Source of the DNA: Desulfuromonadales bacterium
GTDB taxonomy: Bacteria > Desulfobacterota > Desulfuromonadia > Desulfuromonadales > JAGXHI01
Assembly (NCBI GenBank): GCA_024636295.1
Contig: JAGXHI010000062.1
Span: 1 to 64,000 of the forward strand
Reading direction: 5' to 3'
Length of the DNA stretch: 64,000 nucleotides
Shown piece after piece: positions 1-64,000 of the stretch. The position numbers and the translations under genes were made by a program. Numbering within the stretch: position 1 is the stretch's first letter; each line of letters starts with the position of its first letter. The notes beneath the pieces are model-generated. The model was not told the origin of the DNA. It did no database searches and saw only the letters and a list, made by a program, of their open reading frames with translations.

Positions 1-272
1 AGAAGTCCAGGATCATCATCTGCTCGGTCACCGGAAAAATAATCGGCCTCTTTGTGGATGAGGTTACCGAGGTCCATCGCTTTTCCCGAAAGGAAATTCA
101 GCCCTCTCCCCAGTTCCTTAAAGGTAAGGGCGCACAATTTTTTCTCGGGGTCTGTCGCCAGGGGGAGAACCTGATCATGATTCTTGACCTGGAGAAGATT
201 CTGACCTCCGAAGAAAAAATCGACCTGGAAAGGATCGATCCGGTCACGGAGGAAGAAACAAAGGTTTTCTGA
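1..272 (+). CDS. cheW: Chemotaxis coupling protein CheW (5'-truncated by window edge)
   Basis: The reading frame is open from base 3 and ends in TGA at 270-272, so only the C-terminal half is present. The visible part matches the second half of a CheW beta-barrel: a strand ending in GLFVDEVTEV, then a hydrophobic strand and the usual ending LIMILDLEKIL. CheW bridges methyl-accepting receptors and the kinase CheA at the inner membrane face. The genes that follow (response regulator, HEAT protein, cheR, cheB, GAF protein, cheY) run the same way with short gaps, so this is the 3' part of a chemosensory operon. CheA and the receptor would lie upstream, outside the window. Confidence 0.85.
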   Translation, partial: KSRIIICSVTGKIIGLFVDEVTEVHRFSRKEIQPSPQFLKGKGAQFFLGVCRQGENLIMILDLEKILTSEEKIDLERIDPVTEEETKVF

Positions 273-328
273 TTTTTTTTCGGGCCGTCCTTCAGCCCAT
301 GCCATGCAATCATGTGAGGATTTTTTTG

Positions 329-1201
329 ATGATCATCTGCTGCCCCTCCTGTCTCGCCCGATTCCGGATGGTTCCGAACAAGCACGGCGGCAAGCGAATC
401 ACCCTTAAATGCAGCCGCTGCCAGCAGGCCGTCACAGCAACGGTTCCCAAGAATTTCTCCACCGGCTCCATTCGGGTTCTCGTCGGTCACTCTGACCGGA
501 GGATCAGCGTTCGGATAATGGAGATCCTGACATCCGCCGGCATCGGCAGTCAGATCTGTTGCAATGGCCGTGAAGTCTTGGGATGTCTGAATGCGATGCG
601 TCCCGAGGTCGCCCTGTTCGATGTCGCTTTGCCGGGAATTTTCACTTTCCAGGTGCTTGACACCCTCCGCAAAACCGCCGATCTCAAGGGAATCAAGGTA
701 CTTCTCATCTCTTCGGTCTACAATTCGACAGCCTACAAAAGGCCGCCTTCCTCCCTTTACGGAGCCGACGATTATCTTGACGAGACTTGCCTGGCGGACC
801 AGCTGGTTTCAAAAATACGATCGTTGGTCGATGTTTCAGTCGAAATGTCCGCGGACAGAAGAACCGACCACAGCGGGGCTACGGAAATCAAATCTATAAT
901 TCCCCGAATCTGCCCCAATGGAAAACACGGGGACGCCTCATCCGCCGGTGTGGTGGAGAGGGCACGAAACCTTGCCCGAACAATCGTTTCGGATATTGCA
1001 CGAGACAACCGGGAAAAGGCGGAGGCGTCGATCCGGGCGGGAAATTTTTTTCGGTCCTTCGACGAGGAAATCCGGGAAGGAAATCGCCTGTTCGAGCAGC
1101 AGATTGATCCCGAAGTCCGATTGCAGGAGGATTACCTTCACCAGGCTTTTTTATCTTTCCTCGAGCTTCACCGCAGGGAATTAAAGCAAAAACAGGGGTG
1201 A
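329..1201 (+). CDS. Response regulator with N-terminal zinc ribbon
   Basis: A 290-residue protein. The start at 329 is chosen because GAGGA lies 8 bases upstream and the protein then begins at once with CPSC; an in-frame ATG at 299 is the alternative. The first 40 residues hold two CxxC pairs (CPSC, CSRC), a finger of the MJ0042 type. A receiver-like domain follows, with the probable phosphoacceptor Asp in ALFDVALPG. The lysine usually found near the end of a receiver is not obvious (YLDETC), so phosphotransfer may be atypical. The last 100 residues are charged and probably helical. It sits between cheW and the HEAT gene; a role in chemosensory output is inferred from context only. Confidence 0.7.
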   Translation: MIICCPSCLARFRMVPNKHGGKRITLKCSRCQQAVTATVPKNFSTGSIRVLVGHSDRRISVRIMEILTSAGIGSQICCNGREVLGCLNAMRPEVALFDVALPGIFTFQVLDTLRKTADLKGIKVLLISSVYNSTAYKRPPSSLYGADDYLDETCLADQLVSKIRSLVDVSVEMSADRRTDHSGATEIKSIIPRICPNGKHGDASSAGVVERARNLARTIVSDIARDNREKAEASIRAGNFFRSFDEEIREGNRLFEQQIDPEVRLQEDYLHQAFLSFLELHRRELKQKQG

Positions 1202-1204
1202 ACC

Positions 1205-3217
1205 ATGGAGGAACGTGATCGGATAACTGAACTGTTGCAGTCCCCCGAAGATGAAAAACGCCTTCAAGGATTGAAGGTCCTGCCTCGGGACGATGCGGAA
1301 TTTTCATTGGCATGCATCTACAGAAGCCTGGGCGATTCCAGTTGGCGGGTGCGGAAGGAGGCGGCGGATTGTTTTCTTTTGCTGCCGGATGCATCAAAAA
1401 GGGTACCTGAGGTAATCGCTCTTCTACATTCCGAAGAAAACGCCGGTCAACGAAATTCCGCCGTGGAAATTCTGGTGAGGATTGGACCGTCTGCGATTCC
1501 TCATCTGCTTCCCCAATTGACCTGCAACGATCAGGATGTCCGGAAATTCGTCCTGGACATCCTGGGGGAAATCGGCGATTTCTCCTGCGCCGGACCGATG
1601 ATTCATGCCCTCCGGGACAGAGATGAAAACGTGCGTGCTGCTGCGGCGGAGAACCTGGGTAAAATTGGAACCCCCGAAGCCGTTCCCGCTCTCCTGGATG
1701 CTCTGGAGGGGGAAGACCTCTGGTTCCGTTTCACTATCCTGGAGGCGCTGGCTCAGATTGGCCATAAGATCCCCGCTGAAAGACTTCTCGCTTTTCGTGA
1801 TCAGAATCTGCTGCGAAAGGCGCTTTTCGAATGCCTGGGTCGAGTTGGAGGACCGGAAGCAATCCCGGCTCTGGTGGAGGGGTTGACCGATAATATGCGA
1901 AACGTCCGGAAGGCGGCTCTGATCGCGCTTGTCCGGATTTTTGAAAAATATCCACATGAGGTATCTTCGGCCCTCACCGCAATTTCAGGCACGCCAGCGG
2001 CCTCTGCCATCGCCGACCATCTGGGCGGGGTGGATGGAAATGCCCGCAGCTCTGCCGTGCTCCTCCTCCGGCTTACAGGCGATCCCCGGTTTGCGGAGAA
2101 TCTTCTGGAACTCCTCGAAGACCTTGAATTGAGGGAGGAAGCCGCCGCTGCCTTGATCGCTATCGGACGCAGATCCGCCGGTTCTCTGACGGGTCTCTGG
2201 CCCAGCGCGGATACGAGGATGCGCACCTACCTGGCTTATGTGCTGGGGGAGGCGCAATGTGTCGATTCGACGGATTTCCTGCTCGAGGGCCTGTCCGAGC
2301 CTGATCCTCGCCTGAAGCAGGCTTCAATCCATGCCCTCGGAAGGCTCCAGGCGATTTCAGCCCTGGATCCTCTTGTCGAGTCCTTGAAGAAGGAGTCCCT
2401 GGATGTGCGGGAAGTCGCCGTGCGGGCGCTATCGAGTATCGGATCCCGCTATGGGGGAGAAACGCTGGAAAAACTTCGGCCTCTCCTTCAGGATTCCGAT
2501 CCCGAGGTGCGGGCCATGGGGACCACCATTCTCGGGAAGCTCGACAGCAAAGGGGTTACAAGACTGTTGTCTTTTGCGATGAAGGACGATTCCGCTCAGG
2601 TGCGCAGGGCCGCAATTCGCTCCATCGAAGGTCGGGCCGGAACCAATCAGTTGCAGTCGCTGTCCCTGGCTCTTACGGATGAAGACAGCGAGGTTCGCCG
2701 CCTGGCCGCCGAAACGCTTGGCGGGACGGAATCCCCCGACGCAGCTCCAGCCCTGGAGCTCGCCCTTCGGGATGAGGATGTCTGGGTACGGGCTGCCGCT
2801 GTGCGCGCATTGGGACGGCTTCTCGGGTCCCGGGCCAGACCCCGGCTCGAGTCCGCTGCGGCTGATCCCGCGGGCCTGGTGGGAATTGCCGTCCTTGAAA
2901 CACTCTTCGAAATTGAACCCGAAAATATTCTTTCCTTCGCGCTGAGGGCGATGGATCATCCCGACGGAGAGGTGGTCAACATCGCTCTCAAGCTGGCGGT
3001 TCGAACTGGAAGGAGAGACTGGGTCCCACCCCTCGTGAAGCGACTTCTCCACCATCCCAACAGAGAGGTCCGCCTGAATTTCTCCAGAATTCTTGCCGAA
3101 ATTGGAGATGACAGGTATTCCTCCGAACTTAAAAACAGGTTGCTGCTCGAGGAGGAGGAAACCGTTCGGGAACAGCTCCAAAGTCTTCTTGCCCGCCCTG
3201 CGGGAATCCGGGGGTAA
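1205..3217 (+). CDS. HEAT-repeat (PBS lyase-like) protein in chemosensory operon
   Basis: A 670-residue protein built almost wholly of roughly 30-residue helical repeats with the HEAT/PBS-lyase signature, for example DVRKFVLDILGEIGD, NVRAAAAENLGKIG and WVRAAAVRALGRL. There is no signal peptide or membrane segment, so it is cytoplasmic. Such alpha-solenoids are protein-interaction scaffolds; no catalytic motif is visible. It starts 4 bases after the preceding response-regulator gene stops, and cheR begins 5 bases after its own stop, so all three are surely co-transcribed. Similar HEAT proteins occur in chemosensory clusters of Geobacter-like bacteria. A scaffold or adaptor role for the receptor array is inference. 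Confidence 0.8.
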   Translation: MEERDRITELLQSPEDEKRLQGLKVLPRDDAEFSLACIYRSLGDSSWRVRKEAADCFLLLPDASKRVPEVIALLHSEENAGQRNSAVEILVRIGPSAIPHLLPQLTCNDQDVRKFVLDILGEIGDFSCAGPMIHALRDRDENVRAAAAENLGKIGTPEAVPALLDALEGEDLWFRFTILEALAQIGHKIPAERLLAFRDQNLLRKALFECLGRVGGPEAIPALVEGLTDNMRNVRKAALIALVRIFEKYPHEVSSALTAISGTPAASAIADHLGGVDGNARSSAVLLLRLTGDPRFAENLLELLEDLELREEAAAALIAIGRRSAGSLTGLWPSADTRMRTYLAYVLGEAQCVDSTDFLLEGLSEPDPRLKQASIHALGRLQAISALDPLVESLKKESLDVREVAVRALSSIGSRYGGETLEKLRPLLQDSDPEVRAMGTTILGKLDSKGVTRLLSFAMKDDSAQVRRAAIRSIEGRAGTNQLQSLSLALTDEDSEVRRLAAETLGGTESPDAAPALELALRDEDVWVRAAAVRALGRLLGSRARPRLESAAADPAGLVGIAVLETLFEIEPENILSFALRAMDHPDGEVVNIALKLAVRTGRRDWVPPLVKRLLHHPNREVRLNFSRILAEIGDDRYSSELKNRLLLEEEETVREQLQSLLARPAGIRG

Positions 3218-3221
3218 GGGA

Positions 3222-4106
3222 ATGCTCTTTTTTGCCCCCGAAATCGTGATGACCGATGAGGAATTCCGACTGTTGCAGAACTTTGTCAATCAATACTGCG
3301 GGTTGCACTTTACGGAGGATTCGCGGTATCTGCTGGAAAAGCGTCTGGGCAAGAGGGTGCAGCATTTAAATTTAAAGAATTTCAAGGATTATTATTATTT
3401 CCTGCGGTACAACCAGTCAAAAGATCAGGAGCTGAATGAGGTCGTCAATGTTCTGACCACCAATGAGACCTACTTTTTCCGGGAGGAATTTCAACTGAGA
3501 ACCTTCCGAGAAGAGATTCTGCCCGAACTGCGGTCCAAAAAAGAAGCGGAGGGAAACAAGAAACTCCGCATCTGGAGCGCAGGTTGTTCGACAGGAGAGG
3601 AACCATATACGGTGGCCATGCTGCTCCTGGATATCCCGGCTTTTCGTGATTGGCAAATCGACATCATAGGCACCGATATCAGTCAAAGGGTTCTCCAGAT
3701 CGCACGCAAGGGCGTTTACGGTTCCTCCTCCTTCCGTTGCACCGAGCCTGCGATTCTGCGCCGCTTCTTTTCCGAAGTGGAAGGGGGTAAATTCAGGATC
3801 AATGACGAAGTCAGGAATCTGGTCACCATCAGTCATCTGAATCTTTTCGACATCCCGAGAGTTGCCATTCTGGGAAGCATGGACGTAATTTTCTGCCGCA
3901 ATGTCATTATCTATTTCGATGCGACAGGTAAGAAGCGGGTTATCGAGAATTTTTATCAGCGTCTCAGACCCGAAGGTTTTCTCCTCCTGGGTCATTCGGA
4001 ATCATTAATGAATATCACCAACGCTTTTGTCTTGAGACATTTTCGGCACGACATGGTTTATCAACGCCCGCCGACCGTCACGGAATTGAAGGAGGTCGAA
4101 GGTTGA
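3222..4106 (+). CDS. cheR: Chemotaxis protein methyltransferase CheR
   Basis: A 294-residue S-adenosylmethionine-dependent methyltransferase that methylates glutamates of chemoreceptors. The N-terminal helical domain (about residues 10-80) precedes the SAM-binding fold, with WSAGCSTGEEPYTVAM as the glycine-rich loop and RNVIIYFD as the typical later motif. The start at 3222 is preceded by GGGGTAAGGG and gives the normal CheR length; a longer frame reaching back to 3093 is an overlap with the HEAT gene. Its stop TGA overlaps the ATG of cheB by one base (TGATG), which suggests translational coupling. Confidence 0.92.
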   Translation: MLFFAPEIVMTDEEFRLLQNFVNQYCGLHFTEDSRYLLEKRLGKRVQHLNLKNFKDYYYFLRYNQSKDQELNEVVNVLTTNETYFFREEFQLRTFREEILPELRSKKEAEGNKKLRIWSAGCSTGEEPYTVAMLLLDIPAFRDWQIDIIGTDISQRVLQIARKGVYGSSSFRCTEPAILRRFFSEVEGGKFRINDEVRNLVTISHLNLFDIPRVAILGSMDVIFCRNVIIYFDATGKKRVIENFYQRLRPEGFLLLGHSESLMNITNAFVLRHFRHDMVYQRPPTVTELKEVEG

Positions 4107-5164
4107 TGAACCATGTGCGGGTTCTGGTGGTGGATGATTCGGCTTACAATCGCCGCACCATCATCAAAATGCTCGAAACGATACCGGGCGTGGAGATTGT
4201 CGGCTACGCAGTAAATGGGGAGGAGGGCCTCAGGAAGATCATCGATCTTCAGCCGGATCTGGTCACCCTCGATCTGGAAATGCCGCGCATGGATGGTTTT
4301 ACTTTCCTTCGCATCATCATGAAAATCCGTCCTACGCCGATTATCGTGGTTTCTGCGCGGTCCGAGGATGAGAACGTTTTCAAAGCGCTGGAACTTGGCG
4401 CAGTGGAATTCGTGCCGAAACCGTCAGCCAGGGTCTCCCCTGATCTTCTGAATATCCGTGACGATCTGGTGCGTAAAGTACGCCAGGTGGCGAGGACGGA
4501 TATGAAAAAAATCCTGGATCGCTCCGTTTATCCCAGCGCCGGGACGGGGGGGGTAGTGCTTCAGGTCCGGGAAAAAAATTCCGGAAAACGGAACATAGGA
4601 CATGTGGTCATCGGCGCCTCCACGGGTGGACCACCTGCGCTGCAGACTATTTTCGCAGGCATATCCGAGCCTTTGCCGATTGCTTTTGCTGTCTCCCAGC
4701 ATATGCCTCCTGGCTTCACCAGGGCATTTGCCGAACGGTTGAACAAGTTTTCTTCCATGGAAATCCGGGAAGCTCGCACCGGGGATCCCATGAAACCCGG
4801 TCAGGTTCTGATCGCTCCCGGGGGGAAAAACCTGCTTTTTTACAGGCGAGGAAAAGAGGTGCTTGCTAAAATTGTCGATCCTTCCGCTGAAGATCGATAC
4901 ATCCCCTCGGTGGATGCCATGTTCTTATCGGCCGGAGAGTTGTTTGGGCCAGATCTTCTGGGCGTCATTCTGACAGGGATGGGAAACGATGGGGCCAGAG
5001 GAGTATCGGCCGTGAAGGATCGGGGCGGGGAGATTTTTGCCGAATCCGAAGAAACGAGCGTGGTTTTCGGAATGCCCAAAGAGGCTATCGCCACAGGAAA
5101 AGTGGATCGAATACTGCCGATGCAGCGGATGTGCAGTGAAATCCTGCGGAGTTGCGGCTTTTGA
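4106..5164 (+). CDS. cheB: Protein-glutamate methylesterase CheB
   Basis: A 352-residue two-domain protein. The N-terminal receiver has the acidic pocket (VVDDS), phosphoacceptor Asp in TLDLEMPRMDG and the conserved Lys in VPKPS. The C-terminal methylesterase has the catalytic Ser in GASTGGPP, His in SQHMPPGFT and Asp in LTGMGNDGARG. It demethylates or deamidates receptor glutamates and opposes CheR. The ATG at 4106 is chosen over the TTG one codon earlier because of GGAGG upstream at 4091-4095 and the one-base overlap with cheR. Confidence 0.94.
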   Translation: MNHVRVLVVDDSAYNRRTIIKMLETIPGVEIVGYAVNGEEGLRKIIDLQPDLVTLDLEMPRMDGFTFLRIIMKIRPTPIIVVSARSEDENVFKALELGAVEFVPKPSARVSPDLLNIRDDLVRKVRQVARTDMKKILDRSVYPSAGTGGVVLQVREKNSGKRNIGHVVIGASTGGPPALQTIFAGISEPLPIAFAVSQHMPPGFTRAFAERLNKFSSMEIREARTGDPMKPGQVLIAPGGKNLLFYRRGKEVLAKIVDPSAEDRYIPSVDAMFLSAGELFGPDLLGVILTGMGNDGARGVSAVKDRGGEIFAESEETSVVFGMPKEAIATGKVDRILPMQRMCSEILRSCGF

Positions 5165-5189
5165 TACTTATAAAGCAAGGAGAGCGGAG

Positions 5190-6014
5190 ATGACGGAAAA
5201 GGGCGAGGACAGAGTTACCAAAAGGGCTGAGGAGTTTCTCCAGGTGTTTAAAAAGGGTGCGGAATTCACCCAGGACCTATTGAAAGAAAATGAACGCCTG
5301 CGCTTCCAGATCCTGAAAATGGAGGAAGGCCTGAAAAACGATCTGGAGGATGCATCCCCAGAATCCGAAACGGAAAAGCTGCGCGAGAGGATTGCGGAAC
5401 TCGAGAGAGAAAAGCAGCAGATAATCGACCGTATCAAGGAGGTGGAGGCGGAAAATCTCGACTTTGCCAACCGGTACATTGATATCGAAACGGAAAACAA
5501 CAATCTCGCCAATCTCTACATTGCCTCCTATCAACTCCACTCGACACTGGATTTCAAAGAAGTTCTTCAGATTATTACTGAAATAATCATCAATCTCATC
5601 GGCGCCGAGGAATTCGCAATCATGCTCCTCGATGAAAAGACGAACAAGCTTCAGGCGGTTGCCGGCGAAGGTCTCGACCCGGGTGAAGTCCCCACTATCT
5701 CTCTGGGTGAGGGTATCATCGGGGAGATGGCGAAAACAGGCGAGAACTACTTCATCGAGGAGATGGACGGCTATATCAGGGATCTGCGCCACCCGGTGGT
5801 TTGCATTCCGCTGAAAATCAAGGAGCATGTGATCGGCGTAATCGTCATCTACAAGCTCCTGGTGCAGAAAAGTCGGTTCGCGGAGGTGGATTACGAGCTG
5901 TTCACCCTGCTCGCCGGGCATGCCGCCACGGCGATTTTCTCCTCGAAGCTCTACTCGGAATCGGAACGGAAGCTTTCGACCATTCAGGGTTTTCTTGATC
6001 TGATGACCAAATAA
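5190..6014 (+). CDS. Coiled-coil and GAF domain protein
   Basis: A 274-residue protein. Residues 1-110 are strongly charged with heptad-like patterns (KLRERIAELEREKQQI), a long coiled coil. Residues 120-265 form a GAF domain (LDFKEVLQIITEIIINLI, then FAIMLLDE and a closing HAATAIFSSKLY). GAF domains bind small ligands or mediate dimer contacts. No kinase, cyclase or output domain follows, so it is probably a sensor or adaptor subunit. The start is set by AAGGAGAGCGGAG directly before the ATG. It lies between cheB and a cheY-like gene and belongs to the same operon; its ligand is unknown. Confidence 0.75.
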   Translation: MTEKGEDRVTKRAEEFLQVFKKGAEFTQDLLKENERLRFQILKMEEGLKNDLEDASPESETEKLRERIAELEREKQQIIDRIKEVEAENLDFANRYIDIETENNNLANLYIASYQLHSTLDFKEVLQIITEIIINLIGAEEFAIMLLDEKTNKLQAVAGEGLDPGEVPTISLGEGIIGEMAKTGENYFIEEMDGYIRDLRHPVVCIPLKIKEHVIGVIVIYKLLVQKSRFAEVDYELFTLLAGHAATAIFSSKLYSESERKLSTIQGFLDLMTK

Positions 6015-6034
6015 TTTTTCAAGGAGGGTTTGGC

Positions 6035-6409
6035 ATGTCTCCATATAAAGTTCTTATCGTTGAAGATTCTCCGACCATGCGGCAATTGATCGTCTTTGCG
6101 CTGAAGCGGGTGCGGGGTCTGACTCTCGTCGAGGCGAACGACGGGGTGGATGGACTGAAAAAACTATCCGGCGAAAAATTCGACCTGATCTTCACCGATA
6201 TCAACATGCCGATCATGGACGGGCTAAAACTGGTCAGCCTGGTTCGCAACGATCCGGGGTACAAATCGGTCCCTATAGTCATAATCACCACTGAAGGAGC
6301 CAACGAGGATCGGGAGCGGGCTCTTGCACTGGGCGCCAACGATTACATCACCAAGCCGATTCAGACGGCGCGGATCGTTGATGTCGCTAAACGGCTGCTG
6401 AACATGTAA
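6035..6409 (+). CDS. CheY-like single-domain response regulator
   Basis: A 124-residue stand-alone receiver with all canonical residues: VEDSPTMR (acidic pocket and switch region), phosphoacceptor Asp in FTDINMPIMDG, Thr in IITTEGA and Lys in YITKPIQ. AAGGAGG lies 8 bases before the ATG. It closes the chemosensory operon, so it is the likely output messenger. Whether it acts on a flagellar motor or another process (type IV pili, gene expression) cannot be told from the sequence. Confidence 0.85.
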   Translation: MSPYKVLIVEDSPTMRQLIVFALKRVRGLTLVEANDGVDGLKKLSGEKFDLIFTDINMPIMDGLKLVSLVRNDPGYKSVPIVIITTEGANEDRERALALGANDYITKPIQTARIVDVAKRLLNM

Positions 6410-6476
6410 AAGGACCGCTCCGCCGGCCCTGCTCAAGAATTTTAGGCCAAGGCAGCCGGAAGCGGGCCCAAGACCC

Positions 6477-6506
6477 TTGACAAGGCAAGGGTCACCCATG
6501 TTAAAT
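6477..6506 (+). promoter_or_regulatory. Candidate sigma70 promoter of infA
   Basis: TTGACA at 6477-6482 is followed after 18 bases by TTAAAT at 6501-6506, with TG just before the -10. It lies in the 147-base gap between the cheY-like gene and infA and points toward infA. The -35 is perfect, but the -10 and spacing are imperfect. Confidence 0.4.
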
Positions 6507-6556
6507 ATTCAGGCTTTCCTGCTCGGATTGAAAAACAACTATCAAGGAGGTTCCTT

Positions 6557-6775
6557 TTGGCCAAGGAAGAAGCAATCGAAGTCGAGGGCTCGGTAATCGA
6601 ACCCTTGCCAAATGCCATGTTCCGCGTGAAACTGGACAATGGTCACGTTGTTCTGGCCCATATCTCTGGGAAAATGAGAAAATTTTATATTCGCATCCTG
6701 CCGGGGGATAGGGTGACCGTGGAACTTTCACCTTACGACCTGACTCGGGGCCGGATTACCTACCGGGAAAAATAA
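6557..6775 (+). CDS. infA: Translation initiation factor IF-1
   Basis: A 72-residue S1-fold protein of exactly the usual IF-1 length, with the typical [20 protein letters not shown] start and [16 protein letters not shown] end. IF-1 sits in the 30S A site and helps IF-2 and IF-3 during initiation. The start codon is TTG at 6557, preceded by AAGGAGG at 6544-6550; no ATG is possible that would keep the conserved first residues [11 protein letters not shown] terminator follows, so it is probably a single-gene transcript. Confidence 0.95.
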
Positions 6776-6837
6776 GCCGCGCCAACGGAATCGGAAGGTG
6801 TAATAGACACCGAATTGGATAGTTTAAAAGGAATTCA

Positions 6838-6862
6838 CCGGCAGCAGGCCGGTTTTCCTTTT
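6838..6862 (+). terminator. Rho-independent terminator after infA
   Basis: CCGGC at 6838-6842 pairs with GCCGG at 6848-6852 across a 5-base loop and is followed by TTTTCCTTTT. The stem is short (5 bp). It lies between infA and leuS. Confidence 0.5.
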
Positions 6863-6892
6863 CCAGGCTTTCCTCAGGTAATGGAGAAGTTC

Positions 6893-9448
6893 ATGCTGGA
6901 TCGTTATGATGCCATGGAACTGGAAGGCAAGTGGCAAAAAATCTGGGCGGATACCGACGCCTTCAGGGCTGTCGATGGTGACGGGAAACCCAAATATTAT
7001 CTCCTTGAGATGTTTCCCTATCCCTCTGGGCGCATCCATATGGGACACGTTCGGAACTATTCCATAGGGGATGTGGTGGCCCGGTTCAAACGACTGCAGG
7101 GGTACAACGTCCTTCATCCTATGGGCTGGGATGCCTTCGGGATGCCCGCTGAGAATGCCGCTATCCAGCACGGCATCCATCCGGCCAAATGGACTTACGA
7201 AAATATCGACAATATGCGCAGCCAGTTAAAGAGGATGGGGTTGTCCTACGACTGGAAGCGTGAGTTTGCTACCTGTGATCCCGATTATTATCGCTGGGAG
7301 CAACTGATATTCCTCCGGATGCTCGAGAAAGGTTTGGCCTATAAGAAAAAGTCGGCTGTCAACTGGTGTCCGGACTGTCGGACGGTTCTTGCCAACGAGC
7401 AGGTGGAAGACGGATGCTGCTGGCGATGCGGAAGTGAAGTTGCACCAAAGGAACTGGAACAATGGTTCTTTAAGATCACCGAGTACGCCGAGGAACTGCT
7501 TGAAGACACATTCCACCTGCCGGGATGGCCTGAACCGGTTCTGATCATGCAGAGGAACTGGATCGGGCGTAGCGTTGGGTGCGAAATCGATTTTCCCGTT
7601 GCGGATTCCGACAGGAAAATTCGGGTCTTTACCACGCGTCAGGATACCGTTTACGGGGCAACCTTCATGAGCCTGGCTCCGGAACATCCCATGGCCCGGG
7701 AATTGACCACTGAAGACCGCCGGCGTGCTGTCGAGTCTTTTATCGGCCGCGTCGCCCGTCAGGATCGGCTGCGTCGGACGAGCGAAGATCAGGAAAAGGA
7801 AGGGGTCTTCACGGGTTCATTCTGCATTAATCCTCTGACGGGAGATCGGATGCCCGTATATCTGGCGAATTTCGTCCTCATGGAATACGGCACCGGCGCG
7901 GTTATGGCTGTACCTACCCATGATCAGCGGGATTTCGAATTCGCCCGCAAATATGACCTGCCGATGCGGATCGTTATCCAGCCCGACGGCGCGCCCCGGA
8001 CTACGGAGAGCATGGAGGAGGCCTGGACCGGACCTGGCATGATGGTCAATTCCGGCGGTTTTGATGGAGTCTCCAATGAGGAAGCCAAGGAGCAAATCGC
8101 GGATTTCCTGCAGGAAAAGGGACTCGGGAGCAAGGCGATTAATTTCCGTCTGCGCGACTGGGGCGTTTCCCGCCAGCGCTACTGGGGAACCCCCATCCCC
8201 GTGGTCTACTGTGATTCCTGCGGCATGGTCCCCGTTCCGGAGAAGGATCTGCCGGTGGTTCTGCCCACAAACGTGGAACTGACCGGGGAGGGGGGCAGCC
8301 CTCTTGCCCGAAGCGACGATTTCCTGCAAACGAAATGTCCCAGGTGCGGCGCCCCCGTGCGGCGGGAGAGTGACACCTTTGACACTTTCGTGGAAAGTTC
8401 GTGGTACTTTGCAAGGTACGCCTCGCCACATGAAGACGCCCGGCCCCTCGACCCCGAAGCGGTCGCCTACTGGATGCCCGTGGATCAGTATATCGGCGGA
8501 ATTGAACATGCCGTGATGCATCTGCTTTACGCCCGATTTTTCACCAAAGTGCTCAACGACCTGGGCATGGTGAACGTACGAGAGCCATTCGCCAATCTGC
8601 TGACCCAGGGGATGGTCTGCATGGAAACCCGCCAGTGTCCCGAGCACGGGTGGCTTTTCCCCGAAGATATCGAAAACGGTCGTTGCTCCGTCTGTGGACG
8701 GGATGTGAAGGTCGGCCGGATCGAGAAGATGAGCAAATCGAAAAAGAACGTGGTCGATCCCGACCATCTCATCGAGCGGTATGGCGCCGATACGGCAAGA
8801 CTTTTTTCTCTTTTCGCCGCCCCTCCGGAAAAAGATCTCGAATGGAACGAACAAGGGGTAGAGGGATGTTTCCGTTTTCTGAACCGGGTGTGGCGTGCAG
8901 TTTATGATAATCTGGATATCGTCCAGCGTGGGAAGTCGCCCGAACTGGAAGGTCCGGCCCGGGATCTCCGCCGGCAGGTCCATCGGACCATCAGGAAGGT
9001 GACCGGAGACATCGACGGGAGATTTCACTTCAATACGGCTATCGCTTCGATCATGGAACTGGTGAACGCCATTTATTCCTTCCAGGAGAAAGATCGATAT
9101 CCGGGCGCCCTTCGGGAGGCGCTTGAGATGGTTGTGCTGCTACTGGCGCCCTTTGTTCCTCATATTTCCGAAGAGCTCTGGAGCATCATGGGCCGCAGCG
9201 GAACCATTGCGGAGGCCGGATGGCCAACCTGGGATGAGGCTGCGCTTACGGAGGAAGAAAACCTGATCGTTGTCCAGGTGAATGGAAAGGTCCGCGGCAA
9301 GATCTCCGTGCCTGCAGATGCTGCTGAAGATCTGGTTCGCGAGACGGCAATGGCCGATCCCAACGTGGCCCGGTTCATGGAGGGGAAAACCCTTCGCAAG
9401 GCCATACTGGTACCGGGTCGCCTGTTGAATCTGGTTGTATCGGGATGA
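6893..9448 (+). CDS. leuS: Leucine--tRNA ligase
   Basis: An 851-residue class I aminoacyl-tRNA synthetase that charges tRNA-Leu. Visible motifs: the HIGH box as HMGH in [16 protein letters not shown], the KMSKS box in [14 protein letters not shown], zinc-ribbon cysteines (CPDC, CWRC; CPRC; CSVC) and the editing (CP1) domain between them. The start at 6893 is preferred because GGAG lies 6 bases upstream and LeuRS normally begins close to [15 protein letters not shown]; the ATG at 6881 is possible. The stop overlaps the start of lptE (ATGA), so the two are translationally coupled. Confidence 0.97.
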
Positions 9449-9957
9449 GATGCCTTCCGGCACTCATGCTCCTTTCGGTTCTTCTTTGGGGATGCGGCTA
9501 TCGTCCTCCCGGAGAGGGGCTCTCCCCCTATGAAGGGGTTCATGTTCTGCAGGTCGAGCAGTTTGCAAACCGCACTTTTGAGCCTTTTCTGGAAGTCGCT
9601 CTCACCAACGAGGTGATCAAACGTTTCTCCCGCAGCAGAACCTTTTCGATCGATGCGAACGGCCACCAGGCTGCCGAGGGTGTTCTGGCGGGCTCTATTG
9701 AATTCTATTCCACCGATCCTATTTCCTACGACCGCAACGACGATATTCTTGAATACCGCTCCAGGATGATTATCGAAGCACTGTTGAGGCGACGCTCTGA
9801 CGGTCGTGTTCTGTGGAAGGGGCGCCTGGAATGGACCGAGGAATACCCCGCCTCCGAAGTTAATATCCTTCAGGAGGAAAGGGAAGCCGCGGCAATCGAC
9901 ATCATCGCCGCCCGTCTTGCAGAAGAGCTTTTCGTCCGAATTGCGGACGATTTCTGA
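9445..9957 (+). CDS. lptE: LPS-assembly lipoprotein LptE
   Basis: A 170-residue protein with a lipoprotein signal ([17 protein letters not shown], lipobox LWGC) followed by YRPPGEG and the pattern [20 protein letters not shown] typical of LptE. LptE plugs the LptD barrel and delivers lipopolysaccharide to the outer leaflet. The position leuS-lptE-holA is the classical one. The start ATG overlaps the leuS stop by 4 bases. Confidence 0.9.
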
Positions 9958-9976
9958 AAGGTCGCTGAGGAAAACC

Positions 9977-10987
9977 TTGGATTACACCCGCATCGTAAAA
10001 ACCCTTCGAGAGGGAAAATCCTTCCCTCTTCTCCTGTTGCATGGAGAAAATTCGTTTCACCTGAATCGACTCCTGGAGGAGATCGTCAGAGCAACCGTTC
10101 CAGTCGAGGCTCGGGATTTCAACTATCAGGTGTTTTTTGCAAAGGAGTCACGGTGGGAGGATATTCTCGCCGCGGCCCGGACTTTCCCCGTTTTTTCGGA
10201 ACGCCGCCTTATCCTTGTCAAGGACATCCAGCAGTTTTCCACCTCCGATCTGGAGGAATTTCTTCCCTACATCCGTGATCCTGCCCCTGAAACGCTTCTC
10301 CTGTTCACTGCGGACAAAATCGACGGAAGAAAGAAAATTTTTCAGGAGTTTAAGAAGAAGGGTGAAATTCTTGAGTTCCGAAAATATTATCCGAATCAGA
10401 TTCCATCCTTTATTCAGGATGAGGCCCGAAGGGCCGGTTTTAAGCTGACGGAAGAGGCTCTCGCCCTTTTTTGCCGGCGGGTGGGAACCGACCTTCAGGA
10501 AATTCATGGAGAAATGATGAAGCTCTTTTCTTATCTCGGGGGGAAGAGCCTGGCTGATGTAGAGGATGTAAATGCCGTCGTTTCCGACACGCGGACCGAC
10601 AGCGTTTTTGAATTGACGGATGCTCTGGGACGGAGGGATGTGGCCGGTGCGATGCGCCTTTTAGGCCGAATTCTCGAGGAAGGAATGGCGCCGCTGTTGG
10701 TCCTCAATATGATGGTCCGGCATTTCCGGATCCTGTGGCAGACCAACGAATTATTGGAACAGGGGGAAGGAAAGGATATCTCGAGGCGACTGAAGATCAG
10801 TCCTTATTTCCTGGACAAAACTCTCCAACAGGCCCGGCGTTACAGTTCATACCAATATCGTCGGATTTTTGAACTTTTCCTGGAGACGGATCTTGCCCTG
10901 AAGTCCAGCGGCGCCCATGCTTCCGCTCTGCTACAAGGTCTGATATCGGATATTCTGACGGAGGGTCGGAATGAAAAAGGGGCCTGA
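9977..10987 (+). CDS. holA: DNA polymerase III subunit delta
   Basis: A 336-residue clamp-loader delta subunit. The AAA+-like N-terminal fold starts with PLLLLHGENSFHLNRLLEEIV, followed by the typical RRLILVKDIQQF stretch and the C-terminal collar helices (VLNMMVRHFRILWQ). Delta opens the sliding clamp and binds it without hydrolysing ATP, and no full Walker A is seen, as expected. TTG at 9977 is chosen with TGAGGA 5 bases upstream. The frame remains open back to 9806, but that part overlaps lptE and lacks delta character. The stop codon lies inside a terminator hairpin. Confidence 0.9.
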   Translation: MDYTRIVKTLREGKSFPLLLLHGENSFHLNRLLEEIVRATVPVEARDFNYQVFFAKESRWEDILAAARTFPVFSERRLILVKDIQQFSTSDLEEFLPYIRDPAPETLLLFTADKIDGRKKIFQEFKKKGEILEFRKYYPNQIPSFIQDEARRAGFKLTEEALALFCRRVGTDLQEIHGEMMKLFSYLGGKSLADVEDVNAVVSDTRTDSVFELTDALGRRDVAGAMRLLGRILEEGMAPLLVLNMMVRHFRILWQTNELLEQGEGKDISRRLKISPYFLDKTLQQARRYSSYQYRRIFELFLETDLALKSSGAHASALLQGLISDILTEGRNEKGA

Positions 10988-10998
10988 AAGCCCCTTTT
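10975..10998. terminator. Shared bidirectional terminator of holA and rpsT
   Basis: AAAAGGGGC at 10975-10983 pairs with GCCCCTTTT at 10990-10998 around a 6-base loop, giving A-tract and T-tract on either side. It can end holA rightward and rpsT leftward. The holA stop codon (10985-10987) lies in the loop. Confidence 0.8.
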
Positions 10999-11026
10999 CC
11001 AGAGAGAAAGCGTTCCGCAGGAATTT

Positions 11027-11290
11027 CTATTGAAGGTTGTTGACCAGCTTGGACAACCGGGAAATCTTGCGGCTGGCGGTCGCCTTATGAATCACCCCCT
11101 TGGTGGCGGCTTTATCGATGAAGGGGATCGCGCGGGCAAGTGCGGTCCGGGCCTCTGAGGCATCGCCGTGGGCGACGGCCGTCCTGACCTGCTTGACGAA
11201 AGTCCGCATGGTTGAGCGGATATGAGTATTGCGTGCGTTGCGTGCGAGATTCTGCCGATTTCTCTTTACGGCGGACTTGTGATTAGCCAA
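11027..11290 (-). CDS. rpsT: Small ribosomal subunit protein bS20
   Basis: An 87-residue basic protein beginning [18 protein letters not shown] and rich in Ala, Arg and Lys, as is typical of S20, which binds 16S rRNA early in 30S assembly. The position next to holA and murJ, on the opposite strand, is common in proteobacteria. A promoter with near-consensus boxes lies upstream on the same strand. Confidence 0.97.
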
Positions 11291-11339
11291 TGTTCTTCCT
11301 CCTCGTGGACTCGGGATTAAATTTCCCCTTTTTATGGTT

Positions 11340-11368
11340 CATATAGCATCCCAATTGACCTTCGTCAA
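11340..11368 (-). promoter_or_regulatory. Sigma70 promoter of rpsT
   Basis: On the minus strand, TTGACG (plus coordinates 11363-11368) is separated by 17 bases from TATATG (11340-11345). The spacing is ideal, and it lies about 50 bases upstream of the rpsT start. Confidence 0.7.
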
Positions 11369-11530
11369 GTGAAAAAAAATTAATATCCATCTTTTATCCT
11401 TGTATCATCAAGTATTTAGCCGATACGAAAATGAATTAAATAAATATAATCCCAGGATTGCCTTCGAGGGCGCCGGATTTCGGGTGAGCCACCCGAGCGC
11501 TACAGCACCGAGGTGTTGGCAGGGGAAGCG

Positions 11531-13105
11531 ATGTCGGAAAAGAGGAAAATTTCCAGAGCAACCGGAATACTGGGCATTGCTACCGGCCTAAGTCGAATAG
11601 TCGGATTGGTGCGCGATATGGTGATCGCGGCCCTTTTCGGCGCAGGATTCGGCACCGATGCCTTTTTTATGGCGTTTACAATTCCCAACCTGCTGCGCCG
11701 GTTTTTTGCCGAAGGATCTCTGACCGCGGCTTTTGTTCCGACTTTCTCCGATGTCTATCACCGCGAAGGACGTGAGGAAGCTCTGCGGTTGGCCCGAATC
11801 TGCTGGACCCTTCTTTTCCTTGTCATGACCGCGGTGACGATCGCTGGTGTCCTGGGTTCACCTCTTATCGTCCGTGTCATCGGATTCGGTTTCGGCGAAG
11901 TGGAAGGGAAGCTCGGTCTCACGAATTTTCTGAATCGACTCATGTTCCCCTATGTCTTTTTCGTGAGCCTCCTTGCCCTGATAACCGGTATTCTGAATGT
12001 ATTCGGTCATTACTTCATGCCGGCGTTCTCCACGGTCTTTCTGAACCTGGCAATCATTCTCTGTGGAATTTTTCTATCCTCCAGCTTTGACGTTCCCGTC
12101 ACGGCTTTGGCCGTGGGAGTTCTGCTCGGAGGCGCAATCCAGCTTTTGGTACAGTTCCCCGTTCTAAAAAAGCAGGGAATCCATCTGCTTCCCTCCTTTA
12201 ATTTCCGCCATCCGGCCGTCATACGGGTGGCGCGGCTAATGCTTCCCGGAATCGCCGGAGTCGCCATTTACCAGATCAATGTGGTCGTGACCCGGCTTCT
12301 GGCCTCCTTTCTTTATCAGGGAAGCGTCTCCTATCTCTATTACGCCCAGCGTCTTTTCGAGTTTCCGCAAGGAATCTTTATCGTCTCCCTGGCCCAGGCG
12401 GTCCTGCCTTCGATGAGTCGCCAGGCAGCCATGGGAGAAGAAGAACAATTCAAGGAATCACTTCGCTTTGGACTGACCCTCATCCTGATTGTGACGCTAC
12501 CGGCGGCGGCAGGCCTGATCCTCTGTTCCGTGCCTGTATATAGCCTCTTCTTTATGAGCGCAGCCTTCACCTGGGAGGATGTCCAGCAGACTGCCCATGC
12601 GCTGGCAGCCTATGCCCCCGGGTTGATGTTCGTCGGGTTCAGCCGGATCATCGTCCCCTCATTTTATGCCCGTGGGGATACTCGGACTCCGGTGTGGATC
12701 TCTTTCTGGACGCTGTTGGTCAATGCTCTTCTTGGCCTCATTCTGATGGGCCCTTTTGGTCATATAGGGTTGGCCTGGGCTCTGACCCTCGCTTCGGTTT
12801 TCAACTGTCTGGCCCTGATTTGGGCTCTTCACAGACGAACGGGGCGGCTGGGACTCGAAATGGTCTGGAATTCTCTGTGGAAGCTGATCCTCGCCACCGG
12901 ACTCATGTCCCTTCTGGTCTGGAGAGTTTTGAGTTACGGAAACTGGCAGGATCCGGGGGGGGGCTGGCAGAAATCGGGCCTCTTGTTTGCAGGCCTTTTC
13001 GGAGGAATGGGGCTGTACGGGAGCATTCTCCTTCTGCTCAAGGTTCCCGAAGCCGCCGAGGCGGTATCATTTTTACGCAGAAAAATCACAGGGAGAGCAC
13101 TATGA
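11531..13105 (+). CDS. murJ: Lipid II flippase MurJ
   Basis: A 524-residue polytopic inner-membrane protein of the MOP superfamily with about 13-14 hydrophobic helices. The N-terminus ATGILGIATGLSRIVGLVRD and the TIPNLLRRFFAEGSLTAAF loop are hallmark MurJ/MviN sequences. It moves lipid-linked peptidoglycan precursor to the periplasm. The ATG at 11531 follows AGGGGAAG; a frame from 11513 would add only six residues. The stop overlaps the ogt start by ATGA. Confidence 0.95.
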   Translation: MSEKRKISRATGILGIATGLSRIVGLVRDMVIAALFGAGFGTDAFFMAFTIPNLLRRFFAEGSLTAAFVPTFSDVYHREGREEALRLARICWTLLFLVMTAVTIAGVLGSPLIVRVIGFGFGEVEGKLGLTNFLNRLMFPYVFFVSLLALITGILNVFGHYFMPAFSTVFLNLAIILCGIFLSSSFDVPVTALAVGVLLGGAIQLLVQFPVLKKQGIHLLPSFNFRHPAVIRVARLMLPGIAGVAIYQINVVVTRLLASFLYQGSVSYLYYAQRLFEFPQGIFIVSLAQAVLPSMSRQAAMGEEEQFKESLRFGLTLILIVTLPAAAGLILCSVPVYSLFFMSAAFTWEDVQQTAHALAAYAPGLMFVGFSRIIVPSFYARGDTRTPVWISFWTLLVNALLGLILMGPFGHIGLAWALTLASVFNCLALIWALHRRTGRLGLEMVWNSLWKLILATGLMSLLVWRVLSYGNWQDPGGGWQKSGLLFAGLFGGMGLYGSILLLLKVPEAAEAVSFLRRKITGRAL

Positions 13106-13638
13106 GGAAAACTCCGGCACAGGCTGCCAGATGCTGGGACCTGGTAAAGACATCCATCGGGGAATACGGACTGGTGACGGGGGAGAAGGGTCTCGTGGAA
13201 ATCCTTTCGCACCCTTCGGGGATTGCGGTTCTGGATCGAGTGAAATCCCGGTATCCGGAGATTTGCCGAGAAAAAGATACAGTCATCGAGGAAGCTGTAC
13301 GGCAACTTGAGGAATACTTTGCCGGTTGCCGCAGAACATTTACGCTTCGCCTGGATTTTCATGGCATGTCATCATTTGCAATCGAAGTGCTGAAACATCT
13401 TGAACGGGTCCCCTTCGGCCGGACTGTCACTTACGGTCATCTGGCGCTTCTTGCCGGACGCCCTCGGGCGGCTCGTGCCGTAGGGCGAATCATGGCGGCG
13501 AACCCCTTTCCGCTGGTGATTCCCTGCCACCGGGTTATTGGCACGAACGGCGGACTGACGGGATACTCCGGGGGAAAAGGAATCGAAACAAAGGAGTGGC
13601 TGCTTCAATTCGAGAAGAATGTTATGGGAGAAGGTTGA
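13102..13638 (+). CDS. ogt: Methylated-DNA--protein-cysteine methyltransferase
   Basis: A 178-residue O6-alkylguanine repair protein that transfers the alkyl group irreversibly to its own cysteine. The active site is IPCHRVIG, followed by the typical GYSGG loop; the winged-helix part (FGRTVTYGHLALLAGRPRAARAVG) binds DNA. The ATG at 13102 overlaps the murJ stop. The frame stays open back to 12694, but that stretch is a shadow of murJ. Confidence 0.93.
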   Translation: MRKTPAQAARCWDLVKTSIGEYGLVTGEKGLVEILSHPSGIAVLDRVKSRYPEICREKDTVIEEAVRQLEEYFAGCRRTFTLRLDFHGMSSFAIEVLKHLERVPFGRTVTYGHLALLAGRPRAARAVGRIMAANPFPLVIPCHRVIGTNGGLTGYSGGKGIETKEWLLQFEKNVMGEG

Positions 13639-13655
13639 TCCCGGGCGAAAAATAC

Positions 13656-13683
13656 TTGACATTCTTTCCGCCGATCTGATAAA
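13656..13683 (+). promoter_or_regulatory. Promoter of tRNA-Val
   Basis: TTGACA at 13656-13661 and GATAAA at 13678-13683 are separated by 16 bases, about 20 bases before the mature tRNA 5' end. Confidence 0.65.
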
Positions 13684-13703
13684 AGTGGGCGGCGTAGGTT
13701 CGC

Positions 13704-13778
<75 letters not shown>

Positions 13779-13805
13779 ATTAATCAAAGCCGAACAGAAC
13801 GATGA

Positions 13806-13831
13806 GGCATCCCAGGATGCCTTTTTTCTTT
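13806..13831 (+). terminator. Rho-independent terminator between tRNA-Val and thrS
   Basis: GGCATC pairs with GATGCC within 13806-13821 and is followed by TTTTTTCTTT. It lies 28 bases after the tRNA and 18 bases before the thrS start, so it may also act in the thrS leader. Confidence 0.75.
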
Positions 13832-13848
13832 ACTGCGGAGAGATCAGG

Positions 13849-15765
13849 ATGGCAGTGGTAAAAATCTCACTCCCGGACGGTTCTTCCAGGGAATATCCCG
13901 GGGGCAGCACGCCTCTGGATGTGGCCCGGTCTATAGGGGAGCGGCTGGCGCGCCAGTCGGTTGCCGCCTCCTTGAACGGGCGCCTGGTGGATATCCAGAC
14001 GCCTATCGAAAAGGATGCCCGTCTCGAGCTTGTAACCCTGTCCTCTGCTGAAGGGTTGGAAGTATACAGGCATTCCACGGCCCATTTGATGGCGCATGCG
14101 GTCAAGTCACTGTATGGCCGTGATGTGCAGGTAACCATCGGTCCTGCCATCGAGAACGGTTTCTATTACGATTTTTTCAGTGATAATCACATATTTACCC
14201 CGGAAGAATTCGAGATCATTGAGCAGAAGATGGCCGACCTGGTCAAGGCCGATCTGCCCATCACGCGAGAGGTGGTTCCCCGGGACGAGGCCATTCGCAT
14301 GTTTCGGGAGATGGGGGAAAAATTCAAGGTCGAACTTATCGAGGATCTGCCCGATGAACCGATCTCAATATATCGGCAAGGAGATTTCGTAGATCTCTGT
14401 CGCGGACCACACCTTTCCTCCACAGGATATATCAAGGCTTTCAAGCTAACCAGTGTGGCCGGCGCCTACTGGAGGGGAGACGAAAGCCGGCCGATGCTGC
14501 AGCGTATCTATGCCACGGCCTTTCCTGATGCCAAGGAACTCAGAAACCATCTCCGAAAGATCGAAGAAGCCCGAAAGCGGGACCATAGAAAACTCGGGAA
14601 AGAACTGGATCTTTTCTCCTTCAGCGAGGAGGCCGGAGCCGGACTGGTTATCTGGCATCCCAAAGGGGCGTTGCTTCGGACCTTGCTTGAAGATTTCGAG
14701 CGTCGCGAACACCTTAGGCGAGGATATGATATCGTCATGGGGCCGCAGCTCCTGCGGACAGACCTTTGGAAGACTTCCGGGCATTATGAAAATTACCGGG
14801 ACAACATGTACTTCACCGAGGTCGAAGGGCAGAGTTACGGTATAAAGCCGATGAATTGTCTGGCCCACATGCTGATTTATAAATCCAGGATCCGTTCCTA
14901 TCGCGATCTCCCCCTGCGCTACTTTGAGCTCGGGACAGTGCATCGGCATGAAAAGTCCGGTGTTCTTCATGGTCTTCTTCGGGTGCGAGGTTTCACTCAG
15001 GACGATGCGCATATTCTGTGCACGCCGGAACAGCTCGATGGAGAAATCAAGGGCGTTCTCGAATTCGTCCGCGATGTGATGGGTATTTTCGGATTCGAAT
15101 ACGAACTGGAGATTTCCACTCGACCTGAGAAATCGATCGGAACGGAGGAGGACTGGGAGCGGGCAACCAGTGCCTTGATGAGCGCACTTCGCGACTCGGG
15201 ACTTCCCTATGAAATCAATGAAGGGGACGGCGCTTTCTACGGTCCGAAGATCGATATCAAGCTCAAGGATGCTCTTGACAGGAAATGGCAGTGTGCTACA
15301 ATCCAGTGCGATTTTACGCTCCCAGAGCGTTTTGACCTGACATATGTAGGAAAGAACGGCGAAAAACAACGCCCGGTCATGGTACACAGAGTCATTCTGG
15401 GCGCTATCGAACGGTTTATCGGTGTCTTGATCGAACATTTTGCCGGCAACTTCCCTCTCTGGATTTCACCGGTCCAGGCCACGGTCCTCAATGTCACGGA
15501 CCAACAGGCGGAATACGCAGAGGAAGTCTATCGCTTTCTGCGAAACGAAGGGATCCGGGTCCAGAAGGATTTGCGGAACGAGAAGCTTGGCTTCAAAATC
15601 CGTGAAGCTCAAATGGAGAAGGTGCCCTATATGCTGGTGATCGGGGACCGGGAGAAGGAAAACGGGACGATAACTCCGCGTTACCGTTCCGGAAAAAATC
15701 TTGATTCTATGACCCCTGCCGAATTCGCCCGCGTCGTTCGGGATGAATGCCGGCAGTATCATTGA
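13849..15765 (+). CDS. thrS: Threonine--tRNA ligase
   Basis: A 638-residue class II synthetase with the complete domain order: TGS domain (1-60), editing domain with [12 protein letters not shown] (HxxxH zinc site), catalytic core with [13 protein letters not shown] and [25 protein letters not shown], and the anticodon-binding domain from about residue 535. It heads the thrS-infC-rpmI-rplT-pheST cluster. A terminator sits directly upstream, so transcription probably starts close to the gene. Confidence 0.97.
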
Positions 15766-15791
15766 TTCCAGTCAGTTGAGGAGGTAGAACC

Positions 15792-16307
15792 ATAGCCAAG
15801 CAAGAAACCAAGGTCAATCGCGCCATTCGGGCCAGGGAAGTTCGTGTTGTAGATGATGAAGGTCAACAGCTCGGAATCATGAATTTGGACGATGCTCTGA
15901 CTGCGTCGGCTGAAAAGGGTCTGGATCTCGTCGAAGTCTCCCCCAATGCACAGCCGCCGGTCTGCCGAATCATGGATTACGGCAAGTACAAGTACCAGGC
16001 GAGCAAAAGGGCATCGGAAGCCAAAAAGAAAGCAGCGCGAGTCGAACTGAAGGAAGTCAAGATGCGGCCCAAAACCGAGTCCCATGATTTCCAGGTCAAG
16101 GTGAGGAACGCTCGTCGTTTTCTGGAAGATGGGAACAAGGTGAAGGTCACAATCATGTTCCGAGGGCGTGAAGTCACGCATCCCGAATTCGGCAGAAGGC
16201 TTTTGGAGCAGGTTGCCGAGGAGATCAAGGACATCGCCCAGGTCGAATCGATGCCCAGCATGTACGGGCGTTTCATGACTATGGTTGTGGCGCCTCTGAA
16301 AAAATAA
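15792..16307 (+). CDS. infC: Translation initiation factor IF-3, ATA start codon
   Basis: A 171-residue IF-3: N-domain (VNRAIRAREVRVVDDEGQQ, then VEVSPNAQPPVCRIMDYGKY), linker and C-domain (VKVTIMFRGREVTHPE). It binds 30S and rejects wrong initiator codons. The frame has no ATG, GTG or TTG before conserved sequence; the N-terminus of the family aligns with a frame opening at ATA 15792-15794, seven bases after a perfect AGGAGG (15779-15784). IF-3 genes in other bacteria start on AUU or AUC so that IF-3 represses its own translation; AUA here fits that logic. The first ATG, at 15879, would delete much of the N-domain. Confidence 0.92.
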   Translation: MAKQETKVNRAIRAREVRVVDDEGQQLGIMNLDDALTASAEKGLDLVEVSPNAQPPVCRIMDYGKYKYQASKRASEAKKKAARVELKEVKMRPKTESHDFQVKVRNARRFLEDGNKVKVTIMFRGREVTHPEFGRRLLEQVAEEIKDIAQVESMPSMYGRFMTMVVAPLKK

Positions 16308-16374
16308 TTTCCCACAATTCAGTGGAATTCTTTCCGGATTTCGCTGAATTCACAGCCATTTGAAGGAGAGGGCC

Positions 16375-16572
16375 ATGCCCAAGATGAAGACCAATCGGGG
16401 CGCCGCCAAGCGTTTCCGGAAAACAGGTACCGGCAAAATCCGCCGCAGCAAGGCGTTTACAAGTCATATTCTCACCAAAAAATCCACCAAGCGAAAGCGG
16501 GACCTGCGCCAGAGTGCGCTGGTATCCAGGGCGGACGAAAAGAACATCAGCCGCCTCATTCCGTATCTTTGA
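16375..16572 (+). CDS. rpmI: Large ribosomal subunit protein bL35
   Basis: A 65-residue very basic protein beginning [14 protein letters not shown] and containing the conserved [10 protein letters not shown]. The ATG at 16375 follows AAGGAGAGGG; a start at 16360 would add five non-conserved residues. It lies between infC and rplT as in most bacteria. In E. coli the pair rpmI-rplT is repressed by L20 at the mRNA level; whether that holds here cannot be seen. Confidence 0.96.
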
Positions 16573-16680
16573 GTTGCGACGACTTCGATACGGCCGGAAA
16601 TCCGAGAACTGAGGGGACAGTCTCCCCCTTCAGATCCGGTGGCGGATCAACCGCGTATTTCAATCAAAAGGAGCACCTGA

Positions 16681-17037
16681 ATGCCTAGAGTAAAAAGAGG
16701 GTTCAAAGCGAGACGCAGAAGAAACAAAATTCTTAAACTGGCCAAAGGGTACAGAGGGGCACGAGGAAAACTTTTCCGCAGCGCCACCGAGGCAGTGGAC
16801 CGCGCGCTTAACTATGCCTTTCGGGACCGGAAGGTGAAGAAGCGTGACTTTCGGGCTCTCTGGATCGCCCGGATCAACGCCGCCGCTCGGGAAAACGGAC
16901 TTTCCTACAGCCGCCTGGTGTATGGGCTGAAACAGGCCGAAATCGGTCTGGATCGAAAGATCCTTGCCCAGCTGGCGGTAACCGATCCTGCCGGGTTCAG
17001 CGCCATCACGGAAAAGGCGAAGGCCCGGCTGCAGTAG
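16681..17037 (+). CDS. rplT: Large ribosomal subunit protein bL20
   Basis: A 118-residue protein with the classic start [19 protein letters not shown] and [15 protein letters not shown]20 binds 23S rRNA early in 50S assembly. It is preceded by AAAGGAGCACCTG and followed by a strong terminator, so the thrS-infC-rpmI-rplT transcript can end here. Confidence 0.97.
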
Positions 17038-17053
17038 ATTGCCAGAGACCGCA

Positions 17054-17088
17054 GAGATGAGGGGGACTTCCCCTCATCTCTTTTTTTT
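17054..17088 (+). terminator. Strong terminator after rplT
   Basis: An 11-bp perfect stem, GAGATGAGGGG at 17054-17064 with CCCCTCATCTC at 17070-17080, 5-base loop, then eight T. A further T run (9 T near 17138) follows a weak AGGTT/AACCT stem, so the 120 bases before pheS could hold a second, attenuator-like structure. Confidence 0.9.
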
Positions 17089-17159
17089 GAGGCTCGGACC
17101 CTGCCGGGGGTGACAGGCAGCAGGTTTCAACCTCTTTTTTTTTCTTTCGATGCGGACGG

Positions 17160-18179
17160 ATGATGAAGCAAAGACTGGAATCGATGTTGCAGGAAGCCCG
17201 GAGCGCCTTTGAAAATGCCGGATCGGAATCCGAATTGCAGGAGACCCGCGTCCGGTATCTGGGGAAGAAGGGCGAACTGACCGGCATCATGAAGGGAATG
17301 GGCGCTCTGACGCCGGAAGAGAAGCCCGTCGTTGGCGCGACGGCCAACCTGGTGAAGGAAGAGCTGGAGAGCCTTTTTCAGGCACGCAACGAAGATGTCC
17401 GTCGAGCGGAGATCGCCGACCGGCTTGCCCGGGAGAGGATCGATGTAACGCTGCCGGGCAGGAGCTCCTTCCGGGGGTCAAAACATCCCGTAACCCTCGT
17501 TACCGAAGAGATCGCCGAAATTTTCACCTCCCTCGGCTTCGGCATCGAGGAAGGACCCGAGGTGGAGAAGGACTTCTATAATTTCGAGGCGCTCAATATA
17601 CCTCGCGATCATCCCGCCCGGGATATGCAGGACACTTTTTACATTTCAGAGGATGTGGTTCTACGGACACATACCTCCCCCGTCCAGATCCGCACAATGA
17701 TGCGCCACGCCCCTCCCGTGCGGGTGATCGCTCCCGGCACGGTTTACCGTCGCGACTCCGACATCACGCACAGTCCTATGTTTCACCAGATCGAGGGCTT
17801 TCTTGTCGACAGACATGTTACTTTCGGCGACCTGAAGGGAATTCTGACCGCTTTTATCAATCAGTACTTCGGCAGGGAGGTTGGCGTTCGTTTCAGACCA
17901 TCCTTTTTCCCCTTCACCGAACCGAGTGCCGAGGTGGATATTCAGTGCGTGATCTGCCGGGGGGCCGGCTGCAGGGTCTGCAAAAATTCGGGGTGGCTTG
18001 AAATTCTCGGCAGCGGAATGATCGATCCGGAGGTTTTCAGGTCAGTTAACTATGATCCGCAAATCTACAGCGGATTCGCATTCGGAATGGGTCTGGAGAG
18101 GATCGCAATGTTGAAATACGGCGTTAATGACCTTCGACTGTTCTTCGAAAACGATCTCCGCTTCCTGCAGCAGTTCTGA
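17160..18179 (+). CDS. pheS: Phenylalanine--tRNA ligase alpha subunit
   Basis: A 339-residue class II catalytic subunit. The N-terminal coiled coil binds tRNA; the core shows [12 protein letters not shown], the motif-2 region ending [20 protein letters not shown] and motif 3 in [14 protein letters not shown]. It forms an alpha2-beta2 enzyme with PheT encoded 36 bases downstream. Two ATG codons stand in tandem at 17160; the exact one cannot be decided. Confidence 0.97.
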
Positions 18180-18215
18180 ATTCAGCATCATTTTCGTCCA
18201 GTAAGGAATTTTCCA

Positions 18216-20633
18216 ATGATCGTGACCTACAATTGGTTCAAAGAACTGGTCGATTTCGATTTTTCTCCCGACAATCTTGCGGATCGCCTGACAATGGCGG
18301 GGCTTGAAGTTGATGCGATGGAGAAAATCGGTGAGGGACTTGACTCCATCATCGTCGCCCGGCTTGAATCGGTCGATCCTCATCCCGACGCAGACCGGCT
18401 GACCCTGTGCATTGCCGATTCGGGAAAGGACAAATTTCAAATCGTATGCGGCGCACGCAACCACAAGGCCGGCGATCTTGTAGCCCTGGCCCGAGTCGGC
18501 ACCATCCTTCCCGGTGGGTTGAAGATCAAACGTTCCAAAATCCGAGGAATTGAGTCGGACGGGATGCTCTGCTCCGAAAAGGAACTGGGTCTGGCCGAGG
18601 ATTCGGAAGGCATAATGATTCTTCCTCCCGACCTCCCCTTGGGAAAGCCTGTGCTTGAGGTCCTCGGCCTCAAAGATGTTCGGTACGAATTGGGCTTGAC
18701 TCCGAACCGCGCCGATTGCCTGAGTCTGGTTGGGGTGGCGCGGGAGGTCGGAGCGATGGCGGGAAATCCGGTCAGGATTCCCGATGGCGTTCCCCGGGAA
18801 GAAGCGCCGGATGCCGCCAGCCTGACCTCGGTGACGATCGAGGAACCGAAGATGTGCCCCCGGTACACCGCCCGACTGATCCGTGACGTCAAGATTGGCC
18901 CCTCACCCGACTGGCTCGCGCGGCGGGTGGAATCGGTCGGTATACGTTCCATCAATAATGTCGTGGATGTCACCAATCTCATCCTGATGGAACTCGGTCA
19001 TCCCCTGCACGCGTTTGATTTTAACCTCCTTAGAGGCGGCGGAATCATCGTCAGAAGAGCAGGGGAAGGAGAGGCTTTCACCACCCTGGACGGACAGGAT
19101 CGGATTCTTTCAGCAGAGGATCTTGTTATCTGTGATGCCGAAGGGCCGGTCGCTCTCGCGGGTATCATGGGTGGAGAAAACTCGGAAATTCAGCCGGAAA
19201 CCACGGATATTCTTCTTGAAAGCGCTTACTTCGATCCTCTTACCATTCGGCGAACGGCCAAACGACTGGGGATGCATACCGAATCATCTCACCGTTTCGA
19301 AAGGGGGGTGGATATCCAGATGGCGCCGATCGCCCTTGACCGGGCGGCGGCTGTTATTCAGCAAGTCGCCGGCGGACGGGTTGCTGAAGGAATCATCGAC
19401 GTCTATCCCTTTCCTGTAAAGGAGAAAAAGATCTCTTTGAGCGCCCGCAGAACCCGTGAAGTCCTCGGGCTGGAACTCGACGTGCTGGAGATTCGAAGTC
19501 TTCTCAAATCGATCGGCCTCGATGCGGAAATTCTCTCCGATCGTCCGGAAAAGGACACTCTTTTCGTGACGGTTCCGACCTTTCGTCACGATCTCGAGCG
19601 GGATATCGATCTGATCGAAGAGGTGGCTCGCCTCCATGGATACGATCGGATTCCCCTCACATTGCCGACCGGAAGGCTGATCAGCCACAGGGCTCCTTTT
19701 CGGCACAGGAATGCCGATCGCGTCCGTGATCTTCTTTCGACGACGGGATTTTCAGAAATCATCAATTATTCCTTTGTCTCTCCCCGGCTCTGGGATCGAA
19801 TTCTCCTCCCTGCGGCGGATGAAAGGCGTCGGAACGTGGGGATACTTAATCCTCTGACGGATGAGCAGTCGGTAATGCGTACGACCCTTGTGCCCAGCAT
19901 GCTTGAAACTGTTTCGCGAAACATGGCGTTTCAGTCCAAAGATCTTCGTCTCTTTGAGTTGCGCCCGGTTTTTTTCTCCTCTGAAGGGGAGGACCTGCCC
20001 CACGAACAGCTCAGACTGTCCGTTGCCCTGTGCGGTCGAAGAGAGCCGGAGGGCTGGAACCACGAAGATGCGCAAGTCGATTTCTTTGATTTAAAAGGCG
20101 CTGCGGAAAGTCTGCTTCACCTTTTCCGGCCGGAAAAGCTGGAGTGGGATTCTGCAATCTCGGAGCCTTACCTGCATCCAGGAAAATCCTGCGCACTGAG
20201 AGCAAATGGGAAACTTCTCGGATTTCTTGGAGAGGCGCACCCGAAGGTGCTTGAAAATTTCGACATCGATCTACCGGTTCTTCTGCTTGATCTGGATATG
20301 GACGCCTTGTTCAGCTCCGAAGGAACCACGTCCGTCTTCCGTCCCATCTCCCGTTTTCCGGATATTTACAGGGACAGTGCCTTTTTGATGAACGAATCCG
20401 TTTCGGCCGGAGAGATCTTCGGCCTGCTCGAGCGGAAGAAAAATCGATATATCGAAGATGTTGTTCTCTTCGATCTGTATCGAGGAAAGGGTATACCAGA
20501 AGGTAAAAAGAGCATCGGGATCCGTGTGCGGTATAGAAGCGCGGAGAAAACCCTCACCGATGAAGAGATCAATAAGGCCCACGGGAAAATAGTTGAGGAG
20601 CTCTGTAAAACGTTTGACGCGGAAGTCCGATGA
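18216..20633 (+). CDS. pheT: Phenylalanine--tRNA ligase beta subunit
   Basis: An 805-residue beta subunit with the full set of domains: B1 and the EMAP/tRNA-binding fold near the N-terminus (residues 40-150, IVCGARNHKAGDLV), the B3/B4 editing domain, B5 DNA-binding-like fold and the C-terminal anticodon-binding (FDX-ACB) domain ending VRYRSAEKTLTDEEI. The length is normal. It is co-transcribed with pheS. Confidence 0.96.
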   Translation: MIVTYNWFKELVDFDFSPDNLADRLTMAGLEVDAMEKIGEGLDSIIVARLESVDPHPDADRLTLCIADSGKDKFQIVCGARNHKAGDLVALARVGTILPGGLKIKRSKIRGIESDGMLCSEKELGLAEDSEGIMILPPDLPLGKPVLEVLGLKDVRYELGLTPNRADCLSLVGVAREVGAMAGNPVRIPDGVPREEAPDAASLTSVTIEEPKMCPRYTARLIRDVKIGPSPDWLARRVESVGIRSINNVVDVTNLILMELGHPLHAFDFNLLRGGGIIVRRAGEGEAFTTLDGQDRILSAEDLVICDAEGPVALAGIMGGENSEIQPETTDILLESAYFDPLTIRRTAKRLGMHTESSHRFERGVDIQMAPIALDRAAAVIQQVAGGRVAEGIIDVYPFPVKEKKISLSARRTREVLGLELDVLEIRSLLKSIGLDAEILSDRPEKDTLFVTVPTFRHDLERDIDLIEEVARLHGYDRIPLTLPTGRLISHRAPFRHRNADRVRDLLSTTGFSEIINYSFVSPRLWDRILLPAADERRRNVGILNPLTDEQSVMRTTLVPSMLETVSRNMAFQSKDLRLFELRPVFFSSEGEDLPHEQLRLSVALCGRREPEGWNHEDAQVDFFDLKGAAESLLHLFRPEKLEWDSAISEPYLHPGKSCALRANGKLLGFLGEAHPKVLENFDIDLPVLLLDLDMDALFSSEGTTSVFRPISRFPDIYRDSAFLMNESVSAGEIFGLLERKKNRYIEDVVLFDLYRGKGIPEGKKSIGIRVRYRSAEKTLTDEEINKAHGKIVEELCKTFDAEVR

Positions 20634-20642
20634 AAAAATCGG

Positions 20643-20671
20643 TTGATAACATATTTTCCATGTGATATAAA
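20643..20671 (+). promoter_or_regulatory. Sigma70 promoter of ihfA
   Basis: TTGATA at 20643-20648, a 17-base spacer, then TATAAA at 20666-20671. The near-consensus promoter lies 47 bases before the ihfA start. An AACCC/GGGTT inverted repeat follows it immediately. Confidence 0.72.
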
Positions 20672-20717
20672 AACCCGAAAATTCAAGGGTTCTCTGCATT
20701 GATTCAATGGAGGTGTT

Positions 20718-21014
20718 ATGACCAAGGCGGATCTTGTCGAAAAAGTTTATCTGAAGACCGGCTTTTCCAAAAAGGAATCCGCCGACATAGTCGAGATGGT
20801 TTTCGACTTGCTGAAATCGACACTGGAAGACGGGGAAAAGATAAAGATCGCCGGTTTCGGAAATTTCGTGGTCAAGGACAAGGCGACCCGTCGGGGACGC
20901 AATCCTCAGACCGGCGATGAAATCGAGATTTCCTCCAGAAGGATTCTCACCTTCAAGCCGAGTCAGGTCTTGAAAGCCGCCATCAACGGAGAAAATCCGC
21001 CTGCCCAGAATTGA
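20718..21014 (+). CDS. ihfA: Integration host factor alpha subunit
   Basis: A 98-residue HU/IHF-family DNA-bending protein. MTKADLVEKVYLKTGFSKKES and the beta-arm sequence GRNPQTGDEI are typical of IhfA, and the position after pheT is the conserved ihfA locus. IHF bends DNA at promoters and at phage attachment sites, which is notable because an integrated element lies 5 kb away. AATGGAGG precedes the ATG. Confidence 0.93.
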   Translation: MTKADLVEKVYLKTGFSKKESADIVEMVFDLLKSTLEDGEKIKIAGFGNFVVKDKATRRGRNPQTGDEIEISSRRILTFKPSQVLKAAINGENPPAQN

Positions 21015-21028
21015 GAGGGCGATCGGCC

Positions 21029-21388
21029 GTGGAAATTCCCGACAAGCTTTACTTCAAGATTGGTGAGGTATCCGAACTGACCGGGATCAAACCTCACGTC
21101 CTGCGATACTGGGAATCTGAATTCACCGGCTTTCGCCCGCCCAAAAGCCGGAACCAACAGAGGCTCTACCGGCGCAAGGACATTGAACTCGTCCTGAATC
21201 TGAAGGATCTGCTTTACCGTCAGGGATACACTATTGCCGGAGCGCGAAAGAAGCTGAGCGAAATCGGCCGACAGGGCGAACAGATGGGTCTTCCCATGGA
21301 AAAAGATGCATGGCGCGGACTGATCCGGGAAGTTCGACATGAACTTCTTCAGCTTCGAAACTCCCTGAAAAACCTTCCGAAAGAATGA
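21029..21388 (+). CDS. MerR-family transcriptional regulator
   Basis: A 119-residue protein with an N-terminal winged helix of the MerR type: FKIGEVSELTGIKPHVLRYW, then RLYRRKDIELVLNLKDLLY. The C-terminal 40 residues form a dimerising helix and lack a cysteine-rich effector site. A MerR-like gene after ihfA is a widespread arrangement in delta-type proteobacteria; its targets are unknown. GTG at 21029 is chosen; a TTG at 21011 overlapping the ihfA stop is the alternative. Confidence 0.85.
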   Translation: MEIPDKLYFKIGEVSELTGIKPHVLRYWESEFTGFRPPKSRNQQRLYRRKDIELVLNLKDLLYRQGYTIAGARKKLSEIGRQGEQMGLPMEKDAWRGLIREVRHELLQLRNSLKNLPKE

Positions 21389-21434
21389 TTTTTCTGCAGC
21401 GGTTTCATTTCTTTTGTCAGTTCCCGGGGATTTA

Positions 21435-22196
21435 TTGCTCATTCTAGTAACCAATGACGACGGGATCCATTCACCGGGAATCGCTGCCCTCGCCGAGAAA
21501 CTTTCCGAAAAAAACCGGGTCGTTGTGGTGGCGCCTGATCGTGAACGAAGCGCTGTCGGCCACTCCCTCACGCTCCATTCGCCCCTTCGCGCAGAGGAAA
21601 TCCGCACCGGATTTTTCGCCGTGGATGGGACACCTACAGACTGCGTGAACCTTGGAATTCACGGACTTCTGGATTCCCCTCCCGACCTCGTGATCTCCGG
21701 GATCAATCGGGGAGGGAATATGGGTGATGACATTACCTATTCCGGGACGGTATCTGCTGCCATGGAGGCCACGCTCATGGGATCGCCAGCCTTTGCTGTT
21801 TCCCTCGAATCGAATCGCTTCCAGACAGAGGATTTCGCGACCGCGGCCGAATTTGCATCTTCTCTTGCTGAGACGGTCTTGGAACGGGGACTTCCGCCGG
21901 ATACATTTTTAAATGTCAACGTACCCGGTCGAAATCAGCCCCGTGGCGTCCGTCTGACCCGGCAGGGCAAACGCCTCTACGAGGACGTGGTGGTAGAAAA
22001 AGTGGATCCACGGGGAAGGAAATACTACTGGATCGGCGTCGGGGAACTTGGATTCAAGGATCTGGACGGCACCGATTTCCATGCTGTCAGCCGGGGGTAT
22101 ATTTCCATCACCCCTCTGCATCTCGATCTGACCAACTATCGCTCCTTTGACCATCTTTCCGCGTGGAAGCTTGAGGGGGAGGGTGGAAATCGGTGA
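21435..22196 (+). CDS. surE: 5'/3'-nucleotidase SurE
   Basis: A 253-residue stationary-phase survival phosphatase. The diagnostic N-terminus [13 protein letters not shown] carries the metal-binding Asp pair; [25 protein letters not shown] and [22 protein letters not shown] complete the active site. The start TTG at 21435 fits the family length; TTG 21414 would add seven residues. It is followed by pcm, as in many proteobacteria. Confidence 0.95.
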
Positions 22197-22212
22197 TAAA
22201 GGAGACAACGGA

Positions 22213-22869
22213 ATGACCACTGATTTCTCGATTTCCCGCCGCCAGATGGTGGAGCGACAGATCAAGGGGCGCGGAGTCAGCGATCCTCTGGTTCTGGATG
22301 CGATGCTGAAGGTCCCGAGGCACCTTTTTGTGGAAGAGGCCCTGCAGAACCAGGCCTATGGCGACTTTCCTCTCCCTATAGGAGAAAAGCAAACTATTTC
22401 CCAGCCCTATATGGTGGCTCTGATGACCGAGTCCCTTCAGCTTGGCGGAGGTGAAAAAGTACTGGAAATCGGCACCGGTTCCGGATATCAGGCTGCCGTT
22501 CTGGCGCAGATTGCCTCACGGGTCTATACGGTGGAGCGTTTTCCGGCTCTGGCCAGGCGAGCTCGTCGGGTGATAGATTCCCTCCATTACAACAATGTCA
22601 ACATCAAGGTTGATGACGGCACGCTGGGTTGGGAAAGCGAGGCGCCTTTCGATGGTATTGTCGTGACCGCTGGCGCCCCTTCCGTTCCCGAGAGTCTGCC
22701 CGATCAGTTGGCGCCCGGGGGGCGACTGATCGTTCCCGTTGGAACGTACGGCGCCCAGGTCCTTAAAAGGATAACCCGGAAAGAGAAAGGCTCTTTGGAA
22801 GAAGATCTTCTTGACTGCCGTTTCGTTCCTTTGATCGGAAAACATGGATGGAATGACCGGCAGGGCTAG
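22213..22869 (+). CDS. pcm: Protein-L-isoaspartate O-methyltransferase
   Basis: A 218-residue SAM-dependent enzyme that methylates isoaspartyl residues so that damaged proteins can be repaired. Key motifs: [27 protein letters not shown] and the SAM loop [16 protein letters not shown]. The ATG at 22213 follows AAAGGAGACAACGGA; the frame extends further upstream into surE, but that part is not conserved. It is part of surE-pcm-yqaA-nlpD-rpoS. Confidence 0.94.
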
Positions 22870-23467
22870 GGAAGCGGGAGCGATCCGCCGGCTTTACGAC
22901 TGGGTTCTTCACTGGGCTGCAACACCCTATGGTGTGCCGGCGCTTTTTCTTTTGGCCTTCGCTGAGAGCTCCGTATTTCCCATTCCTCCGGACGTTCTGC
23001 TGCTTGCACTGTGTCTGGCCGTTCCCCTGAGATCCTTTTATTTTGCTCTGATCGCCTCTCTGGGTTCCGTTCTGGGAGGAATCGTTGGATACGGCATCGG
23101 ACGAGGATTATGGGAGGCCCTATCGGGGTTCTTTTTCCGATATGTGCCAGGATTCACCGAAGGCATCTTCCTGCAGGTCCAGCAACTCTTCTCCTCCTAT
23201 GATTTCTGGGTCGTATTTACCGCTGGCTTCACGCCTCTTCCGTACAAAGTCATTACTATTGGCGCGGGTGTTTTCAACATCAATTTTCCGGTCTTCATCG
23301 GCGCCTCGCTCGTAAGTCGCAGCCTTCGTTTTTTTCTTGTAGCCTGGTTGATTCATAGGTTCGGACCGGCAATGAGAAATTTTATTGAAAAATATTTCAA
23401 TCTATTGTCCATATTATTTATAGTGCTACTGATCGGAGGATTTGTTATCATTAAGTTTATTTTGTGA
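22844..23467 (+). CDS. DedA/VTT-family membrane protein (YqaA type)
   Basis: A 207-residue inner-membrane protein with 4-5 hydrophobic segments and the VTT-domain signature: [15 protein letters not shown], a glycine-rich stretch [13 protein letters not shown], and [18 protein letters not shown]. DedA-family proteins support membrane homeostasis, and some move undecaprenyl phosphate or phospholipids; the specific role here is not known. It overlaps the 3' end of pcm. ATGs at 22844, 22848 (out of frame) and 22853 make the start uncertain by three codons. Confidence 0.85.
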
Positions 23468-23542
23468 TTCAAAGGGATCCGACAAGCTTATTGGATTCAA
23501 CTGGCATGAGCGGGTCCATCGGCTGGAGCGGGCTTTCATGAT

Positions 23543-24289
23543 ATGTTGCTGCGTATTTTAGTCACAGCCTTGGCTTGGTTGATTCTGGGAGGGTGCGGAT
23601 CCTCAAGCGGAGTTTATCACACCGTTGTCCAGGGGCAGACTCTATATCGGATTGCCCGTGATTATGGTGTGGATGAACAGTACCTGGCTCGCATCAATAG
23701 TATTCATGATCCGACGGGACTCCCCGTCGGGAAGCGACTCTTCATCCCCGGCGTCGACCAGAAGCGGAATGTCCCCGCGACTTTTTCACCATCCGTTGCG
23801 AATTCATCCTCCTTGCCGGCTTCCAGGACCGAGCGTTTTCCCGAAAAACGAATCGAAAAGAAAAGAAAGACCGCCGTCCGGCTTCCTCCCGCTGCACCCA
23901 TCAAAGCCCCAGAAACGTCTGCGCCCGAGTTCGATTGGCCGGTCAGAGGCAAAATTCTGAAACCTTTCCGCAAGAGCGGACCGGGAATCTGCCAGGGCAT
24001 TGAAATTGCCGTTTCTCCGGGTACGCCTGTAGCCTCTGCGGCGGAAGGCAGGGTCACCTACAGCGGCAACGGGATCAGAGGCTTCGGTAACCTGGTCATC
24101 TTAAAACATAGTGGCTCCTATTTTACGGTATATGGCTACAATATGGAAAATTTTGTAAAGACGGGAGCCTATGTGAGCAAAGGGGAGCGGATTGCACTCT
24201 CCGGCTCCCCACCTGGAACTTCGCCACGGCTGCATTTTGAAATCCGGCGTGGTAAGGAGGCTGTGGATCCGATTTTTTTCTTGCCATAG
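23543..24289 (+). CDS. nlpD: NlpD-like lipoprotein with LysM and degenerate LytM (M23) domain
   Basis: A 248-residue protein: lipoprotein signal with lipobox LGGC (residue 18), LysM domain (about 26-70, HTVVQGQTLYRIARDY), a basic linker, and a C-terminal M23 fold (about 130-245). The M23 catalytic signature is incomplete: CQGIEIA stands where HxGxD is expected, YGYNME replaces the YxH element, and RLHFE has lost the first His of HxH. That is the pattern of NlpD/EnvC activators of amidases rather than of active endopeptidases. It lies directly before rpoS, the classical nlpD-rpoS order. Confidence 0.85.
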   Translation: MLLRILVTALAWLILGGCGSSSGVYHTVVQGQTLYRIARDYGVDEQYLARINSIHDPTGLPVGKRLFIPGVDQKRNVPATFSPSVANSSSLPASRTERFPEKRIEKKRKTAVRLPPAAPIKAPETSAPEFDWPVRGKILKPFRKSGPGICQGIEIAVSPGTPVASAAEGRVTYSGNGIRGFGNLVILKHSGSYFTVYGYNMENFVKTGAYVSKGERIALSGSPPGTSPRLHFEIRRGKEAVDPIFFLP

Positions 24290-24346
24290 AAGGTTGGATC
24301 TCTTACACTGCCTGACATTAAACAAATCAAAAGAATGGAGGAATCC

Positions 24347-25330
24347 GTGCACATCGACCTGAATGATTTCGAAGACTTCGGAATCCCCGACGATAAAAAA
24401 ATGAGCGACGATTCCAATCTTGAAGAACCGGAAGCGGAGCTTGATGCGGAAGAGGAAGAGGAAGAGGAACGAGAAAGTGGACTCAGCGACCATTCCGATG
24501 ATGCCATCAAGCTTTATCTCAAGGAAATACAGAAAACCACTCTCCTGACAGCCGAGGACGAGCGCATGCTGGCCCGACGGATTTCCGAGGGCGATATGGC
24601 GGCACGGGATCGGATGATCGAATCCAACCTTCGACTTGTCGTTAAGATTGCAAAACGCTATATGAACCGAGGTTTGCCTTTCCTTGATTTGATCGAAGAA
24701 GGAAATATGGGTCTCATCAAGGCAGTGGAACGATTCAAACTCAGCAAGGAATGCAGGTTCTCCACCTACGCTACATGGTGGATCCGCCAGTCGATCGAAA
24801 GGGCCCTGGTCAACCAGAGCCGCACCATCCGTCTGCCGGTCCACGTGTCCGATGATATCAACAAGTTTATAAAAATCAGCCGTGAGCTGATTCACCAGAT
24901 GAACAGGGAGCCCCAGGTAAAGGAAATCGCCGAAGCCATGGGAGTCGATCCCTCCTATATCCGGCGGCTGATGGTCCTGGTGAAAAAAACCTATTCCATC
25001 GAACATCCCATGGGAGAAAACAACGATTACAGTCTCATCGATACCATCGAGGATTCCCGCAGTGTGGATCCTTCGGTCCTCATTACAGATCTGAACAAGT
25101 ACGGGTATGTTCTTGAGTGGCTGGATACCCTGAGCCCCAATGAAAGGGAAATCCTCACTCTTCGATTCGGTCTTGATGATCGGGAGCCACAGACCCTGGA
25201 CACTATAGGACAGCGTTTCGGGGTCACCCGCGAACGCATTCGTCAAATTGAAGCCAAAAGCCTGGAAAAGCTGCGTATCATAATGGAAAGCAAGGAAAAC
25301 CTCGGACGCGCCACGGCAGAAGGGGAATAG
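24347..25330 (+). CDS. rpoS: RNA polymerase sigma factor RpoS
   Basis: A 327-residue group 2 sigma70 factor. After an acidic N-terminal stretch ([11 protein letters not shown]) come region 1.2-2 ([55 protein letters not shown]), region 3 and region 4 with the -35 recognition helix (ETLRFGLDD-like [30 protein letters not shown]). GTG at 24347 has GGAGG 5 bases upstream; the ATG at 24335 would place that ribosome site inside the gene. The order surE-pcm-nlpD-rpoS supports the name; function in stationary or stress response is inferred from the family. Confidence 0.92.
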
Positions 25331-25386
25331 TTTTTTTTGATCTGAATATTTCGGGAGGCCCACTAGTCTCCCCTGGAGGCAAGGAA

Positions 25387-25902
25387 GTGGATATTCTCAA
25401 GCAAATCATTCGCGATATTCCCGATTTCCCCCGAAAGGGAGTTCTGTTCAAGGATATCACCACCCTTCTATCCGATGGGAAAAGCTTTCATCGGATGATC
25501 GATTTGATCGCCCACCGATATCTGGGGCAGCATATTGAGCAGATCGTGGTGGTGGAGGCACGTGGCTTCATTCTCGGATCAGCTTTGGCATATAAGCTGG
25601 GCACCGGAGTGACGTTGGTTCGAAAACCTGGAAAGCTGCCCTTCAAAACCCGCAGCAAGACCTATGAACTCGAATATGGCTCGGATACTCTGGAGATCCA
25701 CGAGGATGCCTTTCAGCCTGGGGATCGGGTGGTCATCGCGGATGATCTGCTCGCCACCGGAGGTACCGTTTCCGCCGTGGTCGATCTCGTGGAGGAACTC
25801 GGGGCCGAAATCATCGAATGTACTTTTCTGGCAGAAATCAAAGAATTGGGGGGCCGCAAACGGCTTCCGGCAGAGAAGGTTTTCAGCCTGCTGCAGTTCT
25901 GA
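25387..25902 (+). CDS. apt: Adenine phosphoribosyltransferase
   Basis: A 171-residue purine-salvage enzyme (adenine + PRPP to AMP). It begins with the family pattern [19 protein letters not shown]; the PRPP-binding loop is [13 protein letters not shown] and the substrate loop region carries [11 protein letters not shown]. The GTG start at 25387 follows GGAGGCAAGGAA. It is the last chromosomal gene before tRNA-Arg and the integrated element. Confidence 0.95.
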
Positions 25903-25908
25903 TAAAGC

Positions 25909-25937
25909 TTGCATCCCCGGATCGGGCCTGCTATAAA
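25909..25937 (+). promoter_or_regulatory. Promoter of tRNA-Arg
   Basis: TTGCAT at 25909-25914, 17-base spacer, TATAAA at 25932-25937, 16 bases before the mature tRNA. Confidence 0.65.
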
Positions 25938-25952
25938 TCCACTTTCTCCTGC

Positions 25953-26029
25953 GGCCCCGTAGCTCAGCTGGATAGAGCAACCGCCTCCTAAGCGGTAGGT
26001 CGTGCGTTCGAATCGCGCCGGGGCCGCCA
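25953..26029 (+). tRNA. tRNA-Arg (CCT anticodon), integration target
   Basis: A 77-nt cloverleaf: GGCCCCG pairs with CGGGGCC (26019-26025), anticodon stem ACCGC/GCGGT with loop CTCCTAA, T-loop TTCGAAT, discriminator G and encoded CCA. The anticodon CCT reads AGG. The last 47 nt (from the anticodon stem to CCA) recur exactly at 40547-40593, so the 3' half now comes from the integrated element and the tRNA stays intact. Confidence 0.96.
25983..26029 (+). repeat. attL: left 47-bp copy of att repeat
   Basis: Identical to 40547-40593 over 47 bases; the bases just outside differ (c versus g at the left, t versus a at the right). It spans the anticodon loop, variable region, T arm, acceptor and CCA of tRNA-Arg. 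Confidence 0.95.
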
Positions 26030-26036
26030 TAAAATC

Positions 26037-26074
26037 AAGGACTTACGATATTTGCCGTAAGTCCTTTTTATTTT
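26037..26074 (+). terminator. Terminator downstream of tRNA-Arg (inside element)
   Basis: AAGGACTTACG at 26037-26047 pairs with CGTAAGTCCTT at 26056-26066, followed by a T-rich run. The element thus supplies a new tRNA terminator; the sequence resembles the one displaced to the far side of attR (AAGGACCTACG). Confidence 0.8.
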
Positions 26075-26075
26075 G

Positions 26076-26098
26076 GGGTAGCCTTTTGGGTAGCATTT
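26076..26098 (+). repeat. Two tandem GGGTAGCNTTT repeats (left integrase arm sites)
   Basis: GGGTAGCCTTT at 26076-26086 and GGGTAGCATTT at 26088-26098. Four copies of the same motif, same orientation, lie upstream of the integrase at 40379-40430. Presence at both ends of the element, beside the att repeats, is the layout expected of arm-type integrase sites. Confidence 0.7.
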
Positions 26099-26117
26099 TT
26101 GAAAAGTATTTCTTTCC

Positions 26118-26155
26118 CCAAAAAAAATAACGGAGATCCGAAGGTCTCCGTTATT
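26118..26155 (-). terminator. Terminator at the end of the element's leftward transcript
   Basis: An inverted repeat with AATAACGGAGA (26126-26136) and TCTCCGTTATT (26145-26155). On the minus strand it is followed by a run of T (plus-strand A tract 26120-26127). It would stop element transcription before attL and the tRNA. Confidence 0.8.
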
Positions 26156-26181
26156 GGCCCGACAGTGTGTAAGAGGGAAAA

Positions 26182-26517
26182 TCAGTCCGGCGGGAAATCC
26201 CTGAGACAGAGAGCGATTTTTAATCCAACCAACTCTCCGAACATCTCCATCAAAATGCCATGGTATCCTTCAGTAATTTCGTCGCGAGTTTTCTCTAGGG
26301 CGGACCTTACTCTTTCCACTTCATCGGGGAAGAACGAGCCTCTCACAGCAATGTCGATCCGGCTTTCCATTTCCGAATATTTCAGGAGGTGTTTTTTGGT
26401 CGCGCTACGTATCGCCTCCCGCGTTGAAGCAGGAAAATGGAATAGTTCCTGGTTAATATGCGTATCAAGCATCTCTTCCCAATCAGGCTTCTGAGGAAAA
26501 GCAATTACTTTGGTCAC
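26182..26517 (-). CDS. Hypothetical protein at left end of element
   Basis: A 111-residue soluble, acidic protein with no family that I recognise. The N-terminus is MTKVIAFPQKPDWEEML, the rest is predominantly helical and charged (SEMESRIDIAVRG, VERVRSALEKTRDEI). It is the last gene of the leftward run, 12 bases after the tape measure gene and just before a strong terminator, so it is surely in the same transcript. Being next to the tape measure it could be a small tail protein, but nothing in it proves that. Confidence 0.6.
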   Translation of the reverse strand: MTKVIAFPQKPDWEEMLDTHINQELFHFPASTREAIRSATKKHLLKYSEMESRIDIAVRGSFFPDEVERVRSALEKTRDEITEGYHGILMEMFGELVGLKIALCLRDFPPD

Positions 26518-26529
26518 TCGAATACCCCT

Positions 26530-28407
26530 TTACCTTTTGATGGTCACTCCCCGGCCAACCGCTCGGTTAATGGTCGGGATCAGATTATTTTCAACCCAGG
26601 CATCTTCACCTATTATCGGCCCCTGAATTACGACCGTCAATTCCATTGGCCTGTCTCCGGATTGCATCGGCTGGGTCACAATTGGAGAAGTATTCGTCCC
26701 GCCTCCGCTGCCGATCCGGGTTCCTTCCCCCTGGGGCTTGGCGCCGATCAGGTTTTTCATGTAGGCGGCTCTTCCCGCCACATGCAGAGCCGTCAGAGGG
26801 ATATTCCAGGGATACGGCACACTATTCCATGTTTTGATCGCGCCAGATACGGCCTCCTGGCCAGCCTCCAAAACACGTGCCGCCTGGTTGGCCCGGAACA
26901 TTGCTTGATTGCTTCCGGCAGACAACTGGGTCATGCGCTGCATGTCCCCGGCAACCGTGCTGAGGCGATCCTGCCAGGACGATTGTTCAAACTTTTCCCG
27001 GTCTGAAAGCCCCTCCCAGTGAATCCGGGTCAGCTCGTTCTCCCGCTCTTGTGCGAGTTCCCCCTCGATCGCGTAGAATTCCTGTTTCTGAATCAAACCC
27101 TGAGCAAGAGCCTCCTGGACGATCCCCTTGCGGTTTTGATAGCTTGCCCGGACAAACTCTTCTTCGCTCATCATGGCAAACCGCAGAGCGTCGAGCTGCT
27201 CCTGAGCGGCCTCCTTAGCCATCACATTGCCCAGGATATCCACCGAATCAAACCCTAATCCAAATTCCGGCTTTTCGAAAACCGGCTTGAGTTTCGGAGT
27301 GAAATTTGAAATATCCTCAATGGAATTCTGCAGGGCCGCCTGGTTCCAAGCGTCATCAAAAAAACCTTTGGGCGTGGAGGAAGAAACCGGCACACCGCCC
27401 GATCCTCCGGGGCCTGAGATCTCTATCCTTGGTATTTTGAACCGCTTGCCGGCCTGATCGGCATTTTTATCCTGGAGATCCTGAAGCTCGCCATATTTCT
27501 GGAAAAACTCGACCAGACCGACCAGTGGGCCAATTCCAGGAATGGACCTGACAAGGGAGTCCTTAAGGCCATCGTCACCTCCGGCATCTTTCATCCAGTC
27601 GGGCAATAGGTCATCCAACGCCTTATCGACATCCAGAAGGGCTCTCTCCAGCCCGTACATGGCTGCGGTCAAGGTGTTGATCATCCCCGGAGCGCCGCTA
27701 TCGCCTCCCGCCAACTTAACCGAGGCTTCAAGGACATCCCCGAATTTGTTTTCCAGCGCCGTCAGAGCGCCACCAAGGCCCTGGCGGGCAGCTTTTGCCG
27801 CCCCTCCGAATTCGGTTTGCAGCTCCCGGAGAATGATGCTTTGGGCTTCGGCGACACGGCCGGATTCCACCATGGCACGGATTTGCTCTTTCTGCGCGTC
27901 GGTAAAGGTCACTCCGACGCGGGTCAGGGCGGAGATACCCTGGAGAGGATCGTTGAGGGCTTTGCCGAGCTGGAGGGAGGAAGACTTAAGGTCCTGACCC
28001 ATCGCCGTGGACATATCCAAAATGGCAGGGACGGCCGCCTTGAAGATCTCTCCGCGAATATTGGTGAAGGTTAGAAGGAGGGCCTCCATTTCTATAGTCG
28101 CTTCGTCCCCGAACGTGGTTGTTTTCTGGAGGGCTCCAGCCAAGGCCTGGAGTTCCTGACTGGTCAGGCCCGCAGCGTCCCGCGTGGACTTCAGTCGTTG
28201 CTCCAGCTGGAATATCGCCTGTTCCTGTTTGACGTAGGCCTGAACGGACTTGGAGATCACCGAGGCGCCGAACGCGCCGGCAATAATAGGGCCAAAGGTC
28301 CTCGCCACGTTTCCGAGCGCCTTAATGTTGCTCTCGGCTGATTTTTTCGCCCTGAGCGTCTCGTCCTTGGCCTTAAGACTGAATCTGACCTGTTTGTCGA
28401 CAACCAT
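26530..28407 (-). CDS. Phage tail tape measure protein
   Basis: A 625-residue protein. The start at 28407 is preferred over an upstream frame to 28551, which overlaps the previous gene and is Arg-rich nonsense. The N-terminal 230 residues match the tape-measure pattern seen in long-tailed phages: VRFSLKAKDETLRAKKSAES, LGNVARTFGPIIAGAFGASV, a helical stretch, then LLLTFTNIRGEIF and LGKALNDPLQGISALTRVGV. Mid and C-terminal parts are helical and Gly-rich. Tape measure length sets tail length; this one is short, which would mean a short tail of the long-tailed type. No tail tube, sheath or baseplate gene is seen nearby. Confidence 0.78.
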   Translation of the reverse strand: MVVDKQVRFSLKAKDETLRAKKSAESNIKALGNVARTFGPIIAGAFGASVISKSVQAYVKQEQAIFQLEQRLKSTRDAAGLTSQELQALAGALQKTTTFGDEATIEMEALLLTFTNIRGEIFKAAVPAILDMSTAMGQDLKSSSLQLGKALNDPLQGISALTRVGVTFTDAQKEQIRAMVESGRVAEAQSIILRELQTEFGGAAKAARQGLGGALTALENKFGDVLEASVKLAGGDSGAPGMINTLTAAMYGLERALLDVDKALDDLLPDWMKDAGGDDGLKDSLVRSIPGIGPLVGLVEFFQKYGELQDLQDKNADQAGKRFKIPRIEISGPGGSGGVPVSSSTPKGFFDDAWNQAALQNSIEDISNFTPKLKPVFEKPEFGLGFDSVDILGNVMAKEAAQEQLDALRFAMMSEEEFVRASYQNRKGIVQEALAQGLIQKQEFYAIEGELAQERENELTRIHWEGLSDREKFEQSSWQDRLSTVAGDMQRMTQLSAGSNQAMFRANQAARVLEAGQEAVSGAIKTWNSVPYPWNIPLTALHVAGRAAYMKNLIGAKPQGEGTRIGSGGGTNTSPIVTQPMQSGDRPMELTVVIQGPIIGEDAWVENNLIPTINRAVGRGVTIKR

Positions 28408-28408
28408 A

Positions 28409-28828
28409 TCAACCTTCCCTTTCTCCGGATGCCTCCGGTTGCGCCTGCTGGAAATTACACCGATCGCTCTGAATGAGCGTCTCCAGGTTAAAGGGCGCGT
28501 GGAGCGTCCAGTCAACCAGCGAAGCGGGCGCCACCTGACAGAACGTCTCAAAGTCGCTCACTTCGCCAAAATCCCTGACCTCCAGGCCGCGGATAAAAAC
28601 CACCTTGCCGCCGATCAGCTCGCGGTTTTTCTTTTCGATCTTCTCCGCAGCATCCAGGGCGCTGTAGGCTTCGGCCCGGATTCGGGCGACTTCCGCCTTG
28701 TATGCGTCCATCTCCGGGACATAGATCCCCTTGAGGCCGATAACGATCTGCTCCTCCTCGGGCAACTCCAGGTTGTTCAGAAACGGGGGCAGGCATTCAT
28801 AAACGTGATCGGGGGCAAAAAATTTCAT
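28409..28828 (-). CDS. Probable small tail-assembly protein
   Basis: A 139-residue acidic protein (KFFAPDHVYECLPPFLNNLE at the start) with a central helical segment rich in Ala and Glu. It stops one base before the tape measure ATG. In long-tailed phages the gene just before the tape measure encodes the tail assembly chaperone, so that role is likely by position and size only; no sequence motif proves it and I see no frameshifted extension product. Confidence 0.5.
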   Translation of the reverse strand: MKFFAPDHVYECLPPFLNNLELPEEEQIVIGLKGIYVPEMDAYKAEVARIRAEAYSALDAAEKIEKKNRELIGGKVVFIRGLEVRDFGEVSDFETFCQVAPASLVDWTLHAPFNLETLIQSDRCNFQQAQPEASGEREG

Positions 28829-28855
28829 TCTCTTTCTCCTCAGCTGGTAGGTTGG

Positions 28856-29455
28856 TTATTTCGCTGTTCTCAGGGCGTGGTCGAGGGCTTTGTTGAAATT
28901 GCGCATCCAGCGCTTGTTCACCACACGCTGGGCTGTATCCCGGAACTGGAGCCGCTCGCGGATCTGCGCGTCACGCTCCAGGAAATACATGGGGATGACC
29001 TGCTTTCTCTTCCTCTGGAAAATGGTCTTCTGGCCGTTTTTGCCCGTGCCCACGAAGGAATTCTTCAGGTTGCGCGGGCGGTTTGCCGTTGTGATTTTGT
29101 TTCTCTTATTCCTTCGGACGAAAGAGGAGGGGACGGCCAGGTGTTTCCCCTGGGCCGGCTTTTTGATCCCCCCGGTCTCGTGAAGCTTCATCCAGGGCGC
29201 GCGGGTGAAGACTTCGGCCTCGAGGTCGGTCTTCTTGGCGGCCTTGATATTGAAGCCGAAGCGGGTCCGTGGCTTCCACCACATGGAGCGGAGTGTGAAT
29301 TTCCGATCCAGGCCCCGGACGATCTCGTCCCTGGCATCGGATGCCGTTTCGGTCAGGGCCTTTGCCGTGGCGAAGGGGATCTGCTTTCTCTGGAGGGCGT
29401 TCAGGTAGCGTGTGGCTTCCTGAATGCCGTCCACCTGAATACTGAAATTAAGCAT
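28856..29455 (-). CDS. gp10-like minor tail / tail completion protein
   Basis: A 199-residue very basic protein. MLNFSIQVDGIQEATRYLNA, then QIPFATAKALTETASDARDEIVRGL, is the pattern of phage virion-morphogenesis and HK97 gp10-like proteins, which act at the head-tail joint. The rest is rich in Arg and Lys (FVRRNKRNKITTANRPRNLK). Its start lies only 4 bases after the primase stop, so a structural gene is directly coupled to a replication gene. Confidence 0.65.
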   Translation of the reverse strand: MLNFSIQVDGIQEATRYLNALQRKQIPFATAKALTETASDARDEIVRGLDRKFTLRSMWWKPRTRFGFNIKAAKKTDLEAEVFTRAPWMKLHETGGIKKPAQGKHLAVPSSFVRRNKRNKITTANRPRNLKNSFVGTGKNGQKTIFQRKRKQVIPMYFLERDAQIRERLQFRDTAQRVVNKRWMRNFNKALDHALRTAK

Positions 29456-29459
29456 TGAT

Positions 29460-30611
29460 TCATCCTTTCCTCTGGGAATTGATGTTGAAAATCCGCAATC
29501 CTGGCGGAAGTCCCGCGGCTATCCAGGTCCGAAGATCTCCTCCTGCCTGGTGGTATTCGCCCGGGTCCTTGCCGTGGGGGACCGGCCACCGGGTGGCGTG
29601 CTGGAAATTCTTTGACCACCAGGCGGCGGCCTTGCCGCCCGGGTTCTCTTCCTGCCCCGTCTGCGGGTTCTGGCGGGGCTCGAAATCCAGAGCCACCAGG
29701 ATGCACAGGGACTCTTCAAGCGCCGCTGCGGCTCTTGTTTTCGGGCGGGCGCTACAGGTGCCGAGGGGGACGGCGGAAACAAGATCCCCGGCCAGCCAGG
29801 CAATGAGCATGGCGTCCAGATCCGATTCCACCACCACGTGAGCCTTCGCCTGATCCCCGAAGATGAGCACATCGTCACCGGAACCTGGAAGCCAGTAATA
29901 ACGTGGCTGCTTTTCCGGCTGTCGGATCCGGACCCGGTGGACGCCTTTATCATCGAAATACGGGATGACGATCCCGGAGGGGATCCAGAGCCTTTTCGGC
30001 TTGCCGGTTTTCTCGCTGATCTCCGAGGGGAGCCCCCAGGCGGGCCTTTCCCGGTACAGGTCTTTGGGGACCCACCCCAGGCGAAACATTTTCACCGCCT
30101 CCAGGGGAAGCCCCCGGCCCTCGAGGTAATCCAGCTCCCTCTGACAGCGGAGTAGCTTCTGGTGCGCCCACTCGACCAGGGCGGATGCTTTTTCTCTCCA
30201 GGTCGTTTCCGGGTTCCTGGCTTCGGAGGGCAGCCACCTGTTTTCCGGACTCTTCCGCACGTGCGGCGATTTCAGTGCCGCTTCGCTGCTGTGCGCCGGA
30301 GCCGATCCCCGGCCGATTCGGCACTTGTCCTTCACGGCACAGGTCACAGAGGCGCACTCCTTCCCCAGCGCCTTATGGGCATCCGGACAGCTCATGTTTT
30401 CGAACTTGCGAAGAAACTCGATTCCATCCCCGGCGCCGCAGTTGCGACACATCCAGCCGTCACGCGCCGGCCAGACGACAAACCGGTCAGACTTCACCGC
30501 GTCCGCCTCCGAGGTGCCGCAGGCCGGGCAGGGGCCGTGCCACTCCCCGCCTTTTGAGCTGCTCACCCTGCGAAGAGGGACGTGTTTTTCCACCATCGCC
30601 AGAAGATCCAT
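29460..30611 (-). CDS. DNA primase with CHC2 zinc finger and Toprim domain
   Basis: A 383-residue protein. The N-terminal zinc ribbon shows CPAC ... CRNC with GDGIEFLRKFENMS, the CHC2-like finger that recognises primase start sites. A spacer (about 80-150) precedes the fold with LEGRGLPLEAVKMFRLGWVP, and a Toprim-like part from about residue 245 has HVVVESDLDAMLIAWLAG and CILVALDFEPRQNPQTG. It would make RNA primers for the element's replication together with the D5-type helicase encoded upstream. Upstream of it is an AT-rich repeat-bearing gap. Confidence 0.82.
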   Translation of the reverse strand: MDLLAMVEKHVPLRRVSSSKGGEWHGPCPACGTSEADAVKSDRFVVWPARDGWMCRNCGAGDGIEFLRKFENMSCPDAHKALGKECASVTCAVKDKCRIGRGSAPAHSSEAALKSPHVRKSPENRWLPSEARNPETTWREKASALVEWAHQKLLRCQRELDYLEGRGLPLEAVKMFRLGWVPKDLYRERPAWGLPSEISEKTGKPKRLWIPSGIVIPYFDDKGVHRVRIRQPEKQPRYYWLPGSGDDVLIFGDQAKAHVVVESDLDAMLIAWLAGDLVSAVPLGTCSARPKTRAAAALEESLCILVALDFEPRQNPQTGQEENPGGKAAAWWSKNFQHATRWPVPHGKDPGEYHQAGGDLRTWIAAGLPPGLRIFNINSQRKG

Positions 30612-30718
30612 TATGCCCTCCAGCCCAGGCGGGAGGCCGCCGAGGACGACCCGCCCCCCTTCGCTGAATCAACCAGAAGAATGTTCGATCGGTCGGTGAA
30701 ATCCGGCTGAAAATGGCT

Positions 30719-30894
30719 TGAACAATCATCGTTCAATTCACTAAACTCCCTATATAAAATCTGAATTCTTGTTTAACTTTCTTTGATCTAATATTCAAAG
30801 GTTCAAAAGGGTTAAAATGATAAATAAATACAGATATTTACGGCCTGAACGTTTCCAATTTAACCGTTCATCAACCATTCAAACCGTTCAAAGC
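30719..30894. other. Candidate replication origin with CGTTCA iterons
   Basis: An AT-rich gap between helicase and primase genes. AACCGTTCA occurs at 30862 and 30882 with the variant AACCATTCA at 30873; TTGAAC/GTTCAA form an inverted pair at 30719-30724 and 30731-30736; TGAACG at 30846 and further TTCAAA motifs (near 30794-30806) add to it. The 11-mer CCGTTCAAAGC (30884-30894) recurs inverted as GCTTTGAACGG at 40452-40462 near attR. P4-type satellites have such sites at their origin and at a second replication region. Function here is inferred. Confidence 0.4.
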
Positions 30895-32465
30895 AAATCC
30901 CGCAATTCAATTCCAAGGTATCGCTTGGTCCCGCCGGGTCCGCCCCGGTCCTTCTGAAAGCCTCGTTTCGCCATGTCGTCGCCGAAACGCCTCTGAGAGG
31001 GCACTTTGTCCGATATATTGGCGGACCACCATTCCTTAAAGGACTGATAAGCCGCCTTGGCGGTCGTTTTGGCGTCCTGCGCCTCGGTGCACTTCTCGTC
31101 GATCCAGTCGGCAAGCATGTCCTCGCTTCGCCGGTATTCGGCCGTGGCCGCCAGGACCGAAGGCGGCGGGTTGAGCCCTTCCTTCTGCCAGAGGAGACAG
31201 CCCCGGACCAGCCAGGCCAGGATTCCGGACTCCTCCTGCTTCAGCCGTTCGGGAAGGGTCTTGTCGATCTTTCTTTCATGGGCCGCCGAGGGACGCTCGA
31301 CGTAGGACAGACCGAATTCGATCAGGTGAAGCCTGGACCAGAACGCGAAGTCGGCTGCATCGGCCCGGGGCTTGTGATTGGTGGCCAGGCAGAGAAGGTG
31401 AGAAGGGGGAAAGGTGCTCGGGGCCCGGTCGTGGGGATTACGTCCGGTGAGGCTGTCGCCGCCCGAAAGCCACTTGACCCGGGCGGCGCTGAATCGCCTG
31501 CCCTGGTCCGTCTCGCTACAGAAGGCCAGGCGAAGCCCGCGAAGCGCCATCAGGTGAGGCGAAGGTCCGGCCGGATTGGAAGCCCGGCCCTGATCCAGGA
31601 GCAGCTCCGAGGCCACGGGCGCGGCCAGAGGCCCGAGAACGCTCTGGAGGGTTTCCAGCATCGTGCCCTTGCCGTTTCTGCCGTTGCCGTAAAGGACCGC
31701 AAAGACATGCTCCCGCACGCTCCCGGTGATGCTGTATCCGAAGAGCCTGCACAGGTAATCGGCCTTGGCCTGATCGCCTCCGAGGACCTCGAGGACGAAC
31801 GCCTCCCAGGTCGGGCAAGGGGAGTTCTCCCCCGTGGCTAGATAGTCGCCGCAGTCCTCCGGAAATTCGACCGGCGCGGCCATGGTCAGAAATTCGGAAG
31901 GCCTCCCCGGCCGGATCAGGCCGGTTCTCAGATCGACCACCCCGGTTTTACAGGGCAGAAGCCAGGGTTCCGAATCCAGTTTGTCGCCGGTGACAACCAG
32001 GGAGCCCTCTCCGCATGTCGCCGCGAAGGTCCGGCAGTTTTGACGGCCCCCGATGGATCGTAGCTTGTTCACCCGCCGCATGAACCTGGACTGCCTTTTC
32101 TGGAGTCGCTCGGCATCCTCTTCGTCGGCCGTTTCGGATATCTGACGCCCTACGGCTTTCGCTTCCTGGAAATACAGGCGGGCGATGTCCTCGACGGCGG
32201 GAAGGCTCTCATCCGTGATGTCCTTCTGCCAGAAGTGACCGGACCATCGCAGCCACTCGCCTGCCGTTGCATCGTAGATGAACCGATCCTTGTTCAGAGC
32301 CGCATACAGATAGCCGTCACCCAGTTCATTGAGCTGGAAACACTGCTGGACGAAATCGGACGAGATCGAATCCTCTTTTTTCTCTTCCGCCCCTAACGTC
32401 TCCCGCTCGTACTGGATCCGCTCTTCAACCTGGAGGCGGATTTCCTCCGTTTGAGGTGGGTTCAT
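30888..32465 (-). CDS. D5/P4-family primase-helicase (superfamily 3-type helicase)
   Basis: A 525-residue protein from ATG 32465 (ATG 32492 is an alternative). The N-terminal half has the D5-type pattern GDGYLYAALNKDRFIYDATA and WLLPCKTGVVDLRTGL. The helicase domain has Walker A in LYGNGRNGKGTMLETLQ, then LAFCSETDQGRRFSAARVKWLSGGD and LLCLATNHKPRA (sensor-like Asn). The C-terminal part carries the poxvirus D5 / P4 tail. Such enzymes drive replication of phages, satellites and plasmids. It overlaps the zinc-ribbon gene by about 40 bases. Confidence 0.88.
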   Translation of the reverse strand: MNPPQTEEIRLQVEERIQYERETLGAEEKKEDSISSDFVQQCFQLNELGDGYLYAALNKDRFIYDATAGEWLRWSGHFWQKDITDESLPAVEDIARLYFQEAKAVGRQISETADEEDAERLQKRQSRFMRRVNKLRSIGGRQNCRTFAATCGEGSLVVTGDKLDSEPWLLPCKTGVVDLRTGLIRPGRPSEFLTMAAPVEFPEDCGDYLATGENSPCPTWEAFVLEVLGGDQAKADYLCRLFGYSITGSVREHVFAVLYGNGRNGKGTMLETLQSVLGPLAAPVASELLLDQGRASNPAGPSPHLMALRGLRLAFCSETDQGRRFSAARVKWLSGGDSLTGRNPHDRAPSTFPPSHLLCLATNHKPRADAADFAFWSRLHLIEFGLSYVERPSAAHERKIDKTLPERLKQEESGILAWLVRGCLLWQKEGLNPPPSVLAATAEYRRSEDMLADWIDEKCTEAQDAKTTAKAAYQSFKEWWSANISDKVPSQRRFGDDMAKRGFQKDRGGPGGTKRYLGIELRDLL

Positions 32466-32874
32466 AGGATGGGGTTCCTTCCTGTCCGCCATGGGCAGAG
32501 TTTCGAAACTTGCCTGTCCATGCGGTTGCAAAAGATCGGCTCTTGCCTGTCAGTTCGGCAAGCCCTTGAATATCAAGCCCCACCGAGACGGCAAGGCGAA
32601 TCAGAATATATTCAGCCGGCGAGAAGTGCGCCCCTTCCATGGGCGTCCCCGTCCAGGCGTTGAACCGCCGGCCGCAGCTGATGCACAGCACACGCCGCAG
32701 GGCCCGCAGACTCCTGGATACTTTTTCCGAAAGGGCGTGTCCGCAGAGGGGACACTTCGCCGGATTTATTTCAAATTCGGTAAACAATTGCTTTTTGCTC
32801 TTTTCAACTTCCAGGGCGTCCCGAACGGGTGCCAGAGCTGATATAAGGAATTCTCTCTTTTCGGCGTCATCCAT
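32425..32874 (-). CDS. Zinc-ribbon, HTH-like protein
   Basis: A 149-residue protein from ATG 32874, which has GGGGG 7 bases upstream; a GTG at 32916 would add 14 residues. CPLC and CISC (about residues 43-75) form a zinc ribbon, followed by a helical part (LIRLAVSVGLDIQGLAELTG, KSRSFATAWTGKF) that looks like a helix-turn-helix. It is transposase-zinc-ribbon-like, but there is no catalytic domain. Its end overlaps the helicase start. DNA binding connected to replication or control of the operon is a reasonable guess. Confidence 0.55.
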   Translation of the reverse strand: MDDAEKREFLISALAPVRDALEVEKSKKQLFTEFEINPAKCPLCGHALSEKVSRSLRALRRVLCISCGRRFNAWTGTPMEGAHFSPAEYILIRLAVSVGLDIQGLAELTGKSRSFATAWTGKFRNSAHGGQEGTPSYEPTSNGGNPPPG

Positions 32875-33000
32875 CTTTAAGCCCCCGAAATTACAAGACA
32901 TATTCCATTCTTCCACGTATATTTGAAAAATTAAATGGACTCAAATACCGAGGTTGGCGTTCCCGCGAGGAATTTTTTCCCACAGAGGACCCAGCGGGTT

Positions 33001-33270
33001 TCACTTCCTCGCCTCGTCTATAAAATCCTGTCCGATCCGGCGAACGCGGTTGACTTCCTTGATCAGCCGCTGGCAATCGAGGGTCAACTGCTGGAGGATC
33101 AGCCCGGAGATTACCGCCCGTTCCGAAGGAGTATCCACCGGGTAATTCCTGGGCGGATAGATCGCGCGGGACAAGACCTCCAGATCCTTCTTGATCATGG
33201 TGCGGATCCACTTGATTTCCGAGGCGATGCGGTCGATATTGGCGGCCTGAGCCTTCCCGAGATTCTTCAT
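33001..33270 (-). CDS. Hypothetical small protein of element
   Basis: An 89-residue basic helical protein (MKNLGKAQAANIDRIASEIK; then YPVDTPSERAVISGLILQQL). Its ATG overlaps the stop of the preceding 72-residue gene by 4 bases (ATGA), a strong sign that both are translated. No known family recognised. Confidence 0.55.
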   Translation of the reverse strand: MKNLGKAQAANIDRIASEIKWIRTMIKKDLEVLSRAIYPPRNYPVDTPSERAVISGLILQQLTLDCQRLIKEVNRVRRIGQDFIDEARK

Positions 33271-33485
33271 GTCTTTTCTCTGGATAGATCGGCTGTCCGC
33301 AAGGGGGGGGAAGCGGGGGATATATCTAGGTCCAAACTCACTCTTTTGGAAGATTGAGGAGTCCTGTTCTGGCGCCTGAGTTCGCGACGGAGATCTTGGA
33401 GCAAGGAGATAATCATCTCCTGGTTCTCCGTCTGCTTGTCAATGGACTCGCAGATGCTCATCCAGTCGCAGGTGCATTCACACAT
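33267..33485 (-). CDS. Hypothetical small Cys-rich, coiled-coil protein
   Basis: A 72-residue protein starting MCECTCDWMSICESIDKQ, with four cysteines in the first 13 residues and then a heptad-like helix (MIISLLQDLRRELRRQ). It ends in an ATGA overlap with the next gene. The frame upstream of this start is a readthrough of a hairpin region. Function unknown. Confidence 0.5.
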   Translation of the reverse strand: MCECTCDWMSICESIDKQTENQEMIISLLQDLRRELRRQNRTPQSSKRVSLDLDISPASPPLRTADLSREKT

Positions 33486-33510
33486 GATGAATCTCCAGTA
33501 AAGAAAAGGT

Positions 33511-33567
33511 GGAAGGCCCCCTGGACCGGACATTCCAGGGGAGAAAGTTAAAGCCAGGGGGCCTTCC
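33511..33567 (-). terminator. Large hairpin after capsid gene
   Basis: GGAAGGCCCCCTGG at 33511-33524 is the exact reverse complement of 33554-33567, a 14-bp stem with a 29-base loop. Inside it, CCCCTGG (33518-33524) can instead pair with CCAGGGG (33535-33541). No T tract follows leftward, so it may stabilise the capsid mRNA 3' end or reduce readthrough rather than act as a simple terminator. Confidence 0.5.
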
Positions 33568-33595
33568 GTCCGGGGACGGTCCCCGGATCTCTGAT

Positions 33596-34714
33596 TTATT
33601 GGCCGGCCGATTTGATAGCCTTGGCTCCGACAGCGCAACAATCAAAGTCAATTCGGACCTTGTATTGCACCTCGTCCCTTTCGAAAACTGCACGGGAATC
33701 TGTGTAGGGCTCAAGGTTGTCCTCGTTATCGAGAGTAAGCGCCATGAACACAGGCCAGAGTTTCGGGTCCGGGAGAAGATACCAGGCTGTACTGCTGTAC
33801 CCTGTCAAGGCTGGGCTCTCAAGGAGGGGATCGACAACCGGGACGATGCCGATCTTCTTGAAGAAGTTCGGCACGGCGGCGTTGTTCTGCCCGGGAATCG
33901 AATCGCTGAAGCACAGCTCATGGGCGGTCATCTCCAGACTGGGCGGAACGAGAAGGATCTTCGGCTCCACCTGGAGGGGGTTTCCTGCATCATCGGAGAG
34001 CATCCGAAGGGTCTTTACCGCAGTTGCCAGAGAGTCCTTGCCGAGCGCCGAATCGGCGCCGGAGAGCAGGTTCCCCCTGGAGGCATCGAACACGGGCGTC
34101 CCATCGGAAAGAGAGGGGTTGGAAAGGAGCTGCCGGTAAACCTGCCGATTCTGTGTCATCTTGGCGGTCATGCCCAGGGTTCGCCCCAGATTCTTGAATG
34201 CCCCCAGGTCGTCATTGATCAAGGTCTGGCGGGAAATGCCAAGGATGCCGCCCCTTGTGCGAAGGCGCGCCACCTCCTCGCCTTCCTCGGTTCTCAGCCT
34301 CGTGTATTCGCCCTCTTCGTTAACCACCGGAAGATCTGCGGGAGGCGAAGTCCTGACAATAGAGAACTGGCGAAAGTCTTTGTTGCTCCCACGGGCAGCC
34401 CACTCCAGGAAGGTCCCGGGTGCATATCGATACCCGTGCTCGAGCGCCTTGTTTGCCGTGGCAGCCAGAATTTTCGGGAAATCGCTGGTGGTGAGCGCTC
34501 GATTGAATAGCTCGTGGTCATTGCCCCCCGGTGAGACTCCGGCATCCCGAAGAGATTCTCTGGCCAGTTCCCGGAAGCCGAGGTGTTTCAGATCGTGGTG
34601 TTTCTGTGCCTCGGTGCTTCCGCTTTCGCTGGGCAGACCTGCCCGCGCCGCCAGAAACTCGCTGGCCGCCCAGGCTCTTGAGCCCTTTGTGAGCCCTTCA
34701 ATTAGTCTTGGCAT
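33596..34714 (-). CDS. Phage major capsid protein (Mu gpT-like / HK97 fold)
   Basis: A 372-residue protein. The pattern LTTSDFPKILAATANKALEHGY, then FLEWAARGSNKDFRQFSIVR, LRTRGGILGISRQTLINDDLGAF and YLLPDPKLWPVFMALTLDN is that of capsid proteins otherwise found as the C-terminal half of protease-capsid fusions or as gpT-like subunits. The N-terminus is short; no protease or scaffold domain precedes it, and none is encoded next to it. A DUF2190 decoration protein gene lies upstream, as usual for this capsid type. Confidence 0.82.
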   Translation of the reverse strand: MPRLIEGLTKGSRAWAASEFLAARAGLPSESGSTEAQKHHDLKHLGFRELARESLRDAGVSPGGNDHELFNRALTTSDFPKILAATANKALEHGYRYAPGTFLEWAARGSNKDFRQFSIVRTSPPADLPVVNEEGEYTRLRTEEGEEVARLRTRGGILGISRQTLINDDLGAFKNLGRTLGMTAKMTQNRQVYRQLLSNPSLSDGTPVFDASRGNLLSGADSALGKDSLATAVKTLRMLSDDAGNPLQVEPKILLVPPSLEMTAHELCFSDSIPGQNNAAVPNFFKKIGIVPVVDPLLESPALTGYSSTAWYLLPDPKLWPVFMALTLDNEDNLEPYTDSRAVFERDEVQYKVRIDFDCCAVGAKAIKSAGQ

Positions 34715-34903
34715 TTTTCTGATCTCCTGTGGAAAAAGGTTTATTTGCCGGCCGCGAGCAACATGAAAGGAGAAATACTCCGCCGGCTGTCGGGGGTTAT
34801 TCGGGGCTCAGGACCCCGGGCACACTCCACCGACTTGTGCCCACGCTATGGACGGTTTCTGGAGAGTATGGAAACCAGGCAGCGCAACCCGGATCCAATT
34901 CGA

Positions 34904-35236
34904 TTAAGCATTGAGCTTGACGCGCACAACCGAAGCCGCCCCAGCGGCCGCAGCGAAGGCATAGCCCGCCAAGGTCTGATCGGTAGTGGTCTTGTCGAGC
35001 TCGCCGCTTGTGGCGTCGCAGTACAGAAGATCCCCCTGTGAGATCTCGAGGGCGGCCTCTTTCGGAACCTCGAACACGCCCGACATGGCGACTGTGCCGC
35101 TATCGCCATCGGCGATATCCACCAGCGCCACGCCCACGCGCACGCCGATCACCACCAGGTCCCCGGAGGCAACATCGCTGCCGGTCCCGTTTGTCCAGGT
35201 GATGTTCTCACCGTTCTGGACGAAGTTTTTTGCCAT
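34904..35236 (-). CDS. DUF2190 capsid decoration protein
   Basis: A 110-residue beta-rich protein beginning MAKNFVQNGENITWTNGTGS with the typical DUF2190 course: VASGDLVVIGVRVGVAL, GVFEVPKEAALEISQGDLLY and the ending TLAGYAFAAAAGAASVVRVK. Members sit on the capsid surface and stabilise expanded heads. Its position just upstream of the capsid gene supports this. The 189 bases to the capsid start hold no gene. Confidence 0.85.
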   Translation of the reverse strand: MAKNFVQNGENITWTNGTGSDVASGDLVVIGVRVGVALVDIADGDSGTVAMSGVFEVPKEAALEISQGDLLYCDATSGELDKTTTDQTLAGYAFAAAAGAASVVRVKLNA

Positions 35237-35290
35237 GGTTGTTCTCCTTTAAAAAAATTGGACGTTTCCGAGAGGAAAAATACGGAAAAA

Positions 35291-35497
35291 TTAACCCCGC
35301 ACTTTTCCGCGAGATCTAGCCCACTCCAAGAGTTCGGATGTAATATATGCGGTTTGTCCCATGGATACTTGCCGCCTCCTGGGGAAATCTGGATCTGATG
35401 TTTCCAACCGCAATGCAGTGGAGCGGGATATCCCCAAGACTTGCGGGATCTGGCTCGGCTTAGTGAAAAAAGCTTTTTGCTTGGATGAGAAATTCAT
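35291..35497 (-). CDS. AlpA-family transcriptional regulator
   Basis: A 68-residue helix-turn-helix protein. FTKPSQIPQVLGISRSTALRL, then DPDFPRRRQVSMGQTAYITSELLEWARSR, is the AlpA/Cox pattern. AlpA proteins are activators of integrase or excision genes in P4-like elements. The ATG at 35497 is chosen because the frame upstream has no conserved sequence. It could switch the element between integrated and excised state by acting near the integrase; that is inference. Confidence 0.75.
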   Translation of the reverse strand: MNFSSKQKAFFTKPSQIPQVLGISRSTALRLETSDPDFPRRRQVSMGQTAYITSELLEWARSRGKVRG

Positions 35498-35607
35498 GTT
35501 GCGCCCCCGTTGCTTTGATTTACAGCGACGGTAAAGGATTGGCGCAGGTTGAGATAGGATATTGGGGCGTGAAAAAATGGGGCTAGAAAACCCCATCGAA
35601 GGGCGGC

Positions 35608-36264
35608 CTATTGGAACCGTGTCCTGTAATGTCGTACAGCATACCTCACTAGTGAATCTAAGCCTTGATTGTCGCCTGCAAGAGAGAGGCAGGCGTCTAA
35701 CACTTTTGCAAACTTCCCAAGATACCCGTCGCTTTGGCGGCAATAGGAGCTGGGCTTTTCTTGTAAAATATTTTCAAAGAGACCAGCAACTTCGATAGCA
35801 AAGGACCGGCGATGTGCCTTTTTATTTTCTTCCTTTGGATTCTCTTTAATAGATAGTCTTGCAGCCTCCCTTCCCTGTGTCGCAGCCCAAGTCAGGCCGT
35901 GCAAATCAACAATAAGGTAGCCTAGAAATTGCCGCCCATTCTTCCTTATCAAAGCCCTCTTTTTTGCCTCAGAGATAGCGTCGAAAAGAAAATCAGAGCA
36001 TTGAGCTCCACTTACTGTCGATCCTTGTAGATATTTTATTTCATCGATAGCCTTGGTAATTGCATCAGTGAGCCTTTCGGAGGATTTGATAAACTGGGCT
36101 CGCTGGACCCTGTCTGTGTGCTCTTTCCTCTGAATCTCAAATTTCCAGAGCTCCCAAGATAGGGCGTCAATAAAAGCATGAGTTTTCCCTTCATTGTGGC
36201 CAACTATTTCTGTTATCTTGTCTCGCCACTCTTTGGGATATCTGCTATATGAATCGAATGGCAT
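35608..36264 (-). CDS. Hypothetical protein, cargo candidate
   Basis: A 218-residue helical, soluble protein (start MPFDSYSRYPKEWRDKITEI). No family recognised. It is visibly more AT-rich than the genes around it, uses codons such as AGA and ATA more freely, and lies alone between AlpA and the RadC-like gene, with a hairpin just upstream. Satellites often carry host-range or anti-phage cargo at such positions, so it deserves attention, but nothing in the protein shows a mechanism. GGGAG lies before the ATG at 36264; the ATG at 36282 is the alternative. Confidence 0.6.
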   Translation of the reverse strand: MPFDSYSRYPKEWRDKITEIVGHNEGKTHAFIDALSWELWKFEIQRKEHTDRVQRAQFIKSSERLTDAITKAIDEIKYLQGSTVSGAQCSDFLFDAISEAKKRALIRKNGRQFLGYLIVDLHGLTWAATQGREAARLSIKENPKEENKKAHRRSFAIEVAGLFENILQEKPSSYCRQSDGYLGKFAKVLDACLSLAGDNQGLDSLVRYAVRHYRTRFQ

Positions 36265-36305
36265 AATCAACGCTCCCTTCAAAAGCGCCCTTCAAAAAAG
36301 GAACT

Positions 36306-36361
36306 GCCCCGCCAAGCCGGTGAAGGTGTCCGGCTGTTCGGCGGCCAAACCTAGGCGGGGC
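36306..36361 (-). terminator. Hairpin between RadC-like gene and hypothetical gene
   Basis: GCCCCGCC at 36306-36313 pairs with GGCGGGGC at 36354-36361, with smaller GCCGG/CCGGC pairing inside. On the minus strand it is followed by a T run (plus AAAAAAGG at 36294-36301), so it can terminate the RadC transcript. Confidence 0.6.
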
Positions 36362-36436
36362 AATAGGAAATTACTTCCTCCTTAAAATCTCTATTATCTT
36401 CTCCACCTTTTCATCTTGCACGGGACTCTCTTTCTT

Positions 36437-37201
36437 TTACTCATCCCGTTCCCGGATTTCCCCCAACTCTTCCTCGATTCTTTTCAGCTCGTCCCGAACC
36501 TCACGAAGGATGTTTCCATGTCCGATTTGCGCCAATGTGGCGCCGTTCAATTGGTCCCAATCCATGCAGGTGACAAAATCGACCTTCGCTTTCAAGTCAT
36601 AAAGACGGTCCCCCACATCGAGCAGCCGGCTTTTACACTCACATTCCCGCTTTTTACTCCCACTCGAAACCGTGCTCTCGGAAATTCCTCCAGACGGCAT
36701 GATTCCCAGATCTACAAAACTGATGTATCTATCCCTCCCGATGATGATGTGATCGAGCATCCGGATTCCCATGAGGTGAGCGGCATCCTGGAGCCTGACG
36801 GTGATTTCCTTATCCTCCTGACTCGGGGCCGGATCCCCGGAGGGATGATTGTGAACGCAGATAATAGCGGCGCTTCCGTTCAACACAGCGCCTTTAAAAA
36901 CCTCTCTCGGATGGACCAAGCTTGTGTTCAGCGTCCCTATCGCTATAGTTTCTTTCGCCAGGAGTCTATTCCTCCCGTCCAAATGAAGAACTATAAAGAG
37001 CTCTCTGTCCTGCTTCATCAGCTCTTCGCCCACTTCTCTAAAAATGAGGACAGAAGAGGTGAAGCGTGTCCCCGGCTCTTTTGAGGGGTTCGATACTTCG
37101 ACTTTCAGGGTGGGAATTTTAGAGGAAGAGGATTGCGGTTGCTTGGGAGTTTTCTTCCGGTTGGTTTTCTCGGTCTTTTCTGCTACCTTCGCTTCAGCCA
37201 T
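36437..37201 (-). CDS. RadC-like JAB-domain protein
   Basis: A 254-residue protein. Residues 1-30 are Lys-rich. Residues 40-155 are the RadC/DUF2466 JAB domain with the metal motif HNHPSGDPAPSQED and the upstream Glu region. The helix-hairpin-helix of chromosomal RadC is absent. About 100 extra residues at the C-terminus end in a coiled coil (VRDELKRIEEELGEI). Such proteins are common in mobile elements; their biochemical role is unsettled. It lies between Fic and the hypothetical cargo gene. Confidence 0.8.
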   Translation of the reverse strand: MAEAKVAEKTEKTNRKKTPKQPQSSSSKIPTLKVEVSNPSKEPGTRFTSSVLIFREVGEELMKQDRELFIVLHLDGRNRLLAKETIAIGTLNTSLVHPREVFKGAVLNGSAAIICVHNHPSGDPAPSQEDKEITVRLQDAAHLMGIRMLDHIIIGRDRYISFVDLGIMPSGGISESTVSSGSKKRECECKSRLLDVGDRLYDLKAKVDFVTCMDWDQLNGATLAQIGHGNILREVRDELKRIEEELGEIRERDE

Positions 37202-37273
37202 GATGCACCTCCTATTCAGGTGTGTTGTGGTCAGGCCCGGGAAGGTGGTAGGACACCCGCCCGGGCCGCTTCT

Positions 37274-38029
37274 TTACTCCGCCGTCAATGTCCTGAAGAG
37301 TCGCAGATAATCACGCTGCGCCTCGTGGACCATGTTGGAAATGAGGTTGATGAAAGGCTCCTCGTCGCCGGTGTTGGCGGCTTTGAGAGCATCGATGTAA
37401 TCCGGCCGTAAAATCGGGGGAATGACCGTTACCGGAAAGCCGTCCTGGACCAGTGCCAGGTTCATCAGCAATCGCGCCGTGCGGCCGTTGCCGTCCTGGA
37501 AAGGATGAATGGTGACGAGCCGAAGGTGCAGCCAGGCGGCAAACGCCACCGGATGAACCTTCGCCCGCACGTCCGGAATCTGGGAGACGAATTCCGCCAT
37601 GATACGCCGGATTTTGCTTGGTGGCGGAAGCTCGATCGTGGCACCGGTGATGATGGCCGGTTCCTTGCGATATTTTCCCGCCTGGCCAGGATCGATCCGG
37701 TAGAAAAAGAGCCGGTGGAGTTCCCTGATATCCGTCTCCGTGATTTCCCGGCGCTTCGCCAGGCGGAAAAGCAGTTCGAAGGCCTCGGCGTGGCCCACGG
37801 TCTCGAAATGATCCCTCAGCGGCTTGCCGGCGACGGTGATGCCGTCCTCGAGGACCACTTTCGTTTCGCTCTCCGTCAGGGTGTTGCCCTCCAGGGCGTT
37901 GCTGCTCCAGGTCAGGCCGATCTTGTAGAACTCCCGCAACTGCTCCAGGGCCTTCTTTCCCAGGGGCCGAAGATTTCGGATATCCTCCTGGAGTCGGTCG
38001 ATATCGGATAAGCGGTTATTGAATTTCAT
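37274..38029 (-). CDS. Fic-family protein (probable AMP transferase), class II
   Basis: A 251-residue protein. The Fic core motif is HPFQDGNGRTARLLMN, with all catalytic residues (His, Asp, Asn, Arg). The N-terminal inhibitory helix carries SNALEG, fitting the S/T-x-x-x-E-G/N rule of self-inhibited Fic proteins. The flap region KYRKEPAIITGATIELPPP is present. The ATG at 38029 lies 26 bases after the higA stop; the frame continues upstream but overlaps higA. Fic enzymes transfer AMP or similar groups to target proteins; the target here is unknown. Confidence 0.88.
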   Translation of the reverse strand: MKFNNRLSDIDRLQEDIRNLRPLGKKALEQLREFYKIGLTWSSNALEGNTLTESETKVVLEDGITVAGKPLRDHFETVGHAEAFELLFRLAKRREITETDIRELHRLFFYRIDPGQAGKYRKEPAIITGATIELPPPSKIRRIMAEFVSQIPDVRAKVHPVAFAAWLHLRLVTIHPFQDGNGRTARLLMNLALVQDGFPVTVIPPILRPDYIDALKAANTGDEEPFINLISNMVHEAQRDYLRLFRTLTAE

Positions 38030-38055
38030 CGGCGTCCTTTTCTTTGTCGCACGTG

Positions 38056-38349
38056 TCAGTCCGCATCCACAAGGCGCTCGACTTTCAGAGTCTTGCGCTT
38101 CTTTTTGATCTGCCAAAGGTCATAGTGCATCTGCTGAGTAAGCCAGCTTTCAGGTGTGGTATCGAAGGCGTCGGAGAGCCTCAGCGCCATTTCGGGGCTG
38201 ATTCCGGTCTTGCCGTTGAGCAGCTCCGAGAGGGCTTTTCTGGAGACCCCGAGGGCCTTTGCCGCATCGGTGACGGAGATCCCCAGGGGCGCAAGGCACA
38301 GCTCGCGGATGACTTCACCGGGATGAGGGGGATTGTGCATCATGGTCAT
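38056..38349 (-). CDS. HigA-family antitoxin-like regulator, no HigB partner
   Basis: A 97-residue XRE-type protein. [38 protein letters not shown] and [17 protein letters not shown] are diagnostic of HigA antitoxins. HigA normally follows higB directly. Here the gene upstream is another antitoxin-like regulator, and the gene downstream is fic, so the usual RNase partner is missing. A HigA-Fic pair would place a DNA-binding repressor under the same promoter as a Fic enzyme. Confidence 0.85.
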
Positions 38350-38380
38350 ACTCCTTCGAATCTAAGACGTTCCGCGAACT

Positions 38381-38719
38381 TTAGGCGGACCCCTTAAGAC
38401 CCCTTTCGTTGTTTTTCTTCAATCGGTCTGCTCGAGTAAGAATTTGAAGCAGACCTTCAGGATCGTTGTCCGCGGCATTCAACAGAACCAGGGCTGGGCC
38501 CTGGGGCTTGCGGTCTCCGCGCTCCCAATGGCGCAGGGTGGCAACGCTGATTCCGAAGGTGGCCGCGAACTGATCCTGGGTCAGTCCTGTTTTTCCGCGA
38601 ACGTCCTTCACATTCACGGCCCGGGGTTTGAAAACCCGGACCTCCGTTTTTTCCCCCTTACTATGGGCAATGGCCTCCTCAAGGCCCCTTTTGATGCTTT
38701 CGAAAAGTTCGCTCATCAT
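38381..38719 (-). CDS. NadS-type (HigA2) antitoxin
   Basis: A 112-residue protein with an N-terminal toxin-binding part (MSELFESIKRGLEEAIAHSK) and an XRE helix-turn-helix (VKDVRGKTGLTQDQFAATFG, LRHWERGDRKPQGPA). It starts 6 bases after the stop of the RelE-type toxin. This is the standard toxin-first order of HigB2/HigA2 pairs, in which the antitoxin also represses the operon. Confidence 0.85.
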   Translation of the reverse strand: MMSELFESIKRGLEEAIAHSKGEKTEVRVFKPRAVNVKDVRGKTGLTQDQFAATFGISVATLRHWERGDRKPQGPALVLLNAADNDPEGLLQILTRADRLKKNNERGLKGSA

Positions 38720-38725
38720 CGACTC

Positions 38726-39058
38726 CTATAACCTGTTTGCCTTTTTTAAGAGGTATGTAAGGGCGCGAAGATCCCTTTTTTCGCTGGCAGTCAGGTTGTC
38801 TTTTTCGTTTTTGCCGTAAATACTCAGCAGGTACAAAGGCATCCTGTCGCTGTGATAATAATAAATGACCCTTGCACCGCCCCTTTTGCCACGTCCTTCC
38901 ATGCCCCAGCGGAACTTCCGAATTCCGCCTGCCTCTTCCATAAGATCGCCGGATTCCGGGTGCTCGGACAAATACCATATCAGCGAATCGCGTTCGACCT
39001 CTTTTAAAAGTCGGCGGGCCTTGCGCTGGAATTCGCCGGTTTCTGCTACGGTAATCAA
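38726..39058 (-). CDS. RelE/HigB2-type toxin
   Basis: A 110-residue RelE-fold protein: ITVAETGEFQRKARRLL, GDLMEEAGGIRKFRWGMEGR, GGARVIYYYHSDRMPLYLLS and YGKNEKDNLT are typical of HigB2 and related ribosome-dependent mRNA endonucleases. TTG at 39058 is chosen because the protein then begins like family members and GGAGG lies 8 bases upstream; TTG 39064 adds two residues. A 15-bp palindrome precedes the gene. Confidence 0.82.
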   Translation of the reverse strand: MITVAETGEFQRKARRLLKEVERDSLIWYLSEHPESGDLMEEAGGIRKFRWGMEGRGKRGGARVIYYYHSDRMPLYLLSIYGKNEKDNLTASEKRDLRALTYLLKKANRL

Positions 39059-39082
39059 GTCCAAGCCCTCCTGTAAAAATAG

Positions 39083-39097
39083 TAATCCATTGGATTA
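39083..39097. promoter_or_regulatory. Palindromic operator of toxin-antitoxin operon
   Basis: TAATCCA-T-TGGATTA, a perfect 7-1-7 palindrome 24 bases upstream of the toxin start. On the minus strand it lies between a TTGCGC -35 (39102-39107) and a TACTAT -10 at 17-base spacing, overlapping the -10, which is where an antitoxin repressor would bind. Confidence 0.6.
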
Positions 39098-39117
39098 TGT
39101 AGCGCAAGAAAAAAGGT

Positions 39118-40329
39118 TTATCCTTTCCTGAACTCAATTACATTGTCGTTTTTTTTGTCGCTTAGAATCCGCTCCAGCTTTCTAGCCCACCCCTCCAGCG
39201 CCTGCCTCTTCTCCCGGTCGTAATCGTAGCGGTCATAGATCGCCGTCACCGTCCGGTTGGTGTGGTTCAGTACTTTCTCGACAATGACGCCGTATCCGAG
39301 CTGGGCCATGTGGCTTGCTGCCGTTCGGCGCAGGTCGTGAGGCGTGAAATGATCCAGGGCCAATTTCACTTCCCCGGTTTCCTTGTCCGGATTCATGGCC
39401 CTCCTGACAGCGTGAGCCAGGGCGTTGACCTCGATTGCCCTGCCGCCGCGAGGGGAGGGGAAGTAAAAACCGTCTTCGTCAGGTTCCAAAAAAAGCCCCT
39501 GTGCAAGCGGAGTCAGGAAGACCCGATGAGATCGCTTGTTCTTGGAGCGTTCGGCCGGGATCGTCCACCATTCGCCGTCCATTTCAGATTCGTGGGCTCC
39601 GATGACCTCCCCGGGCCGCTGCGCCGTGACGAGGATCAGCTTCAGAGCCCGTTTCAGCTCCTCGGTCATGCCGCACTTCTCCAGGGCCGTCCAGAAGGTC
39701 TTGATTTCCTCTTCGGAAAGGAAGCGGTCCTTTTTATTGTCCGGCGCCAGGGGCTTGACCTGGAGGCAAGGGCTGTGCTCGAGAAGATCTCTTTCCACAG
39801 CAAAATTGAACATCCTCCGTACGATCTTAAAAACCTGCGTGCTCTGATTGACCGCGCCCCGTCCGGCGATTTTCTCCATGAGAAGAACGACATCCCGCCG
39901 GCGGATATCCTTCGCCTTGACGTGCCCCCACTCGGGAACCACGTCCTTATTCAGGCTGCGCTCGTACTCCCTCCAGGTACGGTTCCCTTTAACCTCAAGG
40001 CTCTTCAGAAACTCCTTCACCAGGTCGGCAACCGTGGGGGCCCTGCGCTCCACCTCAATGGCGGCCTGTTTCCTGTTGCCGGGATCGATTCCCCGATTCA
40101 GGAGCTTGCGGGCCCTGGCGTGCTCTTCATGGGCGTCGGCAAGGGGCATGTCGGGATAGTCCCCGAAAGTCATCCGGCGAGATTTTCCCTGAAAGCGGTA
40201 CATGAAGATCCAGGTCTTCCGGCCGGCAGGGGAGACCCGGAGGCCAAAACCCTTGCCGTTCGTCTCCCAGACTTCGTATCTTTTTTCCGCCGGTTTAATG
40301 GCCTGAATGGCGCGGTCCGTGAGTTTCAT
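39118..40329 (-). CDS. int: Tyrosine recombinase (P4-type integrase)
   Basis: A 403-residue integrase. The N-terminal DUF4102 domain (AEKRYEVWETNGKGFGLRVS, FMYRFQGKSRRMTFGDYPD) is the arm-binding part; a SAM-like core-binding domain follows; the catalytic domain has Arg in AQRPGEVIGA, HDLRR with the second Arg, and Tyr in AIYDRYDYDREK. It lies 217 bases from attR and transcribes away from it. Four GGGTAGCNTTT repeats stand directly before its ATG, so integrase binding there may also repress its own promoter. Confidence 0.95.
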   Translation of the reverse strand: MKLTDRAIQAIKPAEKRYEVWETNGKGFGLRVSPAGRKTWIFMYRFQGKSRRMTFGDYPDMPLADAHEEHARARKLLNRGIDPGNRKQAAIEVERRAPTVADLVKEFLKSLEVKGNRTWREYERSLNKDVVPEWGHVKAKDIRRRDVVLLMEKIAGRGAVNQSTQVFKIVRRMFNFAVERDLLEHSPCLQVKPLAPDNKKDRFLSEEEIKTFWTALEKCGMTEELKRALKLILVTAQRPGEVIGAHESEMDGEWWTIPAERSKNKRSHRVFLTPLAQGLFLEPDEDGFYFPSPRGGRAIEVNALAHAVRRAMNPDKETGEVKLALDHFTPHDLRRTAASHMAQLGYGVIVEKVLNHTNRTVTAIYDRYDYDREKRQALEGWARKLERILSDKKNDNVIEFRKG

Positions 40330-40378
40330 TTTTTGCCCCTCCGAGAATATGGCGGTAGGTTTGAAACGCCAAAAATCC

Positions 40379-40430
40379 GGGTAGCATTTGGGTAGCGTTT
40401 TGCGCTGTGGGTAGCCTTTGGGTAGCGTTT
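40379..40430 (+). repeat. Four GGGTAGCNTTT repeats (right integrase arm sites)
   Basis: Copies at 40379, 40390, 40409 and 40420 (11 bp each), arranged as two tandem pairs separated by 8 bases. They match the pair at 26076-26098 and lie between int and attR. Confidence 0.72.
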
Positions 40431-40485
40431 TTTATGGTATAAAATGAAACTGCTTTGAACGGATTTAAACATCAAAAGGATGGGA

Positions 40486-40535
40486 TGTCAATAACTTATA
40501 TTGACACATGGAATTGATTGAAACGGATTGAAACG
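40486..40535 (+). promoter_or_regulatory. Inverted repeat and tandem repeat beside attR
   Basis: TGTCAATA (40486-40493) and TATTGACA (40499-40506) form an 8-5-8 inverted repeat. GATTGAAACG is repeated in tandem at 40516-40525 and 40526-40535, ending 11 bases before attR. Probable sites for an excision factor, repressor or integrase; which one is unknown. Confidence 0.5.
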
Positions 40536-40546
40536 CCTAAAAAATG

Positions 40547-40593
40547 GCCTCCTAAGCGGTAGGTCGTGCGTTCGAATCGCGCCGGGGCCGCCA
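40547..40593 (+). repeat. attR: right 47-bp copy of att repeat
   Basis: Identical to 25983-26029, but here without the tRNA 5' half, so it is not a tRNA gene. Confidence 0.95.
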
Positions 40594-40604
40594 AAAATAA
40601 GAAC

Positions 40605-40640
40605 AAGGACCTACGCTTCTAGAGTGCAGGTCCTTTTTAT
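40605..40640 (+). terminator. Displaced original terminator of tRNA-Arg
   Basis: AAGGACCT (40605-40612) pairs with AGGTCCTT (40628-40635) and is followed by T5ATTT. It lies 12 bases after attR, where the tRNA would have ended before integration. Confidence 0.65.
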
Positions 40641-40696
40641 TTATCTGCGGGAGGTTCCCTTTTGAAAAGAAGGGGATTGGATTTACAGGGAGTGAT

Positions 40697-40736
40697 AAAA
40701 AGAAGGGCCTCGGCCGGAGGGGGGTGGCCGAGACCC
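40697..40736 (-). terminator. Terminator downstream of dksA-like gene
   Basis: GGGCCTCGGCC (40705-40715) faces GGCCGAGACCC (40726-40736). In minus-strand RNA the one mismatch becomes a G-U pair and the stem is followed by TTCTTTTTAT, so it works for the leftward dksA-like transcript. Confidence 0.75.
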
Positions 40737-40795
40737 TAAAGAGAAGCTTAGCTCCTCGTTAAGCTATTATAGATATTATTCTCACTTGGTCAAGA

Positions 40796-40827
40796 AAAAA
40801 CGTTACTGAGTATCGAAAAACGTTACT
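40796..40827 (+). repeat. Duplicated 12-mer AAAAACGTTACT
   Basis: Exact copies at 40796-40807 and 40816-40827, 20 bases apart start to start. The second copy abuts the dksA-like stop codon. Regular spacing of two helical turns resembles terminal repeats of some insertion sequences or a protein-binding array; no transposase is nearby. Confidence 0.4.
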
Positions 40828-40828
40828 T

Positions 40829-41212
40829 TCAGATCTTGCCTTGCTCCGAAGCGGAAATCCGCGATTCACGTTTTTCAATCTCCTCCTTGCAGGAGACACA
40901 ATATCTAGTGTAGGGCTGAATCTCCAGCCTCTTGATCTTGATTTCTCCCCCACATTCCTCGCAGATTCCGTAGGTGCCGTTCTGGATTCGATCCAAGGCC
41001 TCATCGATTTCAAGAATCTGCTCCCTTTTGCTGTCGCTCATCAGGTGGAGGAAGTCCCGCAAATCCTCTGTGGTGCCCTCATCTCCAGGATCGGGGACTC
41101 CGGCATCCCGCAATTCGGCGGCTTCACCCTGTTTGTGTTTTATCTCAATCCAAAGCTGCTCGCGCATATCCAGAAGATCTTTTTTAATTTTCTCAATTTT
41201 CTCCCGTCTCAT
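40829..41212 (-). CDS. TraR/DksA-family zinc-finger protein
   Basis: A 127-residue protein: coiled-coil N-terminal two thirds (KIKKDLLDMREQLWIEIKHK, VPDPGDEGTTEDLRDFL) and a C-terminal zinc finger CEECGG ... CVSC. DksA-like proteins bind the secondary channel of RNA polymerase and work with ppGpp; short members like this may be regulators of other kinds. DPGDE stands where DksA has its coiled-coil tip acidic residues. Confidence 0.85.
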   Translation of the reverse strand: MRREKIEKIKKDLLDMREQLWIEIKHKQGEAAELRDAGVPDPGDEGTTEDLRDFLHLMSDSKREQILEIDEALDRIQNGTYGICEECGGEIKIKRLEIQPYTRYCVSCKEEIEKRESRISASEQGKI

Positions 41213-41248
41213 GGATAACTCCCTTCCATAAAGATTTAGACTCTACCC

Positions 41249-41440
41249 CTAAACCATTGACAATTTGTCCCCCTTTGGATGAAGCACCTGCCCAGTAATG
41301 CAGGAGGAGTCATCCGAAACAAGGAAGACATAGCAGGGAGCAATTTCTTCCGGTTGTCCCGCCCGGTTCCATCGGCGTGGGCGAACGAATATCTTCAACT
41401 CTATCTATTGAAAAATCCAATGTCAAACAGTGCCTTGCGA
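41249..41440 (-). pseudogene. Remnant of a short-chain dehydrogenase (C-terminus)
   Basis: On the minus strand one frame reads RAGQPEEIAPCYVFLVSDDS followed by SCITGQVLHPKG and a stop at 41249-41251. This is the invariant C-terminal end of YghA-type SDR oxidoreductases. Just upstream the match continues in another frame (DRVEDIRSPTPME), so a frameshift separates them, and the Rossmann fold with its active site is missing altogether. It is a dead fragment. Confidence 0.8.
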
Positions 41441-41774
41441 CTTGCAGAGGTCGTTTCCACTGTGACGACAGAGTCGAGGAGGGCTGATCCGAGATGCCAT
41501 TTTGATTCCCGGTTTTTCCGCCCATTTCGTAGATTTTGAGTGCCGACCGTTCGCAGCAACAGCTGCTTAATCATGCGGGTTAAAGTCCCGCCTGGGGCAT
41601 TGTCCGTACGCCGGTTCTTGGGAAGGGTCCCCTATTGGGAAAAGGGCAGCCCGGAAAAACAGAGAAAGGAATGAAGTATATCCGGGCCAACTGGAAGGGA
41701 TCGGAAGCGCCACTCTCCTCAGGGCTGCTCAAAAGAGCAGCCCTTATATTTTGAACCGGGGTTGTAGGAGAAAA
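41441..41774. other. Non-coding stretch with terminator
   Basis: I see no gene here. GCGGG-TTAAAGT-CCCGC at 41575-41591 looks like an isolated T-arm but has no tRNA around it. A perfect hairpin GGGCTGCTC-AAAA-GAGCAGCCC (41722-41743) followed by TTATATTTT can end transcription; it lies on the distal side of the leftward DUF3618 gene. Confidence 0.5.
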
Positions 41775-42212
41775 TTATGGCCCGACACGTTCCCCTAATC
41801 GCATTTCCGCTTCAGTTCCTCCAATTCTCTGAGGTGGATGAGGGAGAATTTTTTTTGCGGAGTCTTCCGCCTTTACCGGGGGCGCCCATTCCTGTGCACG
41901 ATTCCTTTTCATCCGGGAAAGAAAATAAACTATAGCCCCTGCAGCCACCAGGGTGGTCATGTAGGGGCGTTTGCGAATGATTCGACCTATGGCCAGCGTC
42001 AGGAGAACCTGGCCGGGTGGAGTGAGGATCATGTCCACAGATCGGGCATAGATCCTCCGGGGGGAGATCCTTTCCTCGATGGCTTCGAGTGTTCGGCGCA
42101 TTTCCTCCATGGTGCGGTCGATATCCTTCTCTATTGCCGCCGAATTTCCTGGATTCTCTCGTGACGCTCTGGAGCGTCTGCTTTTTCCCACTTCATCTTC
42201 CTGCCAGTTCAT
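41775..42212 (-). CDS. DUF3618-like membrane protein
   Basis: A 145-residue protein. AAIEKDIDRTMEEMRRTLEAIEERISP is the DUF3618 pattern (ExxI...M..tl..i...l.P), followed by one hydrophobic segment (RPYMTTLVAAGAIVYFL) and a charged tail. Members occur beside holin-like and YtxH-like stress proteins of the envelope. It overlaps the preceding gene by 20 bases, so both are one operon. Function unknown. Confidence 0.7.
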   Translation of the reverse strand: MNWQEDEVGKSRRSRASRENPGNSAAIEKDIDRTMEEMRRTLEAIEERISPRRIYARSVDMILTPPGQVLLTLAIGRIIRKRPYMTTLVAAGAIVYFLSRMKRNRAQEWAPPVKAEDSAKKILPHPPQRIGGTEAEMRLGERVGP

Positions 42213-42609
42213 GGATCTGCTCCTTGACGAAATTTTTTTCCTGGCGCAGGGTTTCGCTTGTTCGACGGGGCTTCAGATTTTCCGGGCTCAGAGTGCTTCG
42301 AGCCTTCAGCAGGCATCCCAGACTCGCGATTAAAGTGGCGATGGTGACTATCAGGGCGGAAAGCCAGGCCGGGAGAAAGTAGGATAAAGCAATCACCGCC
42401 GTCGCCAGAAGTACTAGAAATCCGGCGAATCCGAAAATAAGGCCGGCAACCAGAGCGATTATGCCTGTTCTGGCCTGGACGGTTTTTTCGGACATTTCCG
42501 TGCGCACCAGATCGAATTCCTGACGAATGAGTTGACGAATTTCCTGGGCGAATTCCATAAAGAGAGATGTCAGACTTTTATCTTCTTTTGCGTTCCGCTG
42601 AGGAGCCAT
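42193..42609 (-). CDS. Phage-holin-superfamily (Holin-X-like) membrane protein
   Basis: A 138-residue protein with a charged amphipathic N-terminus (FAQEIRQLIRQEFDLVRTEM) and two closely spaced membrane helices (GIIALVAGLIFGFAGFLVLL; LSALIVTIATLIASLGCLL). This is the Actinobacterial holin-X / DUF1469 pattern, which despite the name is a chromosomal envelope or stress protein. GGAGG precedes the ATG at 42609. It is co-transcribed with the DUF3618 gene. Confidence 0.75.
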   Translation of the reverse strand: MAPQRNAKEDKSLTSLFMEFAQEIRQLIRQEFDLVRTEMSEKTVQARTGIIALVAGLIFGFAGFLVLLATAVIALSYFLPAWLSALIVTIATLIASLGCLLKARSTLSPENLKPRRTSETLRQEKNFVKEQIHELAGR

Positions 42610-42798
42610 TTCGAACCTCCACGTAATCTCAAGTAAAAACTGTTTTTGCACGTTCTCCTTCAAGACATAACATTCTTTGTCTTCATGTCAATTTACCGCC
42701 TTCTTTTGTCTCCATGAATTGCACAAGGAATCGGTTGACAAAGACCTTTTCCGTTATAGCCTGATCGAAGAAAGAGCATTTCAACATGGAGGTGGTAC

Positions 42799-43265
42799 GT
42801 GGCCAGGATATTGAACATGCTCAAAAGCCTTGCTCATCTCGACGTGGACGCATGGAACGCTTACGGGCAGGTGGTGGAAAAAATCGGAGAAGCGGATATT
42901 CGAACCAAACTGGAAAAATTTCGTGACGACCACCGGAATCATTTTGAAGCCCTTTCTGAGCTTATTGAAAAGTTTGGCGACTCTCCGCCGGAATTTTCCA
43001 GAGACTTCAAAGGGTTTTTAATTGAAGGATTCACTTCCCTCAGGGGTGTGACCGGCACCCAAGGCGCCTTGGAGGCGATGAAAATCAATGAGGAATTAAC
43101 GAACAGGAACTATCACGAGGCCAGCAGGAAACTATCCCTTCCGATGTGAGGAGTATTCTGGAGCGGCATTACGGGGACGAAAGAAAACATCTCGAATATA
43201 TTCGCCAAAAGGCGGGCCTTATCGTTGAGGAGAAGGATACTCCCGAAAGGTCACAATTTTATTGA
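42799..43265 (+). pseudogene. Ferritin-like DUF2383 protein, frameshifted
   Basis: The first 116 residues (ARILNMLKSLAHLDVDAWNA onward) match the PA2169/DUF2383 four-helix family and stop at TGA 43147-43149. The missing end follows in the -1 frame: SDVRSILERHYGDERKHLEY, then IRQKAGLIVEE and a stop at 43263-43265. The shift falls around 43140. No slippery sequence is visible, so this is an indel or an assembly error rather than programmed frameshifting. Confidence 0.75.
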
Positions 43266-43278
43266 ATATTGAGATGTA

Positions 43279-43548
43279 GTGGCTTTCACCTTTATATCTT
43301 TCGATGCCATATTTCCCTTCAGCGCGGTTAAAAGACAGGGCGATTTGCTGGTGGTTGATATCTCCAAGGAAAAATTGGCTACCGCGCCCCGATGGGAGCC
43401 CGGAAGAGACCAGCTGGAATATGAGCGGGGCCTTCATGAATTCTTCGGGGGCGCTCCCTACTGGGAAGCACCGGATCAACTTGAAGAGGCGGAAGAGGTG
43501 AAACCGACAAGGCGAGAGCCGACGATGAAAGAAGATAAGGGCAGATAG
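43279..43548 (+). pseudogene. PRC-barrel domain fragment
   Basis: The frame encodes FPFSAVKRQGDLLVVDISKE and KLATAPRWEPG, the second half of a PRC-barrel domain as found in stress-associated envelope proteins. The first half is lacking; the residues before it (AFTFISFDA) do not fit the family. It may be translated from GTG 43279 but is probably a remnant. It lies between two other degraded or small genes. Confidence 0.55.
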
Positions 43549-43609
43549 CAGGAAAAAGAATAAATAGGAGACATATTCGATGAAAGAACGGAAAGGACAG
43601 GTGATAAAC

Positions 43610-44155
43610 TCAGATTGTTGAATTTTCCTTCGGAGCCACCCCCATCTCAAAAGCATTGAGAGTAAACGCGACCAGGGCGTAATAGCCGATAATCCCGATT
43701 GCCTCTACGAGCGCCTGGTTCCCGAACGATTTTTTTGCGAGGTCAAACAGCTCTTCGTCGATACGGTTTGTCCTTAACAGTTGTATGGCCATCATGTGCA
43801 GAATGCTCATTCTGTCATCTTCGAAGGTGGGTGTTTTCAATGTGCGGATCAAGTCGATCGTTTCTTCATCAATGCCCGATTTCAAGGCAATCGGTTCATG
43901 AATCTGCTGTTCTCCATCGCAGCGATAATGGGCGGCGACGCAAAGAATCAACAGTTCGGACTCCCTGAGTGACAGCGATGTTCCATAGCGACAAAATGCA
44001 CCCAGTCGTTCTGCCGGACTTGCGAATTCAGGGCTGTGCAGCCAGGCGAGAAACGGACCGTCCAGATTCCCGCGAGAGAGCTGAATTGATTTAAAAATTT
44101 TTCGTTGCTCCATCGATAACTCTGATAATGCAGGAAGGGGCAATCGTGATTTCAT
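43610..44155 (-). CDS. Carboxymuconolactone decarboxylase-family protein
   Basis: A 181-residue AhpD-like helical protein: FLAWLHSPEFASPAERLGAF, LSLRESELLILCVAAHYRCD and a closing ALVEAIGIIGYYALVAFTLN. The usual CxxC pair of peroxidase-type members is absent (VAAHYRCDGEQQIHEP has one Cys), so it resembles the decarboxylase-like branch. Substrate unknown. It is intact while its upstream neighbour, a TRAP permease, is broken, which suggests it once formed part of a catabolic operon. Confidence 0.75.
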   Translation of the reverse strand: MKSRLPLPALSELSMEQRKIFKSIQLSRGNLDGPFLAWLHSPEFASPAERLGAFCRYGTSLSLRESELLILCVAAHYRCDGEQQIHEPIALKSGIDEETIDLIRTLKTPTFEDDRMSILHMMAIQLLRTNRIDEELFDLAKKSFGNQALVEAIGIIGYYALVAFTLNAFEMGVAPKENSTI

Positions 44156-44224
44156 CGGCTATACCTTTTATCTTCTACAGGATTCACCACAAGGAAATAT
44201 CGTCGCCGAGATTCAGGCCGGTCA

Positions 44225-45377
44225 TTAACCAGGCAAAACGCTGGACTCCTGCCCTGATACCAGACGTCTCCTGCTCCAGCAGAAAACAGTCACGCCCATA
44301 ATCAGCGCCAGCCCCAGGGAATCCCCAAGCAATCCAGGCATGATCATCATTATCGCGCCGGTAAACAAGGTGAGCCGCAGGAAAATGTTCATAACTATGA
44401 ACAACCAGCCGATCAGCGCCGCAGCCAGAGCCAGCACCCCGATGAATGCGGCTGCCGTGTCCACGATCATTTGAGAAACCGGTCCGATACCCAGCAACGC
44501 AGGACTGAAAACGAATATGAACGGGATAATAAAACTCGCCAGACCAAGCCTCAGGGCTGTAAGACTGGTTTTCCACGGATCAGCGTTAGCAATGGCTGCA
44601 GCCGCATATGAAGCAAGCGCCACGGGTGGCGTTATGGCAGAAATCCCTGCGCAGTACATCACAAAAAGATGCGCGGCCAGATCCGGAACGCCAACATCTA
44701 TCAATCCCGGTGCGAGGAGCACCGCAAGAATGATGTAGGCCGCAGGCGTTGGCATCCCCATCCCCAGGATAATGCCGCAAAACATGGTCAGAACCAGGAG
44801 AAGGGAAAGATAGCCATGAGAAAAATTTAAGACCATGGAACTCATTCTCAGGCCAAGACCGGTTTGCGTGACGACCCCGACTATGATGCCTCCAACAGCA
44901 CTTGCAATCGTGATCTGGGCAATGACCCGTGGGGCATCGTCCATGGCTTTCAGGCAATTGGCAAAAAAATCCGAACGTCTCTTCGGTTCAAAGATGATCT
45001 GGGTTAAAACGAGTGTTCCCAACGCATAAAGAGCTGCCAGAGTGGGAGAATATCCCGAAGAAAGGACAACAAGCATCACCACAACGGACATCAGCAGATA
45101 GCCCCGTTGCTTGATGACCAGCAGTGCGGATTCACTGCTCCCCTCGGCTTTGAGACAAAGAACGTCGTGCTTCAAAATGAACCATTGCAAGAACCGAAAT
45201 AAAATACAGAATGGCGGGAATAATGGCAGCACGTGCTATGTCTATGTAGGGGATGCCGATAAATTCCGCCATGATGAAAGCAGCCGAACCCATAACCGGA
45301 GGCATGAACTGTCCCCCCGATGAGGCCACTGCCTCGACACCGGCGGAAAAGCGTCCGGTAAATCCTGCCTTACGCAT
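44225..45377 (-). pseudogene. TRAP transporter fused permease, truncated and frameshifted
   Basis: Minus-strand fragments of a TAXI-type 4TM/12TM permease. 45132-45377 encodes VEAVASSGGQFMPPVMGSAA, FIMAEFIGIPYI and VLAMVHFEARR; the continuation is in another frame from about 45160 to 44225 (LKAEGSSESALLVIKQRG, GIILGMGMPTPAAYIILAVL, CAGISAITPPVALASYAAA). The N-terminal third or more is missing at the upstream end. Deletion plus frameshift make it non-functional. No periplasmic binding protein gene is present. Confidence 0.85.
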
Positions 45378-45702
45378 TCTTAATCCCGGTTGTGTGGTTG
45401 ACCCTCCTTTGGCGGGATAACCAGAGGAAAGGTGGGGAGGGAGTGCCTGCCTGCCTGAAGAACGAGTCAGCTGTCTGGACTTCTTTCGACCACAAAATGA
45501 ACCTGGAAATCGGAATTGTGCAGAGTCTGCGGTTGGATTTCAGCTCATATCATAAAATAAAACTTAGTTTTATAGAGGATGAATGTCAAGGCAAATTAAC
45601 GTCATCCAAGAGATTGTCACCTTCTGGCTTTTCCCTGCCCAGGATTGATCCGCTGGGGAAATCGATTAAAATGAAACGAAAGCATCTTCAGGGGGATGAT
45701 CT
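45378..45702. other. Intergenic region with palindrome ATAAAAC-TTA-GTTTTAT
   Basis: No gene seen. A perfect 7-3-7 inverted repeat lies at 45557-45573 about 130 bases upstream of the oxidoreductase; it could be a TetR-type operator or a leftover of the broken TRAP locus. GGGGG ahead of the GTG at 45703 is the ribosome site of the next gene. Confidence 0.4.
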
Positions 45703-47130
45703 GTGGGGGAAGACGGATATGCAGGAGAGGGCGAAACGGTGGTAGTCGGATCGGGTCCGAACGGGCTGGCTGCGGCCATTGTCATGGCTTGTGCTGGAAG
45801 GCGGGTCACGGTGGTGGAGAGCGGAGACACCCTTGGTGGCGGAATGCGATCGGCTCCGCTGACCCTGCCGGGATTCGTTCACGATATCTGCTCGGCGATT
45901 CATCCCCTGGGAGCGGGTTCTACCTTTTTCAGAAGCCTTTCACTTGAACAAGAGGGGCTTGAATGGATCCATCCCGCCGCACCTCTGGCGCATCCGATGG
46001 ATGGAGATCCAGCCATTCTCCTGGAGAAGGATCTGAAGGCGACTTCCATCAACCTGGAGGTCGACGGAGAATCATATGTGAAACTCCTCGAACCATTTAT
46101 CCGCTCCTGGGAGGATCTGTCTCAGGAAATCCTCGCCCCGGTTCATCTGCCCAGTCATCCTCTGCTGCTGGCGCGGTTTTCCTGTTTCGCCCTTCGCTCC
46201 GCTCGTGGACTGGCCGAAAGCACGTTTTGCGGAGAGCGAGCCCGCGCTCTTTTCGCCGGACTGGCGGCCCACTCTTTCCTACCTCTCGAACGCCCCGTAT
46301 CGGCCGCTTTCGGATTGATACTGGGAATGACCGCGCACGCCGCAGGATGGCCCGTCGCGAGGGGTGGATCGCAGCAGATTGCCGATGCTCTGGCCGCCAG
46401 ACTGCAATCCAGAGGGGGCCGGATCATCCTTGGGAAAAAAATCGAGTCATTGGACCAGCTATCCGGAGCCAAAACGATTCTCTTCGATATTTCCCCCCGG
46501 GAGGTTCTGAAACTCGCCGGAGACCGGATGTCGGCCATGCGGAGGGAAGCATTCCGGCGCTATCGTTACGGACCAGGTGCGTTCAAGGTGGACTGGGCGC
46601 TGGCAGGACCCATTCCGTGGCGAGACCAGGCGTGTCTCCGGGCCGGCACGCTTCATCTTGGAGGAACTCTGGCAGAGATCGCCGAGGGAGAACGGGAGGT
46701 CTGGGAGGGAAAACATCCGGAAAAGCCTTTCGTCATACTGGCCCAGCAGAGTCTTTTCGATCCTACACGGGCGCCTGCGGGCCATCAGACAGGATGGGCC
46801 TACTGTCATGTTCCAAACGGTTCGGACGTGGACATGACCGAACGGATCGAAAATCAGGTGGAGCGTTTCGCCCCCGGATTCCGCGATCTAATCCTTAAAC
46901 GGTTCACCCGCACCGCGGCCGAATTCGAGGGATACAATGCGAACTACGTGGGGGGCGACATCAATGGCGGAGTACAGGACGCTTCCCAGCTCTTTGCACG
47001 CCCCGCTCTGCGGTTAAACCCGTATTTCATCTCAAAAGGAATGTATCTCTGCTCTTCCTCCACCCCTCCGGGCGGCGGTGTTCACGGCATGTGCGGGGTC
47101 CATGCCGCCCATGCTGCCCTGAAGGAATAA
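45703..47130 (+). CDS. FAD-dependent oxidoreductase (CrtI/phytoene-desaturase-like)
   Basis: A 475-residue flavoprotein. The dinucleotide-binding motif is VVVGSGPNGLAAAIVMA with the second Glu in VTVVESGDTLGGGMRS; the C-terminus has the family ending SSTPPGGGVHGMCG. The length and QPSLFDP-like ILAQQSLFDPTRAP fit the NAD(P)/FAD-dependent 'phytoene dehydrogenase-related' group (COG1233), whose substrates are mostly unknown. No carotenoid genes lie nearby, so a carotenoid role is not supported. Confidence 0.8.
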   Translation: MGEDGYAGEGETVVVGSGPNGLAAAIVMACAGRRVTVVESGDTLGGGMRSAPLTLPGFVHDICSAIHPLGAGSTFFRSLSLEQEGLEWIHPAAPLAHPMDGDPAILLEKDLKATSINLEVDGESYVKLLEPFIRSWEDLSQEILAPVHLPSHPLLLARFSCFALRSARGLAESTFCGERARALFAGLAAHSFLPLERPVSAAFGLILGMTAHAAGWPVARGGSQQIADALAARLQSRGGRIILGKKIESLDQLSGAKTILFDISPREVLKLAGDRMSAMRREAFRRYRYGPGAFKVDWALAGPIPWRDQACLRAGTLHLGGTLAEIAEGEREVWEGKHPEKPFVILAQQSLFDPTRAPAGHQTGWAYCHVPNGSDVDMTERIENQVERFAPGFRDLILKRFTRTAAEFEGYNANYVGGDINGGVQDASQLFARPALRLNPYFISKGMYLCSSSTPPGGGVHGMCGVHAAHAALKE

Positions 47131-47279
47131 ATGGCCCGGCACTCGCCCGTCAACCGAGACTCATTACCACTTACATCCAGTTTTTTGCCGCCGAGACGCT
47201 GTGCTCTTCCCGCAGGCGCGTCCTTTCTTTAAGGAATCCCTCCTTAAGGCGTTTGTATCCTCACCACTGAGGGTGTCAT

Positions 47280-47630
47280 TCAGTGAAGCGAATCCTTCGG
47301 GGATTTCCTCAGGGGAATGATTTTGGCGGAAGAGCGGTTTTCTTTTAGTTCGGCAATCACCCGGTCCGGCTCGCTGATGGTCTTCTGAAATTTCAGCACT
47401 CCTTCCCAGAACAGCTCCACCATTCGATTCATTCGGGAAACAGGATCCTTGTATCGCCTTAACTCGGCATCGATCCTGAACTGAAGTCCGTGAGCACGGG
47501 AGCGATGTTCCGGAGGAAACTCCTCAATGGCCTCCTCGATCAGAATTTTCCTCTGGCGCTCGAACTCTGCGGGATCCTTGCGGTAGAGATCCCCCAGGTG
47601 AGCGATGCGATCACTAAACTGGTCGGGCAT
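47280..47630 (-). CDS. DUF3135-like protein
   Basis: A 116-residue protein: MPDQFSDRIAHLGDLYRKDP, AEFERQRKILIEEAIEEFP, RAHGLQFRIDAELRRYKDP match the DUF3135 pattern of a small helical protein. GGGAGG lies 6 bases before the ATG at 47630. No function is known for the family. It stands alone between the oxidoreductase and the HIT gene, with about 80 AT-rich bases upstream. Confidence 0.65.
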   Translation of the reverse strand: MPDQFSDRIAHLGDLYRKDPAEFERQRKILIEEAIEEFPPEHRSRAHGLQFRIDAELRRYKDPVSRMNRMVELFWEGVLKFQKTISEPDRVIAELKENRSSAKIIPLRKSPKDSLH

Positions 47631-47713
47631 GCCTGTTCCTCCCTGCGTGTGCAATAATATTAAAAATACTAAATATTATATAAACTGCAAGCGAGAGAGG
47701 AGTATTGTTGCGA

Positions 47714-48064
47714 TCAGCCCGGAGGCCAGGAAAAGTTTCGTCCGCCCAGAAGGTGAAAGTGGATGTGCCAGACCGATTGGCCGGCTCCTTCGTTGCAGTT
47801 GTTGACAACTCGAAAGCCCTGATCGGCGAAACCCCGATCACGTGCAAGCTTTCCTGCCACCTGGAAAACATGCCCCACCATTTCGGTATCGGCGTCGCTC
47901 AGATCCAGGGTGGTACGCACGTGTTTGCGCGGAAAGATCAGATAATGGTGGGGCGCTTGCGGATTGATATCCTCAATGGCCGTTACCTTCTCATCCTCGT
48001 ACACCACCTTGGCCGGGATTTCTCCGGCCATGATTTTACAGAAAACACAATTGTCCGGCATCAT
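47714..48064 (-). CDS. HIT-family (histidine triad) nucleotide-binding protein
   Basis: A 116-residue HinT-like protein. The N-terminal CVFCKIMAGEIPAKVVYEDE and C-terminal triad WHIHFHLLGG (HxHxH) are diagnostic. HinT-type enzymes hydrolyse purine nucleoside phosphoramidates; the zinc-binding CxxC is present. The gene start overlaps the end of the upstream ATPase gene by 29 bases. Confidence 0.93.
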   Translation of the reverse strand: MMPDNCVFCKIMAGEIPAKVVYEDEKVTAIEDINPQAPHHYLIFPRKHVRTTLDLSDADTEMVGHVFQVAGKLARDRGFADQGFRVVNNCNEGAGQSVWHIHFHLLGGRNFSWPPG

Positions 48065-50252
48065 CGCTCCTTTGCTCCTCCCGAGGAGGTTTTGTTAAAG
48101 GACGGTTCAAGGATATCACATGCCAGCGGTCACGGGCGGCGGTCCGAAGGAGGTTTTCATCATGGCTCAGAAGGATCACCTGGTGTTCAGAGGAGAGGCG
48201 CTCCAGGATCTTCAAGGCTTCCGCACGTCGCAGTTGATCGAAATTTACAAACGGATCGTCAAGGAGGAGCGGCAGGCGCCGACCCCGTGACAAGTGCCCC
48301 GTCAGGGCCAGACGCACCGCGAAATACAGTGCGTCGATCGTTCCCCGGCTGTAGCGCTCCGCCGGCCGCCATGTTCCACCGCGATCCTTCAGAAAAATCG
48401 AGAAATCCTCCTCCAGGCGGATTTCTCCGTACCGGCCGCGGGTGGTGATCTCCAGATACTCACCGATCCGGGAGGCGAACCGGTCCAGATAGGAGCGGCG
48501 GAATTCCTGCACCGTCTCAGTCAGAAGTTCGCAGGCGGCTGCGAGAGCTCTTTTCCGGCGGACCAGAAAATTTTCCCTTTCACGCAACTGCTCTCCCTCT
48601 TCCTCGATTTTACGAAGATCTCCGAGTTCACCCGCCAGAGCGGCCTCCCGACGTGCCAGTTCCAGAAGTTCCTTTTCCCTGTTTTGGATGTCCTCTCCCA
48701 ATTCCTCCAGTTTCCGTTGCGCTTCGGGCAAATCCTCCGGGGACAGGGCCGGTGAGGTGTGAAGGGGTTCTTCTTTTTCTCGGCGCTCGTCCAGTACGGC
48801 AAGATCCCGGGTGACTTCCTCCTTCTCCCGGGTCATGATCTCTCCTTCATCCAGTGCATGAAGTGCGCTCTCGATACGGTTCAATTCCGAAAGGAGGTCC
48901 TGGTGGCGAGGCAGATTTTTCTGCATCTTCACAATTTCCACCGCCGACGGCGATAGACCAACTGCTTCAAACCTGTCATCGAGCGTCGCCATGCGGGCCT
49001 GCGCCTCTTCGCGCCGTCCTTCGATCGCCTGAGCTTGACCCTTGATGCGGCTTTGTTCCGATTGCTCCCGTGACAGGCGGATGAAAAAAGGAATCCATAC
49101 CGCCAGCGCTGCTGCTCCGGCAATGGAAAAAATGACAGTAAGGTTTTCCCGCAGAAACCCGGACAATACCCCACAAGCAAACAGTAGGATTAAGGAAACC
49201 GCCGCAAAAGGAAGCCAGGATGGGGGGCGGCGCTGTAGTAGCTGCTCCCGCAAGGCTGCAGATTCCTTCTGAAGCCCCACCATATCGAGACGGACCTTCT
49301 CCGCCTCTGACAGAATGTGCAGCAGGTCATCGGGAATACGGTGGGGAAGGCCGGTCGTCGACAGCTCCTTTTCAATCTTTTCACGACGCTGCTTCAGTTC
49401 GGAAATCTTTTCCGTCTGTCGGGCGAGGCGTCCATAATTCTTCTGGAGAAGCTTTTCCTTTTCTTCGGAATGGTAGCGGCGACGGATGTAGCCCAGGTAT
49501 CGCTCTCCCTTGGCAAATTCAGCCTGATCGGTTTCGATGGATTTTTTCAGTTCCTCCATTCGCTCTCGAATGCGGTGGATTTCCTGAAGCCCTTCGCCCG
49601 CTTCCCGCCACTGAAGCTCCAGAGCTTCCATCCGTGTCCGGATTTCGTCCAGTTCGCGGTCCTTGGTTTTGTCCTTGCCCCAGGGGTTGGCGCGGGTAAT
49701 GGAGAAGTAATCCCGTGAAAGGGAGTCCAGGACCTGATCATAGTCGATTTCGTCAGACCCGGAGAGCAGGGATTTGATTCTGGCGGTAAGGCCCCCTCGG
49801 TCGAGGATCGCCAGGCTGCCCTGACCAAAGAAGAGTGAAGAACGGAAAATCTCCTCCTCGGCAAATCCCAGATGCTCGAAAAGCCGGTCGATATATTCGG
49901 CGCGCTCCGAGGAACGGCCCAGGGGAGCAGCTTTCCCTTCGAAAGAATAGAGGGTCTGGTACAATTCGTCCTGTTCGGTCAGGGTGACCCGGTCCGAGAG
50001 AATATCCCGCTCTATGCGCAGCGTCCGGTCGCGGCCGTTGAGAACCAGACTGGTCTGGCTGATGCCGTGTTTGCCCCAGGGTTTGAAGCGCTCCTTTTCG
50101 CGTAAACCGAAAAGTGCCGCCGGAATGGCCTCCATCAGGGTTGATTTTCCGGCTTCGTTAGGTCCGGCGATCAGGTTCATGCCTCGTCGAAATTCGAAAG
50201 AGGCTTCCTCGAATTTTCCGAAACCCTTCAGCTCAAGGCTGCGAAGAATCAT
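48036..50252 (-). CDS. YhaN-like AAA+/SMC-type ATPase
   Basis: A 738-residue SbcC/RecN-like protein. Walker A is GPNEAGKSTLMEAI after the typical LELKGFGKFEEASFEF start; the C-terminal ABC signature region YSRGTIDALYFAVRLAL and Walker B LPLLLDDPFVNFD close the head. Long coiled coils lie between. In the middle (about 345-400) there are two hydrophobic helices (WLPFAAVSLILLFACGVLSG, VIFSIAGAAALAVWIPFFI), as in B. subtilis YhaN, so the coil apex may sit in the membrane. It overlaps the nuclease gene by 4 bases. Confidence 0.85.
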   Translation of the reverse strand: MILRSLELKGFGKFEEASFEFRRGMNLIAGPNEAGKSTLMEAIPAALFGLREKERFKPWGKHGISQTSLVLNGRDRTLRIERDILSDRVTLTEQDELYQTLYSFEGKAAPLGRSSERAEYIDRLFEHLGFAEEEIFRSSLFFGQGSLAILDRGGLTARIKSLLSGSDEIDYDQVLDSLSRDYFSITRANPWGKDKTKDRELDEIRTRMEALELQWREAGEGLQEIHRIRERMEELKKSIETDQAEFAKGERYLGYIRRRYHSEEKEKLLQKNYGRLARQTEKISELKQRREKIEKELSTTGLPHRIPDDLLHILSEAEKVRLDMVGLQKESAALREQLLQRRPPSWLPFAAVSLILLFACGVLSGFLRENLTVIFSIAGAAALAVWIPFFIRLSREQSEQSRIKGQAQAIEGRREEAQARMATLDDRFEAVGLSPSAVEIVKMQKNLPRHQDLLSELNRIESALHALDEGEIMTREKEEVTRDLAVLDERREKEEPLHTSPALSPEDLPEAQRKLEELGEDIQNREKELLELARREAALAGELGDLRKIEEEGEQLRERENFLVRRKRALAAACELLTETVQEFRRSYLDRFASRIGEYLEITTRGRYGEIRLEEDFSIFLKDRGGTWRPAERYSRGTIDALYFAVRLALTGHLSRGRRLPLLLDDPFVNFDQLRRAEALKILERLSSEHQVILLSHDENLLRTAARDRWHVISLNRPLTKPPREEQRSDDAGQLCFL

Positions 50253-51382
50253 TGGCTGCCTCCATCGAAAGCGCGAAAACGAACAAGAACTTCCCTGAAA
50301 GCTTCTTCCATAACTGGCCGCTCTTCTTCCGGCATATCCTCCATCAGGCGTCGAACCCGTTGGACAAAAAGGCCTCGGATGGTTTGCTCACTCTCGATGC
50401 GACGGGCGAAGTGGCTGTCGAAAAGCTGCGTTCGGTCCTGAAGGTCAAGATGGAAGAAGTCACCGGCACAGCGCGATGTCAGGCGATCCAGGACGATAGG
50501 GGCCTCTACGATACCGGTCATGGTCAGACGGAGAAGGAGGTCCGGATCGCCGAGGGCGGAGATCCGGGCAGCGGCCTCCGATTCCTCCCGGCATCCGGCG
50601 ATATCCAGCGTCCGCTCTTCAAGGGTGCGGTGCTGAACGGGAATTTTCTCGATAAAGGCGTTTTCCGGCTCGATATGCACAAGGGCGCAATAACGGGGGC
50701 CATTTTCTCCGAAGCGCCGGCCTTCAGGTGACCCGGGGTAACATGCGTAGCGTCGATTCCCTTCCTCCAGGACTTCAAAAGAGTGGTAATGTCCCAGGGC
50801 CATGTAATCCAGATTCCACGTTTTCAGATCTTCCATGGAAAAGGGCAGGTCCTTGGCCCGGTGTTCCCATTCGGGGTTTCCTTTTCTGGAGCCGTGCAGC
50901 AGCCCGAGGTGAATGCCTTCCTGGGGGCGACGGCGCATTCCGGCCATGGCATTTTCCGAGGCGAAGCCCTGAAAGGCGAAGCCGTAAAGGTAAACCGGAA
51001 TCTCCCGGATGAGAATTTCAATCGGCTCCCGGAGGGCGGGGCTGTTAAGGACGATCGCTCCGGGGAATTCGGGGTGCCGGTAAATGGAATCACGGAGGAC
51101 GGTGTGGTCGTGAGTCCCCGGCAGGAGAACGGTAGGTATCCCCCGATCCGCCAATCGTCTGACCCCCGCCTGTACCGCTCCGATCAGTGCGACGTCGGGT
51201 CGCGGATGGTCGAAAAGATCTCCGGCAATCAGAAAAAGATCCACCTCATTCTTGATCGCCAGGGCCAGGAGACGCTCGAAAGTTCGCAGGAGATCCTTCT
51301 GGCGGATCGGCTCTTTTTCTCCCAATGAGGGAAAGCGTGAGCCGAGGTGGAGGTCAGCGATATGCAGAACTTTTATTTTCAT
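50249..51382 (-). CDS. YhaO-like DNA repair exonuclease (SbcD/Mre11 type)
   Basis: A 377-residue metallophosphoesterase. Metal motifs: HIADLHLGS, LIAGDLFDH, LLPGTHD and ALGHYHSF. Its ATGA overlap with the downstream ATPase shows that the two form one complex of the Mre11-Rad50 kind. The C-terminal 120 residues would bind the ATPase coil base. Repair of DNA ends is the known role of the family. Confidence 0.88.
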   Translation of the reverse strand: MKIKVLHIADLHLGSRFPSLGEKEPIRQKDLLRTFERLLALAIKNEVDLFLIAGDLFDHPRPDVALIGAVQAGVRRLADRGIPTVLLPGTHDHTVLRDSIYRHPEFPGAIVLNSPALREPIEILIREIPVYLYGFAFQGFASENAMAGMRRRPQEGIHLGLLHGSRKGNPEWEHRAKDLPFSMEDLKTWNLDYMALGHYHSFEVLEEGNRRYACYPGSPEGRRFGENGPRYCALVHIEPENAFIEKIPVQHRTLEERTLDIAGCREESEAAARISALGDPDLLLRLTMTGIVEAPIVLDRLTSRCAGDFFHLDLQDRTQLFDSHFARRIESEQTIRGLFVQRVRRLMEDMPEEERPVMEEAFREVLVRFRAFDGGSQ

Positions 51383-51383
51383 A

Positions 51384-52202
51384 TCAAATCAGCTCCGGTT
51401 CCTCACCAGTAAAAACCGACGGAACGGAAGGGCCTCCGGGGCCGATTCCGGATGCCGAAGGTTCCTTCCGGAGATGAAGAAGAAATTCGCGATTGCCTTT
51501 GGGACCGAGAATGGGACTTTCGGTCACACCCAGTACCCGGCAGCACAGGGCTTCTGATTGCTTCCGGATCTTTTCCACGACTTGCGCATGCTTCTCCGGG
51601 TCCCGGACAACTCCACCCTTGCCGACCTGGCCCCGCCCCACCTCGAACTGTGGCTTGATCAGAGCGACGATCTCCCCTTTTTCGGTCAGAAGAGGGAGAA
51701 CGGCCGGCAATATCTTCTCCAGAGAAATGAAAGAGGCGTCGATCACTGCCAGGGATGGGGTCTGGGGCAGACGGTCGGCGGAAAGCTCCCGGATATTTGT
51801 GCGCTCCAGATTGACCACGCGCGGGTCCTGCCTCAACTTCCAGGCGAGTTGCCCGTATCCGACATCCACCGCATAAACCATTTTTGCACCTCTCTGGAGA
51901 AGGCAATCGGTGAATCCTCCGGTGGAGGCGCCGACATCAATGACGATACGTTCCTCGATTTGCAGAAGGAATGCATCCAGCGCCTTTTCCAGTTTAAGGC
52001 CTCCCCGCGAGACATACGGGTGAAGTTGTCCCTTCAGGCGAATGTCGGCATCTCTCGGAACCTGGGCCCCCGCCTTGTCCACAGTTTGATCGTTCACCAC
52101 GACCTTGCCAGCCAGTATAAGGGCCCGCGCTCTTTCACGCGACGGAGTCAGCCCGCGCTCCAGAAGCAGCCGGTCCAATCTTTCTTTTTTTGAAGGGGTC
52201 AA
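51384..52202 (-). CDS. tlyA: TlyA-family rRNA methyltransferase
   Basis: A 272-residue protein: N-terminal S4 RNA-binding domain (LDRLLLERGLTPSRERARAL, then ILAGKVVVNDQTV) and an FtsJ/RrmJ-like methyltransferase with SAM loop VIDVGASTGGFTDCLLQRGA and KPQFEVGR. Family members 2'-O-methylate rRNA cytidines; older annotation calls them hemolysin A. It stops one base before the YhaO gene begins, so all of tlyA-yhaO-yhaN-HIT is probably one leftward transcript. Confidence 0.9.
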   Translation of the reverse strand: MTPSKKERLDRLLLERGLTPSRERARALILAGKVVVNDQTVDKAGAQVPRDADIRLKGQLHPYVSRGGLKLEKALDAFLLQIEERIVIDVGASTGGFTDCLLQRGAKMVYAVDVGYGQLAWKLRQDPRVVNLERTNIRELSADRLPQTPSLAVIDASFISLEKILPAVLPLLTEKGEIVALIKPQFEVGRGQVGKGGVVRDPEKHAQVVEKIRKQSEALCCRVLGVTESPILGPKGNREFLLHLRKEPSASGIGPGGPSVPSVFTGEEPELI

Positions 52203-52309
52203 GAATCAAAGCCCTGAAAGCGGGAGGGAAAATCGGATGCAGGTTAGCACAGGGACCAATTGCGGGCAAGCCCCGGGGAGGGAAAGGGCCGGGAAAAAGA
52301 TGAAGTGAT

Positions 52310-54464
52310 TTCGTTCGACCCGCGCCCACCACAGGCATCGGGCAGTCCATGAAAATCAGATCGAAATTCAGGACGGCTTTCTCCTCGGCCTGTAAACCAT
52401 CAGAGACGGTCTGTACCCGGAAACCGAAGCGCTGCAGGAGGCTCCGAAGAAAAATTCCGGGGCAGGGGGGGCCGCAACCAGAATGCATGTGACATCATCC
52501 GACCGATTCGTCTTCCCCTTCTCCGAAATCCGGAAGTGTATGCGGCTTTTTCTGGAGAATGCCGGGAATCATTTCCTCAAGTGCGGAAATACGAATGGGC
52601 TTGTAAAGAGTTGGAATTTCGTCGGAGGGAGGAATTCCGGATCGTCCTTCTCCCGACCTTCGCCGTCCCAGCAGGATGAATCGGGTGCTTTCCAGATAGT
52701 TGAAGCGCGGGGCCGTGAAAGATTCCCCCTTTTCGCCCGGAAACAGTCCCCCCTCCACGAGAGCAAGGTCGAAGGGGCGGCCTTCGTTTTTGGCATCTTC
52801 AAGCTCTTGCAGTGCAGTCAGCCGATCCGCTGCCGTCTGAAGCCGACACCCGTGGGCTTCAAAAAACTCGGTCAACAGGCTCCGTGTCGCCCTGCCGGGG
52901 GCGGCAACGAGAATGCGCGTATTCTCCAGCAGGAGCATATCGCTCCCGGATCGCGGTGATCCTCTTTTTTCAAGGCGAAGAGAAAAGCGGAATTTGGCGC
53001 CCTGGCCGGGGCGGCTTTCCAGTTCGATGCTTCCGCCCATTAAATCAATCAGCTGCTTGACGATCGCCAGGCCCAGACCGCTTCCTCCGGTGTTTCGCCC
53101 TTCGAGGTTATCAGCCTGAGTGAAGGAATCGAAGATGGTGATCTGCTGGAGGGAGTCGATTCCTATTCCGGTGTCGGAGACCTCGAAAAACACCACTGAA
53201 TCCCTCTCCGGAGATTCCCAGACGCGAAGAACGATTTCCCCTTCATCGGTAAATTTAATGGAGTTTCCAACCAGGTTCAAGAGGATCTGCCGGAGACGCA
53301 CGAAATCCCCTGATCGCGCGGTTACCATCCCCTGCTGGAGAATGCAGGCTATATCCAGTCCCTTTGCCAGTGCTTTTTCGCCCAGGAGGTCCAGAACATC
53401 TTCCACGGTTCGACGGAGTTCGAAGTCCCTTTCCTGCAGGGTCAGCTTTCCTGCCTCGATTCTGGAAAGGTCGAGCAGGTCATTGAGGAGCGCCAGAAGG
53501 CTTTCGCCGGATCGACAGACCGTTTCAGCCATGCTGAGCTGTCTTTCATCCAGGGGAGTCTGAAGAAGAAGTTCGGACATTCCAAGCACCCCGACCATGG
53601 GGGTTCGGATTTCATGGCTGATGTTGGCGAGAAACCGGGATTTGGTTCGATTGGCCTTTTCGGCCATCGCCTTAGCTTTCTCGAGCTCCGAAACGGTTCT
53701 TTTCAATTTCTGGTTGGCGCCGCTCAACTCGATGGTCCGCTCGCTGACCTGCTCCTCCAGATGAGAGCGATGGTTTGTCAGAAGTCGATCCCTTAACTCA
53801 ATCTGGGCAAGCATATGATTGAAGCCCTCGATAAGAATCCCTATTTCATCATTGGTGGTCTTTTTGACCCGTATTCCGAAGTCCTGATTCCTGGAAATAC
53901 GCATCATTTGTTCAGAAAGACTGAGAATAGGACGGGAAACGAGGTGCTGAAAACCAGCAGCAGTCTGACTCCGACATACCACAAACGCCGCTGAAGCTCC
54001 TTCATGTCTGAGAGAAGATAAACGGAGCCGATTTTTTCGCCATCGAGAAAAATCGGTGTGAACATGGCGAGGTGATCGGAGGTGATACAGTAAGTCTCCT
54101 CCTCCCTTTCCAAGACAGAAGGGAGAGCCAGACACCGCCCCTTGTCCATAGACGTTTGTGACGGATTTCTGTACGAGGCAAACGGTTTTCCGTCACCGTC
54201 AAAAATTATCGCTGCATTGATATGGTGTTCGGCCGATAAGGTAGAGAGGGTGTCTTCTGCGGTCTCCGGATTCCTGTAAACCAGGGCATATCTGCTGTTG
54301 GCGCCCACGATACGGCTCAGGGACATAATCTTGTCCACCATGCCCTGGCGAAAGAGGTATTTTTCCGTCAGAATCGCAATTCCCGACGTCATGATCAGAA
54401 TGATGATGCAGGCCAGCATGATGATGGCCGTCAATTTGTGCGGAATGGAAAGTTTTTTGAACAA
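52310..54464 (-). pseudogene. Hybrid sensor histidine kinase, frameshifted and 3'-decayed
   Basis: The N-terminal part (from TTG 54464, LFKKLSIPHKLTAIIM, a CHASE8-like sensor and two membrane helices) runs into a stop at 53904. HAMP ([20 protein letters not shown]), HisKA ([18 protein letters not shown]) and HATPase ([28 protein letters not shown]) follow in another frame from about 53950. The first receiver (to 52495) lacks a phospho-Asp (DLALVEGG). Beyond the stop a second receiver fragment remains (LLQRFGFRVQTVSDGLQA, FDLIFMDCPMPVV) and breaks off. A kinase half could still be made, but the original protein is lost. Confidence 0.85.
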
Positions 54465-54515
54465 ACCAGTGCTCTCCCCGGCCGAAACTTTTATTCTGCT
54501 GATCTTAGCTGTCAA

Positions 54516-55099
54516 AAGGAAAAATTAAAAAGGAAATTTACCGGTGGGAGAAAGGAAGAACCAGGAAAATTTCAGATCCGATCCAGGAAAAAAATTGACA
54601 AGAAGGTCATCAAACCGATGGATCCTAGAAGGAAAAAAGAAAGACCTGACAGAATCCATCCCTGGACCATTTTCTTCTTCTGAAAACAAAGGAAAGAAAG
54701 GTAGAGGGACAGGATGCTTAAGGGTAGAGAAAAAACGAGAAAAATCATTGGAAAACCCCCGTTGAGCAGTCATTTCAGGATTTTCATTCAAACATTCCTC
54801 TGACCTGTTTTCAAGGGCTGAAAAATATGTTCCCGGGAAACAAGGGGAAAAAACCAGAAAAAAACTGCATCCGCAAAAAGTAGGGCTGTAAAAGCGGGGG
54901 CGAATTCATCTTGCTGAGAAGGGGGTTCTCCTTTAATATAGATGTTCAGTTGGCGCATCTGGAAGTCAGTATGGAAAACTGCGCTGTTTTCATGGCGGAA
55001 TCGAGGAAATTTTTTTCTGCGGGGCGGTCGAAGTCGATATCGTCCCGCCTTCTCATTGATTTCGGAAATTAAACAAATAAGGGTGGAGCGGATACGCTG
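54516..55099. other. Long purine-rich intergenic region
   Basis: No convincing gene in 584 bases. On the minus strand TTGACA (54510-54515) with TAAAAG 16 bases on may be the promoter of the broken kinase. The plus strand is purine-rich (long runs of GAAAG/AGGAAA). The small frames that cross it show no conserved pattern. GGGTGGAGCGG before 55100 is the ribosome site of the next gene. Confidence 0.5.
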
Positions 55100-56530
55100 G
55101 TGAAGTCCGGATTGGATCGATCAGAACAGCGGCTGGTGAATGAGATCATGGAACTCCTGGTCACCCATTATGGGGGGGAGCTGAGTGAAGAGGGCCTCGA
55201 CCGAAGGATCGATACGCTTCACCAGGCTGTGGATATCGCCCGAATCTCCCATGCGGATCAGCTTCGGAAATCGGGAGAGCCTTATTTTTTCCACCCTCTC
55301 CGGGTTGCCCACCTGGCGGCACGATACTGGATGGATTTCGCTTCGGTCATTGCTGCAATCCTGCATGATGTCGTGGAGGACAGCCCCGTTACCCTCGCGG
55401 AGGTGGAGTCTGCATTCGGTGCGGAAGTGGCCCTTCTGGTGAACGGACTGACCAAGGCGTCCGATGCGAATCTCAGCCGCGAGGCACTGAAAGCGGAAAC
55501 CTACCGAAAGCAACTTCTGGTGGCCATCGAGGATGTCAGGGTACTCTGCCTCAAGTTCTGGGACCGCGTCGATAATCTTCAAACCATTTCAGCTCTCAAT
55601 CCCAAAAAACAGAACCTGATTGCGGAAGAGACGCGCATGGTCTATGTCCCCCTTGCGCGACATCTGGGGATGGGTTATGTCGCTTCCGAGCTCGACGCCC
55701 TTTCCCTCGGGGTGCTGTATCCCCGCCGCAGACGGCATTATCAACAGGCCATCGATGCTTTGCGCAGCCAGACTGAGCCGGCGATTCGTCGGACCCGGGC
55801 ACGGATTCACAATCGCATGGAACAGAACAAGATTCCCGTTCTGATCAAGGACCGCTGGCGTCCCTTTTCCATTGCCGCCGCAAGGTCCATGAGCCGTGGA
55901 CTCAACTCGCTCTACACCCTGGAAATTCAGGTGGACCGCACAATGGACGCCTACCTGGCTCTCGGTCTGCTTCACAGCCTCTATCCACCCATCCCCGGCA
56001 AACTGAGGGATCATCTCCATGTGACCTCCCAGTTCGGATACCAGGCGATAAAAACAACGGTGCAGGCCGGAGAAAATCGATTGAGAGTTGAAATCACCAC
56101 GCGAAAGTTGGCCCGCTTCAACGAGGCCGGTGTGCTGACTCCCGGATTTGAATTCCGAAAGGCCAACTTCCAGGAACTTATGCGCTCTCTGCTCGAAGGG
56201 GAATCGGCCGTAGATACGGAAAGCCTGCGGCTGGCATCCTCCTCCATTCAGGTTTATACGCCGCGCGGGGAGATCCGGACTTTGCCGGAAGGAAGCAGCG
56301 TGCTGGATTTTGCATTCGATATTCACGAGGAACTGGGACTTCACGCCCAACGGGCGAGAATAAACGGCCAGACACGTCTGCTGAAATCACGGCTGATGGA
56401 CGGAGATCAGGTGGAGATCGAACGTTCCAGCCATCCCGAGGTGCTTCCCAAATGGCTGGAATGGGCGGTTACACCCAAGGCCCGAAACAGTATCCGCCGG
56501 TACCTGCGCAGCAGAGTCAAGGAAGCCTGA
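55100..56530 (+). CDS. RelA/SpoT homologue, hydrolase-type with degenerate synthetase
   Basis: A 476-residue protein with HD (20-200), synthetase-like (230-330) and TGS (about 375-435) domains but no ACT. The HD residues for ppGpp hydrolysis are present: GEPYFFHPLRVAHLA, ILHDVVEDSP, KFWDRVDNLQTI. The synthetase part is eroded: IEIQIRT-type sequence is VEITTRKLARF, the PKxNGYQSLHTTV block is TSQFGYQAIKTTV, and the early RxKxxYS motif reads RWRPFSI. It therefore probably only degrades (p)ppGpp or senses it. GTG start at 55100. Confidence 0.82.
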   Translation: MKSGLDRSEQRLVNEIMELLVTHYGGELSEEGLDRRIDTLHQAVDIARISHADQLRKSGEPYFFHPLRVAHLAARYWMDFASVIAAILHDVVEDSPVTLAEVESAFGAEVALLVNGLTKASDANLSREALKAETYRKQLLVAIEDVRVLCLKFWDRVDNLQTISALNPKKQNLIAEETRMVYVPLARHLGMGYVASELDALSLGVLYPRRRRHYQQAIDALRSQTEPAIRRTRARIHNRMEQNKIPVLIKDRWRPFSIAAARSMSRGLNSLYTLEIQVDRTMDAYLALGLLHSLYPPIPGKLRDHLHVTSQFGYQAIKTTVQAGENRLRVEITTRKLARFNEAGVLTPGFEFRKANFQELMRSLLEGESAVDTESLRLASSSIQVYTPRGEIRTLPEGSSVLDFAFDIHEELGLHAQRARINGQTRLLKSRLMDGDQVEIERSSHPEVLPKWLEWAVTPKARNSIRRYLRSRVKEA

Positions 56531-56614
56531 TCCGCTAACTTCTTTTATTTCCTGCAGGGCCAGCAGCAATACCATTGCGACGCGGAATGGATTCAGCAGA
56601 ATTGGTTCTGGTTT

Positions 56615-57601
56615 TCAGATGGTTCGGCGAGCTGCAGGGCCGCGGGAAGAAAGAAGCCCGCCCCCGGAATTCCTGAACCGATCCTTCAGGAGCACGGACG
56701 GAGGGAAGCGCAGGCTGGCATCGGCGAGTCGGGAAAGATTGTTGGCCCGGATCATGAAGCGGATTTCCCGGACGTATTCACCACGACGGGAGGAATAAAG
56801 GACAAGCCCGTGGGCCAGATCCATTCCATTGGGGTATTTTCCCTTCCGACGCAGCTGATATCTGATGTCCCGCAGAGAACGGTAAGCGCCATGGGTGTTG
56901 AGATTTTTCATATAGGATATCAGTGACCCATGAACGCTTTCAAAGCGCCGCACTTCGTGGGAAGTCCCGGCGGGGCGGTTCAGGGGAACGATTCCGGTTC
57001 CCTGAATATGGGTCCATTCCCCGAACAGATTGTTCCCGAGACGGGCGAACCGGGAGGTGCCGTATCCCGATTCATTGGCGGCCTGGGCGAGGACCAGGGA
57101 GGGAGGCAGAATATCAACGCGCCTGAGAAGTTCTTCAAGGCTTCTAAGCATATCCTGCCGGTCGGGTTCCAGATGATATTCCTCTCCCAAAATCTCCAGA
57201 AAGAGTTGCTCTGAGGCTTCCATCGAATCCCAGGACTCAGAGCGGTCCAGAATATCCTGCAGGCGTTCTCTTTTTTTACGGATCTCTTCATTCTCCAGCA
57301 GAACCATGGGCAGCAGAGACATGAAAAAAATCTTTTTCCGTATGGATATGCGAGGGATCCGGTGAAGGTCTTCGGGAAGGGTCTTCACGATAATGGGAGG
57401 GATTCCCTGCTCCAGCCCATTCCAGCGATAATCCACTTCGGAGAAGTAGCGGTTGAGATCACGGTAGGTTTTCGGCGCCAGGACCACAGGCCGGATCTCC
57501 TCTTCTTGCGATAGAGGATTTTCACTGCAGCCGTTGAGGAGGAGCATCAGCGCCGCAGCAAACAATGCCGAAAGCAGCAACTTTAATATCATCTTTTTCA
57601 T
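56615..57601 (-). CDS. Bax-like glucosaminidase-domain lipoprotein
   Basis: A 328-residue protein. The N-terminus MKKMILKLLLSALFAAALML is followed by lipobox LNGC. The C-terminal domain (about 155-290) has the glucosaminidase/Bax pattern: ILPPSLVLAQAANESGYGTS, FARLGNNLFGEW, then VRRFESVHGSLISYMKNLNT. The catalytic Glu lies in AANESGYG. Such enzymes cleave peptidoglycan glycan strands in the periplasm. The gene is divergent from yjbQ, with a palindrome in the shared control region. Confidence 0.88.
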   Translation of the reverse strand: MKKMILKLLLSALFAAALMLLLNGCSENPLSQEEEIRPVVLAPKTYRDLNRYFSEVDYRWNGLEQGIPPIIVKTLPEDLHRIPRISIRKKIFFMSLLPMVLLENEEIRKKRERLQDILDRSESWDSMEASEQLFLEILGEEYHLEPDRQDMLRSLEELLRRVDILPPSLVLAQAANESGYGTSRFARLGNNLFGEWTHIQGTGIVPLNRPAGTSHEVRRFESVHGSLISYMKNLNTHGAYRSLRDIRYQLRRKGKYPNGMDLAHGLVLYSSRRGEYVREIRFMIRANNLSRLADASLRFPPSVLLKDRFRNSGGGLLSSRGPAARRTI

Positions 57602-57650
57602 AGTAGACTCATTCAGAATAAAAGATATCTATTAACATAAAAGAAAAGAT

Positions 57651-57667
57651 TTGACAATAAATGTCAA
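57651..57667. promoter_or_regulatory. Palindrome TTGACA-ATAAA-TGTCAA between bax and yjbQ genes
   Basis: A perfect 6-5-6 inverted repeat in the 106-bp divergent gap, 41 bases before the yjbQ start. TTGACA is also a perfect -35 for either direction, so the palindrome may be promoter and operator at once. Confidence 0.5.
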
Positions 57668-57707
57668 TGATTATCCGTCCCCTGACGGCGCGAAAGGAGG
57701 TCTGGGC

Positions 57708-58127
57708 GTGAAGTCTTATCGAAAGGAACTGTGGTTTGAAATCCCGGCGCGCCGGGGTTTTGTCAACATCACCACGGATGTGGAAAAATGCTTGCGAGAG
57801 AGCGGAATTCGCGAGGGGCTCTGCCTGGTCAATGCCATGCATATTACCGCCTCCGTTTTTATCAATGATGATGAAAACGGATTGCACAAAGATTTTGAAC
57901 GCTGGCTCGAACAACTGGCGCCACACGAGCCCCTGAGCCTCTACAGACATAATAATACGGGTGAAGACAACGGAGATGCTCATTTGAAACGTACCATTAT
58001 GGGAAGGGAAGTCGTTGCGGCGGTCACCGGGGGCAAGCTCGATTTCGGGCCATGGGAGCAGATCTTCTACGGAGAATTCGACGGCCGCCGTCGCAAGCGG
58101 GTGCTGGTGAAGATCATTGGAGAGTAG
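57708..58127 (+). CDS. YjbQ-family protein
   Basis: A 139-residue UPF0047/YjbQ protein ([76 protein letters not shown]). YjbQ has weak thiamine-phosphate synthase activity in E. coli, but its true role is unsettled. The GTG at 57708 with AAAGGAGG 9 bases upstream is chosen; the frame reaches back to 57651 but includes the palindrome. A strong terminator follows. Confidence 0.88.
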
Positions 58128-58156
58128 GCTGGTGAAAGACCTAAAGTTTCAAGAAA

Positions 58157-58186
58157 GGGCGCTGCCTTCCGGCAGCGCCCTTTTTG
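58157..58186. terminator. Bidirectional terminator after yjbQ
   Basis: GGGCGCTGCC-TTCC-GGCAGCGCCC (58157-58180), a perfect 10-bp stem with T5 to the right and an A-rich left flank. Confidence 0.9.
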
Positions 58187-58576
58187 TTACCAGGAGTCGA
58201 CATCCACGGGTTCCGGCTTGGAGGAGGTGATATGGGTGTCAGCTTCTCCCCTTCGCAGGGTCCCGAATCGGCCGAGGGGCAGGGTGGTGTTCCCGTCCGT
58301 CGTATTGAAGGGCAGGATTGCCGAATCGAAGCTCAGGGTCTTGTCCGTCGCGATCTCGTTGACGTAGTCCAGCAGGGTGATGGTGTAGGTGCCGTCATCA
58401 AGCGAAAGGCTGGCGTTGGTGAGGTCCGCGCCGTAGAGGGTGGCGCCGGAGTAGCTGGCCCCCTCCAGGCGCGAACCGACCAGACTGGCTCCTGAGAGTT
58501 GGTTAAGATCATTGGGGAGTGACCGAACTTGTGATTCCGGGAAGGTTGTGTTAAAAATTGACCGTTTGACAACCAT
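58187..58576 (-). CDS. Small pentapeptide-repeat-like protein
   Basis: A 129-residue frame from ATG 58576 (58609 possible). Residues 26-56 show LSGASLVGSRLEGASYSGAT and LYGADLTNASLSL, a five-residue A(D/N)LxxA periodicity that forms a short right-handed beta helix. The rest is Thr/Asp-rich (DDGTYTITLLDYVNEIATDK), like a fragment of a surface protein. There is no signal peptide. It overlaps head to head with the following plus-strand gene if the longer start is used. It may be a truncated remnant. Confidence 0.4.
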   Translation of the reverse strand: MVVKRSIFNTTFPESQVRSLPNDLNQLSGASLVGSRLEGASYSGATLYGADLTNASLSLDDGTYTITLLDYVNEIATDKTLSFDSAILPFNTTDGNTTLPLGRFGTLRRGEADTHITSSKPEPVDVDSW

Positions 58577-58598
58577 TCCGTCCATCCGGGAGATTTCA

Positions 58599-58763
58599 AT
58601 GGAAACCATAAAGACAGCAAGCTTCGAGTATTTGATCGGACTCGCCGCTGAGCGCCCCGAAGGCGGTTTCGATTTTACCCTCGACGGCAGTTCCTATCGG
58701 ATCAAGGATGTGCTTGAAATCTCGAAAATTGCAGAAAAACACGGATATATAGTAATCTATTGA
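58599..58763 (+). CDS. Small conserved-looking protein of 54 residues
   Basis: METIKTASFEYLIGLAAERP, then EGGFDFTLDGSSYRIKDVLE and a short tail. It is a compact alpha/beta sequence with CGGGAG 7 bases before the ATG, 22 bases before the ferritin-like gene, same strand. No family recognised. Close spacing suggests one transcript with the ferritin-like protein. Confidence 0.5.
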   Translation: METIKTASFEYLIGLAAERPEGGFDFTLDGSSYRIKDVLEISKIAEKHGYIVIY

Positions 58764-58785
58764 AAAAGGCGAAGAAAGGAACGAG

Positions 58786-59259
58786 ATGAGCGATCAAAAC
58801 CAGGTTTGTTACACTTTCGAAGCGGCCATCGAGATGGCCGTTCAGATGGAAGACGACGGCTTCCGCACCTATTTGAATGCCATACGTATTCTCAAAGACA
58901 GGGCGGCCAGAAAGATTCTCAAGGACGTCGCCCTGGATGAACTGGATCACAAACAGCAATTGGAAAAAGCGCTTCTTCTGGGGTATGTGGATGGCCATGC
59001 CATGGATCAGGCGGTTCCTACCATGAACCTCGATTACGTTCTTGAAAAGAAGACGCTCGGGTCTGATGCCGACGGCCGGGAGGTCCTTGTTTTCGCCATT
59101 CACCAGGAAAAAGAGTCTCTTGAGTTCTACCGCCGGATGGCCAAGGGATGCGCCGGTGCGCCCATGGCTGAACTTTTCGAGCGGATCTCCAATGATGAGA
59201 GCCGACACCTGCAGGAGCTCGAGGATCTTTACGAGCAGCACTTTCTTCCCGAGAACTAA
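58786..59259 (+). CDS. Ferritin-like diiron protein (rubrerythrin-type fold)
   Basis: A 157-residue four-helix protein. Iron ligands can be traced in EMAVQMEDDGFRTY, ALDELDHKQQLEKAL (ExxH), HQEKESLEFYRRMA and ISNDESRHLQELEDLY (ExxH). It lacks the C-terminal rubredoxin domain of classical rubrerythrin. Family members handle peroxide, iron or sulfur-related radicals in anaerobes, which suits the inferred lineage. AAGGAACG precedes the ATG. Confidence 0.82.
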   Translation: MSDQNQVCYTFEAAIEMAVQMEDDGFRTYLNAIRILKDRAARKILKDVALDELDHKQQLEKALLLGYVDGHAMDQAVPTMNLDYVLEKKTLGSDADGREVLVFAIHQEKESLEFYRRMAKGCAGAPMAELFERISNDESRHLQELEDLYEQHFLPEN

Positions 59260-59294
59260 ACACCCGCAGCACTGTTCTCCGGTCGATGAAGAGC

Positions 59295-59331
59295 AGCCCG
59301 GGTCAGAACCGGCGCCCGGGCTGTACTTTTC
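59295..59331 (+). terminator. Terminator after ferritin-like gene
   Basis: AGCCCGGG (59295-59302) pairs with CCCGGGCT (59315-59322), 12-base loop, then GTACTTTTCTT. Confidence 0.7.
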
Positions 59332-59581
59332 TTGCCGCCCTTCGTTGCCGCCGCTTGACAAACCATCCCGCCGTCATTAATTTTTTTCTTTGAATCTATC
59401 TACTGCATCCTCTTGTGCCTTGTTTAAGAAATCATATTTCCATAATGCATCAGGGATGTACCCAGAGCTCCCGTCAGGAATCCGTCTTTCGCTGAGGGAA
59501 TATTGTGATTACTTGAGACTACTGGACAACCCGGTTAACATTTAACGAGCTTGCATCAAAAAATTCGGAAGGAGAGCATTC
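59332..59581 (+). promoter_or_regulatory. htpG upstream region, possible heat-shock promoter
   Basis: No gene in these 250 bases. CTTGAGA at 59512-59518 followed after 11 bases by CCCGGTTA (59530-59537) resembles a sigma32 promoter (CTTGAAA / CCCCATNT), though the spacing is short. GGAAGGAGAG precedes the htpG start. Confidence 0.3.
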
Positions 59582-61426
59582 ATGCCCGGAAAAACCAACA
59601 TGGAAAAAGGGACGATTTCCATTCATACGGAAAATATTTTTCCCATCATTAAAAAGTGGCTTTACAGCGAAAAGGAGATTTTCCTGCGGGAACTCGTCTC
59701 CAATGCGGTGGACGCAATTCACAAGCTGCAGCACATCAACATCGTGGAAGGTTTGAAGCTCAGTGACGAGTATGCTGTCGACATATCCGTGGACAAAGAT
59801 GCCGGCACCCTGACGGTAAAAGACAATGGTATCGGCATGACCGCCGAGGAAATCCGGAAATACATAAATCAGATCGCCTTCTCCTCCGCGGAGGAGTTTG
59901 TAGAAAAATTCAAGGATCTGGAAGACAAAAATCAGATCATCGGACATTTCGGGCTTGGCTTCTATTCCTCCTTCATGGTGGCGGACGAAGTTGAGATCCG
60001 CTCTTTGTCCTACCGTCCGGAGGCCGAAGGCGCCCACTGGAGGTGCGACGGGACGACATCCTATGAGCTAGATTCCGTTGAAAAAAAAGACAGGGGAACC
60101 GAAGTCATCCTGCATCTTTCCAAGGATGAGCAGGAGTTTCTCGATCCGGAGCGCATCCGTGGAGTTCTGCAGAAGTTCTGTAATTTTCTTCCCATCCCCA
60201 TCCGCCTTGCGGGAGATACGGTCAATGACAGAAACCCTTTGTGGACGAAAACTCCGAGCGAAATCGATGAAAAAGAGTATCGGGAGTTTTATAAAAAACT
60301 CTATCCCTTCTCGGACGAGCCTCTCTTCTGGATTCACCTGAACGTGGATTTTCCATTCAATCTCAAGGGAATACTTTACTTTCCGAGACTGAACACCGAG
60401 TTCGACGTAACCAAGAGCCATATCAAGCTTTTTTGCAACCAGGTCTTTGTCTCGGATAACTGCCCCGAGCTGATTCCCGAATTTCTTACTCCTCTCCAGG
60501 GATGCCTCGACGCCCCGGACCTGCCCCTGAACGTCTCCCGCAGTTATCTCCAGAACGATCCGCAGGTGCGAAAAATCCGAGACGTGATTTCCGCCCGGGT
60601 GGCTGCGAAGATAACGGAACTGGCCAAAAAGGATCGGGAATCCTTCGGCGGAATATGGGAGGATATACACACTTTCGTCAAGTACGGCATGATGCGGGAT
60701 GAAAAATTCTTCGAAAAGGTGAAGGATCAGGTCATTTACCGCACCACTAATGAAAGCCGCTACACCACCCTGCCCGAATACCTGGAACGGGCGAAGGACT
60801 CTCACCCCGACAAGGTTTTTTATGCCAACGATGAGACTTCCCAAGCGACTTATCTGAAGTTATTCAGAAGCCAGGGGCTGGAAGTTCTGATCCTGGACGC
60901 CATGATCGACAGCCATTTCGTGCAGTATCTGGAGATGAAAAATCCACAGATCCGGTTCGAGCGGGTTGATGCTGATGTGGCCAAAAGCCTGATCGATGAG
61001 GATCGGAGCAAGGACATCATCCAGGGGCAGGATCTGAAAACGGCGAATGACAGAATCCGTGAGATTTTCGAAAAGGTGCTTGACCGCAAGGATCTGAAAG
61101 TCAGGGTGGAAAGCCTGAAGGACAACTCCATTCCCGGAATGATCATTCTTCCCGAACAGAACCGGCGGCTCAAGGAGATGACTCGCATGATGGGACATGA
61201 ATCGGACGATCTCTTCTCCGAGCACAGCCTGTTGGTCAATTCCGCCAGTGCTGTGGTGCGAAATCTCATGAAACTTCAGGAGCAGGACAGGCGGGAGGAT
61301 GTGGAGATCCTCGTCCGGCATGTTTATGATCTGGCCCTCCTGGGTCAACAGGCCTTCAGCAAAGAAAAAATGGAAGAATTTCTGGAGCGCAGCAACAGGA
61401 TTCTGGAGATGGTCAGCAACAAATAA
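59582..61426 (+). CDS. htpG: Chaperone protein HtpG (Hsp90)
   Basis: A 614-residue Hsp90. The N-terminal GHKL ATPase has LRELVSNAVDAIHKL, DNGIGM, and IGHFGLGFYSSFMVADEV; the middle domain follows with the client-binding and catalytic Arg loop; the C-terminal dimerisation domain ends near 610. It assists late folding and stress recovery. It has the typical bacterial length. A UUCG-capped terminator follows directly. Confidence 0.97.
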   Translation: MPGKTNMEKGTISIHTENIFPIIKKWLYSEKEIFLRELVSNAVDAIHKLQHINIVEGLKLSDEYAVDISVDKDAGTLTVKDNGIGMTAEEIRKYINQIAFSSAEEFVEKFKDLEDKNQIIGHFGLGFYSSFMVADEVEIRSLSYRPEAEGAHWRCDGTTSYELDSVEKKDRGTEVILHLSKDEQEFLDPERIRGVLQKFCNFLPIPIRLAGDTVNDRNPLWTKTPSEIDEKEYREFYKKLYPFSDEPLFWIHLNVDFPFNLKGILYFPRLNTEFDVTKSHIKLFCNQVFVSDNCPELIPEFLTPLQGCLDAPDLPLNVSRSYLQNDPQVRKIRDVISARVAAKITELAKKDRESFGGIWEDIHTFVKYGMMRDEKFFEKVKDQVIYRTTNESRYTTLPEYLERAKDSHPDKVFYANDETSQATYLKLFRSQGLEVLILDAMIDSHFVQYLEMKNPQIRFERVDADVAKSLIDEDRSKDIIQGQDLKTANDRIREIFEKVLDRKDLKVRVESLKDNSIPGMIILPEQNRRLKEMTRMMGHESDDLFSEHSLLVNSASAVVRNLMKLQEQDRREDVEILVRHVYDLALLGQQAFSKEKMEEFLERSNRILEMVSNK

Positions 61427-61446
61427 TTAAAAGACATACGCATGTG

Positions 61447-61478
61447 TCAAAAGGGCGGACTTCGGTCCGCCCTTTTGA
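61447..61478. terminator. Bidirectional terminator after htpG
   Basis: TCAAAAGGGCGGAC-TTCG-GTCCGCCCTTTTGA, a 14-bp perfect stem with a stable UUCG loop. It can also act for the leftward fxsA transcript. Confidence 0.9.
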
Positions 61479-61570
61479 TTGGATATGCCGATACTCCAGC
61501 GCTCCAATCGGAATCCTCGAATAGGAACCGGTTGGCTTCAGATTCGGAAAAGGGGCGTTCCGCACAGAAA

Positions 61571-61963
61571 TCACCTCATGTGGATACCAATGCGTCCTTT
61601 GTCGATCTGTCGTTGAATCCAGAGCCGGGCGATTCGTTTTATGTACTGCCGTGTGAAGGGGACCAGAAGAAAAAAACCAACAATATCTGTGAAAAATCCC
61701 GGCGTCAGGAGAAGAACTCCACCCGCCAGAATCATGGCGCCATCGAGAAGTTCGGTGGCCGGAAGGCGCCCCTGGGACATCTCGGTACGGATCCGGGCCA
61801 GGATATCAAACCCTTGTGTGCGGGCAAGATATGCGCCTGCCGCTCCGGTCAACAGGATCAGGAGCAAGGTGTTGAAGAGGCCGATCATTCCCCCTATTTT
61901 CAGTAAGAGGAAAAGCTCGAACATGGGAATAATCGTAAAGATTGCGAGGAGTTTTATAAACAT
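61571..61963 (-). CDS. fxsA: FxsA-family membrane protein
   Basis: A 130-residue cytoplasmic-membrane protein with three to four hydrophobic segments: LLAIFTIIPMFELFLLLKIG, TLLLILLTGAAGAYLARTQG, and MILAGGVLLLTPGFFTDIVG with the conserved PGFxTD. FxsA in E. coli affects phage exclusion by F-factor when overproduced; its normal role is unknown. Confidence 0.88.
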   Translation of the reverse strand: MFIKLLAIFTIIPMFELFLLLKIGGMIGLFNTLLLILLTGAAGAYLARTQGFDILARIRTEMSQGRLPATELLDGAMILAGGVLLLTPGFFTDIVGFFLLVPFTRQYIKRIARLWIQRQIDKGRIGIHMR

Positions 61964-62212
61964 GTCTGATTTGGATATAAATTAAGATTAATATATCGAT
62001 GGGAAAACCGACCAACAAATGATAAATATTGTGTATCTAGATGATAACTTGTTGAAATAATATAGTTAATTTTGTTGCCCATTATTTATGCAATCCGTCA
62101 GGCACCTTGAAAATGGAAGGAGGAACGAAATTATAAACATCATTACTAACAGTTTTTCCACAAAAATTGTGGAAAAGAATGAAAGAGCTTTGAAAGCGTT
62201 GAATTTTTACCC
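61964..62212. other. AT-rich intergenic region with inverted repeat
   Basis: No gene. TTTTCCACAA-AAA-TTGTGGAAAA (62154-62176) is a perfect 10-3-10 inverted repeat downstream of mazG and may end its transcript. The AT-rich stretch 61980-62090 probably contains the fxsA promoter. Confidence 0.45.
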
Positions 62213-62959
62213 TCAGCGGCCGGTTTTGTCGGTGGAAGGGAAGTCACTCTCCTGCTCTTTTGGAACGGAGCCGTTTCTGAATTCACGGATTCGGCGATTG
62301 GCCGTCCTGCGCAGAACATCCTCTGGATCAATGCCCTGATTCCTGGAAAGAGCTGCAAGGCCGAAGAGGAGTTCGCCAAGGATCAGCTCCTGCTGTTTAT
62401 TGTCTGCCGTCACGGCCTGATGCATTTCCAACAGCTTGGTCTCCAGAGCGGAAATGAGACGGGCCGGGTTCTCCTGTTCGGAAGAGAACCGGTCGATCAC
62501 CTTGACGGCTCGCATCAGGGCTGGCAGATCCCTGGGCAGGCGATCGAGGGAGTGGGCTGATTGCCCCCGCTCCGAATGTTCTTCCTCCTTGATTCTCTCC
62601 CACTGGGCGTTCAATTCGACCGATGATCCCCTTTTTGTCTTTCCGAATACGTGGGGGTGCCGTCGCACCAGTTTGTCGGCGATTGCTTCTGTCACCTCGG
62701 AGAGATCGAAATCTCCGCGCTCCTCAAATATCCGCGATTGAAAGACAACCTGAAGAAGCAAGTCCCCCAGCTCGTCCCGGATGAAATCGGGCGCGCCCTC
62801 GTCTATCGCTTCAAGGACTTCATGCGCCTCTTCCAGGATAAACGGCTTGAGGGATTCCGGGGTCTGGGCGATATCCCATGGGCAACCCTCAGGCGAACGC
62901 AGGATCTTCATGATTTCGCTCAGGTGGGTCATCGCCTGGCACAATCGACTTTCGGTCAC
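62213..62959 (-). CDS. mazG: Nucleoside triphosphate pyrophosphohydrolase MazG
   Basis: A 248-residue all-alpha NTPase with two MazG folds. The first has PEGCPWDIAQTPESLKPFIL, EEAHEVLEAIDEG and DELGDLLLQVVFQSRI, carrying the EExxE/ExxD magnesium site; the second, C-terminal, has SALETKLLEMHQAVTADNKQ. It removes non-canonical or excess NTPs, and in E. coli modulates ppGpp. The start lies upstream of a region divergent from yceD. Confidence 0.93.
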   Translation of the reverse strand: MTESRLCQAMTHLSEIMKILRSPEGCPWDIAQTPESLKPFILEEAHEVLEAIDEGAPDFIRDELGDLLLQVVFQSRIFEERGDFDLSEVTEAIADKLVRRHPHVFGKTKRGSSVELNAQWERIKEEEHSERGQSAHSLDRLPRDLPALMRAVKVIDRFSSEQENPARLISALETKLLEMHQAVTADNKQQELILGELLFGLAALSRNQGIDPEDVLRRTANRRIREFRNGSVPKEQESDFPSTDKTGR

Positions 62960-63123
62960 GTTCTTTTCCTTGTCGGATAAATTTTCTTTCTTCTATCCTA
63001 TTCTTTACGCGAATGCAAGGTAAGGCCCGCGAGCAATTAATCTCTTGCAAAATCAACCTGAATGAGCTAATAGAGAAGCTTCGTTTGCCTTCGTTTGCGC
63101 CTGCCGTCGCGCCTTGTTTTCCC

Positions 63124-63168
63124 TTGACAAAGGGGGGGCACTCTCTATACTAACCGTTTTCGAAACGG
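63124..63168 (+). promoter_or_regulatory. Sigma70 promoter of yceD-rpmF with palindrome at +1
   Basis: TTGACA (63124-63129), 16-base spacer, TATACT (63146-63151): near consensus. Immediately after, CCGTTT-TCG-AAACGG (63154-63168) covers the expected start of transcription, as an operator or a 5' hairpin would. Confidence 0.75.
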
Positions 63169-63182
63169 GGGCGGAGGCGATC

Positions 63183-63734
63183 GTGAACATACGAATCAAG
63201 GATATCAAGGCCGAGGGCCTGTCCTTTGAATTTCACGAAGACTGGGAAAACTTCCCGGCCCTGGTTCGGTTCGGCGAAGCGGATCAATGTGAATTTCTCA
63301 CTCCTGTCAGGATACAGGGCCGAGCAATTCATGTCGGCAGAATGATCGAAATCGAAGGCCGTATCGAAACATCCGCAGCACTGACCTGCAGCCGTTGTCT
63401 GAACCGGGTTGAACGTCCTCTGGAGAGCCGGTTTGCCGTCACCTTCTTTCAGGACGCCGGAGAAGAACCGGAGGATGAGGAAGAGGAAGTCGAGCTCGCC
63501 GCGGAGGATCTGAGTTTGATTCCTTTTCACGGCGAGGAAATCGATTTGCGGGAGCCTGTTCAGGAACAGGTAATTATGGCGCTGCCGATTCAGGTGCTGT
63601 GTCGCGAGGATTGCAAGGGTATCTGCCCCCAGTGCGGGGCTGACCTCAATGAGGAAGAATGCGGGTGCTCTCCCGCAGTGTTCAATCCAAAATTTGCCGC
63701 TTTGAAAAAAATCAAGGTTGAAAAGAAAGACTGA
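63183..63734 (+). CDS. YceD/DUF177-family protein
   Basis: A 183-residue protein from GTG 63183 (GGAGG 5 bases upstream). The centre has the family CxxC in ALTCSRCLNRVERPL and acidic stretches (EEPEDEEEEVELAAED); the end has a Cys-rich part, CREDCKGICPQCGADLNEEE. DUF177 proteins precede rpmF in most bacteria and take part in 23S rRNA processing or 50S assembly in plants and bacteria; the biochemical role is not settled. Confidence 0.9.
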   Translation: MNIRIKDIKAEGLSFEFHEDWENFPALVRFGEADQCEFLTPVRIQGRAIHVGRMIEIEGRIETSAALTCSRCLNRVERPLESRFAVTFFQDAGEEPEDEEEEVELAAEDLSLIPFHGEEIDLREPVQEQVIMALPIQVLCREDCKGICPQCGADLNEEECGCSPAVFNPKFAALKKIKVEKKD

Positions 63735-63826
63735 TTCGAAAAGCCGCCCCGGATAAGTGATTTTCCCTGCTTCACCCGGGGAAGAAATGACGGGCATCAG
63801 GCCCGACCATAAGGAGAAAATGTCTC

Positions 63827-64000
63827 ATGGCCGTACCCAAGAAGAAAACTTCGAAATCCAAGCGCGACATGCGCCGATCCCACGATAGCCTCTCCACGCC
63901 GGGAATTTCCCTCTGCCCGCAGTGCAAGGAGCCTAAACAGCCCCATCGCGTTTGCCCCAGCTGCGGAACCTACAAGGGGCGGGAAATCGTTGCCTCGGAA
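63827..64000 (+). CDS. rpmF: Large ribosomal subunit protein bL32 (3' end cut by window)
   Basis: 58 residues are visible, starting [19 protein letters not shown], with the zinc site CPQC ... CPSC. This is nearly the full L32 length, but no stop is reached at base 64000. AAGGAG precedes the ATG. It is co-transcribed with yceD in the usual yceD-rpmF order, most often followed by plsX. Confidence 0.96.

Follow-up and report, generated by a model that had tools for sequence, protein, structure and literature searches.

The 64-kb window, that is, the whole stretch of DNA analyzed here, carries an integrated element of about 14.6 kb (26030–40593) bounded by a 47-bp direct repeat of the 3′ end of tRNA-Arg(CCT). 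The element encodes an integrase, AlpA, a helicase and a primase. It has capsid, cement, tail and tape-measure genes as well, and we did not class it as a PICI. A syntenic element of 14.7 kb with both att repeats present was found in another family (locus L045, 6150–20900; G075). The two integrated elements (14.6–14.7 kb) have in common int, AlpA, MCP, cement, D5, the origin region, primase, minor tail Z and tape measure, and their MCP corresponds to the C-terminal half of protease-MCP fusion families. Among the ORFs tested, no terminase, portal or prohead protease was recognizable in either of them. This type looks like a conserved satellite-like element with its own capsid and tape-measure genes. 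The coordinates of the features discussed below are collected in Table 1.

Table 1. Positions of the att cores, replication genes and repeat features of the element (window coordinates)
Feature	Position	Strand	Remark
attL core	25983..26029	+	3′ part of tRNA-Arg(CCT), 47-bp direct repeat, sequence read
DnaG-like CHC2 zinc-ribbon primase	29460..30611	-	Directly downstream of the putative origin
Non-coding gap, putative replication origin	30612..30887	-	276 bp; order D5 helicase, gap, primase
Distal cluster, inverted iteron repeat TTGAACGAT-g-ATTGTTCAA	30718..30736	-	G127 counterpart TTGAAGGAT/ATCCTTCAA
A-rich stretch beside pair 2, AGATCAAAGAAAGTTAAACAAG then TATATAGGGAGTTTA; predicted melting region	30745..30793	-	AT-rich
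Core tandem pair 2, TTCAAAGG TTCAAAAGGG, inverted relative to pair 1	30794..30811	+	Blind inverted-tandem search
Oppositely oriented iteron copy CTGAACGTTTC (AACGTTCA on the - strand)	30845..30855	+	One mismatch to AACCGTTCA
Third iteron ATGAACGGT	30863..30871	-	PWM scan
Core tandem pair 1, TTTGAACGG TTTGAATGG, 9-bp period	30875..30892	-	Blind inverted-tandem search
D5/P4-family self-loading helicase, proposed origin-binding initiator	30888..32531	-	PF08706 and TIGR01613 above cut-off
Winged-helix domain, helicase C terminus	residues about 471–547		AlphaFold model
Zinc-ribbon-like 163-aa protein	32425..32916	-	Gene upstream of D5; conserved member of the replication module
Tyrosine integrase of the element	39118..40329	-	At the right end of the element
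11-mer matching the gap near attR, judged a chance match	40452..40462	-	Not part of the origin
attR core	40547..40593	+	Second copy of the 47-bp tRNA-Arg 3′ segment, sequence read

Several other features of the element were observed. Between the integrase and RadC genes (37274–39064) lie a 280-aa ORF, Fic-like by eye, and a small gene pair that by eye is of the toxin/HTH kind; both are possible cargo. GGGTAGC repeats occur on both att arms (26076–26100 and 40378–40430) and are probably arm-type sites of the integrase. The TTGAAACGG/TTGAAACGCC repeats beside attR (40517–40540 and 40361–40371) bear no relation to the iteron word and are possibly excisionase sites. One candidate for a free-living example was the circular 13.7-kb plasmid of Syntrophotalea acetylenica (NZ_CP015456.1; L067), on which a recombinase, a phage tail gene and a CII-type regulator are also encoded. 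It was rejected, since its D5 homologue is split among several frames and lacks an origin-like gap behind it.

The helicase scores 215 bits against TIGR01613 (P4-family primase C-term; cut-off 108.7). Fold neighbors of its C-terminal domain, modeled as a winged helix, are, among others, RFX, Orc1/Cdc6 and the C terminus of C962R. When the PDB was searched by sequence and fold with the helicase, viral D5 and C962R helicases were among the matches listed and the P4 origin-binding domain was not. Homologues of the 163-aa zinc-ribbon-like protein, for which profile searches gave no family match, adjoin D5 in many relatives, and the gene order Zn protein-D5-gap-primase is widely kept among them. 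In the window element, the reading frames of both the D5 helicase and the primase are intact.

The region from 30719 to 30894 has a GC content of 31%; the element as a whole has 56% and the window 54%. Its iteron cluster overlaps the last codons and the stop of the D5 helicase gene, the first iteron lying over the stop codon. A preliminary description of this DNA had reported CGTTCA-type repeats in an AT-rich gap between the helicase and primase genes, and our results bear this out: the gap contains 4 copies of CGTTCA/TGAACG where shuffles average 0.13 (P = 0.0005) and, of the 30 copies in 64 kb, no other 176-bp stretch holds more than 2. As CGTTCA is a word picked after the fact, we also used statistics that include the choice of the word. 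The best 9-mer with at most 2 mismatches, corrected in this way, has 9–10 copies in the gap against a shuffle mean of 5.6–5.9 (P = 0.003–0.007). Exact k-mer pair counts in the window's gap were not significant, because the iteron copies are degenerate. We then relied on a blind search, given no seed word, for a tandem 8/9-mer that occurs twice, in inverted orientation. It returned exactly one hit in 64 kb, core pairs 1 and 2, which lie 81 bp apart and score 12; this score was reached by 0 of 1000 dinucleotide shuffles of the region (P = 0.001). The AT-rich core is flanked by iterons at 30845–30892 and at the distal cluster, with pair 2 in between. No RNA family was found in the gap.

Relatives were drawn from viral contigs and from within the same order, class and phylum; a scan of the genome contigs yielded one partial relative. 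The same layout, with a blind search score of at least 12, stands directly 3′ of D5 in 34 of the 59 other loci, compared with 0.4% in shuffles and 2.6% in control segments, the 34 loci not being independent events since closely related elements have words in common (e.g., L071/L072). Because the score was devised after the gaps of the first relatives had been viewed, its significance for them is in part circular. A cleaner test set is formed by the phylum-level loci L083–L109 and the named phages and plasmids described below, all examined after the layout had been noticed. Despite differing words, the start-to-start spacings of the inverted pairs fall mostly into two bands, 74–90 and 97–116 bp; L036, with 62 bp, is unlike the other scoring loci. 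In 15 of 20 relatives, no other 300-bp part of the locus is as rich in repeats as the gap, and up to 12 iterons per gap are found, on both sides of an AT-rich core. About 40% of loci gave no inverted tandem pair in the blind search, including L084, L085, L091 and L094.

The closest relative, G127, has a helicase 67–69% identical to that of the window and iterons at matching positions, with the word changed to TTGAAGGAT/TTGAATGAT. The reverse of pair 2, TTTGAACCTTTGAA, falls within a block identical in G127, which also keeps AAGTTAA and TATATAG.GAGTTT of the A-rich stretch; an A-rich tract is present at the equivalent place in the gaps of other relatives. In L045, L047, L048, L049, L053, L071–L074, L040 and AcaML1, an alternating CG tract (GCGCGCG or CACGCGCG) lies between the core pairs; this tract is absent from the origin gap of the window.

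Each element or close group has an iteron word of its own. That of the window is TTGAACGG; others are GGAACGAT (G171/G177), CAGGACAAT (G229), GTGCACCAT (G075) and, in a further group, ATGATGAAA or TATGACGAT. Two D5 elements found in one genome (C22 and C61; assembly completeness 87%) also carry different words, TTGAACGG in the window and TATGACGA at G000:C61, which argues for a reader encoded by the element and against a host protein. Word similarity gave a partial correlation of 0.18 for the C-terminal domain and of 0.19 for the helicase core. As good as equal, these values do not discriminate between the two.

Taken together, clustered, element-specific iterons 3′ of D5 and a layout conserved in most relatives strongly support the view, already put forward in the preliminary description, that the gap is an iteron-like origin. 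The region 30719–30894 is very probably the replication start site of this phage-like element. We consider it likely that the gap is the single origin of the 14.6-kb element, at which its own D5 helicase loads on two inverted tandem pairs and melts the AT-rich stretch. In this scheme, the helicase would use its C-terminal winged-helix domain to recognize the iterons of about 9 bp, and would assemble on the two pairs. The AT-rich stretch beside and between the pairs would then be melted by the helicase and unwinding would begin, probably with two opposed hexamers, the primase encoded just beyond the origin making the primers. Since the layout is kept while the word is private to each lineage, a helicase should start only its own element.

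The repeats have also been read as one half of a two-site replicon of the P4 kind, in which the same helicase would bind both the gap and a distant cis site near attR. This reading was prompted by the 11-mer CCGTTCAAAGC, present in the gap and, on the opposite strand, near attR, and P4 itself has an ori and a crr that are both bound by alpha, the crr lying 3′ of alpha. Here, however, the link to attR did not hold: 11-mers common to the gap and the rest of the element number 3 against 2.9 expected from shuffled gaps, and CCGTTCAAAGC is found 4 times genome-wide against 3 for its reversed control. For AACCGTTCA the genome-wide counts are 27 against 14. Elsewhere in the 64-kb window there is no second inverted tandem pair, and the repeats of the right arm near attR are GGGTAGC, which are better explained as arm sites of the integrase. 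The 13 relatives scanned over at least 10 kb around an iteron-rich gap yielded no second cluster of the local word. The only exception to a lone cluster in this search for a crr-like second cluster is L054, where a whole origin-like region, not a lone 11-mer, is duplicated; its two regions (2564–2984 and 5300–5560; G070:C111) carry the same word, GGGAGGAT, and a D5 gene with an internal deletion lies between them. A two-site arrangement is therefore very improbable, and with the 11-mer at chance level and no second cluster in the 13 relatives, the window element looks like a single-site replicon.

Iteron-like direct repeats can serve as operators. As the gap is upstream of the primase gene, the repeats could belong to a regulator controlling transcription of the primase and tail genes, with no origin present. 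We regard this as unlikely, given that a scan for sigma-70-like promoters and for terminators found none in 30550–30950, that up to 12 iterons per gap lie on both sides of the AT-rich core, and that the layout tracks the helicase even in loci such as L092, L098, L103 and AcaML1, in which the sequence just downstream gave no primase homologue. It is hardly to be expected, either, that the gap is an origin for a host initiator, with DnaA boxes, or a functionless relic in a decayed prophage. The lack of a recognizable terminase, portal and prohead protease among the ORFs tested would suit such a view; against it, no TTWTNCACA box occurs within 3.8 kb of the gap, which also sets it apart from DnaA-assisted iteron plasmids, the D5 and primase frames are intact, and the syntenic element of G075 retains both att repeats in another family. 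A single origin served by the element's own helicase accounts best for these observations.

Beyond this element, we lean slightly toward the idea that D5/P4-family replicons use one origin grammar in several phyla, with 8–9-bp words in two inverted tandem pairs, preferably about 75–90 or 97–116 bp apart, just 3′ of the helicase gene. The word would be swapped in each lineage and read by the winged-helix tail, so that co-resident elements replicate independently. A layout reported as restricted to PICIs thus turns up behind a large class of D5/P4-family helicases, be they from phages, plasmids or integrated elements. It also offers a rule for finding origins missed by annotation; the repeats of PhelpsODU, for example, sit within an annotated hypothetical gene. 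The helicase-word pairs form a natural series in which to study how replication specificity is set by a winged-helix domain, and they could help to predict which elements can reside together in a cell.

The closest described layout is the single-site origin of SaPIs and PICIs, in which two iteron sets flank an AT-rich region 3′ of rep, an organization said to be common to no other known bacterial replicon (PMC6092414). As in these elements (PMC6092414, PMC7581432), the window origin adjoins the 3′ end of the initiator-helicase gene, short iterons in two sets surround an AT-rich region and the iteron words vary between elements; in SaPI Rep, the C-terminal domain is the iteron reader (PMC6092414, PMC7581432). 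These likenesses support a self-loading-helicase origin of the SaPI/PICI kind. Unlike in SaPIs, the helicase of the window is a separate D5/P4-type protein with a CHC2 DnaG-type primase encoded beyond the origin, whereas the primases of SaPIbov1 and SaPI5 are AEP-type; moreover, the host is a Desulfuromonadales bacterium and the element has capsid and tail genes. The same organization behind D5-type helicases outside PICIs contradicts the claim that it is restricted to them.

The analogy with P4 (NC_001609) is sound as to the helicase family (TIGR01613) and needs to be reversed as to the site. In P4, crr is directly 3′ of alpha and has type-1 iterons with 9-bp tandem and inverted copies, while some 2 kb separate ori from the opposite end of alpha; the positional counterpart of the window gap is therefore crr and not ori. 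P4 differs in having a second site, the distant ori, which combines type-1 with type-2 repeats, and in alpha being a fused primase-helicase, compared with a single site and separate proteins in the window. The blind layout search gave no significant score on P4 crr. Its equivalent position suggests that crr may descend from such an origin.

SCCmec Cch2, also a D5_N/Primase_Cterm helicase, has a binding site downstream of its own gene that is bound by its C-terminal domain and is a putative origin (PMC7581432). There, a single direct-repeat region with three iterons and a primase of the CCPol-MP type (PMC7581432) replace the inverted tandem pairs and CHC2 primase of the window. The blind search did not find the inverted tandem pair behind the D5-type gene of phiC31, Caron, RR1-A, GMA4 and Javan426; the layout is not universal in the D5-helicase class. 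Inverted tandem repeats scoring 15–17 of 17 do stand directly 3′ of the D5-type gene in Acidithiobacillus phage AcaML1 (77 bp apart), Waddlia plasmid pWc (103 bp), Mycobacterium phage PhelpsODU (110 or 197 bp) and Arthrobacter phage Constance (183 bp), with words and spacings that differ from those of the window and with unrelated genes around them.
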